DNA from: Scilla litardierei
Taxonomy: Eukaryota > Streptophyta > Magnoliopsida > Asparagales > Asparagaceae
NCBI GenBank assembly: GCA_030789695.1
Contig: CM061141.1
Location: forward strand, 199,753,600-199,817,599
Direction of reading: 5' to 3'
Length of the DNA: 64,000 nucleotides
The stretch's first letter is position 1, and each line of letters opens with the position of its first letter. A program made the position numbers and the translations under genes. The notes beneath the pieces are model-generated. The model was not told the DNA's origin, ran no database searches, and saw only the letters and a list, made by a program, of their open reading frames with translations. Positions 1 through 64,000 of this stretch are shown piece after piece.

Positions 1-1535
1 CTTATACCCGCAACTATCATATCTACTCATAAAGATTTCTAATCCTGTAACTTCGAACAACGTTCCTCAATAATCCCTCATAATCCATCTTTTCACTGGG
101 CAAAGCCACGATTAAACTCTTCTCCTAATACTTAGCTATAGACCCATCACTATTGTTCAAATTTCCAACTCCAAGTCCTCACAAAAATAATAATCTTCTT
201 CTCAATAATATCTTTTAAATTTCTCAATCTCCTCCCAATGTTAATCAATCTCCAAGAAAAATGAGATTCTAGTCAACTACCAATCCAAGGCAAAAACTTT
301 GTCTATCTTATAATACCTTCACAAATCAACAATCGCCGTGTCTTCAATACATTCTTGTCATATCTTCCCATAAATTTATCCACCAAATAATTTGATCGAT
401 CAGAACTACATCTCATCCTACTCACTACAACTAATCCCAACCAATATTAAGTCCGACTGCCTAATCATCCATTTATCTCAACACGTCGTGTTATTCTCAA
501 AGTCTTCTCACGTCAATTCATCAATCAGTCTCAATGCTAATATAAGCTCTACTCAATCTCATGATCACCCTAACTCATACTATTCTCGGCAGTTACTCCT
601 ATCTACCACCCGTCTAAGCCTCAAGTCTGATAAGTCATCATCTCCTCGCATATAATTTCATTCGACCAGAATTTCCCATTGAGTCCGCCACACTCCGGTT
701 TTTTAAATAAGTCTTTGGACAGTCCATTCTTTTCATCCAAAAGATATTCTAATCCATCATCCTTGTTTTCCCAAAATCAATTAATCATTGCCATAATAAA
801 ACTCATCTCACTCCAAGCCTACCTGCAAACAAAAATCCTATAACGATAATAGCTAGTCCCAACTAATATAACAACCATAAACACGAAAACTTTCTTTAAG
901 GGAGAAGAAGAGGAGGGAAAGAGAGACTTAAGGCCAAGGAATTATTTAAAACTTTTGGAAAAACGTGTGGTGTTGCAGTAATGGATGGGAAAAAGTTAAT
1001 TGATTTGTGATCTTGTGAGCTAATTTCAAAAACTTTATAGATTTGGTTTAAAAGAAAACAAAGTTTTGATACAGTCACATACAGCCAAGATAAACCATTC
1101 ATTAAAAATAAAACTAAGTCTAAGGAACTGCCTGCTATGACACCATTCACATAAGTATGAATACCGTCATTCAGACAACTTCCAGCATACCATGGTTAAC
1201 ACTGAGTACACATTCAAGACACAGAAAGGCAATCATCGGGATCCTAAAGAACTCACATTCATACAGATCTACGCACTCTACCTATACTCATGCACCACGA
1301 CGACATCACCTACCAAAGGGCCTACTCCTAAACCGGAGACAACATAGACAATTACAAGGACTAATGTCTATGCAACCTAAAGAAAACAGAAGCCAGGAGT
1401 GTAACGAAATGAATCAGAAGGAACGAGTTCAAATAAGGCGAGATAAGGAGGTAGTTGGTTGGGTGTGACGAAAATATTTCTCAAAATAATTAGATTGATG
1501 ACAGGAGAATTACGTGTAAAATATGGTATCATATA

Positions 1536-1577
<42 letters not shown>

Positions 1578-2078
1578 GTAGGAGGAAGTGAGCAGATGGT
1601 AGAATTTTTAAAGTTTTGGAAAAATTAAGATGAAGGAAGGAAGGGTAGGGTGGAAAACGATTGTTTTGCAAATGAAAATAAGTTTACACAAAGATTTTGA
1701 AAGGTGGTCACGAGGAACATAGAACAGATATAATAATAATGATAAGATAATTGAAGTTCCCCCTAGTTTAGAAAATATTTTAAAAGTATGCACGGTAAGT
1801 GATTTAGAAATAGATCTTGTAGCCCAGAAAATATAATTTGAATTATCAAAATGTTAACACGGTTTTTTTTTAAAAATGAATATATGAAAGATACCGATTT
1901 GAAATAATTACCAGATAGTAACTTGCAAATTGACGACCAATGAGATTTCAAAATCTAAGAAGGAACTTTCAACCGAAAAGCAACAAATTTTAAATATATA
2001 TATAATAAAGGGTTTTCAAGGGAGTTAAACCGAGCGAAGAATTTAATAATGAGTTTCGAAAACAAGAAATAAAAGAAA
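1..2078 (-). mobile_element. LARD-3 internal region, 3' part (non-coding LTR retrotransposon)
   Basis: Read on the minus strand, this stretch matches the internal region of LARD-2 (about 34.8-36.4 kb). One example is the block around 1157-1330, which matches 35050-35240 reversed; another is 90-180, which matches about 36250-36345 reversed. Window base 1 corresponds to roughly 100 bp inside the 3' end of the internal region, so the 3' LTR should begin just left of the window. The stretch is full of stops in all frames and shows no gag, protease, reverse transcriptase or integrase motif. The MULE at 2088 interrupts it; the sequence resumes at 14022. Confidence 0.8.
1538..1575. repeat. (TA)n microsatellite
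   Basis: About 19 uninterrupted TA dinucleotides inside the LARD-3 internal region. LARD-2 has only a short TA tract at the corresponding place (about 34665). Confidence 0.95.
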
Positions 2079-2087
2079 TAAAAGTAG
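2079..2087. repeat. MULE target-site duplication, left copy
   Basis: TAAAAGTAG lies directly outside the left terminal inverted repeat and is repeated exactly at 14013-14021. Nine base pairs is the usual Mutator-superfamily duplication length. Confidence 0.93.
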
Positions 2088-2129
2088 GAGTGATGTTATT
2101 AACACCAAAAAAATTGATGAATACACCAC
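2088..2129 (+). repeat. MULE left terminal inverted repeat
   Basis: Begins GAGTGATGTTATTAACACC and ends ATACACCAC. It matches the reverse complement of 13971-14012 over 42 bp with one difference; the similarity stops right after. Confidence 0.93.
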
Positions 2130-2329
2130 ATTACTTGGTGCACCACACCTTGATTTTTAACATCTCTAATAATTATATCTACACCACAAATCTTGACATT
2201 TATACCCTTTAATTGTACTTTTTCATCTGATTAATGGGATGAATACACCACGCAGCGATCGCTTTATCCCAACGCACAAACACAATTTAGGGTTTCTTCT
2301 TCATGGCGGCTGCGATCTCGTGATTTTTG

Positions 2330-2580
2330 CCGGCGGCGATCTTCAGGCTGGGAAGATCGAAGGCGACGATCCTCAGGGCGGCGACGACCCTCAGGGCTGC
2401 GGCGACGGGCGAACGGGCGGCGACGTTCCTCAGGGCTGCGGCGACGAACTTCAGGGCGATCGGGCGGCGACGATCCTCAGGGCGGCGACGATCCTCAGGG
2501 CTGCGGCGACGAACTTCAGGGCGATCGGGCGGCGACGATCCTCAGGGCGGCGGCGATATTCACGGCGGCGGCGAATTTGG
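2330..2580. repeat. GC-rich minisatellite near the MULE left end
   Basis: Degenerate repeats built from GGCGGCGACGATCCTCAG and CTGCGGCGACGAACTTCAG blocks; one larger block recurs at a spacing of 66 bp (about 2442 and 2508). It lies after a leader-like stretch with an ATGGCGGCTGCGATC start that stops at once. The open frames across it in several phases are best explained by low stop frequency in GC-rich DNA. It may be a captured 5' leader or part of the promoter region for the PMD gene downstream. Confidence 0.75.
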
Positions 2581-2646
2581 TATGCAATTTTCTTGGTCAA
2601 TGTCACAACAAGTAGCTCTGTAACTTTCGTTACGTTTTTGAATTGA

Positions 2647-4456
2647 TTTTTTTTTTAGTTTTAAGATACGAGAACTCTGTTAATTGAATTGAGGATGAAG
2701 ATTAAGCCTGCATTTAGGATGAAAAGTTTGAATTCAAGTTTATTGTGATGAATTACTGCAAATTGTATGTTTAAAAATTTTGGGTGGAGGAGAGAACAAT
2801 GAGGATTAATACGGGAGTATTTTAAAAATGAGCACAATGTGCAAACACGTATGCCGAGGAATTAGATACAGAAGAATCGGAAGCTAATTGACAATTTGTG
2901 AATGATTGCAAGCCATGCTGTAGGTTGCAACTTGCTAAAGAAGGGAACATGAGATATGAGGTGTCTTGCCTCTGTCCGTTGGCTACAGCTGGGCACATAC
3001 ATTGAGCCAATTGTGCCTTATCTTTCGTCCCTTCCTCCATTGGAAAAATCCAAATATTTCCACTGTCGCAGAAAGCATGACGACAACCGAGACTACTTAC
3101 TTACATTTACCGAGTAAATTAGCCAATACATCCAACTTCCATGAATATCATACACCTATGTTTATAATTTGACCTGGGGAAATTTGACCTGCTAATGAAA
3201 ATTTATAATGTCTATTGATGCACGAAATTTGACCTTCACTGATTGCACATATCCCATTTTCTTGTATACACATTTGCAGATGCATGCATGCATGCATGCA
3301 TATCATCTTTGCCACATACAGTTTGTTTTCCCCAGTTTTTTTGTCTGAGTTTATATGGTACAAAGTCATCTATTGATATCATATTTATAGAATCGAAGAT
3401 TCACATGGAAGGATATCAAAATTGGTAGTATTCTTAGAAACAATTGACCTTCCCAAACATGTGTTGCTACATTTTCTCTTGTTGCTTTTATGGGCATTAG
3501 CCTCATAAACGATTTTCTGGAGGAAGAAAAAAGAATTTATATACATAGTTGACCTATTGCACATGTTGGGAAGAAAATAAATTTGATAATTTTTTTTGCT
3601 GATCATTTACATGGATGAGTTTGTTTTTAAATTTAATCTCCTTTATTGGTTCTTTAATGCCTTTTCTTTTTCTTATTGGATGAGTGATTTACTTATTGGA
3701 TGAGTAAACTATAACTTTATTTTTCTAACTTACGTTTACCTCATTATATACCTAATAATGATCCCAATACGATTATAATATATTTTCTTACAGTAACTGG
3801 TGGGCTATGTACAGTAGCTGGATGTAGCATTTCATCCTGTCTCGGCATGATGTACCTAATAATCTAGTCATTTCTTCCTCTGAATCCTTCTATGGAATAT
3901 TTTAAAGCAAGAGTATCCTTGCATTTGTTTCAGCATGTAGCAATACGGGAAGGTCAAAAGTCTGGTGGGCTTTGTTTTGGGTGCATCTTATTTTTATGTT
4001 TTATGCTTGTTAAGCTATTTACACTGAACTTTCTTTTGGGATATATGATTTAGACCATTAATTTTGCTTTGTCCCTGCCTGTGATGCTTGATACATTTCA
4101 TACAGTTCTTAATTATATCTGATTTTCGGCAGCTCATCCACCAATTTTGTTCCGGGGAAAACTTTTGCTTTTTACTTCATCTTAAACATGTGTAACCACG
4201 GTTGGAAAAGAATTAAGTACAACTGCAGTTACAACTTACTCTTTTTTATCTTGGTAGGCTCCATGTATTATTTTTGTACTCGTTTATGCTCATGCATGAT
4301 GCTTAGCATTCTTTTAATATACAACTGAAGAACACTACTGGTAGACTCAAATGTGGGAATTCTGCTTTCCCCAAGAAAAAACTTGTTATGTTTGTTTCAA
4401 TATATACTATGTAGGTATAACTGTATGTTTTTCTCTTGCAGTTTGTTTCCTTAGAG
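2647..4456. other. MULE interior without a recognisable gene
   Basis: AT-rich sequence between the GC minisatellite and the first supported PMD coding exon. Only short open frames with no recognisable domain are present. It probably holds the 5' UTR and upstream introns of the PMD gene; a CAG acceptor lies just before the first coding exon at about 4439-4441. Confidence 0.6.
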
Positions 4457-6711
4457 ATGAAATCGCCATTGAGGAAGCTGAGGGACAAGAAGGTTCGACG
4501 TCATCAACCTCGTCACTTGGCGAAGAATGATGAGGTCATGCATTCTATGCAGGTTCTTAAACTTAACCGAAATTCCCCAATTTATATTATTCGGTCATTA
4601 ACTTAAGGAATTGTGTGTCCTTTTTACGGATACGATGTGCTTTGATGTATTTCATGTGTAAAGTTCTGACAGTTAAAATTTATTTATACGAGTACAGTTA
4701 CGAAGATCTTTGAGAGCTCCTAAAGCTCATTCTTCTTCGATGATGGCTTCTTCATCAGCCCAAGTGCGTGTACAGCCTACTGGATCAGTCAGACGACGAC
4801 GACGAGAACAAATGCTTGAACATTTGCAGGATCATATCGTCGAGTCTGAGGACCAGCATGATTTAGCTGATAGCTCTGTGGCTCATGACTTAGTGGAGGA
4901 CACTAGCGGGCCGATTCCAGACGGCCCCGAGAATGAGGAGATCATATCCAGCTTTCGGTCTCATGTTGCTTACCACATATGGAATGGAGAAGTAAATAAT
5001 TTACATGAAAAAATTATTACTTTCTTTCATGTTTGTGCATTTATATCTCGTATGACTAAAATATAGTTTCATTTAACAATGTAGGAGCGACCGGCACTTA
5101 AATGCATAAACCATGCTTTGAAGGTCGCATCATGGCCTCTTCCCAAAAATTGTCCTGATTTTGACGGCCTTGTTAAGCAGTCTGGCTTGTTATCTTTGGC
5201 TGCATGTTCTCATAAATATATCAGTAAAGGTCTTGTTTCTGCTTTTGTTGAGAGATGGCAACCTGAGACAAATACTTTTCACTTACCATTCGGTGAGATG
5301 TCCATCACTTTGGATGATGTAACTACTCTTTTAGGCATTACGGTTGTAGGTAAGGGAGTGTCCATAGAGAACGTTGATGAGATGGATGATATTGATTTAA
5401 TTGTGCAGACATTAGGAGTTAGTCGAACGGTTGCACGGGAAGAGTTGAACAGTTTTAGAGGTTCGGGTGTAAGATTGGAGTGGCTTAAGGAAAATTGTAG
5501 TGGTATTAAAACAGTAGGTGTTGAGAAGTCTGTAAGGGCATATTTATTGTACCTTTTAGGTTGTACATTATTCGCCGATAAGACTTGCACTCGAGTGTCA
5601 ATTAAATACTTGTATTTACTTATGGATCTACCATTGGTTGGAAGCTATTCTTGGGGAGCAGCATGCCTTGCTTTCTTATATCGTCAGCTTGGACGTGCTA
5701 GTCGATGGAATTGTAGACAGATTGCTGGATATCTTACCTTACTTCAGGTATAATTTTTAAATTTAAATGGTTATAACAATCTTATATTTTGCTAATCTTA
5801 TTTAAATATTTTTTTGCAGTCATGGATTTTTGAATACTTTCCATTCTGTTGTCCTTCTCCCAATGTGAATTATCAAAACAATGCACCTCGATCATCTCGT
5901 TGGGTTGTTCAAAAAGAAGGCTCGGATCCAGATAATGCTCTCCAAGTGAACCGGGAGAAGTTAGATGGTGCAAGAGAAGAGAGGGTAAATAGCATTAATT
6001 TTTTGTCTTTATTTTATGTTATGTATTTACGTTATGCCAATTATATTCTTATTGACTTATGTGAAATTTGTATACTTTTCAGATTACGTGGGAGCCATAC
6101 AAGTATGTTAGAAATCTATTTCCTATCCCAGATGTTACGTTCTACTCAGGTTGCATCCGTGCTCTTGATGTTATTGAACCCTACCATCCACATAGGGTTC
6201 TCAGACAGTTTAGAATTGTTCAAACAATCCCGCCAGAATCGATCAAGCCGACACATGCCATTAGGGGCTCAACATCCAATAGTTATCGTGTTGATTATCC
6301 TTCTCCTGATGTTTATTGGAGTCGTTGGGAAGATCATCTCCTACAGGCTCGGCTAACTGGTACACGATGTCGCTTAGCATGGGACACATCCCCAGGATAT
6401 ATAGATTGGTATCGTAGTATATCACATCTTGTGGTCCAAAACCCATCAACAAATGACAAGTTACGTCCAGGCGAGAGAGATGCAGATTTAGTTCACAGGG
6501 TTAGTATTTACATGATTTATTGTTCAATCTTTATCTGTGCTATGGATAATCTATTTTATCTTTTTCGTGATATTAGGTAGATGAGGCACTTCGCATCGGT
6601 GAATCAACTCTAGCAGGAGGATCGCATCAGACGATCGAGAATGTGCTAGGGGGCTTGAGCAAGATCGTCGGTTTACTACGTGGTGACCCTCACGAGCCTG
6701 ATATTATATGA
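4457..6711 (+). CDS. Plant mobile domain (PMD) protein, MAIN-like, six coding exons
   Basis: Predicted exons are 4457-4552, 4698-4991, 5085-5747, 5820-5984, 6083-6499 and 6577-6711. Every intron has GT..AG ends and is phase 0, and the joined frame is open for 589 residues. Residues 1-130 are basic and then acidic and probably disordered. The plant mobile domain (PF10536, also called aminotransferase-like) starts at about residue 130. Family hallmarks are WPLPKNCPDFDGLVKQSG, then the segment with HLPFGEMSITLDDVTTLLGI, then LLQSWIFEYFP, then ITWEPY in exon 5. PMD proteins include Arabidopsis MAIN and MAIL1, which act in nuclear gene silencing and genome stability; many relatives lie inside transposons, as here. 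The gene sits in the MULE, about 4 kb from the oppositely oriented transposase, so it may help the element or modulate host silencing (inference). The start ATG is the first in frame after a CAG acceptor; a further upstream exon is possible. Confidence 0.85.
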
Positions 6712-8452
6712 AATTGAAAAGACTTTTGTGGGAAGGGAAGCTGTTATTTGATATACGTTTTTCTTTGACGGCATTTTGCTTGTTTTGTGGTGATGTGTAA
6801 TGCTGATGCATGCGGATTGTTGTTTGAAGGAATACTTGGATTCTGCTTGTTTTGTGGTGATGTGTAATGCTGATGTAATGCTGATGAATGCTTGTTTTCT
6901 GCTGCAGTTTCCTATTTAATGTGGATTAGGATGTGTCCATTCATGTGATTCACTAGTTAGCATATTTGTTTTCTTTATATTTGATTTTTCTATATTTGAT
7001 TTTTTTAAAAAGGATGCTCCTATTACACATGGCATATTTTTTTTTGCTTCATGCACTGACTTACACTGTTTGTTTCACTGATACTGTTTTATTTGTATTT
7101 CCTTTTCAGTATTCTTAATTGGTATATGCATTTTACACTTGCTTCTATATGCTCTTTGATTCTTTGTATTTCCTTTTCAGTATTTCTATATGCTCTTTTC
7201 AGTATTCTTAATTGGTATTCTTATTTGTATTTCCTTTCCTTTTCAGTATTCAGTTCAGAACTCACATCTTGTATCCAAGGCAACTCGACTTTGGGAGTCA
7301 TTACTATCTCGCAAGAGTATGTACATTTTATTTTGATATCTGGCCATGTTTGTTTTCTTGATTTGCTGATCTAGATGTACTTGTCAAGTTTGTGAGACCT
7401 CTTGTTTTCTTGCCATTGTGAAGAGCATTTATCATGAATTTCTGATAGAGCATGCTACGTACCTTTAAAAAATGAGTCACAGATTAAAACACGAGGAAGC
7501 AATCTTTTCATGGAGAAGATTGGGTTAGTCTTATACATTTCATGCTTTGTTACATAGAACATTATCCTTTTTGCCAAACATGTCTTATTTTGTCCATATG
7601 GTATTGTAGTAGTTTATATACCATTTTAAATTTCAAGGTAAAAAGAATAATCTGGATCCTTTGAAATTATGCTAATTTGGTCATATTAGCATTATAGATT
7701 TTGCTTTGACACTTGAGGTAGTTTCACATAAACTGTGAACTTCGCCACATAAACTGTGAACCTCGCCAAATTTGAATTAGACCACAAATTTTTATAAAAG
7801 TGACTTATATACCTTTAGGCTTGTAAGGTATTACAAACATTTGAAATTGCTGAAACTGAGGACTTGAAGTTGGAACTTGTATCGTCCCTAGAGAGAGTTT
7901 TGAACCTTGATCACATATATCTATGTTAAATGTTGACCGAGTTGTGAATGCTGAAAGTAGTCCTGAGATAGAACATCATTTTATACAACATGTTGAAAAA
8001 TGAATTCATGATTCATCACTCCCGTTCTGGAGAGTTATCGCCCGTCTGGGGCATGTTTTGACCCTGGAAAATACGAAATTAATGTACTTCATTATCCATC
8101 TTGAAGTTTGTTGTTACAATTTCTATCAAGCCTATTAAGTGCTTGGAAAAGTTTAGAAGATGGGTTCATGATCAATCCCATATCCTTGTAGTATCCCAGA
8201 ACTTGCTGCTTCAATTTTATAAATCGGACAACCAACAGGCATTCAGGGTACTTCTGGTGATGCATGCATTTTAAACTGCTGTCTTTCTTCAGTTTCTTCT
8301 GTTCCCGATGTTATTTTGAGTGATCTTCAGTGTCCGAATTTTTTCTGTTCTTGTTCTTTTGCTGTGTTGCGGTGCAAGTTGCAAGTTGTTTCCAACGCAC
8401 ATTTATCATCTCTGCTTTCATGATCTAATACACCTACTTAACGTGGTTACAG
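6712..8452. other. MULE interior, PMD 3' UTR and unassigned AT-rich DNA
   Basis: Starts with the presumed PMD 3' UTR, including two partial copies of a CTGATG-rich segment around 6790-6895. The rest is T-rich with no open frame I can assign. The part just before 8453 reads like an intron ending in a normal acceptor for the captured uL29 exon. Confidence 0.55.
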
Positions 8453-8560
8453 GTTAGGAAGTCAATGAGTAGAATTAAGCACGTATTAACTGAGAGAGCA
8501 ATCGCTGAGCCTGATCCTAGGAGATCCGCGGAGATGAAGAGAATGATTAATGCCCTGTGA
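8453..8560 (+). pseudogene. Captured last exon of mitochondrial ribosomal protein uL29 (L29/L47 family)
   Basis: A CAG acceptor at 8450-8452 is followed by 35 codons and a TGA. The peptide contains SRIKHVLTERAIAEPDPRRS and AEMKRMINAL. From memory of the family this matches the conserved C-terminus of plant mitochondrial uL29m (the MRPL47-type protein), including its natural end. The upstream exons, which would hold the core L29 fold, are not visible nearby. This is therefore a gene fragment picked up by the MULE with its intron border and stop codon, not a working gene. Confidence 0.7.
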
Positions 8561-9056
8561 TGCCATATCCTGAATCTAGCTCATTCCAATGCCTCCATAA
8601 CTTAATAATTCATTACTTTTGCATGAACTGGTTTCTTAAACTCCCACATCATCTACTATACACTTGCTATATGTCCATGATATGTTTGTGATATCAATAG
8701 TGTCATAGTGTCATATGTTGTGATATATTTTTTAAATTGTTCATGTCTAGGGTTTCTAATCTTTAATGTACATATGTGTGTGTATATTAGTTTTGTGGAA
8801 TACTAATCATTGATTAGAGCTTCTTCACCTTAATTGGAATTGAGGGGATGAAGAAGAGTTGAAGGGCTATATTAGATTGTCTTGAGCATCCTTTCTGGTA
8901 CCTTGTGATGCAAATATGAGATATTTTGAAGAATGAAATCGTGAACATCAGTAGAGCAAAGTTTCCTTTCCATGATAATATGTAGGACATACATGAAAAC
9001 CATTACCTTTTCCTGGTAGAAAGGGCATATTGCTAATAGCATTCTAATATTTTTAG

Positions 9057-9584
9057 GCTGATAACATATGGAGGTGTCAAGCAGAAGCTATGGGGGATCC
9101 AACTATCAGCCCCAGCAGAAGCTGGAAGCATCATTACTACGGTCGAAGATGGCAGAAAGCAAGTGGGCCTGGGTGAAAAAGTGTGCGCTGGAGATGTTGT
9201 AGGGACTCTTGTAAATGTTCCTTTCTTAATCTATCCCCTTCAATAAACTGAAGCCAATCCCATGACCTGCTGGTTTGAAGCTGTATATAGCGAACTCCAA
9301 GAGCGTCATGCAAGTTAATGTAGGAGTTTGCAATACTATGATGTATACGGTGCATGTGGATAAGTATTTTAATGGCATTTTATTTTCGTGTATGTTCTTT
9401 TCAGCATGTGACAGTTTATTTTTTTCCGTGGTTATCATTGTTGTATGTTACATGCAGCATATGTTATTCTTTCCCCTCAAGAATCAAGTCAGATATCAGC
9501 ATCTACGTTGGCACCAAAATCTTGGCTCTTTTGTATGCGGCAAGTGTTGGAATGACTATTGCTGCTGCACCAAAGTTTTTTTAA
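9057..9584 (+). pseudogene. Captured exon pair from an unidentified host gene
   Basis: Two exon-like open segments with splice borders. The first, 9057-9210, follows a TTTTAG acceptor, stays open for about 50 codons (containing KLWGIQLSAPAEAGSIITTV and VGLGEKVCAGDVVGTL) and ends at a GTAAAT donor. The second, 9458-9584, follows a CATGCAG acceptor, contains RIKSDISIYVGTKILALLYA and SVGMTIAAAPKFF and ends in TAA; it has a hydrophobic stretch that could be a membrane segment. The two may be consecutive exons of one gene. I do not recognise the family. Position inside the MULE next to the uL29 fragment points to transduplication. Confidence 0.5.
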
Positions 9585-9692
9585 CCAAGTGAGAATAAGT
9601 GCTGCTGATGTCCAAGTTGCATCCCTTGAATATAGAAACTTGCATGCAGCATATGTTTTCCTATCTTCTATATGTACTCCAACAATTTTATG

Positions 9693-10640
9693 GATGCATT
9701 CAGATGTTCGGATTTGGAGATCCGAACGTATATGCTACTGTTATTCTTATGTTCGGAATTACAAATCCGAACAGAATAATAAGATTGGTACTGTGTTCTA
9801 ATTCACACATCCGAACAGAACAAAGACCAAAGAAACAATGAACTGATGCATTCAGATGTTCGGACTTGGAGATCCGAACGTATATGCTACTGTTATTCTT
9901 ATGTTCGGAATTACAAATCCGAACAGAATAATAAGATTGGTACTGTGTTCTAATTCACACATCCGAACAGAACAAAGACCAAAGAAACAATGAACTGATG
10001 CATTCAGATGTTCGGACTTGGAGATCCGAACGTATATGCTACTGTTATTCTTATGTTCGGAATTACAAATCCGAACAGAATAATAAGATTGGTACTGTGT
10101 TCTAATTCACACATCCGAACAGAACAAAGACCAAAGAAACAATGAACTGATGCATTCAGATGTTCGGACTTGGAGATCCGAACGTATATGCTACTGTTAT
10201 TCTTATGTTCGGAATTACAAATCCGAACAGAATAATAAGATTGGTACTGTGTTCTAATTCACACATCCGAACAGAACAAAGACCAAAGAAACAATGAACT
10301 GATGCATTCAGATGTTCGGACTTGGAGATCCGAACGTATATGCTACTGTTATTCTTATGTTCGGAATTACAAATCCGAACAGAATAATAAGATTGGTACT
10401 GTGTTCTAATTCACACATCCGAACAGAACAAAGACCAAAGAAACAATGAACTGATGCATTCAGATGTTCGGACTTGGAGATCCGAACGTATATGCTACTG
10501 TTATTCTTATGTTCGGAATTACAAATCCGAACAGAATAATAAGATTGGTACTGTGTTCTAATTCACACATCCGAACAGAACAAAGACCAAAGAAACAATG
10601 AACTGATGCATTCACACATCCGAATAGAACACAAAAAAAT
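9693..10640. repeat. 152-bp tandem array with GTTCGGA/TCCGAAC palindromes
   Basis: Units start at 9693, 9845, 9997, 10149, 10301 and 10453, exactly 152 bp apart. A degenerate partial copy starts at 10605. By eye the units are nearly identical; the first differs at one base (GATTTGG against GACTTGG). Each unit holds two inverted repeats of the same geometry (GTTCGGA, 8-bp spacer, TCCGAAC) and one half site ATCCGAAC before AGAAC. The array lies immediately 3' of the transposase gene. Its uniformity implies recent expansion or gene conversion. Confidence 0.95.
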
Positions 10641-10717
10641 ACATCGATACATTGATACACTGACGTGACAGAACAACCAATGTTTTCAACGTTACAGATC
10701 ATGAAAAAACGACCAAA

Positions 10718-13699
10718 TTAATCACTATCAATAATTACATCAGTTGTTGCTACATGATTTCCAATAAGGTTCTTGAATTCTTGAATCTTAGCACCATATG
10801 AAACTACCCATCCATGTGCACATGGATATCGGAGTTGGTACCAATGACTTGCAACCGGAGGAATTGGATGTCCGTTTGTAAGATGAAGTTGAACAAAATG
10901 ATTACCATTAACGTATCCAATGGCAATGTGACGTCTAGAACCTAGTGGTTCCGGCACAGCTCTAAGAGGTAAAAACGTCAAGCATTGCTTTTCAGAAAGT
11001 GAGATCAAAACACATGAGTAACAAGAGGCAATGATATATCCCATGTATGGCATCGTCATCCAATAACGACATGGAGGATAATTATCCATATAAGCCAATG
11101 CCGTTTTGATCTCTTCATATAGTTCTTCGCCAAATATTTTTAGATACTCATTGGCATGTAAATTTAACTCCCGGCTCATGTCAGCTCTAACGGTGGCCCA
11201 CATATCCTCACCCATTCCAAGTAGAGCTGCTATGGCTCTAAATCCACAATTTCCATCTGCTTTTACATCTATTATATGTTGAATGTATGGCCTTAATTTG
11301 ATATGAAATTGGGTAGAATATTTCTCGAGCGTCGATGACTGTCTCCTAATAACCTTCTCTTTTTGCTTCCTCTTCAATGGCAATTTGGATTTAGCTGGAG
11401 TTGACTTGCTGGCTTCAATTGACAATACACGTTCAAATAGACTAGGATCGCGGCATGTTGAGATTTCAACTCTTGTGTTTTTCTTTTTCTTGGGCGCACC
11501 TTTCACACTCACCTTTTCCTTTGGCTCAACAAGAGAAGTCGCTTCTGGATTTGAAATTTCTCTTACCTTTCTCATAAGGAGGACCTTACCAGCGTCATCG
11601 GCATGTTCAAATTGTAACATAATTTGATGCAGCTCGGCACTAAACATATCCACATCTACCAACCCAGCAACTTGACCATCCTTTGTCGGCTTCATGTTAA
11701 GTTTTCTCCAATGAGAGTGTATGCTAGATAAAGGTATTGGACGCCCCTCCTTTTTAAATATTGCAATTTCATGGGCACATGGTAATCCATGTGTACGACG
11801 AATGGCACACCGACATGATTCTGCATCCGGTCCAATACATTCTGATCTCGTCGACTCAAGTAGAATTATATTCAGTGCATTCCGCGATATAAATCCTCTA
11901 AGCTCTTTGAACATAACAGGATTGAATTGATGTTGTACAGTATTAAGACTCCTCTCAAATGATGCCGTGATCTCAGTATGTTGGCGCTCGAGCATAGCAT
12001 GAATAGCTGTCCATGCGGTATCAAAACTGCCAGTGGATGTGCATAAATTCCTTTTCAAGTTTGAATGTGCAGTCTCTACTCTGTTAGTAGTAACATTCCC
12101 AAAGTGCATGTTTTTATCTACCCATGCTGAAACAAACTTCTCTTTATACTTGTTAAACCATGAACACTTCACATAATCAATGGCTTCTTGTTTTCCAACA
12201 AATTTCATTTCGAAATCACCGAGGTTATGCAAGTACTCCTCTGTGGTGAGGGACATCATTACCGAGTTCCAACCGCAGTTAAATTTATCCCATACCTCCT
12301 GTGTTTCAAAATATTTCTTACAATTTACTAATATATTTTTCGAAATATGCCATCTGCACAAATGATTTTCTGCCTTAGGGAAGACATAAGATATAGCATT
12401 CATCAAGGCAATCTCCCTATCTGTCACGATCACCCGAGGCATCATGCAACCTTGGAGCAAGTCACGCAGCCTTTCTAAAGCCCATGTGTAGGTAACCTCC
12501 CGCTCATCCTCCATAAAAACAAATGCAGCAGAAAATGTTTTTTCAGTTGATGTCACAACAACTATTTCCAACAACGGAAGTCGATATCTATTTGTCTTAT
12601 ACGTGCAATCCATAATCAAAACTTCCAAAAAAGCACGAACTAATTCCACAGATGTCGGATGTGCAAAAAATAAGTTTCTCACACATGACGTCATCTCATC
12701 TGAAGAATGCACTTCAATGTAGTTACTTGTTTTCAACTTCTTCATAAGTTGCTGCATTCGAGATCTTCCACTCATTTCAACAACTTTATAATAATGACGT
12801 GCATTATAAATAGTTCTCGTGGTGGATACATTACGCTCATCCTTCTGCTTCAACATGGTAAGAATCTCTTTAGGCCGTACTTGAGCCACTGACATATCTA
12901 TCAACATTTCACGCTCTTTCTTTTTTAACCTTCCAGCAAATGAATGTCCCTCCAGATGCTTTGCAGCTGGATGGTTGTGTGTTCCACATACAACCATTAC
13001 TTGCCAATCATCATCTGTGGGTAGCTTTATTCCTTTTAAACTAAATGGACAACCACATTTCTTAGTTCCAGTAGATATCCGACTCTTCTCGTTAGATTTT
13101 TTGAATGTACTGCGATAAGCACCACTTCTTTCGCATGCAAAGTAAAGCCTGGGCTTTCTACCTGATTTGCCAATCTCTGAACGCTTTAGTACAATGACAA
13201 GTCCATGAGCATTATCGACATCTCGTACCCAATCAAGAATTTCTTGTCGACTTGAAAATATGGTGTCAGTTGTAAAAACCTCCGTATAATCTACAACAAT
13301 CGATTCCACGACAATGCAAGAAGTGTCCTGAAGAAGCAAGTAATAAATGAGAATGCGAAAACTAAACAATAAAACTATAAAGGTTTGGTGCAAGTAGTTA
13401 TTATCCTTTATCATTTACGTGTAGTGCAATGTTATTTTAAAAAAAATATGATCCAATAATTTCATATCAAGCACCAGACGTTCGGACCTTCAAATCCGAC
13501 TGTAAAGAAAGGGGTTCGGACCTTTATATCCGAACGTCTCATTTACTGCTCAAACTTAAATGTCCGAGCGATAAAAGTTCTGATCGGATTTACAACTCCA
13601 TACACGGCGGAAATTTTTTAGATAAACCATGAATTAAAAAGAAAGCTTATACACAAATATATAATTTAAGTTTTGATTACATACCTCTTTGTCCTCCAT
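10718..13699 (-). CDS. MULE transposase with FAR1-like, DDE, SWIM and OTU domains
   Basis: The large exon runs from 13327 to 10718 after a CTTCAG acceptor. I propose a 15-nt first exon at 13699-13685 (MEDKE, then a GTATGT donor), giving about 874 residues; an alternative in-frame ATG at 13414 gives 898. Positions below use the 898-residue frame. A FAR1/GCM-type zinc DNA-binding region spans about 50-150 (C94, C120, C122, C143, H146). The MULE DDE domain has D269 (LIMDCTYKTN), D332 (VTDRE) and E447 (TNRVETAH), with C353/H356 in CRWH. A SWIM finger follows (C534, C536, C546, H548). A lysine-rich linker leads to a C-terminal OTU cysteine-protease fold with D720, C723 (ADGNC) and H839 (GNHF). All catalytic residues are present. 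MULE transposases cut and reinsert DNA at terminal repeats; the OTU could deubiquitinate host or element proteins (inference). Confidence 0.92.
13480..13560. promoter_or_regulatory. Palindrome cluster in the transposase first intron/leader
   Basis: Two inverted repeats use the same rule as the 152-bp array: GTTCGGA, 8 bp, TCCGA (imperfect, about 13480-13499), and GTTCGGA, 8 bp, TCCGAAC (about 13515-13536). Degenerate half sites follow (GTCCGAGCG, GATCGGATTT). They lie between the proposed first exon and the main exon. They could bind the transposase or act as a splicing or expression control element; no function is proven. Confidence 0.6.
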
Positions 13700-13970
13700 C
13701 CTTCTCCACCAGCAAATTAACAAGAACTTTAAAGCTTTTCAAATTCTAAATTTTGAGCTAATGCTAAGCAAGATATTAGGGCATGAAAAGATGAAAAGAA
13801 AGAGAAAAGAAGATGTAAAGAAAAGAAAAAGAGAAAACATGAGAAGATGAAAGGTTTTGTGGTGCATCAAGAAAAAGCTAATGGCAATTTTGTTATTAAG
13901 TAAGATATTTAAGAGTAAGTTATTAAACACTGTTAAGTATAAATTTGGTATTTCAAAAATATTTCATTTT

Positions 13971-14012
13971 GTGGTGTATTCATCAATTTTTGTGGTGTTA
14001 ATAACATCACTC
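13971..14012 (-). repeat. MULE right terminal inverted repeat
   Basis: Reverse complement of the left TIR with one difference. It ends GTTAATAACATCACTC and is followed directly by the 9-bp duplication. Confidence 0.93.
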
Positions 14013-14021
14013 TAAAAGTAG
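14013..14021. repeat. MULE target-site duplication, right copy
   Basis: TAAAAGTAG, identical to 2079-2087. Confidence 0.93.
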
Positions 14022-14708
14022 GTTGAGGTAGCGATTTTTTTTTTGCAAATGAAAGTAAGTTTATACAAGGATCCTTGAAGTATGAGCCCAATGAACATAA
14101 GGCTGTTTATACATATACGAGAAGAATTTAAAGTTCTCTTTGGTTTAGAAAATATTCTAAAAGCACGTGCGGTAAATGATTAGTAATAAAATTTTGTAGT
14201 TTAGAAAAGTAATATTTATATATATAGGATTAAAGAATTGATAACGAGGTTTAAAACTGAAACACGAAAATGCCGATTTGAAAACATGTACGAGATAGTA
14301 AAATAATTTTACGACCAGGGAGGTTTCAAGATTAGTGAAAGAATTTCAACTCAACCGAAAAACAAGAATTTTGAAACATATAGTATAGGGGTTTTTAAGA
14401 AATTAAGCTGAGCGAAGAAACTGAATAAGGAATTTCGAAAATACTTTTAGATGAGGCAAAATTGACAAAGAGAAAGATTCGAAGGATCTACGATAATCGT
14501 CAGGAAACGACCACATGAATCGGGAGGAAAGAAAGATGATCGCATGACGGTTACACACTTAGGATACGATTCACGAAGCTACGATGGGACTCTACGGTCG
14601 ATACACGAAAGGGTAAGGATCAGGTAGTCGTTAGAAGTCAGGGATTCTAATTATCGGGTTGTCTAAAGATTATGATAACTCAGCTCTAAGACTTCCTAAT
14701 GAACTAGA
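14022..14708 (-). mobile_element. LARD-3 internal region, middle part
   Basis: Continues the LARD-3 internal sequence after the MULE. Read reversed it matches about 34100-34800 of LARD-2, for example the segments around 14540-14700 against 34100-34260. It is non-coding in all frames and is cut at 14713/14714 by LARD-1. It partly resembles the sequence just left of the MULE because the internal region has imperfect internal repetition (compare 1625-1990 with 14040-14420). Confidence 0.8.
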
Positions 14709-14713
14709 CTATA
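14709..14713. repeat. LARD-1 target-site duplication, left copy
   Basis: CTATA, repeated at 23999-24003. Five base pairs fits an LTR-retrotransposon integrase. Confidence 0.85.
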
Positions 14714-15300
14714 TGTAACGACCACTTTTCGTGGTACGTTGTTCGTGCACGTGCTTTTGTCCGTGCACGTGTTTGTTTTAGACCTTGTTTGTTTGTGAAC
14801 ACTTTCGTGTGATATGCCGTTGTGAACGTCCTTGAGAGTATTAAATAGTGGCACTATCTTGGAACGACACTTCTCGAGTCGTTTTTCCACAATTTAAACT
14901 TACTCGATGAGACGTGACGATTCTCACTCTTGACGGGAGACGTTTCTATTTTTAGTTTCGTCGTCCGACGTCGAAATTGAGATCCGTCTTCGTAGATAGC
15001 TCACATTCGTCGCCACGATCACCACGATATTTATTTTATAATTTTTGGAGTTTATTTGACCACTTTTATATTTTTAACAAGCTTTAAAATATTTTTAATA
15101 ATTTATTTTTAAATTAATTTCGGCCAAATAAAATTTATTTAAGTTTTAAACGTTTTAAAGAATTTTTGAGCCAATTTCCAGCTCATTTGGACCAAGTCAA
15201 ACCCTTGGATGAGTTGGAGAAGTTTAATTTCAAATTTTAAATTATTTTAAACTTCTAATCCTATTAGATTTAGCCCTAGACCAAGTCAACCCATCTATAC

Positions 15301-15308
15301 TATATAAG
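15301..15308 (+). promoter_or_regulatory. LARD-1 5' LTR TATA box
   Basis: TATATAAG in an AT-rich context, 72 bp before the palindrome at 15373. The same spacing (about 70 bp) occurs in LARD-3 on the minus strand (26813 to 26743). A repeat copy is at 21745-21752. Confidence 0.6.
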
Positions 15309-15372
15309 CAACCCATAGGAAGACCTATTTTCACAAGAAATTAGCCATAGCCTCCTCCAAAACCAAAATTGG

Positions 15373-15397
15373 ACGTTGCGACGATTCGTCGCAACGT
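15373..15397 (+). promoter_or_regulatory. Leader palindrome of LARD-1
   Basis: Perfect arms ACGTTGCGACGA and TCGTCGCAACGT around a single T. It should lie in the transcribed leader shortly after the predicted start. Copies: 21817-21841 in the other LTR and a 9-bp-arm version at 26725-26743 in LARD-3. It could be an RNA dimerisation or packaging hairpin or a DNA-binding site. Confidence 0.65.
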
Positions 15398-16294
15398 TGC
15401 GACGTTCAGCCACCGCACGACCGAAGAAACGAGGCCGTTTTCCCCGCCCCGACCGATGCTTCCGCCCGCACCAAGCCCCGCCTGCACCCCGCTGCTGCAG
15501 CCGCTCCGTTCCCCGCTTCGACCGATAGGATCTCTCGGTCAGACCGAGAGACCCGCTCGACATCCCCGCATCTCCGCACCGCACCGACCCCCGCACCGTT
15601 CGCCCGCTCCGCTCCGCATCCGACCGACCCGTTCCCTCGACCTGACCGATGGAAGCTCTCGCACCCAGCCACACCGCAGTCGCTGCACAGCCCAAACGTC
15701 GCAGCCCCCGCATTCTCAGCACACGACCGACGGATATCCCCGCATCGGCTGTGTACGACCGAGAGTCACTTGTCGCAACCCCGCATCCGTCACACCGCTT
15801 GCCACCGTGGGCCCCCCAAGTTCTCCAGAGTTATTGTGGGTCCCCCAAAGGCCCCTAGGACTACTGTGGGCCCCACCTAGGTGTGTTCTCTTCGACGACT
15901 TGCCGCGTACGACGTCGTCGCACGTCGTAGCCCGTCGTCGCACGTGCGAGCTTTGGAATCTGGAATCGTCGCCCGGGTTGATGCTCTGAATTTTCTAGCG
16001 AGGAATATATATTGGAATCTGGACTTGGAGCGCGATCTATTATTCCAACCCCCGGCGTCGCTACCCGACGCCGGTGTAGCTTTCGCGTCGTGTTGAGGTA
16101 ACGTTTTGCACCCCTAGGACCCCCAACCCAATTGCATGCTAACCAAGACTAAAAATCAGTATTTTAAAGTACTTTAAATGTTTTAGAATGCACTAATCAA
16201 GATTAATAAAACGGATGTAGGCCGGTGGACTTGTGCACGTAGGAATCGTGACTTTGGACTCGTTGGACGGTGTTTTCTTGACGTGATAGTTGCA

Positions 16295-16471
16295 GGCAAG
16301 TGAAACTTGCCAACTCTTGTGTAGGGCCATGTTTTTAGGCCACTTCCTTGTTCCTAGCGTAAAAGAGACTAGTCAGTGAAATGATAGCTGGCTAGACGCC
16401 TACTTGATCTAGTTTGACAACGAAACTAGATCCGTCACCTAATTGATCTAGCTTGACAACGAAGCTAGATC
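16295..16471 (+). ncRNA. Putative structured RNA domain (hairpins A-D), LARD-1 5' LTR
   Basis: Hairpin A: GGCAAGT/ACTTGCC at 16295-16311, loop GAA. Hairpin B: GGCC/GGCC at 16325-16341. Hairpin C: CTAGTCAG/CTGGCTAG at 16369-16395 with loop TGAAATGATAG. Hairpin D occurs twice: GATCTAGTTT/AAACTAGATC at 16406-16432 and GATCTAGCTT/AAGCTAGATC at 16445-16471, both with loop GACAACG. The two D copies differ by a compensatory T-A to C-G pair change. LARD-2 and LARD-3 have the same hairpin order with different stems and conserved C and D loops. Function is unknown; packaging, dimerisation or RNA stability are guesses. Confidence 0.65.
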
Positions 16472-17562
16472 CAACCCTTTAACCTTGTTGTTCATGCATA
16501 CTAAACTGTCACGTTTACTTTCCTTACCTGTACGCACTTTTAACTGCCATGCATTGCATCTTACATGTCATCCATGCATTGAATATTGCATTCGTAGCAC
16601 ACGCTACATACTTGTACTTGCTTGTCCAGGGCTAGGTGCACCCCTATGCCAAACATGAAAAACACTTCCTGGCTCGTGATCCAGAAGCGAGCATTACCGT
16701 TCGGGGGTAAGGCCCTGGCTCGATACACGTGGGATGGGGTAAGAGTTAAGCGGCCAATCAGCTGGGAGTCTGCCTGATCAGCAACTGCAGTTGTAGGGCG
16801 TAAACTCTGGGTGGGGCGGAGTTAAGCGACCAATCAGTGTGAAAGAAAGTCATTTCAGCTGTAAGGCGTAAACTTTGCACATGACATGAAAACATGACTA
16901 GAGAAATCCTTGTAAATGTTATTAGTCTTGCCACACTTGCCATGCCATGCTAGTTTACTTGTTGTTTTCTTTACCTGCTGCACTCATACTTAAACTGCCA
17001 TGTCATTGCATCATTCTAGAACTTTTAGGTTGCTCTTACTTGTACATTCAGTTTCACTTGCACAAGTCTTCCAGACTTGCTGACATGTGCCCCTTTCTAT
17101 TTGGGTGTCGCATGTTAGACCCTGAGCCAGAGACCGTTGCTGAGTACGTGGTGTTTTACTGACACTGAGCCTACGTTCGTCGAGGATTTTGGTGGACACC
17201 GGTGACCATTCTTTGAGTCTTTGTTGAGCTTTATTTTGTTTAGGGCCCTTTGTTAGTTATAGGTGCGTAGCACCATCGTTTGTACTTTGTACTTTTGTTG
17301 GCCATGTTTGGGCCTTTAGACTCTCATTTACTTCAGCTTGGTGGCTTTTCTGCGATGTTGGAATTTATATTTATGGATATTCTGAGATTATTCTTTTGTC
17401 TCATTTCATTATTATTATCTTGTTTCGCTCGCGTTGCAAGGACCTGCAGTTTTAAATTTGATCGACGCTTATCGGACTTGCAGCTTTGCAGCTTCAAGTC
17501 TGAGCGGACCTTCTCACGCTTCGCCTCCATATTTTTGGGAAGCGGGGCGTGACAGGTTTTGT

Positions 17563-17578
17563 TGGTGGCCCATGCAGG
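17563..17578 (+). other. LARD-1 putative primer-binding site
   Basis: TGGTGGCCCATGCAGG starts 8 nt after the 5' LTR. The same motif, at the same distance, follows the LTRs of LARD-2 (33761-33776, one difference) and LARD-3 (24309-24324, minus). It begins with TGG as expected for pairing with a tRNA CCA end, but I cannot name the tRNA; it is not the common initiator-Met site. Confidence 0.55.
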
Positions 17579-20500
17579 TCCAGTCTTGCAATTGCGAATT
17601 AACGAAACAACGATAATAACGGAATGTCCAATAAATAAATTGCAACATCTGAGTCATAAGCCCTGAGTCTAGTCGTTTTCTTACGACACTAGGAGTAAGA
17701 AGTCTTAGTTAGACGCCTGTGTTTGCTAGTTAGAGGCCTCTGATTGTTAGTTAGACCCCTTTCTAGCAATTGATTTAATCGTCATAGGAGTTGCCTTAGT
17801 GGTCCTTGCCTAACCCTGACCATATTAGACTTCTAGATTTTCCTTCGGTCGTTCGCTTTTGGGTTCATCGATTTCGGACCAAGCTGAACGCATTTCTTTA
17901 CCGTCTAACCTTTAGAAGTTTTAGCGCTTAGTTTTTAATCTTTAGTTGGTCGACCGTAGGAGTTTCTCCGTAGCCTCTTCTGATTCATATCCTAGGCGTA
18001 TGTATGTTTGGATCACCTGACCAATTTCCTTGCCTCGATTCACGAGATCGCCTCATAACGATCGTCGTCAATTTTCGAACCTTTCCGTTACAAATCTTGA
18101 ATCTTCCGAAAGTATTTATTTATTTATTTATTTTTTTTTCGATTTCCTCTTTCCCTAAGTTTAATTTTGTGCAAAATTTTAACATACTTATACTTCATCC
18201 CCCTTCGTTGATTTAAATTTTTTAAAACGTTGTCGGAATTTCTGGATACTAGTTTATAGTATTTTTCCCAGCCTATATTTTTCATACTTATGTAAATGTG
18301 TCGTTCTTTCATATATTAGTTTTACTTTTGCCCTGCCCAATTCGATTTATAATTTTCCTTCTTATTTGTGTTATTTGAATGATGCGTCGTGTTTACTTTA
18401 ATATACTTTCAAGACACATGGAATTTCAGCTTTCAGCAAGTTGGACTGTGCTCGTCGTTTTAGCTACTTCAGATTTTTGCAAAGTACTATTTTCATAGCC
18501 TCTTCCTGCTTTAGACACTCCCTGATTTGATTTTAAAGATTTGCTATTCGATCTTGATAATTCTTATGCTAAGTTACTATTATTTTCTTTCCGCTCACCA
18601 TACACGCTTTTAGAAAAATTTCTAAACCAAATTGAATTTTAATTATTTCTATATCCGTGCCAGACTTGTTGAGCTCGTATATTAAGAACCTTGCGTAAAT
18701 CAGTTTTTTTTTTCATTTTTGGCAAACCCTGGTTCTTTAAAAGTAGTTTCAAACCGATCATTTTAAATTTCTCCATAGCCTAAAAGTTTTGAAAGCATGA
18801 GTTTAAATTCTTCCGTTACTTGATTTCATACTTCGACTTTCCAAAACTTTTTGACAACATTATATTAAATTACTGACGTATGAATTTTCTAAACCACGTC
18901 CTTAATATTCGTGTAAATGATTTTACTTCCTTTTAAATTGATTTTGTATAAACCAATAAAACATTTTCTCTTATTATGAATATTCGACTCAAACTTATTT
19001 CAACTCGCTTTATCGATTTTCAAATATTTTATACAGATGAGGAATTCCAATTTTTTTTGAAGTACAACAGTTTTCAATTTTGCGTATTTTAGCTCATGCT
19101 ATTTACCCTATTTTCTTTCCCCTCCTATATAAGCATCACTACATCCCCCTTTTCCCCTCAACCTAAACATCACCATTGAGTCAATGTTTCGTCTAACCAA
19201 GCTGTCTCCTTGTATTCGTCCTATCTGAACTCGTGCTTATCGATCCTTCCCTCGTCACGCTCTCGATCTCTCTTTATTGCATAGGCCTTAGGGTCCTTCA
19301 ATGTCTGTGTCAACTCTTAGTTGTTAGTAGACCCTTGGACCCTTGTGAGGTTGTCGTAGTGCACGTACCTAAGCTGTGTACGTGGGCTTGTATGAGTGTA
19401 CCCCCATAGTATATTGATGATTGCCTATTGTGTGATATATATGTACTCGGAGTTATTCGGGATAGTATAAAGTTGTTGAGTGTTAGTAGTTATAGATTTT
19501 TGTGTGGATAGCTATACTATACTAGGGATGCCTGTGTATATAAGAGTTAGCGTTGAAATATCTAAGTTGTGTATGTAGTAAGAGATACTTATAATGGTTG
19601 AAATAAAATGATTGGTAAAGCTATGTGTATGATAAGTGTGATAATAATAAGCATATGTATAGTTACGTAAGTAGGCCTATTGAGTGACCCATATGAGTAT
19701 GTGCTCGTAGGTAGATATATATAGTGTTTAGACGTAAGTAGTTATGTTTTGTTGCCTGAGTATATAGGTGATATGCATATGATGGTAGAATTATAATTTT
19801 GATTGGTATTGCTTGCTTTGTGGGATGTTGCATGCGTGCATACCGTGAGGTATACACGACTATTGCACATCTTAATTATGTATGTATAGATGTGTTAGTA
19901 TACTAACTATAGGTAGTAGGCTATGGTATGAATATTTGTGTTACATGTGTGTGACTATACGATGAATACGTATGCATGTATTAGGGAGTGTATTATAAAT
20001 AGGTGGGTGCTGATGTCTGTAATGTTATTATTATGGTATATAATTAGATTGAACTATATGGGTGTTACCTGACTAAATATTAAGTGTGATTGACCTATGG
20101 TATGCATATGGTTGTATTGGTAGATATATATATATATACATATATATATATGTTGGAGTGGTATTGGTATATGTATGAATGCCGTGTTACGTATATAGAA
20201 TATTCTGATATGTGTATTGAGTCTCACTCAAGCTTGAGTGGGTATACTCTAAGTACATTGAATGTATGTTTGTAGTTTGAATATAGCAATGTTTGATGTA
20301 TGTATAGTGATAGGAGTGTTTGTGCCTGGTTGTGCTACACACATGATTGTGGGTCGTCACGCCAGTATATAGTTATAGGTGCTGGTCTTGTGGTATAGTT
20401 ATTTACTAAGGACTTGCTCGTGTGAACGTATGTGTACTAGCTAAAACTAGGTGTGTATGTGTGCTAGTTATATAATGGTATGATTGGTGTGCGTGAATGA

Positions 20501-21119
20501 AAAACTAGCGTGTATGGGTGTGCACCATGCACGGGTAAGTATGTGCTTAGTTATAGGTATTGATGACTATGATATATGTGGCGTGTCGTAAATACAGTTA
20601 TAGGACCGTACGTGATGTGAATATATGGTGAACTATTTGCATGTATTTGAATGACTATATATTGTGAAACTATAGTAGTGGTGAATGTATATTAAATATA
20701 GTGAACTTGATTTAATAATGGTATGGTGTGACTATATGTGTTGAGATGTTTGGTATTGGACGAATATTAGAGGGTAGTATACCCTTGATGTTTGTGCATA
20801 GGTAGCTATCTATAGGTAGAGCAATGATTATATTTGCTAAGAGTGAGACTATACTTATGTGAGTATCTGAAATATTGTTTTGTGTTTAGGTAAGTAGTAG
20901 TGATATAAGGAATGTATGTTTATATACCTGATTGAAATACATGTATGAATTTGACTGACTATAATAGGTATAAGTGTATACGTACGTGAATGTATATACG
21001 TGTTGGTAGTATTAATGTTTGACTACTTAGTGCATATATAAGCACTTGTAATGACTATACCTGGTTGAATTATTATATGACTTGATTGGGGTAGTTACTA
21101 GAGTGACTAGCGATATTAG

Positions 21120-21157
21120 AAAGTCCGAGGACGGACTTTATTCTAAGGTGGGGAGGA
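21120..21157 (+). other. LARD-1 pre-PPT hairpin and polypurine tract
   Basis: Hairpin AAAGTCCG/CGGACTTT (21120-21139, loop AGGA) is followed by the polypurine tract AAGGTGGGGAGGA (21145-21157) directly before the 3' LTR. LARD-2 has the equivalent hairpin with a different stem (36447-36466). Confidence 0.75.
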
Positions 21158-23998
21158 TGTAACGACCACTTTTCGTGGTACGTTGTTCGTGCACGTGCTT
21201 TTGTCCGTGCACGTGTTTGTTTTAGACCTTGTTTGTTTGTGAACACTTTCGTGTGATATGCCGTTGTGAACGTCCTTGAGAGTATTAAATAGTGGCACTA
21301 TCTTGGAACGACACTTCTCGAGTCGTTTTTCCACAATTTAAACTTACTCGATGAGACGTGACGATTCTCACTCTTAACGGGAGACGTTTCTATTTTTAGT
21401 TTCGTCGTCCGACGTCGAAATTGAGATCCGTCTTCGTAGATAGCTCACATTCGTCGCCACGATCACCACGATATTTATTTTATAATTTTTGGAGTTTATT
21501 TGACCACTTTTATATTTTTAACAAGCTTTAAAATATTTTTAATAATTTATTTTTAAATTAATTTCGGCCAAATAAAATTTATTTAAGTTTTAAACGTTTT
21601 AAAGAATTTTTGAGCCAATTTCCAGCTCATTTGGACCAAGTCAAACCCTTGGATGAGTTGGAGAAGTTTAATTTCAAATTTTAAATTATTTTAAACTTCT
21701 AATCCTATTAGATTTAGCCCTAGACCAAGTCAACCCATCTATACTATATAAGCAACCCATAGGAAGACCTATTTTCACAAGAAATTAGCCATAGCCTCCT
21801 CCAAAACCAAAATTGGACGTTGCGACGATTCGTCGCAACGTTGCGACGTTCAGCCACCGCACGACCGAAGAAACGAGGCCGTTTTCCCCGCCCCGACCGA
21901 TGCTTCCGCCCGCACCAAGCCCCGCCTGCACCCCGCTGCTGCAGCCGCTCCGTTCCCCGCTTCGACCGATAGGATCTCTCGGTCAGACCGAGAGACCCGC
22001 TCGACATCCCCGCATCTCCGCACCGCACCGACCCCCGCACCGTTCGCCCGCTCCGCTCCGCATCCGACCGACCCGTTCCCTCGACCTGACCGATGGAAGC
22101 TCTCGCACCCAGCCACACCGCAGTCGCTGCACAGCCCAAACGTCGCAGCCCCCGCATTCTCAGCGCACGACCGACGGATATCCCCGCATCGGCTGTGTAC
22201 GACCGAGAGTCACTCGTCGCAACCCCGCATCCGTCACACCGCTTGCCACCGTGGGCCCCCCAAGTTCTCCAGAGTTATTGTGGGTCCCCCAAAGGCCCCT
22301 AGGACTACTGTGGGCCCCACCTAGGTGTGTTCTCTTCGACGACTTGCCGCGTACGACGTCGTCGCACGTCGTAGCCCGTCGTCGCACGTGCGAGCTTTGG
22401 AATCTGGAATCGTTGCCCGGGTTGATGCTCTGAATTTTCTAGCGAGGAATATATATTGGAATCTGGACTTGGAGCACGATCTATTATTCCAACCCCCGGC
22501 GTCGCTACCCGACGCCGGTGTAGCTTTCGCGTCGTGTTGAGGTAACGTTTTGCACCCCTAGGACCCCCAACCCAATTGCATGCTAACCAAGACTAAAAAT
22601 CAGTATTTTAAAGTACTTTAAATGTTTTAGAATGCACTAATCAAGATTAATAAAACGGATGTAGGCCGGTGGACTTGTGCACGTAGGAATCGTGACTTTG
22701 GACTCGTTGGACGGTGTTTTCTTGACGTGATAGTTGCAGGCAAGTGAAACTTGCCAACTCTTGTGTAGGGCCATGTTTTTAGGCCACTTCCTTGTTCCTA
22801 GCGTAAAAGAGACTAGTCAGTGAAATGATAGCTGGCTAGACGCCTACTTGATCTAGTTTGACAACGAAACTAGATCCGTCACCTAATTGATCTAGCTTGA
22901 CAACGAAGCTAGATCCAACCCTTTAACCTTGTTGTTCATGCATACTAAACTGTCACGTTTACTTTCCTTACCTGTACGCACTTTTAACTGCCATGCATTG
23001 CATCTTACATGTCATCCATGCATTGAATATTGCATTCGTAGCACACGCTACATACTTGTACTTGCTTGTCCAGGGCTAGGTGCACCCCTATGCCAAACAT
23101 GAAAAACACTTCCTGGCTCGTGATCCAGAAGCGAGCATTACCGTTCGGGGGTAAGGCCCTGGCTCGATACACGTGGGATGGGGTAAGAGTTAAGCGGCCA
23201 ATCAGCTGGGAGTCTGCCTGATCAGCAACTGCAGTTGTAGGGCGTAAACTCTGGGTGGGGCGGAGTTAAGCGACCAATCAGTGTGAAAGAAAGTCATTTC
23301 AGCTGTAAGGCGTAAACTTTGCACATGACATGAAAACATGACTAGAGAAATCCTTGTAAATGTTATTAGTCTTGCCACACTTGCCATGCCATGCTAGTTT
23401 ACTTGTTGTTTTCTTTACCTGCTGCACTCATACTTAAACTGCCATGTCATTGCATCATTCTAGAACTTTTAGGTTGCTCTTACTTGTACATTCAGTTTCA
23501 CTTGCACAAGTCTTCCAGACTTGCTGACATGTGCCCCTTTCTATTTGGGTGTCGCATGTTAGACCCTGAGCCAGAGACCGTTGCTGAGTACGTGGTGTTT
23601 TACTGACACTGAGCCTACGTTCGTCGAGGATTTTGGTGGACACCGGTGACCATTCTTTGAGTCTTTGTTGAGCTTTATTTTGTTTAGGGCCCTTTGTTAG
23701 TTATAGGTGCGTAGCACCATCGTTTGTACTTTGTACTTTTGTTGGCCATGTTTGGGCCTTTAGACTCTCATTTACTTCAGCTTGGTGGCTTTTCTGCGAT
23801 GTTGGAATTTATATTTATGGATATTCTGAGATTATTCTTTTGTCTCATTTCATTATTATTATCTTGTTTCGCTCGCGTTGCAAGGACCTGCAGTTTTAAA
23901 TTTGATCGACGCTTATCGGACTTGCAGCTTTGCAGCTTCAAGTCTGAGCGGACCTTCTCACGCTTCGCCTCCATATTTTTGGGAAGCGGGGCGTGACA
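21158..23998 (+). repeat. LARD-1 3' LTR
   Basis: Same length and nearly the same sequence as 14714-17554, offset by 6444 bp. The hairpin domain copy is at 22739-22915 and the TATA box at 21745. Confidence 0.95.
22739..22915 (+). ncRNA. Putative structured RNA domain, LARD-1 3' LTR copy
   Basis: Hairpins A-D as in the 5' LTR, with identical stems and loops (C at 22813-22839, D at 22850-22876 and 22889-22915). Confidence 0.6.
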
Positions 23999-24003
23999 CT
24001 ATA
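23999..24003. repeat. LARD-1 target-site duplication, right copy
   Basis: CTATA, identical to 14709-14713. Confidence 0.85.
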
Positions 24004-24332
24004 TCAGGATCTAAGGAAAAGGTTCCTAAGAGAATCAATGCTGCGTTCTGCTGGGCCCGAAGTCGATGGACCCGAGCCAACGTCTAAAAGAAAGGATCTA
24101 AAAATCTAATTTGGTCAGAGCTAGGGAGGGAGAGGCTACTAAGATATCCTAAGACGGGTACGGCTAAATCTTAACTAAGGCGTCAGACTATCAAACCTGG
24201 GTGTATGTCTAAGTCTTCATACCATCTAAGACTAGAAAAACTTAATTTAGACTTGTACATGGATATTCAATGAATGCGGTACTCTTATTGTTCCGAACTT
24301 TTGCAAGACCTGCATGGGCCACCAGTAAAACC
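24004..24332 (-). mobile_element. LARD-3 internal region, 5' part, with primer-binding site
   Basis: Read reversed it matches the start of the LARD-2 internal region (33753-34130). The primer-binding motif is at 24309-24324 (reverse complement of TGGTGGCCCATGCAGG), 8 nt from the LTR. Its orientation shows that the LTR to the right is the 5' LTR of LARD-3. Confidence 0.8.
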
Positions 24333-25196
24333 TGTCACGCCCCGCTTCCCAAAATGGACGGAGGCGAAGCGTGACAAGGCCCGCTTAGGCCAGAGCTGAG
24401 AAGCTCGGACCCAATAAGCGTCTGTAGAGGTACCATTTTAATAGATTTTCAGGTTCTTGCATTAATATAGTTCGAAACAACAGAAAGTACGGAAAGAAAG
24501 TTGCATTCATTAAATTAGAGATATAATATCCAACAAGTACAAAGTCTAAAAGGAAGCCTAAGCGTGGCAACAAACTATCTAAAAGAAAATTGAAAGTAGT
24601 AACCTCTGAAAGTGGCGACTAAAAGACATCAAGGTCTGGTCCTCGTCAGGCACGTACTCTGGGTCGACGTCCTCGGCTCCTCGTACTCCAGTGAGTCTGC
24701 CTCGTCCACAAACTCTGGCTGAACACCTGACGTACAGCACCCAAGAGAAAGGAACTGTACATCAGGTAAAGTCTACAAGAAGGGTTAGACTTTACTGCAA
24801 GTGCACCGAACTTTTAAACAACGGTTTACTGGTTGATTAGCATGCTGAGGTTCTATTACACAACAGTTTACTGGTTGATTAGCATGATGTGGTTATGACA
24901 GAGTAACACAACAGGAATGAACACAGCAGGAAAGTAAAACGAGACAAGTAGTAGTAGTAGTAGCGTGTGCTACCAGCTACGTGACTAACCTACAGGTGTC
25001 ATGACAAGTCGGGACGTGACAGGAACAAGACGGGACAAGACAAGTGAGACACGAAAGGGTTCACGCCTTACGGTTCGAGGGGGATCAGACCCTCTTGCCG
25101 TGCGCACGCTCAACCCAACCCCAAACCCCAAGGAAGACAAGACAAGACAAGACACCAGTACAAGGGTTCACTCGCTCTAGCTTGGCGAGTGCCCTA

Positions 25197-25390
25197 TTGC
25201 CCGCAGGATGTGTATCACGGGGATCACTCTCGCATGGAGAGCATCCGAAACGCCCTCAGCCTTTTTGTATCACGGGGATCACTTCCGCTAGGGAAAGCAT
25301 CCGAAACACCGGCAGGCTTTTTGTATAACAGTCAAGGGGATCATTCTCGCATGGAGAGCATCCGAAACGCCCGCAGGCTTTTTGTGTAAC
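25197..25390 (-). repeat. 55-60-bp tandem repeats in the LARD-3 LTR
   Basis: About three diverged units containing GGATCACT, GAGAGCATCCGAAAC and GCAGGCTTTTTGT. They match in reverse the five-unit array in the LARD-2 3' LTR (38816-39085). Confidence 0.85.
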
Positions 25391-25492
25391 AGGGACAGGA
25401 CATGACAAGTGTAAGGAATTGTTATTCTAGGGTGTCCACACGCACGCACACACAAGATAGCCCTAAGGTGTCAAAAGGTGTTGTTTGTCGAG

Positions 25493-25631
25493 CTTAGACT
25501 TCGTCGTCAAGTCTAAGTCGTCAGGGCGACCCGGACGCTATCAGTTCACGTCCGGTTCTATACACTCACAGTCTAACAGTTCTAACAATTTAAGACCAAG
25601 ATGCGGTCAAAAACACAAGTGGGTACACTTG
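25493..25631 (-). ncRNA. Putative structured RNA domain (hairpins A-D), LARD-3 LTR
   Basis: In minus orientation the order is: A, CAAGTG/CACTTG (25631-25616); B, GACC/GGTC (25608-25594); C, CCGGACG/CGTCCGG (25555-25531) with loop TGAACTGATAG; D, CTTAGACTT/AAGTCTAAG (25517-25493) with loop GACGACG. Hairpin B has changed both sides relative to the GGCC/GGCC of LARD-1 and LARD-2. Confidence 0.6.
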
Positions 25632-26724
25632 CATGCGATGGCGAGTGTGTCCTCCTCTCGAAACGTCTCGTCCAAGCGTCTCGTCCAAGGAAGTCCGTCT
25701 GAAATATCACCACGGTGACGGTGTCAGGTATCAAATTCATCAAATCCTATTAGGGTTCTTTTCTAGGTTATCGGGACTATCATATTCGTCAAAAGTCACT
25801 TTTTGATGTTTCAGCCTAATCGACGATCTATCCTATGTGCACAGTCAACAAAGTCCATTCGTCGATTTTCTAGATTTGTACAACGTTTTACTGGTGCTGG
25901 AAATAACTTTTAGTTCAAGTTGACGATTTTTAGTTTAGGGTTCAGTCAGCTATTGTGGGGGTTTCTACGAGTTTTGGTGAACCAACCTGAACCGGAGTTT
26001 ATCGAAGATAGGAAGTCGTGTCTGATCGGAGAACTCCTCAGCTTTAGATCTGGTCCTCTTACGATTCTCCAAAAGCTGGAACTTGCGACGAAAGCCTACG
26101 ACGTGTCGCAACGTCGTAGATGGCAAATCCGTGAAGTAGCACACCCAAGTGGGGCCCACAGCAGTGCTAGGGGTAAATGGGGGACCCACATCACCCCTGG
26201 AGGACTTGGGGGGCCCACCACAGGAGTTGGTGTGGGAGAAACCAACTTGCGACGAACGGCCGTCGGTCGTGCACTGCCGGTGCGGGGGTTCCTCTCGGTC
26301 AGACCGAGAGGGGCTCTCGGTCGGGCGTGTTGCAGCGCAGTGGAGGCGGGGGCGTGGTGCGGTGCGAGGGATTCCCTCGGTCAGATCGAGGGATCCCGTC
26401 GGTCGCAGCGGAGCGGGCCAAGTTGCAACGTTGCAACTTGCAACGAAGCGGAGCGGAGCGTGGGTGCGGGGCAGCCTCTCGGTCGCTGCGGGCGAACCCA
26501 CCGGTCGGGTGCTAGCGGGTGCGGCGATGGTGCAACGGTGCGGGCAAAGCGGCTGTGCGGAGCGGACGCTCGGTCTGACCGAGCGATGCTCTCGGTCGGA
26601 GCGGGCGACAGCGGGGGGCTTGCAGCAGAGCGATGCAAGCGGGCGATGCGAAGCGAAGCACCGGTCGGGCACGCGGAAATGCGGGGGTTGGCTCCGGTCG
26701 GGCACTAGCGGCGGCTGAACGGAG

Positions 26725-26743
26725 TTGCGACGAATCGTCGCAA
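26725..26743 (-). promoter_or_regulatory. Leader palindrome of LARD-3
   Basis: TTGCGACGA and TCGTCGCAA arms around one base, in a diverged GC-rich leader; about 70 bp from the minus-strand TATA box at 26806-26813. Confidence 0.6.
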
Positions 26744-26805
26744 TCAAGATTTAGGGTTTTATGACGGCTAGGGTTTGTGTAATGCGAAAATAACCTAGCC
26801 TAGGG

Positions 26806-26813
26806 CTTATATA
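26806..26813 (-). promoter_or_regulatory. LARD-3 LTR TATA box
   Basis: TATATAAG on the minus strand, in the same place relative to the leader palindrome as in LARD-1. Confidence 0.5.
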
Positions 26814-27401
26814 AATAGGTTAGAGCTAGGGTTAGGGTTTGGGTTTAAGAAATTGTAATTAAATAATTAAAATAATTAATTTAAAATAAATTTACTCTCC
26901 TCTCCATTACGCAAGATGGGTGCGGCCAAAAATTCTGAAATTTGGTCTAAAAATTCTTTAATACGTTATTATAATATAGGAATTTTATCATAATTAAAAC
27001 ACTTATAAAAATAGGTTTTAAAATTATTTAAAACTTTCAAATAAAGGGAAAATAGGTCAAATTAAGCCTAAAAATTGTAAAATAAATATAGGGTGTTCGG
27101 GACGACGAAAGAAAGAGAGTGGAGAAGACGGATCTAAATTTCAACGTCAAGAGACGAAACTAAATATAGAAACGTCTCGCGTCAAAACAGAGAGTCGCGA
27201 CGTCACGTCAAATAAGATAGTATCGCTGAAGAACGACTCGAGATATGTCGTTCCAAAGTTGTTCCACAATCTAATACTTTCAGAGTCGATCACGTCAACA
27301 TATCACACAAAAACGTTCAAAAACAAATAGAGTCAAAAATAAACACGTGCACGATCAAAAGCACGTGCACGAAGAAGGTACGATAGAAACATGCTGTTAC
27401 A

Positions 27402-27799
27402 ATCAATCTGTGGAGATTCAACAGCATCATCCTGTTTCTGGTGATTCCCCATGCGGAGGGAATTGTTCTAAATCCTACTCTCACTCGAATCCCCAGGTGG
27501 AGAGTTTGTTTCTGCATACAGATGGAATTTGCGGCAAGCTTGCAGCCCTTACGCCAAGCACAGCTACCCCATCTACTTCTCAGGTTAAAGCTGGTGCTGA
27601 TTATGATATGCTTCCTAGTAGGCTTTCTATTGAAAATCCTCGCTGGGCTGCTGAAGAAGAATCCTGGGGGCACAATACTCACAAAGGGGGAGTGCAGAAA
27701 AATATTGAGACTTCTAATCAAGTTTCGGATTCAGCTACTCGTAAAAGCCTAAGACTGAAAGAAGCCAGTCTTGGACGTCTCCCTAAGCCGTCACAATGA
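27402..27799 (+). pseudogene. LINE A ORF1, C-terminal remnant
   Basis: About 130 residues of the low-complexity ORF1 tail, open to TGA at 27797-27799. The end (TRKSLRLKEASLGRLPKPSQ) matches the LINE C ORF1 end (TRKSSRLKEVSQ). The DUF4283 and zinc-knuckle part is missing because LARD-3 inserted here. The stop overlaps the ORF2 ATG (ATGA). Confidence 0.85.
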
Positions 27800-30690
27800 C
27801 AGTGTTCCTATGGAATACAAGGGGCCTCAACAACTTGGTGAGGCGCAGAGATTTGAAGGAAAGATTGCGTAAGTTACAACCAACTATTGCTGTACTCTTG
27901 GAAACCAAACTGAAGACAAATTCCCCTAATATACAAAAATGTCTCCCGAATCTCTGGAACTTTGTGGACAATTTTGCTACCAAAAAGGGGGGCCGAATTT
28001 TACTATGCTATGACCCTGGGGTCTGGCATGTAGCCATTATTTCTGTCTCACCTCAACACCTCACTGTTAGGTGCAGGAACCCTGAAGGGTTTACTTTGGT
28101 TCTGACTGCGGTCTATGGTTTAAATTCCAAAACTGAGAGGTGTGACCTCTGGAATGAATTGAGACATGATGCTGGGAGAGTAAATTCTGATGCGTGGATT
28201 GTTGGTGGAGATTTTAACTGTGTAATGTATGCTAAAGATAAAGTAGGGGGCCGCAAGCTACTAGCAAATATGATGGAGGAGTTTCAGAATTACATTACTG
28301 ATTGTGCGCTTAAGGAGCTCAAAGGTACTGGATCTCGATTGAGCTGGTGCAGTAGGCGACTGTGAAATTGTCGTATTTCTGCCCAGATCGATCGTGTTTT
28401 TTGTAATATTGAATGCACCTCGAAGCTCACAGATTCCTACCTGGAATATATAGACCCCAATTCTAGTGATCATTCCACCATGGTGATTCATTTGCACTCC
28501 AAGGTATCCTCTGATCCTAAACCTTTTAAATTCTTCAACCATTGGATTCGGCTTGATGGCTACAGGGAGTTAGTGGAAACTAGCTGGAGCTCCCCGGTGT
28601 ATGGCAATCCTTTGTTCTGTTTCACCCAAAAGCTTTATAGATTAAAGCAGAAACTGCGCAGATGGTCCAGATCCCAATCTGAGCTGAGCAACCTATCTAA
28701 GTGCCGCAGAGAGCTGGAATTGATCAGAAAGTGTGATGTTCACTCCTCCTATGATTTGCAAATCGAAGAACAGAAATTGGCAAGGGAGTTTTCTATTCTC
28801 TTAGGATTAGAGGAAGAGATGTATCGGCAAAAAAGCAGGCAGGATTGGTTGTGTTTAGGGGATAGAAATGCTAAGTTTTTTTATGCAGCCACTAAAGCAA
28901 GACAGGTCCACAATAGCTTAAACCATCTCATTGATGCTGGAGGAAATAGATGCAAGACTTATGCTGATTTAAAAGCTGAGGCTCCTTTGTTCTATGAAGA
29001 GTTATACAACCAAGATTCCTACTGGCAGATTTTCCCTAAATTGATAACTAGAAAACAGGTTTCCCCTGAGGCAAATATGTGGCTTGGTAGAAGGGTGTCC
29101 AAGGAGGAGGTGGAATTGGCTGTATTTCAGATTGGGGCTGACAAATCACCAGGGCCTGACGGGTACAATGGGTACTTCTACCATAATAACTGGGCCTTGA
29201 TAGGCCAGGAGGCAACTGATGCAGTTATTTATTTCTTTAGCAATGGTGTTCTTCCCCGTCGGGTAAATCATACTTTCTTAACCCTTGTCCCAAAGAACTC
29301 TAATGCATCGGGGTTAGGTGACTACAGGCCGATTGCCTGCTGCAACGTGCTTTACAAAATTATTAGCAAGATCCTCTGTAATAGACTGAAAGAAGTTATC
29401 CATGAGCTTATCTCCCCAAACCAGGCAGCTTTCTTAAAGGGTAGGCTCCTCTCAGATTGTTCCCTTTTAGCCCATGAACAGATAAGAGATTATAGCAATC
29501 CGATGGGAGCCAGGGCTTGTATCAAGTTGGATTTGCGCAAGGATTTTGATAGCGTGAATAAGGAATTCGTATACTTCATGCTACATCAACTGGGAATCAA
29601 CCACACTTTCATCAATTGGATCAGAGAATGCATCTCCACCCCGACTTTCTCTGTCATGATTAACGACTCCCCTACTGGCTACTTTAGCGTGAATAGAGGA
29701 TTGCGTCAGGGGGACCCTTTATCTCCATATCTATTTGTTATTGTGATGGAGGCGTTTACCATCATGTTGGCCAAGGCTGTAGCGACACATACCATCTTGC
29801 CTATGAGACGGTCTGGAGCAATATCTCACCGTTTGTTTGCTGATGATCTACTTGTTTTTTGTAGAGCTAATTCCTCCTCGCTCCATGGTCTTAAGAATCT
29901 ATTGGATGATTTTAGCCTCTTAACAGGACTCCATATTAACTGGGATAAGAGTGCAGGCATCTTCAGTAAAGGGACTAAGAATCCAATTGGATTGGCAGGA
30001 ACTCTTGGGATTAGACTGGCAACAACTATTACCACTTATTTGGGACTCCCACTGTCTTCTAAATATCCCAAGGCCCCAATGTTTAGTAGGTTGGTAGACA
30101 AGTGCAAGAAAAGGCTACTAGGTTGGGCTTCCTCGTCACTATCTATTTCGGGTCGGATTGAATTGGTGAGAACGGTTATTTATGGTATGATCTCCTTCTG
30201 GATGCAAGCATTCCGCATGCCAGTATCTATTATTCGCACCATTTCTTCTGCTTGTAGAAGGTTTATCTGGGGATCATCAGGCTTGTTGTCTTGGCGTGAT
30301 ATGTGCATGCCTAAATCCGAAGGAGGTGTAGGCCTTCGCCTTTTATCTGATCTAAATCTTGCATATGGTATTAGGCTGACCTGGCGTTACCTATCAGGAA
30401 GAGGTCTGTGGGGTAATCTAATGAAGTATAACTATGGGAATCCGGATGTTTTTTTTGCAGCAAAGGGGAAATCAATACACTCGGGCACATGGAAGTTCAT
30501 GCTCCATTCCAGAAGTATCTCTGCAATGCTTATCAAGAAGGAAGTTAGGGATGGGAAAACAACGTTATTTTGGCACGACCACTGGCTGCAGGGGGACCAA
30601 TCAAAAATTATCAGCAAATCCCAAATGGTGAGAGCAATAAGACCGTTGCAGATTACTGGAATGGTACCCACTGGCTGTTCGATATTTTGA
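27796..30690 (+). pseudogene. LINE A ORF2: endonuclease and reverse transcriptase, one in-frame stop
   Basis: ORF2 starts at ATG 27796, overlapping the ORF1 stop. Codons 1-235 are an APE-type endonuclease (MTVFLWNTRGLNN, GGDFNCV, SSDHS), interrupted by TGA at 28363-28365 between the GGDFN and SDH motifs; the same frame then stays open to 30690. The reverse transcriptase has KSPGPDG, PNQAAFLKGR, DLRKDFDS (usually KAFDS), LRQGDPLSPYLF and the catalytic FADD (LFADDLLVF). The frame is lost near 30627 by a small frameshift; the LINE reading continues one frame over to a TAG at 30753. Nicking and copying activity would be lost or split in this copy. Confidence 0.9.
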
Positions 30691-31020
30691 GTGTCAGTAC
30701 ACAGATTCGAGCGGCTTTGGAGCAGCGTAAACTGAAGCCTGGGGCAGACATTTAGCTATGGAATCCAGCAACGCCTGGAATACAAACTGGCCCCTCTGGC
30801 AATAATGATGGCGGGCTACAGCAGCAAACCGGAATTGGGCCTCAATGCGGCAGGATTCTTCATGATACGCGATATCAGGGCGTTACTAGGCATCAAGCTG
30901 TGAGACCTGGGAGGTTTATTTTGAACCGATGTGTAGGCGTTCCGGGTCCACATGTTGGTCGGGGGACTGGGCTAATATCTGGGTAAATTTCTGATTCTAC
31001 TGTGGGTGGAGACGGGGAAG
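30628..31020 (+). pseudogene. LINE A ORF2 after frameshift, plus an extra segment
   Basis: 30628-30755 reads as the ORF2 connection domain in a shifted frame (KTVADYWNGTHWLFDIL). From about 30780 to 31020 the sequence no longer resembles the LINE B ORF2; it stays nearly open (peptides such as GNNDGGLQQQTGIGPQCGR) with one TAA. After LARD-2 it joins FSLREA, a normal ORF2 motif. An extra segment of about 250 bp therefore sits in the ORF2, perhaps from another source. Confidence 0.55.
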
Positions 31021-31025
31021 CTGAT
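31021..31025. repeat. LARD-2 target-site duplication, left copy
   Basis: CTGAT, repeated at 39871-39875. Confidence 0.85.
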
Positions 31026-33752
31026 TGTAACGGTCACTTTCCGACAGTACGTATTTTAACGCGTAGCTGTGTTTTGTGGGCGTTTTGAGTATTTGATTTT
31101 TATTACTGCCTTCCGTAGTTCAGACGCGCGACCACATCCTGTATTCATGATCCTCTCGGAGGCGCGATCGCCCCGGTATTTTCTGTGTAATTTTTGAGTG
31201 TCGAGTGACCAATCTGCTATAAAATCCTAATTATTAATAAAACAAATTTTTAAATAAAAAAATATTCGAAATTCAATTCTGTGGTGTGTTCGTTTGAAAA
31301 AAAAGGGGAAATCAACCTAATCCCTTTGAAATCTTATCTTTTAAACTAATAATTAATAAATCCTAACAACCCCACTACCCCACGTTTCCCCCTCCCTCTC
31401 ACCCACGTGCTGCCTCCCTCTCCCCCTCTCAATTTAAAGCTAATACTAGGGCTATCAATTTTCGAGGCGCCAACATTTTGCTCCCATGCGTTAACCCCTC
31501 ACACCTAGGGCCTACTCATCTCGTGCTGGGCTTTTCAACCTATACACAAGCAGCAATCAAAACCGAAAGGCAGCCCATTTTTCCTTTATTATAATAACCC
31601 TTACCTATTCCCTATTAGAAACCCTAGGGTATTATTTATAACCCTTTCTATTCTTCTAACCTAGCCTTTTACTCCTCAGAAATCAAAACACGATAGCCGC
31701 TGCCCCCATTACTTCTTCTCTCCCCTGCAACGAGAAAACCCAAAGGCCGCCAACATCATCTCGCAACCGGCCTTTCCCTTCGTTCTCCGGCCAACCAAAC
31801 CGCCGACGAGCAAACTGCCATCCCCGACAACCCTCCGACTTGCCCCCTCCCTCAAGGCGCCGGAGCACCGCCGCGAAACCCCCAAGCGCCGAAGTCCCCG
31901 TGGCCTGTGCACTTCTCCCAGCGCTGCGTCGCCAGCTCTTCGCAACCGAAGCCCCGACCCACGGCGGCAGTCACGGCGGCCTCACCTCCTCCCCGACTCT
32001 GGCCCTCGTTGCCTCGCCCTCTGGCCATCCAAGCGACTCCGGCCATCTCCATAGATGCCAGCCACCAACATTAATCCCGCCGGCCTCCTCCTCAAGACCT
32101 CCGACCAAGGTGCCACAACCTCTCCTCTCCATCGGAAACTTCTCCCTCGCATTGCCGCAACCCTCCGGCCATCATCTAGAACCCACCTACCAAGCTGAAC
32201 GGACCCCCTCTAGCCCCGCTCAGCCCCGTGCTCAGCTACGCACGGCCTCTCGCCCAGCGACCCTCACACGCGCTTCCCTCCGCAGCGCAGTAGTCCGCAG
32301 CATGGCACGGCCCCGCATCGCGTGTATGCTCTCTCTTGCAGCAGCCGCCGAGCTCTTTCGCGCGATGCTCAGGCGCAGGCAACGCCTTTCCCTCATCTGC
32401 AAGGCGATGCAAACACCTCTACGGTGAGTTTATAAGTAAATGCATGTGCACAGTAGTAGCTGATGGGTTTATAAGTATATATATGTAATTGTGAAGCTGT
32501 GAGTTGTTGGTACCCAGTGTACAGTGCTTTAAATAGTAGTGATATAAATACTTGGGTTATAAACAGTAGTTTGTACCTTGGTCTAAAACTTGTGATATCA
32601 AGGGTAATTATGTTATATCATGAATCATGCTACAGTAAGCTATTAGCCTATTATATAAACAGTTTGTAAGTTGTACATGCATGTGCTTAGGTTCATAATA
32701 TGAACAAGTATGATATTTTTAAACAGTAATATTTTGATAACATTTAACAGTGTAAATAATGAGAGAACAGTTCGCTATATTATCATATGTGAATTCTTAA
32801 GACATATTGGTTGAGAGTGTACCAAAATGAAACAGACGGATATATTAGTAGTGTTATAATACAACCATAATATCATGCAAATAAGTTAGTTGGTCGAATA
32901 GTTTTATTATTATTATTAGACTGATATCGGGACCGAATGACACAGATAGATTCCGCGCTACCACAGTCGAGTAACTGAAACCGTGACGGGGTCCATAACT
33001 GTTTCCAGATCCGACGCCAGATCCACGCGTGAACATCATTCAAACGGACTACCGCGGACGTGACGCTTGGACGAGACGCTTCGGACGGACGACACACTCG
33101 CCACCGCAGGAAAGTGTATTCCACTTGCACTTTTGGCCGTGCTTATGCCTTAGTTGGTTAGAACTGTTAACTGTGAACAAAGAGAACCGGACGTGAAATG
33201 ATAGCGTCCGGGACGTCCCTTGACGGCTCAGACTTGACGACGAAGTCTGAGCCTACCAACAACAACTTTTGACATCGTAGGATTATCTTGTGTGTGCGTG
33301 CGTGTGGACACCCTAGAATAACAACTCCCTACACTTGTCATGTCTTGTCCTGTTACCTAAAAGCCTACGGGCGTTTCGACGAGGCAGACTTACTGGAGTA
33401 CGTGGAGCCGAGGACATCGTCACCAGAGTACGTACCTGACAAGGACCAGACCTTGAGGTCTTTTAGTCGCCACTTTCAGAGGTTACTCCTTTCAGTTTTC
33501 TTTTAGATAGTTTGTTGCCACGCTTAGGCTTTTTTTTAGACTTTGTACTTGTTGGATATCATATCTCTAATTTAATGAATGCAACTTCCTTTCCGTACTT
33601 TCTGTTGTTTCGAACTATAATAATGCAAGAACCTGAAAATCGTTTAAAATGGTACCTCTACAGACGCTTATTAGGTCCGAGCTTCTCAGCTCTGGCCTAA
33701 GCGGGCCTTGTCACGCTTCGCCTCCGTCCATTTTGGGAAGCGGGGCGTGACA
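31026..33752 (+). repeat. LARD-2 5' LTR (internally deleted)
   Basis: 2727 bp. Relative to the 3' LTR it lacks the segment matching about 38835-39495, joined at TC within GCGTTTCGACGAGG (33371-33384). The lost part includes the 55-56-bp repeats. A possible TATA element (TATTTATAA) is near 31632. A GC-rich leader with a 195-codon open frame lies at 31840-32427. Confidence 0.9.
33105..33253 (+). ncRNA. Putative structured RNA domain (hairpins A-D), LARD-2 5' LTR
   Basis: C: CCGGACG/CGTCCGG at 33187-33211, loop TGAAATGATAG. D: 11-bp stem GGCTCAGACTT/AAGTCTGAGCC at 33225-33253, loop GACGACG. A (AAGTG/CACTT) and B lie upstream; B is damaged here (GGCC/TGCC). Confidence 0.6.
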
Positions 33753-36484
33753 GGTTTTAGTGGTTGCCCATGCAGGTCCATGCAAAAGTTCAGAACAATA
33801 AGAGTACCGCATTCATTAATATCCATGTACAAGTCTAAATATAGGGTTTCCTTGTCTTAGATGATAGGAAGACTTAGATAGACGCCCAGGTTTGATAGGC
33901 TGACGTCTTGGTTAAGATTTAGTCATCCTCGTCCTAGAATACCTTAGTGGCCCCACTTGACTCTGACCGTGTTAGATTTCTAGAGCCCTTCTCTTTTAGC
34001 CGTTCGCTTGGGTCCACCGACTTCGGACCAAGCAAAACGTAACCTTGATCCTCCTAGGAATCTCCACTTAGGTCCTGATTATAGTCTAGCTCATAGGAAG
34101 TCATAGAGCTGAGTTATCCTGACCTTTAGACGACCCGATAATTAGGACCTCTGACTTCTAGCGCCTCTCTGATCATTACAATTTTTGTGTTATCGATCGT
34201 AGGGTCCCATCATAGCTTCCTTGCATCATATCCTATGTGTGACCATCATGCGATCAATTTCCTTTCTCCCGATTCACGTGATCGTTTCCGGGCGATTATC
34301 GTTGATCCTTCGAATCCCTCCCTTGGCAAATTCTGCTCCTCCAAAATAATTTCAAAAGTCCTTATTGAGTTCTTCGCACAGCTTAATTCCTTTGAAAACC
34401 CCTATATTATATATTTAAATTTCTTGTTTCTGGTCGAGTTAAAACTTTTTAATTAACTTTAAGACTTTCTTGGTCGTAAATTTATAAGTCAATATCTCGT
34501 ACTCGTTTTCAAAATCGTTATTCTTTATATTCAGTTATTAAACCTTGTTATCATTTCGATAATCCAATATAAATATTTTCCTAGCTACAAAATTTATTTC
34601 CAACTACTTACCGTACGTACTTTTAGAATATTTTCTAAACCAAAGGGGACTTTAAATTCCTTTTGTATATATATATATAAATGACAGCCCTATGATAATC
34701 ATGCTCATACTTCAAGAATCTTTGTTTAAACTTATTTTCATTTGCAAAACAATCGCTACCTCATCCTACTTTTGTTTCTTCATCTAATTTTTCCAAATTG
34801 TAATAATTTTTACCATCTGCTCACTTTTTCCACATATTTTTATAAGTACAAAAGTATATGATACCATGTTTTACACGTAAATCTCCTTTCATCTATCTAG
34901 TTATTTTGATGAATATTTTTTCGTTCCATCCAACCAACTATCTCCTTACCCCGCCTTACTCGAACTCATTCTTTCCGATTTATTTCGTTACACTTTTGGC
35001 TTCTATTTCCTTTATTTTGCGTAGATATTAGTCCTTGTAGTTGTCCATGCTATCTCCAGTTTAGGAGTAGGCCCTTTGGTAGGTGATGTCGTTGTGGTGC
35101 ATGAGTATAGGTAGAGTGCGTAGACCTGTATGAGTGTGTCATTCTTAGGATCCTGAAGTTTGCCTTTTGTGTCTTGAATGTGTACTCAGTGTTAACCATG
35201 ATATGCTTGAAGTTGTCTGAATGACGGTATTCATACATGTATGAATAGGGTTATAGCAGGCAATTTCCTTAGACGTAGTTTTTTTTTGCAATTATAGAAT
35301 AGCTTATATTTGCCTGCATGTGATTGTATAAAAAAAACTTTTATTTTCTTTTAAACCAAATCTTTAAAGAATTTTTTTTTTGAAATTAACTCACAAGAAT
35401 CACAAAACACTTATCCTCCCTCATCCATTACCACAACTCCGCATGTTTTTCCAAATGTTTTAAAATATTTCATTGGCTTTAAGTTTCCCTTTCTTTTCTT
35501 TTCTTTTTTTTTCTCTTAGAAATGTCAGGTTGTTGTTATACCATTGGGACTAGCTATTATCGTTATAAGATTTTGTTTACGGATAGGCTCAGGGTGAGAT
35601 GAGATTTTTATAGCAGTGATTAATTGATTTTGGAACACAAGGATATTGGATTAGATTTCTTTGGATGAAAAGAATGAGCTGTCCAAGAATTATTATTATA
35701 ATACCGATGGGTGACGGACTCAATGGAGAATTCTGGTCGGATGAAATTATATGTGGGGAGATGATAACTTATCAAACTTGAGACTTAGACGAGGGGTGGA
35801 TAGGAGTAGCTTCGGAGTATAGTATGAGTTAGGATGATCATGAGAATGAGTAGAACATTGTAAGCATCAAGACTTGGTTGTCGAGTTGACGTGAGAAGGC
35901 TTTGGGGATGATACGACGCGTTAAGATAAATGGATGTTTAGGTAGTCGGACTCAATATTGATTGGGATTAGTTATAGTAGGTAGGTTGAGATGTGATCTT
36001 GATAGTCCGAATTATTTGGTGGATAAATTATGGGAAGATATGACACGGCGATTGTTGATTTGTAAAGGTGTTATGAGGTAAACAAAGTTGTTGTCTTCGA
36101 TTGGTGATTGACTAGAACATCATTTTAGCGATTGATTAATATTGGGAAGAGATCCAGAGTTTAAAAGATTGTTTTTGAGCAATGATGTTTAGTGGAGAGG
36201 TATGGTATGAGAAGATGATTATTATTCTTTTATGTGAACTTGGAGTTGGAAATTTCAACAGCAGTGATGGGTCTATAGCAAAGTATTAGGAGGTGAGTTT
36301 AGTCGTGTCATTATCCAGTAAAAAGAAGGATCATGACAGATTATTTGAGGAACGCTGTTAAAAGTATAGGACTATAGACCATTGTGTGGAGGACATGAGT
36401 TATAGGCTTAATTATTTATAGATTTTATAATTAGTCTTAGTATAAGTGATTCCGAGGGCGGAATCATTTCTAAGGTGGGTAGAA
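33753..36484 (+). mobile_element. LARD-2 internal region (non-coding)
   Basis: Primer-binding-like site at 33761-33776. No coding potential. The left part (to about 35260) is C/T-rich and the right part (about 35540-36480) is G/A-rich, so the skew flips. It ends with hairpin TGATTCCG/CGGAATCA (36447-36466, loop AGGG) and polypurine tract AAGGTGGGTAGAA (36472-36484). Confidence 0.85.
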
Positions 36485-38568
36485 TGTAACGGTCACTTTC
36501 CGACAGTACGTATTTTAGCGCGTAGCTGTGTTTTGTGGGTGTTTTGAGTATTTGATTTTTATTACTGCCTTCCGTAGTTCAGACGCGCGACCACATCCTG
36601 TATTCACGATCCTCTCGGAGGCGCGATCGCCCCGGTATTTTCTGTGTACTTTTTGAGTGTCGAGTGACCAATCTGCTATAACATCCTAATTATTAATAAA
36701 ACAAATTTTTATATAAAAAATATTCGAAATTTAATTCTGTGGTGTGTTCGTTTGAAAAAAAGGGGGGAAATCAACCTAATCCCTTTGAAATCTTATCTTT
36801 TAAACTAATAATTAATAAATCCTAACAACCCCACTACCCCACGCTCCCCCTCCCTCTCACCCACGTGCTGCCTCCCTCTCCTCCTCTCAATTTAAAGCTA
36901 ATACTAGGGCTATCAATTTTCGAGGCGCCAACATTTTGCTCCCATGCGTTAACCCCTCACACCTAGGGCCTACTCATCTCGTGCTGGGCTTTTCAACCTA
37001 TACACAAGCAGCAATCAAAACCGAAAGGCAGCCCATTTTTCCTTTATTATAATAACCCTTACATATTCCCTATTAGAAACCCTAGGGTATTATTTATAAC
37101 CCTTTCTATTCTTCTAACCTAGCCTTTTACTCCTCAGAAATCAAAACACGATAGCCGCCGCCCCCATTACTTCTTCTCTCCCCTGCAACGAGAAACCCAA
37201 AGGCCGCCAACATCATCTCGCAACCGGCCTTTCCCTTCGTTCTCCGGCCAACCAAACCGCCGACGAGCCACCTGCCATCCCCGACAACCCTCCGACTTGC
37301 CCCCGCCCTCAAGATGCCGGAGCACCGTCGCGAAACCCCCAAGCGCCGAAGTCCCTGCGGCATGTGCACTTCTCCCAGTACTGCTTCGCCAGCTCTTCGC
37401 AACCGAAGCCCCGACCCACGGCGGCTGTCACGGCGGCCTCACCTCCTCCCCCACTCCGGCCCTCGTTGCCTCGCCCTCCGACCATCCAAGCGACTCCGGC
37501 CATCTCCATAGATGCCGACCACCAACACTAATCCCGTCAGCCTCCTCCTCAAGACCTCTGACCAAGGCGCCACAACCACTCCTCTCCGTCGGAAACTTCT
37601 CCCCCGTATTGCCGAAACCCTCCGGCCATCATCTAGAACCCACCTACAAAGCTGAACGGACCCCCTCTAGCCCCGCTCAGCCCCGTGCTCAGCTGCGCAT
37701 GGCCTCTCGCCCAGTGACCCTCACACGCGCTTCCCTCCGCGGCGCAGCAGTCCACAGCATGGCACGACCCCGCATCGCGTGTATGCTCTCTCTTGCAGCG
37801 GCCGCCGAGCTCTTTTGCGCGATGCTCAGGCGCATGCAACGCCTTTCCCTCATCTGCAAGGCGATGCAAACACCTCTACGGTGAGTTTATAAGTAAATGC
37901 ATGTGCACAGTAGTAGCTGATGGGTTTATAAGTATATATATGTAATTGTGAAGCTGTGAGTTGTTGGTACCCAGTGTACAGTGCTTTAAATAGTAGTGAT
38001 ATAAATAATTGGGTTATGAACAGTAGTTTGTACCTTGGTCTAAAACTTGTGATATCAAGGGTAATTATGTTATATCATGAATCATGCTACAGTAAGCTAT
38101 TAGCCTATTATATAAACAGTTTGTAAGTTGTACATGCATGTGCTTAGGTTCATAATATGAACAAGCATGATATTTTTAAACAGTAATATTTTGATAACAT
38201 TTAACAGTGTAAATAATGAGAGAACAGTTCGCTATATTATCATATGTGAATTCTTAAGACATATTGGTTGAGAGTGTACCAAAATGAAACAGACGGATAT
38301 ATTAGTAGTGTTATAATGCAACCATAATATCATGCAAATAAGTTAGTTGGTCGAATAGTTTTATTATTATTATTAGACTGATATCGGGACCGAATGACAC
38401 AGATAGATTCCGCGCTACCACAGTCGAGTAACTGAAACCGTGACGGGGTCCGTAACTGTTTCCAGATCTGACGCCAGATCCATGCGTGAACATCATTCAA
38501 ACGGACTACCGCGGACGCGACGCTTGGACGAGACGCTTCAGACGGACGACACACTCGCCACCGCAGGA

Positions 38569-38710
38569 AAGTGTATTCCACTTGCACTTTTGGCCGTGCT
38601 TAGGCCTTAGTTGGTTAGAACTGTTAAATGTGAACAAAGAGAACCGGACATGAAATGATAGCGTCTGGGACGCCCCTTGACGGCTCAGACTTGACGATGA
38701 AGTCTGAGCC
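38569..38710 (+). ncRNA. Putative structured RNA domain (hairpins A-D), LARD-2 3' LTR
   Basis: A: AAGTG/CACTT (38569-38583). B: GGCC/GGCC (38592-38606). C: 38644-38668, with two stem changes relative to the 5' LTR but the same loop TGAAATGATAG. D: 38682-38710, stem intact, loop GACGATG. Confidence 0.6.
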
Positions 38711-38815
38711 TACCAACAACAAATTTTGACATCGTAGGATTATCTTATGTGTGCGTGCGTGTGGACACCCTAGAATAACAACTCCCTACACTTGTCATGT
38801 CTTGTCCTGTTACCT

Positions 38816-39085
38816 AAAAGCCTACAGGCGTTTCAGATGCTTTCCTTGCGGAAGTGATCCCTGTTATACAAAAAGCCTACGGGCGTTTCGGATGCTTTCC
38901 CCCGCGGAAGTGATCCCTGTTACACAAAAGGCCTTCGGGCGTTTCGGATGCTTTCCCATGCGGAAGTGATCCCTGTTACACAAAAAGCCTTCGGGCGTTT
39001 CGGATGCTTTCCCATGCGGAAGTGATCCCTGTTACACAAAAAGCCTTCGGGCGTTTCGGATGCTTCCCTAGCGGAAGTGATCCAT
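38816..39085 (+). repeat. 55-56-bp tandem repeats in the LARD-2 3' LTR
   Basis: Five units marked by GCGTTTC at 38828, 38883, 38939, 38995 and 39051. Each contains GGATGCTTTCCC, GCGGAAGTGATCCCTG and ACAAAAAGCCT. LARD-3 has a shorter, diverged version. Confidence 0.93.
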
Positions 39086-39870
39086 GTACTTCTTGTCCTA
39101 AGTTCCTGGGTTGGGGTAGGGTTGAGCGTGCGCACGGCAAGAGGGTCTGATCCCCATCGAACCGTAAGGCGTGAACCCTTCGTGTCACACTTGTCTTGTC
39201 CTGTCCCGTCCTGTTTGTCCTGTCCCGTCATGTTTGTCATGTCTTGTTCTGACACCTGATAGGTTAGTCCCGTAGTTGGTAGCACACGCTACGACTACTA
39301 CTTGTTGTGCTTTACTTTCCTACTGCGTTACTTCTGTTTGTTACTCAGTTATAACCCCAGCATGCTAATCAACCAGTAAAACGTTGTCTAAAAGTTGATA
39401 CACTTGCAGTTTGGTCTAACCCTTTTTGTAGACCTGACCTGACGTACAGTTCCTTCTTTTGGTGTTGTACGTCAGGTGTTGAGCCAGAGTACGTCGACGA
39501 GGCAGACTTACTGGAGTACGTGGAGCCGAGGACATCGTCACCAGAGTACGTACCTGACAAGGACCAGACCTTGAGGTCTTTTAGTCGCCACTTTCAGAGG
39601 TTACTACTTTCAGTTTTCTTTTAGATAGTTTGTTGCAACGCTTAGGCTTCTTTTTAGACTTTGTACTTGTTGGATATCATATCTCTAATTTAATTAATGC
39701 AACTTCCTTTCCGTACTTTCTGTTGTTTCGAACTATAATAATGCAAGAACCTGAAAATCGTTTAAAATGGTACCTCTACAGACGCTTATTAGGTCCGAGC
39801 TTCTCAGCTCTGGCCTAAGCGGGCCTTGTCATGCTTCGCCTCCGTCCATTTTGGGAAGCGGGGCGTGACA

Positions 39871-39875
39871 CTGAT
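39871..39875. repeat. LARD-2 target-site duplication, right copy
   Basis: CTGAT, identical to 31021-31025. Confidence 0.85.
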
Positions 39876-40468
39876 GCTTCTGAATCAAGCCGCAATGAGT
39901 TTAGTTTACGGGAGGCTTAGGATGGGTGCAGAGAGCGCGGGAGTAATTTTGACTCCATAGTCTTGTCTGGTACAAACACTATGTCCCCAAGTGGTCTATA
40001 GGCCTATTACGAGCTCTTAGAAGGAAATTGCTGACAAAGGATATACTGGCCAAGTGGGGGCTGTTAACTCAAACAGATTGTGTTCTCTGTGATGGGAAGG
40101 AGAATGAAAGCGCTGAACACATATTTTTTGAATGTGAGTATTCAAACTACCTCTTACACAGATGCATGCTAAAATTGGGTGTAACAACAGTTATTGGCCC
40201 TAGACTATTGGATGTGGGGTCCTACTACTTAAATCATTTTGGAAACAAGAAGAGTTTAAGCATACTGGCTAAAGTGGCACTGGGTGGCCTCGTCTGGCAT
40301 ATTTGGAGAGAAAGAAACAATCGTATCTTTGACAAGGTTAGGAAATGTAAGACACAGCTATTTGAAGACATTGCAGCAGATCTCAGGATTGCCTTACATG
40401 AGCTGGATAGTTCAGATGATGGGGCTGCGGAGGCAATGTCCTATTGGGAGTTTCAGGACAATGGCTAA
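39876..40468 (+). pseudogene. LINE A ORF2 C-terminus (zf-RVT region)
   Basis: Continues ORF2 after LARD-2. 39895-40000 is frameshifted and has stops. From 40028 the frame is open to TAA 40466-40468 and contains the zf-RVT motif (CVLCDGKENESAEHIFFEC) and VWHIWRERNNRIF, matching LINE B at 58990-59530. Confidence 0.88.
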
Positions 40469-40636
40469 ATTTGCATTCTTGGATCTACTGATGTGGTTGG
40501 GCTTGTAAAACTTTGCTAGACATAGGATCCACTAGTTGAGAGTGACGGCGCTTGTGCCCTATCCTCTCTCTGGTAGAGCCTATGATCTGCTAACTTTTTG
40601 TAACATATTTAGATATTAATATAGATTTCTTTACTT

Positions 40637-40640
<4 letters not shown>
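40469..40640 (+). other. LINE A 3' UTR
   Basis: Contains a block GTGACGGCGCTTGTGCCCTA at 40542-40561, followed by a CT-rich stretch. The same block occurs in the LINE B 3' UTR at 59603. It is likely a 3'-end recognition element for the LINE reverse transcriptase. It ends directly at the TA tract. Confidence 0.7.
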
Positions 40641-40702
<62 letters not shown>

Positions 40703-40733
40703 ATATATATATATATAGATCTATATATATATA
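40641..40733. repeat. (TA)n-rich microsatellite between LINE A and Helitron 1
   Basis: TA dinucleotides with a few CTA and GATC interruptions. Either the LINE tail or the target tract. Confidence 0.9.
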
Positions 40734-41036
40734 TCTATATTATAAAACAGGGATGTTATCATGGGTTTTTGGATAAGAGTTTTTGATAAGAGATGAGAAA
40801 TTGGGTATATATGAGGGATGTTGTTAAAAGAAATTGGATAAGATAAGAGAAATTGGATAAGTTAAGAGAAATTGAGTTTGAATTTTTGGGGGGGAAACAA
40901 AATTTTTGGGGGGAAACAAAATTTTTGGGGAACAAACGTTGGGGTGGGGGGCTTTTTAAAAATTTTGAAAAAAAGTCCCAAATCAGCAGCTGCGATTTTA
41001 TCTGCCCTATCTTCAAAAGTCGCAAAAGCAACCCTC

Positions 41037-41120
41037 ATCCTCTCGCCCCTCGCCCCGCAGCCACCTCAGCCCCTCGCCCCTCGCCCCTCAGCCCCTCGCC
41101 CCTCGCCCCGCAGCCACCCT
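41037..41120. repeat. CCCCTCGCC minisatellite
   Basis: Irregular repeats of CCCCTCGCCCC and CGCAGCCACC inside Helitron 1, just before a captured exon; perhaps part of a captured 5' leader. Confidence 0.8.
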
Positions 41121-41124
41121 CACG

Positions 41125-41525
41125 TTGTTGTCGGTGCTAGCAGTCGATGAAGGGTTTGAAACCCTAGATCTGGAGAAGGAAAGGGAAGAAGCAGAAGATT
41201 TGGAAATTGGAGATGGAATCGAGAAGGAGAAGTCAGTGAGGAAGCGACTCAATTTGGCTGACAGAAGTGAAGCAATTTTGACGAAGAGGAAGAAGAAGAA
41301 GACCAAGACTGCTGATAAATTGGGTGAGAAACCTAAAGAATCCATCAAGTAGAACTAAAGAACTGAAAGGGTTCGCTCTTTTTCCTTGAAACTTACATAC
41401 AAAAGGAGAAAAAAATCTTATTTTTTAGTTTAAGTTTATTTTTTGAAGTTGTAAATTTGTTGGTTGATAGGAAAGGATGGCTCAGCTGGAGCAAATCCAT
41501 GCCGAGTCTCAGGAACTGTTACGAG
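41125..41525 (+). pseudogene. Captured exons of an unidentified nuclear protein (possibly Claspin-like)
   Basis: An open segment to 41352 encodes a charged peptide (VDEGFETLDLEKEREEAEDL ... KRKKKKTKTADKLGEKPKE). After an intron-like gap, 41471-41525 has AG and GT borders and encodes ERMAQLEQIHAESQELLR. The charged composition and the AESQ..LLR end remind me of plant Claspin/MRC1-like proteins, but I am not sure. No valid start ATG is seen and the first donor site looks lost, so this is a fragment. Confidence 0.4.
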
Positions 41526-43103
41526 GTAACTAGGAATCCTCTGTAGAAGTCTCATTTATTTAACTTGGTTGGATCTTGAATCAGTATTTGTAGCATTGCA
41601 TTCTTTTGTTACTGTCTTACTATAAGTACAACTTGGATTTATACTGAAATCTATCATTGGAATTGAGGCTTAGATACCTAGAGGGGTTATATACACTATA
41701 TGGTTTGTGAAAATTTGTGTTTAAGGCTTAGATACCTTTTAGAGCACCATTTAAGTTCAAATTTTTTGACAGACTCAGATTTATACAGAAAAATAATCAA
41801 AATGAATTAGTTATTCCTTTGCACTAGAGATTAAACTATGTATAATGCCATGAATATGATCAAGATCATTAATCGCAATGGACTTCCTATTTCACAAGGG
41901 AAAGGGGGACGAGTAACAATGCAACCCACTTCAATAATACATTAATTAGCCTTTTCTGTTCCTAGGAGAAAAGAGGGATATTGTTTATTTTTATTTTTAA
42001 ATTTTAATTTATTGAGGTCACAAAATGTTGCTTTGATGGTGTAATGTTGGGGAAATTAAAAAAGAAATTCATGAAATAAATATTGTGATTAAACTCTTGC
42101 TTAGCCCATGTCACCTGAGTATATTGCAAAAAAAATTTGCTCTGCTATTTTTGGACAGGATTTACATTTCGAATAGGATATGCATTTGGAACTGGATTGC
42201 ATATCACAGAAATTTGACAGGATATGCATCATGTCAAGAATTTCATTTGATTTCAGTTCCTGTGCATTTTATTTGAATGCCAACTTCTATTTGTGTTGAA
42301 TGCTAATTTGTGTTGACTCTGCCTCTCTGAAATCTTTTGAATGCCATTTTGATAAATTCTCTGTATAAATGAGTTCAATTTGTGTTCTTCTGGGTGTAAA
42401 TTCATTTTGATACAATATGCAATTTCTGTTGATATGGAAATGAGTCCAATTTGTGATTTTCTTTATTCCAAGAGTTCATGGAGAAATCAGTTTTTTCTTT
42501 ATTAGTAGAGTTGATATTCATAGTGGAGTTCTTGGAGAATGGGAGTTCTTGGGAATTTAGTTTTTTTTGTTCTTGGTAAAACTACATGTTATTATTCTTA
42601 CTGTCCTTTTTAAAAGAATCCAACAAAGCACATGTCCAAATCCCAACATTGTTTACATCTGCAATAACAGCATCCAACAAACTAGACATATACATATTTC
42701 TTAAAACTAGACACTGAAGTTGCACTGCATATTGAGTTAAAATATTTCATATTGAGTTAATACATGATTTCAGTAATGAGTATAAATTATCTGCATATAC
42801 TCAGGTTGGAACTGCATATACTAAGTTGGAATACAGGATGTCCTATTCAGTTAATATTTGTGATTGCATATACTCAGTTGCACTACAATTTATAAACTTC
42901 CAATTTGATGTTTATAAACTTCCAATTTAATCTGGTTGCTTTTATTTCCTTCAGGTTTACTGTTTTTCGATCGGTAACAGTAGCATGAGTTCTAACTCTA
43001 GCATCTCGGAAGCAGATTGGTAACTTTGGGTTAGGGTTTCCTCGATCTCATTTGAGTTTTCATTAGGCCTCCCTTATTTGCTTCACTGTGATCGAACGCA
43101 CGC
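41526..43103. other. Helitron 1 interior, intron-like AT-rich sequence
   Basis: No supportable gene. Several short diverged repeats of GAATGCC and TTTGTGTTGA (42270-42450) and of TATACTCAGTTG (42770-42880). Confidence 0.6.
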
Positions 43104-43263
43104 CATGGCGGCTGTCGTGCTTTTGCTCACCGTGAAGCAATCAGGGAGGCCCAATGGCAAGTCCAACTTCACCCATCCTCTTCACCCCTCATCTTCAGAG
43201 TTGGAGAAATTCGTCTGCAACAATCGAAGCCACACACTCTTCTGTTACATTTGCAACAACCAG
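43104..43263 (+). pseudogene. Captured first exon of an unidentified gene
   Basis: ATG at 43104 in a good context (CGCCATGGCG) opens 53 codons (MAAVVLLLTVKQSGRPNGKS ... NNRSHTLFCYICNNQ) that end CAG before GTTATA, a usable donor. The preceding 80 bp look like a plant 5' UTR (GGGTTAGGGTTTCC). The end is cysteine-rich. I do not recognise the family, and no downstream exon in frame is evident. Confidence 0.4.
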
Positions 43264-46200
43264 GTTATAATTCTCAGTTTGTTTTCAGTTTATTTTTTGT
43301 TATTATCAGTTTATTTTCTCATGTTCTTCACCTCTCTTCTTGCATTCAATTAGGTTCTTCACCTATCTACTTGCATTCAATCAGGTTCTTCACTGATACT
43401 TGCATTATCTAAAGAAAAAATCCTGATTTTTCATGTTCTTTTGTTCTATTTGTGCTAAAGATGGCTGATTTCAGGTTAAGGGTTGTTGGAGTTACTTTGT
43501 TTGTGTTGTTGTGAGTTGGTTGATGGCCAGACATTTGCTTGCAAGGTTTAGACCTAACCTCTAAGTTTTTGATTTTTCTCTCATTTGAGTATCTTTTGCT
43601 CTCTGTTTTTTATTTGGGTATAATCCTCACTATTTTTTGATTGGGGATCTAGGATCTGAAATCGGTTTAAATCTTGAGGGCTTGCAGAAATCTCTTCCTC
43701 TAAGACTGGTGCTGTCAGGTAATTTAAATGAAAACCTCTATGTTGTCAAGAATTTTTTCAGCCCTGAAATCCATGTTTTGTTGTCTTTTTAGCTTTCATA
43801 GTTTTCTTTTTATTTTGGTGTTTGTTGTATCTCCTTTGGGTTTTTTTCCAGTTTATTGAGGTTCCCTCAACAACAAGGTTATGAACCTAACCTTTATGTG
43901 TCTTGAGTTTTTCTCATTTGGGTCTCTTTTGCTCTTTGTTTTTTTGATTTGGGTTTAATCCTCACTGATTTTTTATTTAGGTTCCAGGATATTTTTGTGT
44001 TGCAGATAGTTTATGTTGGATGATTTTTTTAACATGAACAAACTTGATGGTTTAAGTTGTATCCATGTGATGTTTCTAGGCAAAAAATGAGAACTGTTAA
44101 CTCAAAAGGGGATTTTTTTTCCTTATAATTTGCGTGCATTTTTTGAGTTAACAGTTAATCTATTGGTTCAACAGTTAATTTCTACAAGCGTGATTTATGT
44201 TAACTTAAACAAATGTGGATCTTTTGAGTTAACATGCATTAATTCTCAAAAGAGAACTTAAAAAATCCACAGTTGCTGAAATCAAGTTTTAATGTTGCCT
44301 GGAAACATCACTTGGGTTTATTTATTTTAGGTTCATGTTTTTAATATGAATTTGGGTTTAAATATGCACATTTTTCAGTTGTCAGGTTGTTTTCATGTTT
44401 GAATGGGGTTTGCAATTGGTTTGTTTCATGTTTCATTTGTTAGTTTGTTTCATGTTTCATATTTCATTTGTCAGGTTGGTCTGCTTGCAAAATTCTGTCC
44501 AGGTTGTTTCATAGTTCATTTGTACAATGTTGCTTCCAAAATCCTGTCCAGGTTGATTGCAAACTCATCTCCAGGCTGCAAAATCCTAACCAAAATCCCC
44601 AACATGTTCCTTTTTGTTGTGCGTTTTAAATGGCCAGACAAAGCAAAAGTTAAACTGCATACATATGACACAAAACAAATGACACGAAATTGTTAACCTA
44701 TTTTGCCTATGTATGATTTTGGATAATACAAACGATTGGTTAGCGTTAACAATTGAATGATAACATCCCAGCAAAATTGTATGATAACACAAAATTGTAT
44801 GATAATAGAAAACAAAGCAAAATGTTTTGTTTTGAGTTAACATCCCTTCAATTTCTATGAGTTAACACAAAACAGAATTATATGATATGCATAACACAGA
44901 ATTTCTTAATGACACAATTGTATGATTTTGCCTGTCCATTTAGAGTTAAAATTATTAACAATTGCATGTTGTTCATGTTTCATTTGTCAAGTTAACAATT
45001 ACATTGTGTCTAAATGGCCAGGTTAACAATTGTAGGGTGTCTAAATGGCTGATTTCCCCATGTTGTTCATGTTTCATTTGTGTGCATGGTGTTTTGGTTT
45101 TGATTTGGTAAAAAGTGTGCAGTGACATTTGTGTGCATGGTGTTTATTTTTTATTATATCTTGCAAACATCATTTGGGTTCATGTTCCGATATGCATTTG
45201 GGTTTATGTTTTAATCTTGCAACCATTGTATACCCCCAGGGTGTTCATGTTTCATTTGTGTGCAAACACCCATGCCCACGCCCTATGTTCATGTTTTTTG
45301 TTAAAAATATGTTGTGTCATTTGTGTGCCGAATGTTCATGTGTTATTATATCTTGAAAACCTCATTTGGGTTCATGTTCTCATCTGCATTTGGGTTCATG
45401 TTTTAATCTTGCAAACATTATATACCCTCAGGGTATTCATGTTTCAGTTGTGTGCAAACACCTAACCCACGCCCTGTGTTCATGTTTTAGGTATTAACAA
45501 GCATGGTGTGCAGGGTGTTCAAACTTTAGGTATCTTGCAAACATGTGTTCATGTGCTCTCACAAACCCCACCATTCTCTCTAAAAAAACCAGAATTGTAT
45601 GATAACACAAAATTGTATGATAACGCCAAACAAATGACACTTATCAATTCTACATGATTAAAATTCTGTTTATGTAGGATTTTGCATGGATGGTTTGTTA
45701 TGCATGGTGTCTAAATGGCTGATTTTCCTAGGGTGTACATGTTGTGTTTCTGTGCATGATGTTTTGTTTCATGCTTCAAGCTACCTGGTTGCCTCTTTGC
45801 AGTGTGCATTGTGTTTTAATTCTGTTTTGAACTGATTTTTGAAGATTTGACTAAAATTGGTGTGTTTTTGAGTTTGTTGCAGTTGATAGGGGAGAATGGA
45901 CTGACATGGATGCTAGCTATGTGTTCATGTGCACCATGTGTTTTTGTTCTTTTTGAAACATTCAAAACACTAAAACTTTGTTAATGGCAGTGTGAGCCAG
46001 TAGAAAAATTCTTAATGGCAGGGTTGAACTTCCAGTGTTTGGTATGTTTCTTTAATGGAGGGTTGATTTTTTTGTACACTCAACAAATTTTTGAGTATAC
46101 TCAACAAATTTGAAATGTTTGAGGATACATTTGTTTCAAAAAGAAATGATATCAACATTTGTAAATCCATGTGCAAAAGAGGTACATCTGTAAATTTATT

Positions 46201-47516
46201 AACTCATCAAAAAGGTACATCTGTAAATCCATGTGCAAAAGAAGGTGCAGATTTGTTCTTGCAACTTAAAAAAAGATACATATGTTATTTTCCCATATAT
46301 GTTTCACAGATTTTTGGTTCTTTCAAAAGAAACATTGTTATCAAATTTTTGGGTTTGGAGAAGTAATTGATCCCAAACATTCTTTTATAGTCGAAATTAA
46401 TCACCAACATTGCTAATGATTTCTCTGTGATTTCTTTGTGCCTACTGTTGTGTTCCTTCTACCATGGTCCATTAAGCAGAAATGAAATTTTCTTGAACGA
46501 TTCCTTTACAATTTATCATAGCTAGGACTCTTCCCTCTCTAAAATTCAAGTAACTTTACTCTTTGCTTCATCTGATTGGAGTTCTGGCAAATAGATGTTT
46601 CAAATAGATGTTTCAAATGTTTGGAGTGATGGTATCAAGTAACTTTAGCTAATTTACTGATGTGTGTATTTTAATTTTTTCTAGATTGATTGATTTTCTT
46701 CAACCAATGAAGAAAATTTTCTTCAAATTTGCTTCCATGCCTTCAACCAAATGATTGATTTTGGATTTTTCGGGAAACATATCAAATTGTAATTCATTTT
46801 AGGGAAACATATCAAAAAACTTCCTGCATGTTGCAAACAGATCAAATTTTTAAATCTCATGTAAATTGAACACAGTAAACAGATCAAATTTGGATTGATT
46901 GAATAATTCTAATGTTGCAATAAAAAAACTCCTAAATTTTTTAAAATAAATGTTGCAAATGTTTTGCAAATGTTTTGCAAATGTTGCAAACAAATCAAAT
47001 TTTTACTGTGTTCTAATTAGAGTAGAAAGGATTTCCAGATTACACCATTATATGCAAGTGGACATAAGGAGCTTTTAAAGGAAGCAAAGAAAATTAGGGG
47101 ATGTCCATTAATATAGAAATGTTTTCACTGATGTGATGATGTTGTACCATGAAAATTTGCTTTCTCATTGATCCGTAAACTACCAACGAGCTCCTACTTT
47201 ATGACATGCACAAGCATAATAAATGATCTTGCATCTTTCCTTTTTGATGTGGCAATTTCTTACATATCAACAATTTTTTTTTAAAATGAGAATCTGACAT
47301 CCCATTAGCCACATCGTGCATGCATGTGCTTATTTGTTTGATCAAAATCACATCAAATCAGTGGCAATCAGGTATGTATTTTACATTTTTGGTTATTTAT
47401 TGGGCTTACTGATGCTTTTAAATTTAATGTTCTTTTTGTTGTTATTTGTTCAATCAAATTCACATCAAAACAATGGTAGTCAAGTATGTATTTAACATTT
47501 TTTGGGTATTTTTCAG
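43264..47516. other. Helitron 1 interior, low-complexity AT-rich DNA
   Basis: Many scattered imperfect copies of CATGTTTCATTTGT, GGGTTCATGTT and ACAAAATTGTATGATAAC (44380-45760). Open frames such as 45115-45465 are translations of these repeats. 47340-47520 contains two copies of a short intron-end segment (CATCAAA..CAATGG, AGTATGTATTT, GGGCTTACTG), a local duplication around the next exon's acceptor. Confidence 0.6.
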
Positions 47517-47677
47517 TGGGCTTACTGTTGCATATAAACTGAAATCGAATAGGATGAGATTTTCTGTTTTCGAAGCTGAAGGAAGAGCTGGAGGGAAAAA
47601 TAAGAACCAAATCATCAGAGGGTCTCACATATGATGAAGTGGCATATACCACGGAGAGGATGGGGAAAACCTTGCAG
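47517..47677 (+). pseudogene. Captured exon of protoporphyrinogen oxidase (PPO/HemG-type)
   Basis: A TTTCAG acceptor is followed by GLTVAYKLKSNRMRFSVFEA and EGRAGGK, then, after a one-base shift in the A-rich run, SSEGLTYDE, ending at CAG/GTTTGT. The segment matches the N-terminal FAD-binding region of plant protoporphyrinogen oxidase (G-L-AAYKLKS .. VFEAEGRAGGK). That enzyme oxidises protoporphyrinogen IX in heme and chlorophyll synthesis. Only one exon is present; it is a captured, decayed fragment. Confidence 0.65.
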
Positions 47678-47773
47678 GTTTGTTTTGGGTTTAACCTCTT
47701 TCAAAATGCCTATGTGTATGTTTCATTTGAATTTGCATGTGTAAACGGAGCATATTGATTTATTTATAACGGG

Positions 47774-47965
47774 GTGATATTTGGAGGGATTGACGAGGAT
47801 TTGTGGAGTTCGAGTCTTGATGTGGAGATGGAGGACTGTGCCAATGCAGATCATTTCAAGTGGCTGTTAGCAGTACAATCACCAAATTGGTGTGTTATTC
47901 ATAAACATGAACGAGTGGAAATGGTGGATGCATTGGATTTGAAGGAGAATTGTGAAGATTGTTAG
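47774..47965 (+). other. Orphan open segment in Helitron 1
   Basis: A 63-codon frame (contains DVEMEDCANADHFKWLLAVQ and NWCVIHKHERVEMVDALDL) with protein-like composition, ending in TAG. The start reported in frame is ATA-flanked and not convincing. No family recognised; it may be another captured exon. Confidence 0.3.
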
Positions 47966-50538
47966 TTCAGCATATTTCCAAATGGTGATGCTCAGGCCCT
48001 CAGGTATATTATATGATGTTCTAAAATATTATCTTTATTGAGCATATCAAGGTCATTGGTTTGTGATAAAATATATGTGCTCTTCTTCGAATTAGTTGAA
48101 TGGATTAAGCTATGAATGCATAATTAGTGGGGTTTTTTTTGGTCAATATCGGGTTATGGGTATTCAGCTCTTTTGTCAAGACTTCAATTGGGAACATAAT
48201 GCAAGAAATTCCAAAATATATTGTAATATGTATGATTTGTGTTATCATATGAATAGTAATCCAAACTATTTGCTTAGAATTTTCATTCAATTTGTTTGAA
48301 TGGTACTTATAATTATCATTTACTGAATTTACTGAATGTTGCCTGTTTGCAGTTATCATTTTTCTTCTCATGCTTTTTTTAGCTTCTACTGGCTATACAT
48401 TTCTTCATTATAGATCCATCATCGGGAAGCATGGTCCATATCTTAAATTTTACCCGATTGTTGCTTAACTCATAATTTGTGGTTCTTTTTTTAAATTCTG
48501 TTGTTTTGTTATTGGGGACAGTATTCGAATGTGAAGTTCATTGCTTACAAAGCCAGTATATTAATTTTATTTGGCTAACTGTATCAAATATTTATGAGGC
48601 TACTATATTAAAGTGATATAATGCTTATTTTATATTTATCAGTTATTGACAACTGCTGTTATGGAGAATCAGATTCTGTTCATTATCCAATATTTCTTCT
48701 AAACATGTAATGACAACAGCATCATCAACTTGATGGGCTTTACATGGAAGTGTTCATGTTTCATGAGTATTATTACATATAAGCAAATGCATAAATGCAC
48801 AAATCACACACAGTGATGTGTTTGGGGCAATGCTTTGTAGTTTTCATGGACTTTTGTTATTGCCATGTTCAATTTAGGTAGCATTCTATGTACATGCTTC
48901 CAGCCTGAAGCTTAACCTATGCAACAAGTAGTATCGGTCCAAATTTCCATAGACGGGAATATGGATTGCATTCACTTGAAAGCTTTACCAATTACATTGT
49001 AACAATGTAGGGATACCGATGAAACTTCTTCCTGAAAGTTTGTACTGATAATACAACTTTTATCTTTCAGATTCTTTCATATATAGATAAACTTAACCTC
49101 TATGGTATTAACAAGAGAAACATATGCAAAGACATAGATGCAATGTGTTGCCACTGAAGTGCCCAATGACCTTACAACTTCTACCACATCACCAGATGTC
49201 TCCTATACAAAAACTCTGAGTTTGCAAACTTCTAACAAGAGAAGAACTGATTTAATTCTTCGAGGAGTTTTTAAGAGAGCGAACTGTCATTACAAGCTGC
49301 CGCCTTTCACCCTCTACTTCTGCAAATTTGAGGCTTATCTGTGTATCTCTCTTTCATTTCCTTCAGCTCGGCTTCCATTGCTTCATTTTTGTCTCCGATT
49401 ACTGTCATTTTGCTTAACATTTCTGATACGTTGTCTTGCTTGCTTTAAGTTGATATTATGCCTTCCTTGGTCTGCTCCAAATTGGTTCCTATGGTGCTGC
49501 TGGGATTGCAAGAAGATAAACAAATTTTTTTCCTAATTCAGTATATGTTTATTTCTTCTAAAAAAGTAATCGATAAGCAATTTTCTAATTCTTCCTTCAA
49601 CCATGTAGAAAAGATTGCTAGGGAATAACTATCATATTAACACATTACTAATGATTAACTCCTTGCTAGGGCCATTTAAATTATGTGTGCCTGCTTTCTC
49701 TCCAATTGCGGGTTGTAACAACATCTTTCCCTCTGCACTTCCCTGTTAAATTCCAACCTGAAATCTTCGCTTCCTGCATATTATATGAGATTTTATGGCA
49801 TGTATCCCAGTATTATAGCATGAATATAGCATGAACGTCTTTTCTTCTGTGCCTCTTAGAAGCCTGCAAAATGCTCTAAGTTTGATATGTTCTGCATATA
49901 AACAATTTGGAGGCTATTCCTTTAGTCAGTAGGCTCTCATTTATTTATGTAATCATAAGCATGCTGCCATTTTTAGCGTTTGATGTTGTTTTCTTATATG
50001 ATTAATCCTGCCAGATTTATAGCTTATGTCTTTATTGACAATCAGTTCTGACTGCTCTTCGTGCAACTCTGTGATGCAGGGGTTAGTGGCCTTACCGCTT
50101 ATAGTTGATTCCACGAAGTTTGCAAACCGAAGAAAGGCAAAATGGTATCTTAGGGTTCATGCATGTAAATATCATAGAAGGATTAAGTTGAATTGAAGGG
50201 TTGGATGGAATTTAATCGAATGGACTTATCACATATGGATGTATAATATATATAGAAGAGTGTATGTCTCTAGGATGAGCATTGTGTGAAGACCAAATTT
50301 GATGTTTTTTGAACATATTCACCCACCCATATATGTGAAGAAATATTGAATGTTGTGTGGCCTTTTATTATAAAAAGGCTAAGTCGTTATAATAACGTTT
50401 AGTATTTTATTAGAAGACCTATCAATTTAAGTTTGTTCAACTATGTATCGAAATTCTAGCTCAATCATACTTCACAACTACACTTGCATTTTTTACTTTT
50501 CTTTATATGCTAAACTGGATTCTTTTCCCTTTTATCAG
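47966..50538. other. Helitron 1 interior, no gene seen
   Basis: AT-rich with ordinary composition. 49138-49536 is an open frame whose second half is a Leu/Cys/Phe-rich run and looks fortuitous. Around 50080 a CAG acceptor is followed by a sequence that reads GVSGLTAY, like the start of the PPO exon, but the similarity is too short to call. Confidence 0.5.
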
Positions 50539-50688
50539 AAAGAATTGGAGTCCAATATAGAACTTGCAAGACATGCTGCCACTCTTGGAGAGGTGGAGGC
50601 TGAGCGTCAGTGAGCCAATCTTCTAGAAAATCAAGTTCAAGAGCTGAAGCAGCAGTTGCAACTAACAGAAAAACAGAACAAGGAGAAG
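50539..50688 (+). pseudogene. Captured coiled-coil exon
   Basis: Exactly 50 codons between a TATCAG acceptor and a GTTAGG donor, with one in-frame TGA. It reads KELESNIELARHAATLGEVE, then AERQ, stop, ANLLENQVQELKQQLQLTEK. This is a heptad-type coiled coil as in long Golgi or cytoskeletal coiled-coil proteins. The exact family is not recognised; it may belong to the same source gene as the NT-C2 fragment at 51192. Confidence 0.55.
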
Positions 50689-51191
50689 GTTAGGACATTA
50701 CACACTCATTATGCTGAAGGTGATATTTTTGTATGTGTAATCTTATCAAATAAAGATATGTTTTGTTATGTTGAAGGAGATTATTATTTGTTTATTTTTA
50801 TACAGAGGTTACTTCATCAGTTGCATGAAGGTAAAGAGGTTGCATTCCAAGGTACATCTCGAAACAGTAACTAGACATGCTCCCAATACTATTTGATTGC
50901 CATTATATCTCAAAACAACAAATAATGGATGCAGGATCATTATTAGCTCTTGGTATGAGAAGAGCTCTGTGGATCAGATTTGTCCATTATAAAGCAATAA
51001 GTGTCAAAAATAAGCAATTCTGTCATATGCTAGCTTAATCTGTTGTGCATACCTCTTATTCCACATGCAAAACTAAAGAAAAATATGCATGTCACTTCAG
51101 CATGCTGATTTTTTTTAAATTTTTGTCACATGATGAAAGTAATCTGGAAGTTGGACACTCTGTTTGAGCAACCTGGAACCTGCAACCAATT

Positions 51192-51290
51192 GGGGAGGGT
51201 ACAATCAATTTCTCAGAGTATGTTGAGGTTCCTAACCCCTCCACTATTTCTCTCCCACTGAAAGCATCTGCTTCTGGACCGATGTTGCAT
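51192..51290 (+). pseudogene. Captured exon of an NT-C2 domain protein
   Basis: Encodes GEGTINFSEYVEVPNPSTIS followed by LPLKASASGPMLHV and a GTGAGC donor at 51291. The pattern G-E-x-x-I-N-F-x-E-Y ... SLPLK ... LHV is that of the plant NT-type C2 domain (PF10358) in large coiled-coil proteins. Upstream sequence in the same exon is degraded. Confidence 0.6.
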
Positions 51291-52217
51291 GTGAGCAATC
51301 TAACATTTTGAATTGTTAATATGGTTTGTTTCTATGTATTTGCTAATTATGTAATCTCCTTAAAATCACAAGTTTCATGCTGGAACTACATTTTCCTACA
51401 TATGTAGTTGATCAACTACTGCATTTTCAGCCAGACATTTATTTCCATCCAAAGTGTTAAAAACAAATGAAGTTCAGATACCTCACGTGAATTGAGACTA
51501 TTTGGCAAATGGAATTTTTTCACTTCCTGGTTTTTATTTATAGTTAAAACGAGTTGTCAAACTGTAACCTGGAAGCCAAATATGCATGTCAAATATGCAT
51601 GTTGAATTTGTCTGAACCTCGATGCCAAATATGCATGTCACTTGAGCATGTCTGAATGTGAATGTGCATGTCTGTTGCTCAAACCTTTCTTGAGGAACAT
51701 GGAAATTATATTTCATCCATGGATGCCGTAGGTGTAACATGCTAGATCCATTGCATATATTCACTGCATACTTGCCATTTCAACGCTTATCTAATTTTTT
51801 TGATTCAGATACTTGCCATTGAATATTGTAACAGATTTTTTTGATTCAGATACTCAGGTATCACTGAAGGGGTAACATGCATGCTGCAACCTGGATGCTG
51901 GACAACCCTGGTGGGAAATTTCTGTGTAACATGGAAGCTACACATGCCAATTTTGAACTGAGACTGCGTATTTTTGAACAAAAGGGGCTAGATACGGTGT
52001 ATTTTTGAACTGAGACTGAGAAGGTGTATTTTTTGAGAATGAAGCTAGCAATTTTTTGAGAATGATGTTGTAGGTGAATGAAGCTAGCAATTTTTTGAAA
52101 TTGTGACATTGTGTATGAAATTGTGACATTGTGACATTTTTGGTACATGACATTGTGACATTTTTGTTATATTGCATTGTGAAATGTATATGAATTATGT
52201 GAGCATCTTTTTGCATG
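51291..52217. other. Helitron 1 interior, no gene seen
   Basis: AT-rich, with short duplicated phrases such as CAAATATGCATGT (51577-51640) and GAAATTGTGACATTGTG (52098-52165). Confidence 0.55.
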
Positions 52218-53100
52218 GTTTCTTTTCTTTCTATTTTTGCATTGTTAAAAGAATTTGCATTGTTACATCTGCATAAATGGCACAAATGCATGCTTTATAT
52301 CATGTAGGGTGCATCCTCATCCATGTGTGTTGAGCTTTCTGTGAGTTCATTTTTATGTTGTTTTTGTGATCTATTTTTAATGTAAATATGATCCATGAGC
52401 TGGGTTTTGGAAAAGCTATAGAGTAAATACTGGATTTTCTGGGTTCTAAGCAAAATGATTCTGTTAACAAAGGGAAAGAAAAGTTTCTGAGAGAAGGTCT
52501 GACTTAAAATTTTGAATGGTTTCTTTTCTTTCTCTTTTTGCATTGTAACAAGAATTTGCATTGTAACATCTGCATAAATGGCACAAATGCATGCTTTATA
52601 TCATGTAGGGTGCATCCTCATCCATGTTTGTTGAGCTTTTTGTGAGTTCATTTTTATGTTGTTTTTGTGATCTATTTTTAATGTAAATATGATCCATGAG
52701 CTGGGTTTTGGAAAAGCTATAGAATAAATACTGGATTTTCTGGGTTCTAAGCAAAATGATTCTGTTAACAAAGGGAAAGAAAAGTTTTTGAGAGAAGGTC
52801 TGACTTAAAATTTTGAATGGTTTCTTTTCTTTCTCTTTTTGCATTGTAGCAGGATTTTGCATTGTAACATCTGCATAAATGGTACAAATGCATTCTTTAT
52901 ATCATATAGGGTGCATCCTCATCCATGTTTGTTGAACTTTCTGTGAGATCATCTGTTTATGTTGTTTTTGTGATCTATTTTTATTGTAAACAGGATCCTT
53001 GAGCAGGGTTTTGGAAAAGTTATAAAGGAAATACTTGATTTTCTTGTTTCTAGGCAAAATGGTTCTATTAACAAAGAGAAAGAAAAGTTGTGTTATTATT
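52218..53100. repeat. 301-bp tandem repeat, about three units
   Basis: Units start at TGGTTTCTTTTCTTTCT near 52217, 52518 and 52819. The first two are nearly identical; the third diverges after about 200 bp. The minus-strand frames at 52295-52561 and 52596-52862 are translations of this repeat. Confidence 0.9.
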
Positions 53101-53506
53101 GTCGTTTCTTTTAAAAAGAAAGGACAAGAACTATGTTCACTGAACTTCAGAAGTTCTACTTCAGAAGTTCTACATTGAAATTAAAGTTTGGCCGTTAGGC
53201 TGAGATTGGAGGCTTCTATGATATGTGTACTTTTGTAGAATTTTGTTAGTCTCAATGATATGATTGTCTTGGATGAACAGTCCTTTATTTTGTGATATTA
53301 CCTTGATTTCTTTCTTTAACTTCTTTTTCTATTTTTTAGATGTTGTTTAAACCTTTTCCAAATTGGAGGTTCTGGTAGTCGTAGCTTGGTGCGGCCTCTA
53401 AGACGCTTGAACTATGGTTATGTTTGCGTTGAAGTTTTATTTGATATGAATGTGAGTGTTGGGTACTAGATATGGGAAACTTCAATTGCTTGAACTATGG
53501 CGCCTA

Positions 53507-53939
53507 CTAAATGTTTTTACACTAATTTGTTGTTCCGCGCCGAATTTGTTGTTTCATGTTGAATGCGTCCATGTCGCTAAATATTTTTACGCAAATTTGT
53601 TGTTCCGCGCAATTTTGACGGTCGAAATAATTTTTTGGGGAACAAAGATTTTGTGGGGGAAAATCTTAATTGAAGGCGCCCGCACCGAAGGCGCCCCCGC
53701 CGATTTTTAAACTAATTTGTTGTTCCGCGCCGAAGGCGCCCGCTAAATGTTTTTACACTAATTTGTTGTTCTGCGAAGAATTTGTTGTTTCATGCCGAAT
53801 GCATCCATGTCGTTAAATATTTTTACGCAAATTTGTTGTTCCACGTAATTTTGATCGGGGAAATAACTGTTTGGGGAACAAAGATTTTGTGGGGGAAAAT
53901 CTTAATTGAACCTTGCCCGCGGGCACGGGTTATGACTAG
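53507..53939 (+). repeat. Duplicated Helitron 1 3' terminal segment and terminal hairpin
   Basis: The segment starting CTAAATGTTTTTACACTAAT occurs at 53507 and 53743, 236 bp apart. Each copy leads to TTTGGGGAACAAAGATTTTG and AAAATCTTAATTGAA. Only the second copy ends in the hairpin and CTAG. Confidence 0.8.
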
Positions 53940-53961
53940 TATATATATATGTATGTATATA
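53940..53961. repeat. TA-rich tract between Helitron 1 and LINE B
   Basis: TATATATATATGTATGTATATA-type tract; matches a TA tract at the other end of LINE B (59709-59722). Confidence 0.85.
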
Positions 53962-53965
53962 TGAG

Positions 53966-55986
53966 ATGAGCGGAAATTCGGGAGCTGGCGATCGGGGTGA
54001 TCTTGTCGATCCGGGGGGGTTCACCGGTGACGGAGTCCTTCTTGGCGGCGGGGATCCTTTAGTAATTGGGCGTGGCTCAGGGTTTACTGGAGTACGGGAT
54101 CCTGGTCCTCTCGGCGTCGGGCGTCTGCCAGGTTCGGCAGGTGGCGGGGTTAAGGATGGGCTGCCCCCTATGATTGGAAGGCTCGGTCCTTTGGGATCGG
54201 ATCTTTGGCGGAATATCAATGGGACTGGCTCTCTTGATCCTGCGAATGACAACTTGGCTGGTTGGCAGTTGGTCTCCAGGCGGAAGAAGGATGCTAGATC
54301 TGGAGGGGGTGGCGTCGGGAATAGGTTTGTGGGAGGCAAAGGCTATTCTGCGAAAGGTAATCTGAGCTTGAAGAATCGTCCTCTTCGTTGCAGAGGTAAT
54401 CCCCATGCCTCAGTTAATCACTCTGAGAATATCGATGGTTCACGCCATGTGCCTGTTAGATTGCCTGTGAGACCCAAATCTAATATCAACATTGATACCA
54501 CGTTGGCTAAGCAATCATGGTCTGATATCTACGCCAATAGGCGTATGTATGACTCTAACATGACAATGACGTTTGTTCCTCCCATTCTGAAAGAGGATGG
54601 ATCGGAAACTGGATGGGTGGCAACAACTTTGATGTTGAAAGGGGCTGAACAATGGAAGAATACTATTGTGGGGTATGTATTGGGGGATGTCCCCTACTAT
54701 GGACAGATTCGGGCGTGGGTGGATAGATTGTGGAACATCAAACGAGGGATTCATATTTATAGTCGGGAAAATGGTTTCTTTTACTTCAAATTTGAGGATG
54801 GGGGAGAATGTCAAAGAATCCTTCACGGGGGGCCGTGGATGTTTGATGGGCATCTGGTTGTTCTTCAGTAATGTTCCCCTTCCCTCAAACATGAAAGGGA
54901 TATCCTATCTTTGGTCCCTGTTTGGGTGCAACTTCATGGTGTACCTCTTGGAATGTGGACGCTTGAAATTTTAAATGTTATTGCTTCATTATTAGGAAAC
55001 CCTATATGCTTGGATAGGCTTACCGCCAAGAAAGAGCGCATCTCTTTTTCCCGTTGCCTTGTCGATGTGAGCGCTAAGAAACATATCCCGCAACAAGTGA
55101 TTGTTGAGCCTGAAGGGGGTGCGCACATTACCATTGGAGTTCATGTAGAAGGACAACCCCCAGATGCAGTAATTGTATTTGCTTCGGGCATACAGATAAG
55201 CAATGTCCTGATATGTTGAAGCCCCCTTCAATCCAAAATAACTCAGGTGGTGACTCTGTAGCTAACGTCAAGGGGAAGGGGATTGCCAGTAGTTTAGTGG
55301 GTGATGAGGCTGAAATCCCGATGCTGGAGAAGGGGTCCTGTTCACACATAGTCACGGCCATTGCGGATCAACGGGAGGAACCAATTAATCTTCCGGCTTC
55401 TGAGGAGATGGTTGATCCTTTATCAGGTATCATTCAACAGGGTCTGGCCCAATCTTCTACTACTTCTAACTTTGAGGGACTGATTGTTCCTATGGGAGTA
55501 GCTAATACCGAGGGAATGACTTCTCAATTGGGAAACACAAATGTGCTTGCGGTTCAGCATAATTTGGTGCCAGGTCTTTTTGCGGCTAATGCATTATTGT
55601 CTCCTGGAGGTTCACCTAAAGCCCCTTTACTAGAGCCTCACTGCCCTGCGGCTAATGAAGCGAGCCCTGCTCCTGAACCGGCTGTTGTGTGTCAGCCTGC
55701 TCCTGAACCGGCGGTTGTGTGTCAGCCTGAGCCTCTCCCTCGCATGACTGAGAGTAACTCTACTTGTAACTTTGCTGAATGTCCTTCCCAAGGCCCTGAG
55801 AACATGACCCTACCTGATATTTTAACTGCTGTGAATCCGGAATGGGAGGAGGAGTTAGCAGTTGGTGTTAGCAAGGACCCGGTAACACAAAAGACAACGA
55901 ACCAGCAGGCATCTGTAGGAGGCTCCAGGAGAAGCAGGCGTATTCGCAATGGGGCTACGGGGAAGCCAGACCAAACTGTTAATTAA
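53966..55986 (+). pseudogene. LINE B ORF1 (DUF4283 and zinc knuckle), one stop and one frameshift
   Basis: Opens at ATG 53966. A Gly-rich N-terminus leads to the DUF4283-type RNA-binding region (SWSDIYANRRMYD, YVLGDVPYYGQIRAWVDRLW, FEDGGECQRILHGGPWMFDG). TAA at 54869-54871 interrupts it. The same frame resumes (VPVWVQLHGVPLGMW) until a one-base loss in the C run near 55158-55160, so the CCHC knuckle is read only in the next frame (CSNCICFGHTDKQC around 55164-55205). That frame continues as a Pro/Ala-rich tail, with a 13-residue duplication (APEPAVVCQP), to TAA at 55984-55986. The stop overlaps the ORF2 ATG by one base. Confidence 0.88.
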
Positions 55987-58900
55987 TGAGTATCTTCGTT
56001 TGGAATACACGGGGTCTTAACAACCCCATTAGGAGGAGAGACCTTCGTGACAGACTCAAGATGATTCGCCCCTCAGTAGTTATCTTGCTTGATACCAAAC
56101 TGAAAATGGGCAGTAATAATTGGAGAACTTGCCTCCCCAAGAATTGGATTTGGTTTGATAATTTCTCTTTACAATCTGGTGGCCGAATTTTAATGGGCTT
56201 GGATTGCGATGTCTGGCAAGCGGGGGTCCAATCCACCTCTAGTCAACACATTACCTTAAGATGCAGCAATGGAGGGGGGCTCACTGTTGTTATAACTGGA
56301 GTTTATGGGTCTAATTTATGGAGTGAATGGCGCCAACTTTGGGATTCACTAGAAGCTGATGCAGTGCTTCATGCAGGGGCGGTATGGCTTATTGGAGGGG
56401 ACTTTAACTGCATTAGATATTCGAGGGAGAAGGAAGGAGGGCGACGGTGTGATTTGAAAATTATGGATGAGTTCAATGAATGTTTGTCCAAATGTGGGCT
56501 AACTGATATTAAAAGTGTGGGACTTCAGATGAGTTGGTGTAATCGAAGGGTTGGAACTGGGCGTATAACTGCTAAGCTGGATAGAACAGTATGTAATCAG
56601 AGGTGGCTTGATTTATTACCAGAAACGTTCGTGGAGTACTTGGACCCCCTCACAAGTGACCACTCGCCCATGCTCATCAAATTGCATTCTAAGGTATGCT
56701 CGTTTCCTAAGCCCTTCAGATTTTTTAATGCATGGGTCAAGATGCATGGGTATAATGATTTGTTGGAATCAATGTGGAACTTTCATGCGGAAGGGTCATC
56801 TATGTTCAGATTTTATGCCAAGCTTAAAAACTCAAAATCTACTCTTAGGAGTTGGGCAAATAAACAGAAGTTTGACAATGCCATATTGGTCTGCAAAGAT
56901 AATCTTCAGGAGTTGCGCAGACACCCAGACTTGCATTCTGATGTGGTTTTGCAACATCGGGAACGCGCTATGTCTATTAATCTTGCAAATCTTATTGGAC
57001 TTGAAGAAGATATGCTGAGACAGAAGAGCAGACATGAGTGGCTTAGTTTGGGAGATAGTAACTCTAAATTCTTCTATATGGCGATACAGGCACGGTAAAA
57101 TCAAAATAATCTTGGGCATTTAGTTGCGGCAGATGGGAATCTCTACAACTCCATAGAGGACTTACGAAATAATGCGGTGGACTTCTTTAAGGACCTTTAT
57201 ACTCAATCTTGCTACTGGATAGTTTTTCCTAAGTTGGTCCCCTGTCGCATTGTGACATCTGATGCGGCTATCTGGCTTGAACGGAGGGTTTCAAATGATG
57301 AAATCAAGGAAGCGGTTTTCCAAATAGGGGTGGATAAATCCCCTGGGCCGGATGGTTTCAATGGATACTTTTTCCAGCAAGGATGGGGCACTGTAGGTAT
57401 GGATTTAACTGATGCCATTCAATCTTTTTTCCACTCTGCATCCCTCATGCATCCTTTAAATCACACCAATCTTACCTTAGTGCCAAAAAGTACTACTTCC
57501 TCTAGCTTGGGAGATTATAGACCGATTGCTTGTTGCAATGTTATTTACAAGGTTATTAGTAAAATTATTTGCACAAGATTGAAATTGGTTGTGCATGAAC
57601 TTATCTCTCCAAACCAGTCCGCATTTCTTAAAGGGAGATTATTGGCGGATAGTGCTCTCTTAGCCCATGAGCAGATCCGTGATTTTAGTAATCCTATGTG
57701 ATCCAGAGCATGCCTGAAATTGGATTTACGGAAAGCTTTTGATAGTATCAACCGTGAATTTATTTACTACATTTTGCAACGCATGGGTTTTGGCAGGAGA
57801 TTTATTTGCTGGGTTAAGGAATGTATTTCTTCCCCTACCTTTTCGGTAATGATAAATGGCTCCCCCGTAGGGTATTTTAAAGGAAACAGGGGCATTCGAC
57901 AAGGCGACCCACTTTCCCCTTTTCTATTTGTCATTACTATGGAAGCGTTTTCTTTATTGGCTGAAAAATCTATTTCGCAACGTCTCATCCATCCTATGAG
58001 ACGGTCTAGGTCTATTTCTCACCTACTATTTGCTGATGATCTCCTCCTATTTTGTAGAGCAAACAAGCAGACTTTCAATGGTGTTAAATCCTTGTTGGAG
58101 GACTTCTATAACCTCACTGGTTTGGAGGTAAATTGGGATAAAAGTATCTCTATATTCAGCAAAGGAACTAAGGACCCGTTGAGTTTGGCTAATCTTTTAG
58201 GGATCAAATTGGGTACAACAATCAATACATACCTTGGTTTGCCTCTTTCCCCAAACTACCTGAAGCCCTCCATGTACAATAGGCTCTTTGACAAATGCAA
58301 GAAGAGACTTATGGGCTGGACGTCTTCTCTTTTATCCATTGCAGGTCGGATTGAACTTGTTAGAACGGTTATTTTTGGTATGCTTAATTTTTGGATGCAA
58401 GCCTATCGTATACCAAAAACGGTATTGTGTTCAATTACGTCTACTTGCAGGAAATTTATATGGGGCTCTTCGCATATATAGGCTTGGCAGGATTTTTGTA
58501 CTCCTAAGGAGGAAGGGGGTGTGGGGTTGAAATCACTCTATGATCTTAATATGGCTGCGGGAGTGAAGCTGACATGGCGCTTGCTTGCAACTGATGGTCT
58601 TTGGGCTTCCTATATGAGAAATAAGTATGTGGACTCTAGTAACTTCTTCTCTGCCAAGGCAAGTCCACTTCATTTTGGTTCATGGAAATTTTTGCTACAT
58701 TGTAGACGTTTCTCCAAGCATATGATAAAGAGGCAAATTGGGGATGGCTCTTCAACTCTTTTCTGGCACGATTTTTAGCTTCCTGGTGGTCCATTAACTG
58801 AATCTCATGAGGTACCAAATGATGCTTACAACTATAGAGTATCTGCCTACTGGGATTCGGGTGTGTGGATTGCTAATCCGACGATTAGCCCATTCTTGCA

Positions 58901-59534
58901 TCTGCTACAGCAAGTTACTCCAACAACCGGCCTTGATGTGTGGAGATGGGCACCGAGCCCCTCTTTCAAATTCTCGGAAGCTTGGGAAGGGGCAAGGAGG
59001 CGGGGGACTCTCTTTCGGTATACCAAGCTGGTTTGGTATAATCATTATGTGCCTAAGATGTCATTAACGCTACTCACATCTTTCTGTGACAAACTCCTTA
59101 CAACTGATAAGTTACAACAATGGGGTGGTTGCTCCGATTCAAGTTGTGTCCTTTGTGATTCGGGAATTTCGGAAACTATTACCCACCTTTTCTTTGAATG
59201 TGACTATACCAAGTATATTCTCTTGAGAAGCCTACTTAAGCTGGGTGTTTCAAACCCCATTGAACCTAGGCTTCCTAAGGTGGGGGATTACTTCTTGTCG
59301 AATTTTGGTAGAAAGGATACTTTAAGTGTTTTAGCGAAGACGATTCTTGCAGCTATGGTGTGGTATATTTGGAAAGAAAGGAATAGTAGAATTTTTAACA
59401 GCACTAAAAAGCAGAAGACAACACTATTTGAAGAAATGGCATCGGATATCAGACTTATCCTACAGAATCATGACCCTGATTCTTCTAAGGCCACTCTTGC
59501 CATGGAGAGATGGGACTTCAGTTGTGATTTTTAG
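55986..59534 (+). pseudogene. LINE B ORF2 (endonuclease, reverse transcriptase, zf-RVT), four stops
   Basis: One continuous frame of 1183 codons with four in-frame stops: TAA 57096, TGA 57699, TAG 58479 and TAG 58776. No frameshift is seen. The endonuclease region has MSIFVWNTRGLNN, GGDFNCIRYSREKEGG and TSDHSPM. The reverse transcriptase has KSPGPDG, PNQSAFLKGR, DLRKAFDS, IRQGDPLSPFLF and FADD. The C-terminus has the zf-RVT motif (CVLCDSGISETITHLFFEC) and VWYIWKERNSRIF. Because the reading frame is kept, the copy probably decayed by point mutation only. Confidence 0.92.
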
Positions 59535-59722
59535 TTTTCTCCTTGTATGTTAGCTTTAGTTTCCCGCAGATTGCTTTTAGATGATGGGAGTTATAGTGGA
59601 TGGTGACGGCGCCTGTACCCTATCCCCTCTCTATTATTCCTATCTTTTATAAGCTTCCTGTAAATTGTAATTTGTATATTACGTTAATAAAGCTACACAC
59701 TAACCTTTCATATATATATATA
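59535..59722 (+). other. LINE B 3' UTR and TA tail
   Basis: Holds GTGACGGCGCCTGTACCCTA at 59603-59622, a possible AATAAA signal (59685), and ends in TATATATATATA instead of poly(A). Confidence 0.75.
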
Positions 59723-60829
59723 CTAGTCATTACCCGTGCCCATAGGGCACGGTTTATTTAATGGCTGAGTTTTTCTCCCCCACAAATTTCAAGCTCCCCC
59801 AAATTTCAAGTTTTCCCACAAAATTTCAAGTTTTCCCCCAAATTTAAGTTTTCCCCCAAAATTTAAGTCCCCCCAAAATTGTCATTACCACCAAGGACAA
59901 ACTTGCCACGTAGGACAAAGCTTTGTCCTAATAGGATAAGATTCAAAATCTTCATAGAACTGGAAAAAAAATGTCCGGAAGGGGTGAGAATAAAAAGTGT
60001 GGGTGTGTGTGTGGGGAGGGTCCATAGGTAAAAATACAAAAACCGGGGTTGTATGTGCAAAATTCCCCACCTCCTCTTTTATCCCTCAAAATCTCATCTC
60101 GTATATTTTCTCTTATTCAATTTCCCTGTTTTATATAATAGATATCCAAATTCTCTTATCCAATTTCTCATGTCCAAATTCTCTTATCAATTTCTCTTGA
60201 TAACATCCGTCTTTTATATAATAGCTATCCCTTATCCAATTTCTCTTGTCCAATATCTCTTATCCAATTTCTCTTGATAACATCTCTCGTTTGTAATATA
60301 GATATCTCTTATCCAATTTCTCTTGATAACATCACTCTTATCCAATTTCTATTGTCCAATATCTCTTATTCAATTTCTCTTGATAACATCCCTCTTTTAT
60401 AATATAGATATCTCTTATCCAATTTCTCATGTCCAATATCTCTTATCCAATTTCTCTTGATAACATCCCTCTTTTATAATATAGATATCTCTTATCCAAT
60501 CTCTCTTGATAACATCCCTCTCTTATAATATAGATATCTCTTATCCAATCTCTTTTCCAATATCTCTTATCCAATTTCTCTTGATAACATCCCTCTTTTA
60601 TAATATAGATATCTCTTATCCAATTTCTCTTTTCCAATATCTCTTATCCAATTTCTCTTGATAACATCCCTCTTTTATAATATAGATATCTCTTATCCAA
60701 TTTCTCATGTTCAATATCTCTTATCCAATTTCTCTTGATAACATCCCTCTCTTATAATATAGATATCTCTTATCCAATTTCTCTTGTCCAATATCTCTTA
60801 TCCAATTTCTCTTGATAACATCCCTCTCT

Positions 60830-60836
<7 letters not shown>
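59723..60836 (-). mobile_element. Helitron 2: small non-autonomous element, minus strand
   Basis: On the minus strand it ends with hairpin CCGTGCCC/GGGCACGG (59734-59752, loop 3 nt), 7 nt, then CTAG (59726-59723) and a T. The region next to it (59755-59880) has CCCCCAAATTTC-type runs like those near both ends of Helitron 1. The right part (60110-60836) is an array of the 5' terminal sequence (TCTATATTATAAAAGAGGG on minus). The outermost unit runs straight into the TA tract, so the exact 5' base is uncertain. No coding capacity. Confidence 0.7.
60110..60836 (-). repeat. Amplified Helitron 5' ends (minisatellite)
   Basis: About ten copies of a motif with TTGATAACATCCCTCTTTTA, TAATATAGATATC and CTTATCCAATTTCTC, spaced about 50-105 bp. 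In minus orientation each copy is the start of the Helitron as seen at 40734. Confidence 0.85.

Positions 60837-60891
<55 letters not shown>
60833..60891. repeat. (TA)n microsatellite between Helitron 2 and LINE C
   Basis: About 29 uninterrupted TA units. LINE C ORF1 starts 7 bp after it. Confidence 0.95.
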
Positions 60892-60894
<3 letters not shown>

Positions 60895-60897
60895 AAA

Positions 60898-62640
60898 ATG
60901 GCGAGTGATTTTCGGAGGGGCGATTCTCGTAAGGGGGATTCCGGCGGCCATGTTAGGGTTGCTGATGGGAACGTAAGAGATAACTCCAACCCCTTTTTGA
61001 AGGGCGGATTCACTGGTGACCCTCCGGAAGAGGGAGAGGGTGAATGGCAATTTGTTGGGAAGAAGAGAGCCGCTCGTATCGGTACTGAAGGTGGGCAAAA
61101 TGGCAGTAGACTTGAGGGCAGAAGGTCGGCGGTCAGATCCCTCAGGCAGGGAGTTCGGCATACCTCAAATAGGTCCTACCCACCCCACAAGGGAGAGGCT
61201 ACGCTGCTAGGGAGATCCAGGCCACTCTCCTTGATCACAGATGGTGCTGCGAGTAAGATGTTTGATAAAATGCCTCCAAGGCCAACTCCACCAATTGTGT
61301 TTAACCCATCTGTTGCCAAGTTAACTTGGTCAGATGTATGTTCCAACAGGCGTACTTATGGAGAATCTGTGGCCATGGCGCTGGTGCCGCCAAAAATTGG
61401 TGAGAATGGTCGTTTTGTTGCTCGGGTTCCAAATTCTCTATTGGAGAAGGGGGGTGAAAATTGGAAATTTACATTAGTGGGATATGTGTTGGGGGATGTA
61501 CCGTTCTTTGGGCAAATTCAAGCTTGGGTTGAGCGGCTCTGGAAACCCAGGAAACGATTACAAATTTACAGCAAGGAGAACGGGTTTTTTTATTTTAGAT
61601 TCGAGGATAGGGAGGACTGTGAGAGGATTCTTCACGGTGGACCTTGGCTATTTGATGGCCGTCTTGTTGTCCTCAAGCAATGGAGCCCATCACTTCAGCA
61701 TGATCGGGATATATTGACCTCTGTCCCAGTATGGGTGCAGTTGCATGGAGTCCCGCTTAATATGTGGAATATTCCTGTGTTAAATATTCTTGCATCAGTT
61801 ATTGGAACCCCGCTTTGCTTGGACCGCGCAACCGCAAAGCTAGAACGCATAACCTATGCGAGGTGCTTGGTTGAGGTGGATGCCAAGGCGGCCCTGCCTA
61901 AGGTCGTTGATGTGGAACTTGATGATGGAACTTTACTCACTATTGAGGTCAAGTATGAAGTAGAACCTCCGCGGTGCAATCATTGCGTCTGCTTTGGCCA
62001 TTCAGATTTACAATGCCCTGTCCGACATACTTCTAATGCCCATAATGTTCAGAGTAAGGGCAAGGAGGCTATCCAGGTCCCTACTTCCAATGTCATAGTT
62101 GCTGAAATGGGACAGAGCTCTAATCCTGGGCTTGGTGATGGGGGTTCAGCTGCAATAGTTGGGGAAAAAGGCAATTTCTGCTCCTGGTCAATACGCAAGC
62201 TGGGGCATCTGCTAACAGTCATTCAATTGCTGAAACCGCAATGCCCAGGTGCGATTTCAGATACACCCATTGATACAAACACTGCAGTTAAAGGGGTTTC
62301 TTTATCTCAGCCTACCAAAGTTCAGCCAACGCCTAATGTGAATTGTGAAACACATTCTGCTGACCCTGATCCTCGGGTGGCTTTGCATCAACCTGGAGAT
62401 TCACCCTCAAATCCCGGCAAAGTAAATTCTAACACTTTTGAATCAACTGCTGCAATTTTGCCAGATGAGCCAACTTATGACAATCCCGAGTGGATAGAGG
62501 AGCGATGTAATATACTTGCGGAGGTTGCAGCTGCAAAACAAAACAAGGAGTGTCCATCAGTTATGTCACATTCTATGGCAACTCGGAAGAGTAGTAGACT
62601 GAAAGAAGTCAGTCAGGTTCGCCAATCTAATCCCCTTTGA
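60898..62640 (+). CDS. LINE C ORF1 protein (DUF4283 and CCHC zinc knuckle)
   Basis: 580 residues from ATG 60898. This start was chosen because the frame upstream is only translated TA repeat. Residues 1-140 are basic and disordered. The DUF4283-type RNA-binding region is at about 142-330 (LTWSDVCSNRRTYG, YVLGDVPFFGQIQAWVERLW, ERILHGGPWLFDGRLVVLKQ, VPVWVQLHGVPLNMW). A CX2CX4HX4C knuckle follows (C360, C363, H368, C373; CNHCVCFGHSDLQC). The rest is a low-complexity tail ending TRKSSRLKEVSQVRQSNPL. ORF1 proteins of plant L1s bind the element RNA. The stop (62638-62640) lies two bases before the ORF2 ATG. Confidence 0.92.
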   Translation: MASDFRRGDSRKGDSGGHVRVADGNVRDNSNPFLKGGFTGDPPEEGEGEWQFVGKKRAARIGTEGGQNGSRLEGRRSAVRSLRQGVRHTSNRSYPPHKGEATLLGRSRPLSLITDGAASKMFDKMPPRPTPPIVFNPSVAKLTWSDVCSNRRTYGESVAMALVPPKIGENGRFVARVPNSLLEKGGENWKFTLVGYVLGDVPFFGQIQAWVERLWKPRKRLQIYSKENGFFYFRFEDREDCERILHGGPWLFDGRLVVLKQWSPSLQHDRDILTSVPVWVQLHGVPLNMWNIPVLNILASVIGTPLCLDRATAKLERITYARCLVEVDAKAALPKVVDVELDDGTLLTIEVKYEVEPPRCNHCVCFGHSDLQCPVRHTSNAHNVQSKGKEAIQVPTSNVIVAEMGQSSNPGLGDGGSAAIVGEKGNFCSWSIRKLGHLLTVIQLLKPQCPGAISDTPIDTNTAVKGVSLSQPTKVQPTPNVNCETHSADPDPRVALHQPGDSPSNPGKVNSNTFESTAAILPDEPTYDNPEWIEERCNILAEVAAAKQNKECPSVMSHSMATRKSSRLKEVSQVRQSNPL

Positions 62641-62642
62641 TA

Positions 62643-64000
62643 ATGACAATTTTAATCTGGAATGCAAGAGGTTTAAACAATGCTGTGAGGCGTAGGGATC
62701 TCAGGGATTTGATTACTAAGATCAAACCCTCTGCAATTATTCTTCTTGAGACTAAACTTAAATCAGAGTTGATTACATCTAGGGCTTGTTTTCATAAAAG
62801 CTGGAAGACTTTTGACAATTTCAGTTTCCATAAAGGTGGCCGGGTCCTTATGGGTTTTGACCCTCTTGTTTGGCACATGAGTCTATTTTCGGCCTCCTCC
62901 CAACATATAACTGTTCGAGGGTGTAATGCTGGGGGCCTTGAGCTTGCCATCTCTGGCATATATGGTTGTAATTCTGCTTTGGAAAGAAAGGATTTGTGGA
63001 AGAATTTGGAGCACGATTCTAAGCATCTTAATCAAAAGGCTTGGTTGGTGGGGGGAGATTTCAATTGTGTGCTTTATCAAAAAGATAAAATTGGGGGGCG
63101 TCATCTGGATGCTAACATGCTTATTGACTTCAACATGTGTATCACTCAGTGTCGGTTACAAGACCTAAAGAGTGCTGGACAACGGATGAGCTGGAGTAAT
63201 AACCGGATGGGCAAGGCGCGCATATCTGCTACTCTGGATCGCGTTCTATGCAATGAAGTATGGCTGGACAAGCTTCCTGATTCGCTCATCACTTATTTGG
63301 ATCCTCGTACTAGTGACCATTCCCCGATGATTGTTAATCTCCATACTCAGGTACAATCTGACCCTAAGCCATTTAAATTTTTCAACCATTGGGTTCGCTT
63401 GCCAGGGTACCAAGATTTGCTTTTAGGCGCCTGGAATTCTAGAGTAAATGGGACCCGCATGTTCTCGCTTACTAATAAGCTTCGGCAACTCAAATATGAG
63501 CTTCGTGCCTGGGCTCGTTCTCAACAAGCTACTAGTTCCATTTCATGTTGCCGCTCTCTTCTTGAGGAGGTCAGGGAAAATGTAGCCTACAATTTTGATA
63601 GCAGCCTGCAATTGAAGGAAAAAGAACTATCAAACGAACTTGCTAATCTGTTGGCGCTAGAGGAAGAGATGTACATGCAGAAAAGTAGACAAGACTGGTT
63701 GAATTTGGGAGACAGGAACACCAAATTTTTCTACAGTTCAATGAGAGCCCGCCAATGCCATAATAATTTAATGCATCTGGTTGATGAGAATGGTATTCAA
63801 AGCAAATCATATGAGGATATTAAATCAGAGGCGGTCATTTTCTATGATGAACTTTACAATCAAACCAATTATTGGTCAGTGTTCCCTAATCTTGTTCCAA
63901 AAAAGAAATTGAAACATGCTACTGCCAGGTGGTTGGAAAGGGATGTTGTACCAGATGAAATTAAGGAGGCGGTCTTCCAAATAAATCCTAACAAAGCACC
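62643..64000 (+). CDS. LINE C ORF2 protein, N-terminal part (endonuclease and start of RT), partial
   Basis: ATG 62643 opens a frame that has no stop to base 64000 (452 codons seen). The APE-type endonuclease shows ETKL near residue 39, GGDFN with D139 and SDHS with D225/H226. Then come the linker regions (FKFFNHWV, RQDWLNLGDRNTKFFY) seen in LINEs A and B. The window ends at NPNKAP, just before the reverse transcriptase GPDG motif. It would nick target DNA and prime reverse transcription. Intactness beyond the window is unknown. Confidence 0.92.
   Translation, partial: MTILIWNARGLNNAVRRRDLRDLITKIKPSAIILLETKLKSELITSRACFHKSWKTFDNFSFHKGGRVLMGFDPLVWHMSLFSASSQHITVRGCNAGGLELAISGIYGCNSALERKDLWKNLEHDSKHLNQKAWLVGGDFNCVLYQKDKIGGRHLDANMLIDFNMCITQCRLQDLKSAGQRMSWSNNRMGKARISATLDRVLCNEVWLDKLPDSLITYLDPRTSDHSPMIVNLHTQVQSDPKPFKFFNHWVRLPGYQDLLLGAWNSRVNGTRMFSLTNKLRQLKYELRAWARSQQATSSISCCRSLLEEVRENVAYNFDSSLQLKEKELSNELANLLALEEEMYMQKSRQDWLNLGDRNTKFFYSSMRARQCHNNLMHLVDENGIQSKSYEDIKSEAVIFYDELYNQTNYWSVFPNLVPKKKLKHATARWLERDVVPDEIKEAVFQINPNKA

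Follow-up and report, generated by a model that had tools for sequence, protein, structure and literature searches.

A putative leader RNA domain with covarying hairpins and nearly fixed loops, common to non-coding and gag-bearing LTR elements of Scilla litardierei

Three long LTR elements in the window

The window analysed here was a stretch of 64,000 nucleotides from a 333-Mb contig of the Scilla litardierei genome assembly (3.68 Gb in 7266 contigs). It had matches to plant-mobile-domain, MULE and DUF4283/reverse-transcriptase sequences, and three large LTR elements, LARD-1, LARD-2 and LARD-3, were nested in it. LARD-1 (14714-23998, plus strand) was flanked by the target-site duplication CTATA, and its 5' LTR (14714-17554; 2841 bp, TGTAACG...GGGGCGTGACA) and 3' LTR (21158-23998) were 99.8% identical. 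This element was itself inserted in the interior of LARD-2, which lay on the minus strand with the target-site duplication TTGAT. The 5' LTR of LARD-2 was at 24333-27401, and its 3' LTR was found directly to the left of the window (positions 6890-9931 of the adjoining stretch L024) with 95.8% identity. LARD-3 (31026-39870, plus strand, target-site duplication CTGAT) had its LTRs at 31026-33752 and 36485-39870, and the pair was about 97% identical across most of its length.

Paired long LTRs and a target-site duplication were thus present in all three elements. In addition, LARD-1 and LARD-3 had the long interior without gag-pol coding capacity that is expected of a LARD: neither interior contained an open frame of at least 150 aa, and a Pfam search gave zero matches for the 8 shorter frames scanned out of 26 with 55 aa or more. 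The LTR of LARD-2 was a mosaic: it resembled LARD-1 in its first part, to about 75% where the LTR begins, and LARD-3 in its last part (about 90%). An LTR from another part of the genome (stretch L020) was likewise mixed, having a LARD-3-like start (80%) and a LARD-1-like end, and shuffling of LTRs may be common. TATA-like sites were predicted in the three elements at 15301, 26815 (minus strand) and 31633.

Hairpins with changing stems and nearly fixed loops

The original prediction was that the LTRs of LARD-1, LARD-2 and LARD-3 carried four short hairpins, A to D, in the same order, and that their paired changes reflected selection for RNA structure. All five LTR places that it had listed carried what it described. 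Hairpins C and D were borne out in all five, and A and B were weaker. In the 5' LTR of LARD-1, hairpin A was at 16295-16311, B at 16325-16341, C at 16369-16395 and D at 16406-16432 (D1), followed by a second D hairpin at 16445-16471 (D2) that differed from D1 by one paired change; the same series occupied 22739-22915 in the 3' LTR. LARD-2 had C at 25531-25555 and D at 25493-25517 on the minus strand. In LARD-3, C and D were at 33187-33211 and 33225-33253 of the 5' LTR and at 38644-38668 and 38682-38710 of the 3' LTR (LARD-3b), where the stem of hairpin C had decayed to one A.C mismatch and one G.U pair.

The stems of hairpin C were those quoted before, including CCGGACG/CGTCCGG in LARD-2 and LARD-3. 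Its loop (TGAAATGATAG in LARD-1) was read by us as 9 nt, GAAMUGAUA, with a closing U.G pair. Hairpin D was 10-11 bp long (11 bp in the 5' LTR of LARD-3) and perfect in LARD-1 (twice) and in LARD-3, with 9 bp in LARD-2; its loop was nearly fixed as GACRAYG. Hairpin A was mainly conserved in sequence, with one of its seven pairs changed on both sides and 4 of 28 cells broken. Hairpin B had 4 bp, one of them double-changed, and only 3 bp in the first LARD-3 LTR (LARD-3a); by eye, it was not visible in a copy from outside the window (L032).

The loops of C and D could be joined in a single pattern, TGAAMTGATAG-N15..45-TTGACRAYGAA, which had five exact matches in the window and none in 100 dinucleotide shuffles. 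Among the four distinct C-D copies of the window, 11 of 20 pairs had changed on both sides; none of 500 shuffles had as many, and controls slid along the sequence gave 0-1. The two hairpins held their loops, order and spacing although the flanks of LARD-1 barely aligned with those of LARD-2 and LARD-3. A kissing interaction between loop D and a downstream TGTTGTT in LARD-1 was also considered and rejected, since by eye LARD-2 and LARD-3 were without TGTTGTT.

A covariance model of the domain was built from the four window copies only. On the window it recovered the five known copies and one chance-level match (6.1 bits). It was then applied to 27 stretches of 10 kb, 19 from C12 and one from each of C1 to C8, all picked by coordinate, and, in addition, to the adjoining stretch with the mate LTR of LARD-2. 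Matches with E <1e-14 were found in 6 of the 27 stretches (L016, L018, L020, L026, L030 and L032), and none of these six copies had taken part in building the model. Apart from the 6.1-bit match, weak matches in L028 (7.7 bits), L030 (12.3 bits) and L032 (8.6 bits) were set aside as chance. Extrapolation from six matches in 270 kb gave very roughly 80,000 copies (about 30,000-180,000 from counting error alone), which suggests that the C-D domain is present in tens of thousands of genomic copies, with a wide error. The model did not match two LTRs with related 3' ends, one at 3138-7629 of L026 and the other ending at position 1462 of L007 and compared by its end only. Therefore, the domain is perhaps not needed by every related element.

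The 12 matches represented 11 distinct C-D copies, because the domain did not differ between the two LARD-1 LTRs, which were entered as a single copy. These copies were aligned with MAFFT without any structural information, and the two stems were then written in. Pairing was kept in 197 of 220 cells (89.5%, versus 70.7% in shuffles). Changes on both sides with pairing kept were seen at 15 of 20 pairs, versus a shuffle mean of 10.2, and 2 of 500 shuffles were as high. The covariation score was 0.614 versus 0.260 in shuffles; none of the 500 shuffles reached it and slid controls gave 0.015-0.116. The number of further pair types in the 11 copies did not rise over the shuffles (219 of 500 as high).

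The copies split into two deep clades, type 1 with five copies and type 2 with six. Within type 1, both sides had changed at 6 of 20 pairs, a count reached by 3 of 500 shuffles. For type 2 on its own the count was 3 of 20, which was not significant (181 of 500), and the type 2 cells paired above the shuffle level (4 of 500 as high). The covariation signal was thus largely owed to the single split between the two clades. When RNAalifold was run on the 11-copy alignment, as had been proposed with the original prediction, it put forward the same two stems unprompted. The majority fraction was 0.96 in loop C and 0.88 in loop D, and 0.71 in both the stems and the linkers, and the closing U.G pair of hairpin C was invariant in 11 of 11 copies. 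Selection for RNA structure was therefore well supported by the 11 copies, chiefly because a nearly fixed loop sat on a drifting yet paired stem.

Among windows along each LTR, the C-D window had the lowest folding z-score in LARD-1 (-4.7) and in LARD-3b (-3.1), and it came second in LARD-2 (-3.4); averaged across whole LTRs, the z-scores were unremarkable. Both strands folded about equally well. A count of G.U against A.C cells stood at 14 to 2 on hand-picked stems of the window, and it was rejected as a strand test when the 11 copies gave 8 to 8, the invariant U.G pair being excluded from this count. With these cells equal in number and folding about equal, the sequence did not settle the strand of the signal. 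The place of the domain, about 1.0-1.5 kb downstream of the predicted TATA box in the LARD LTRs, suggests that it lies within the transcript.

Gag-bearing relatives and further hairpins

The motif had been proposed as a property of non-coding elements, and this turned out to be wrong. It was also present in LTRs followed by gag or by gag and protease. A search with a covariance model had also been proposed earlier; run here on the sampled stretches, it found the domain in gag-bearing LTRs whose gag frames were broken by stops. In stretch L026, the A-D domain (51-193), the LTR end (1245), a tRNA-Ile primer site (1254), gag and protease followed in a row. The coding part matched Retrotrans_gag (1.4e-16), a zinc knuckle below threshold and the RVP_2 aspartyl protease (5.6e-25); an NCBIfam search with the gag and protease pieces gave a single chance match far under the cut-off. 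Just past the protease domain this element was interrupted by a second one. Stretch L020 had the domain, the tRNA-Ile primer site and a gag start resembling that of L026 (23 of 30 residues), and the gag frames of both were broken. By eye, a gag-like start was also seen past the primer site in L018, and ATG-containing remnants were seen in LARD-2 and LARD-3 at the place matching the gag start. The domain accordingly occurred in many copies, with covarying stems and nearly fixed loops, and was common to gag-bearing and non-coding elements, which also agreed in their primer site and LTR ends. From these comparisons, the LARDs look like derivatives of the gag-bearing coding family.

The second element of L026 (3138-7629 together with 8155 onwards) had a 4.5-kb LTR and an interior of only about 525 bp; it had a gag-like start, yet no match to the C-D domain.

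The primer binding sites of the LARDs were found at 17563-17580 in LARD-1 (18 of 18 positions complementary to the 3' end of tRNA-Ile(AAU)), at 24324-24307 on the minus strand in LARD-2 (18 of 18) and at 33761-33778 in LARD-3 (17 of 18), with an eight-base spacer between the LTR end and the site. The same site was common to the LARDs, L020 and L026, with single differences in some. The tRNA used for this match, which we take to be plant tRNA-Ile(AAU), was read by ARAGORN as tRNA-Ile(aat). The Del lineage, by comparison, primes with initiator tRNA-Met, and this feature of Del/Tekay was absent, the site here being complementary to tRNA-Ile(AAU). On the other hand, the GGG at -8 to -10 of the type A U5 att rule (PMC4029996) was present at the LTR end GGGGCGTGACA, and the LTR length was within the range reported there for Del/Tekay plant Ty3/Gypsy elements. 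No reverse transcriptase of this LTR family was found in the DNA examined.

More conserved or covarying hairpins ran from D towards the 3' end of the element, and the original prediction had caught only part of the series. Downstream of D there was a module GAGTT...AACTC / GGGTT...AACCC, and GTAGCACACGCTAC was identical in most of the copies inspected and absent from L018 and the second LTR of L026. Hairpins Fa and F followed at 17063-17118 in LARD-1 (counterparts at 24795-24726 on the minus strand and 39409-39478). Hairpin G, adjoining the LTR 3' end, was at 17467-17507 (counterparts at 24419-24381 on the minus strand, 33666-33704 and 39784-39822), and 5 of the 7 pairs of its lower stem were double-changed among the window copies. 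A terminal U5 hairpin at 17514-17554 stopped at the LTR edge, with counterparts at 24376-24333 (minus strand) and 39827-39870. Hairpin P directly preceded the polypurine tract at 21120-21139 in LARD-1 and at 36447-36466 in LARD-3, and 3 of its 8 pairs had changed on both sides between the two. Its stems were AAAGTCCG/CGGACTTT in LARD-1, TGATTCCG/CGGAATCA in LARD-3 and AAATTCCG/CGGAATTT in L026 (about 8118-8137), so that an AGGA or AGGG loop was combined with three different stems.

In a hand-made table of nine window hairpins, 25 of 64 pairs were double-changed, a count that is descriptive only because the stems were chosen for their pairing. The alignable first part of R-U5 had 4 stems common to LARD-1 and LARD-2, with a single double change, whereas column shuffling predicted 0.055 stems. 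Perfect hairpins of at least 7 bp were enriched in the putative R-U5 of LARD-1 (8 versus 0.98 expected) and LARD-2 (12 versus 1.09), with 0 of 200 shuffles as high in each case. They were not enriched in the R-U5 of LARD-3 (2 versus 0.92 in the first LTR and 1 versus 1.38 in the second). Some control regions also had a mild excess, namely 5 versus 1.86 in the MULE, 6 versus 2.98 in the second LINE and 6 versus 2.40 in the LARD-1 interior, and 9-11 of 200 shuffles were as high.

Candidate roles of the domain

On balance, the hairpins probably belong to the genomic RNA of a tRNA-Ile-primed Ty3/Gypsy family, in whose R-U5 leader they would form a structured, cis-acting domain, and the LARDs would retain this domain because helper proteins need to recognise their RNA. 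The fixed loops GAAMUGAUA and GACRAYG are presumably contacted by protein or RNA. Such a domain could be used to select and dimerise genomic RNA for packaging into particles, and the LARDs would then travel in the particles of the helper. Packaging or dimerisation was, in our judgement, the likeliest use of the domain, and it is the most putative part of the proposal. Two features expected of a psi-like signal were observed, namely a conserved covarying RNA structure and its presence both in helper-type, gag-bearing copies (L026 and L020) and in the dependent LARD-1 to LARD-3. The gag-bearing location fits trans-mobilisation, since the signal is common to helper-type copies and to those that would depend on them. 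A more specific version, which we put forward only tentatively, is a putative packaging code of a plant Ty3/Gypsy family, in which Gag would read fixed loops on drifting stems in a leader part limited to unspliced RNA, and this part would have been copied by parasitic LARDs sharing the particles of the family. If it is true, few RNA elements of the genome would be present in larger numbers than this domain.

The structure might instead be real and selected for another step, such as initiation or strand transfer in reverse transcription, regulation of splicing, polyadenylation or export, or a shield against silencing. We regard this as somewhat unlikely. It would agree with the hairpins beyond A-D, in which the R-U5 of LARD-1 and LARD-2 is rich, since Fa, F and G continue towards the primer site, one hairpin sits at the LTR edge and P at the polypurine tract; against this, fixed loops of 7-9 nt distant from the start and primer sites would not obviously be needed for most of these steps. 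As for splicing, the junction before gag read by eye as AG|ATGG in three of four gag-type leaders and as AG|GATGG in the fourth. The A-D domain could therefore be intronic, and it would then possibly mark unspliced RNA, as retroviral psi does. However, the donor side was unconvincing, the predicted splice donors sharing no common place in the LTR.

Matching of the arms might also arise by mutation alone, if imperfect palindromes are corrected through template switching while DNA is being synthesised or RNA reverse-transcribed. Several stems were perfect, D1 and D2 of one LTR differed by a paired change, and perfect hairpins were frequent along the R-U5 of LARD-1 and LARD-2, all of which would agree with such a process. 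We nevertheless consider it improbable as the whole explanation, for it leaves unexplained that the loops were the most conserved part while the stems drifted as freely as the linkers, that every copy kept the U.G closing pair, and that order and spacing were kept amid hardly alignable flanks. Mutational correction could contribute to the matching of the arms without accounting for the fixed loops. A palindrome acting at the DNA level, as a cruciform or paired binding site in a promoter, enhancer or integration feature, appeared very improbable. A binding site would keep its arms rather than its loop, the reverse of what was observed, and a DNA cruciform would have a mismatch at the place of the U.G closing pair; in favour of the palindrome, the LTRs of LARD-1 and LARD-2 held other palindromes, such as the CGTGCACG repeats near the LTR start, and the strand was not settled by the sequence. 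We gave the least credence of all to a relic of common descent that has no present function and is seen through relatedness alone. All copies did come from one genome and one superfamily, and stem C had decayed in one LTR each of LARD-2 (the mate LTR in L024) and LARD-3. However, 89.5% paired cells with both arms changing would be unexpected under neutral descent.

Returning to the leader domain proposed above, the statement that no described motif matched it held for Rfam 15, which gave 0 matches in the 64 kb at gathering thresholds. A relaxed Rfam search found none at 31026-40000 and one chance mir-303 match (E 0.86) at 16000-17700. In public viral contigs, three matches to the loop pattern were dismissed as being without stems, and one match to the LTR-end pattern lay in DNA that looked unrelated by eye. 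The literature searched, with most subscription papers outside its scope, gave no account of this motif. The Del LTR survey treats LTR ends and CpG islands (PMC4029996), and by word search the terms hairpin, stem, inverted repeat and secondary structure do not occur in its text. We consider that the RNA element is new, well supported and of an already known type.

Retroviral psi and leader hairpins are a set of stem-loops with conserved loops, located in the genomic RNA leader after the start site and ahead of gag. By description, the present domain is alike in having several conserved-loop hairpins in a predicted genomic RNA leader, and it differs in lying much farther from the predicted start site and in its function being putative. 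Among plant elements, the Sukkula LARDs of barley and its relatives were reportedly described by Kalendar and co-workers in 2004. The LARDs of the window resemble them in their long LTRs and long non-coding interior, going by what PMC7215508 states of the class, for which it also claims a conserved RNA structure. The covarying domain found here differs from the barley type by its place in the LTR, its pair-by-pair definition and its presence in gag-bearing copies as well. Another parallel is BARE2, a Gag-less parasite that, according to PMC3735527, has retained 'conserved dimerization and packaging signals' and becomes packaged into particles. BARE1 and BARE2 are Ty1/Copia elements, and a packaging role of our domain is putative. 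According to PMC7215508, the dependence of LARDs and TRIMs on trans-complementation by a partner is assumed rather than demonstrated. The compact domain offers a concrete element to mutate, to probe and to use as a search model, and it indicates that long plant LTRs that appear not to be conserved in sequence can conceal conserved structure.

Several other features of the window were noted. The 3' LTR of LARD-3 carried about 660 bp (38834-39493), including 56-bp tandem repeats, that were missing from the 5' LTR. Both LARD-3 LTRs contained a GC-rich reading frame, open for about 255 aa (31660-32427 and 37123-37884), that ended at a splice-donor-like CTACG|GTGAGTTT, and a Pfam search with the first copy gave no match. 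On the minus strand, 10718-13414 encoded an open MULE transposase of 898 aa, the C-terminal part of which contained ADGNCGFRA, which resembles an OTU protease motif; Pfam gave no OTU match for this protein. Adjoining the MULE gene, at 9693-10614, a 152-bp unit was repeated nearly perfectly in tandem, with six copies in all.
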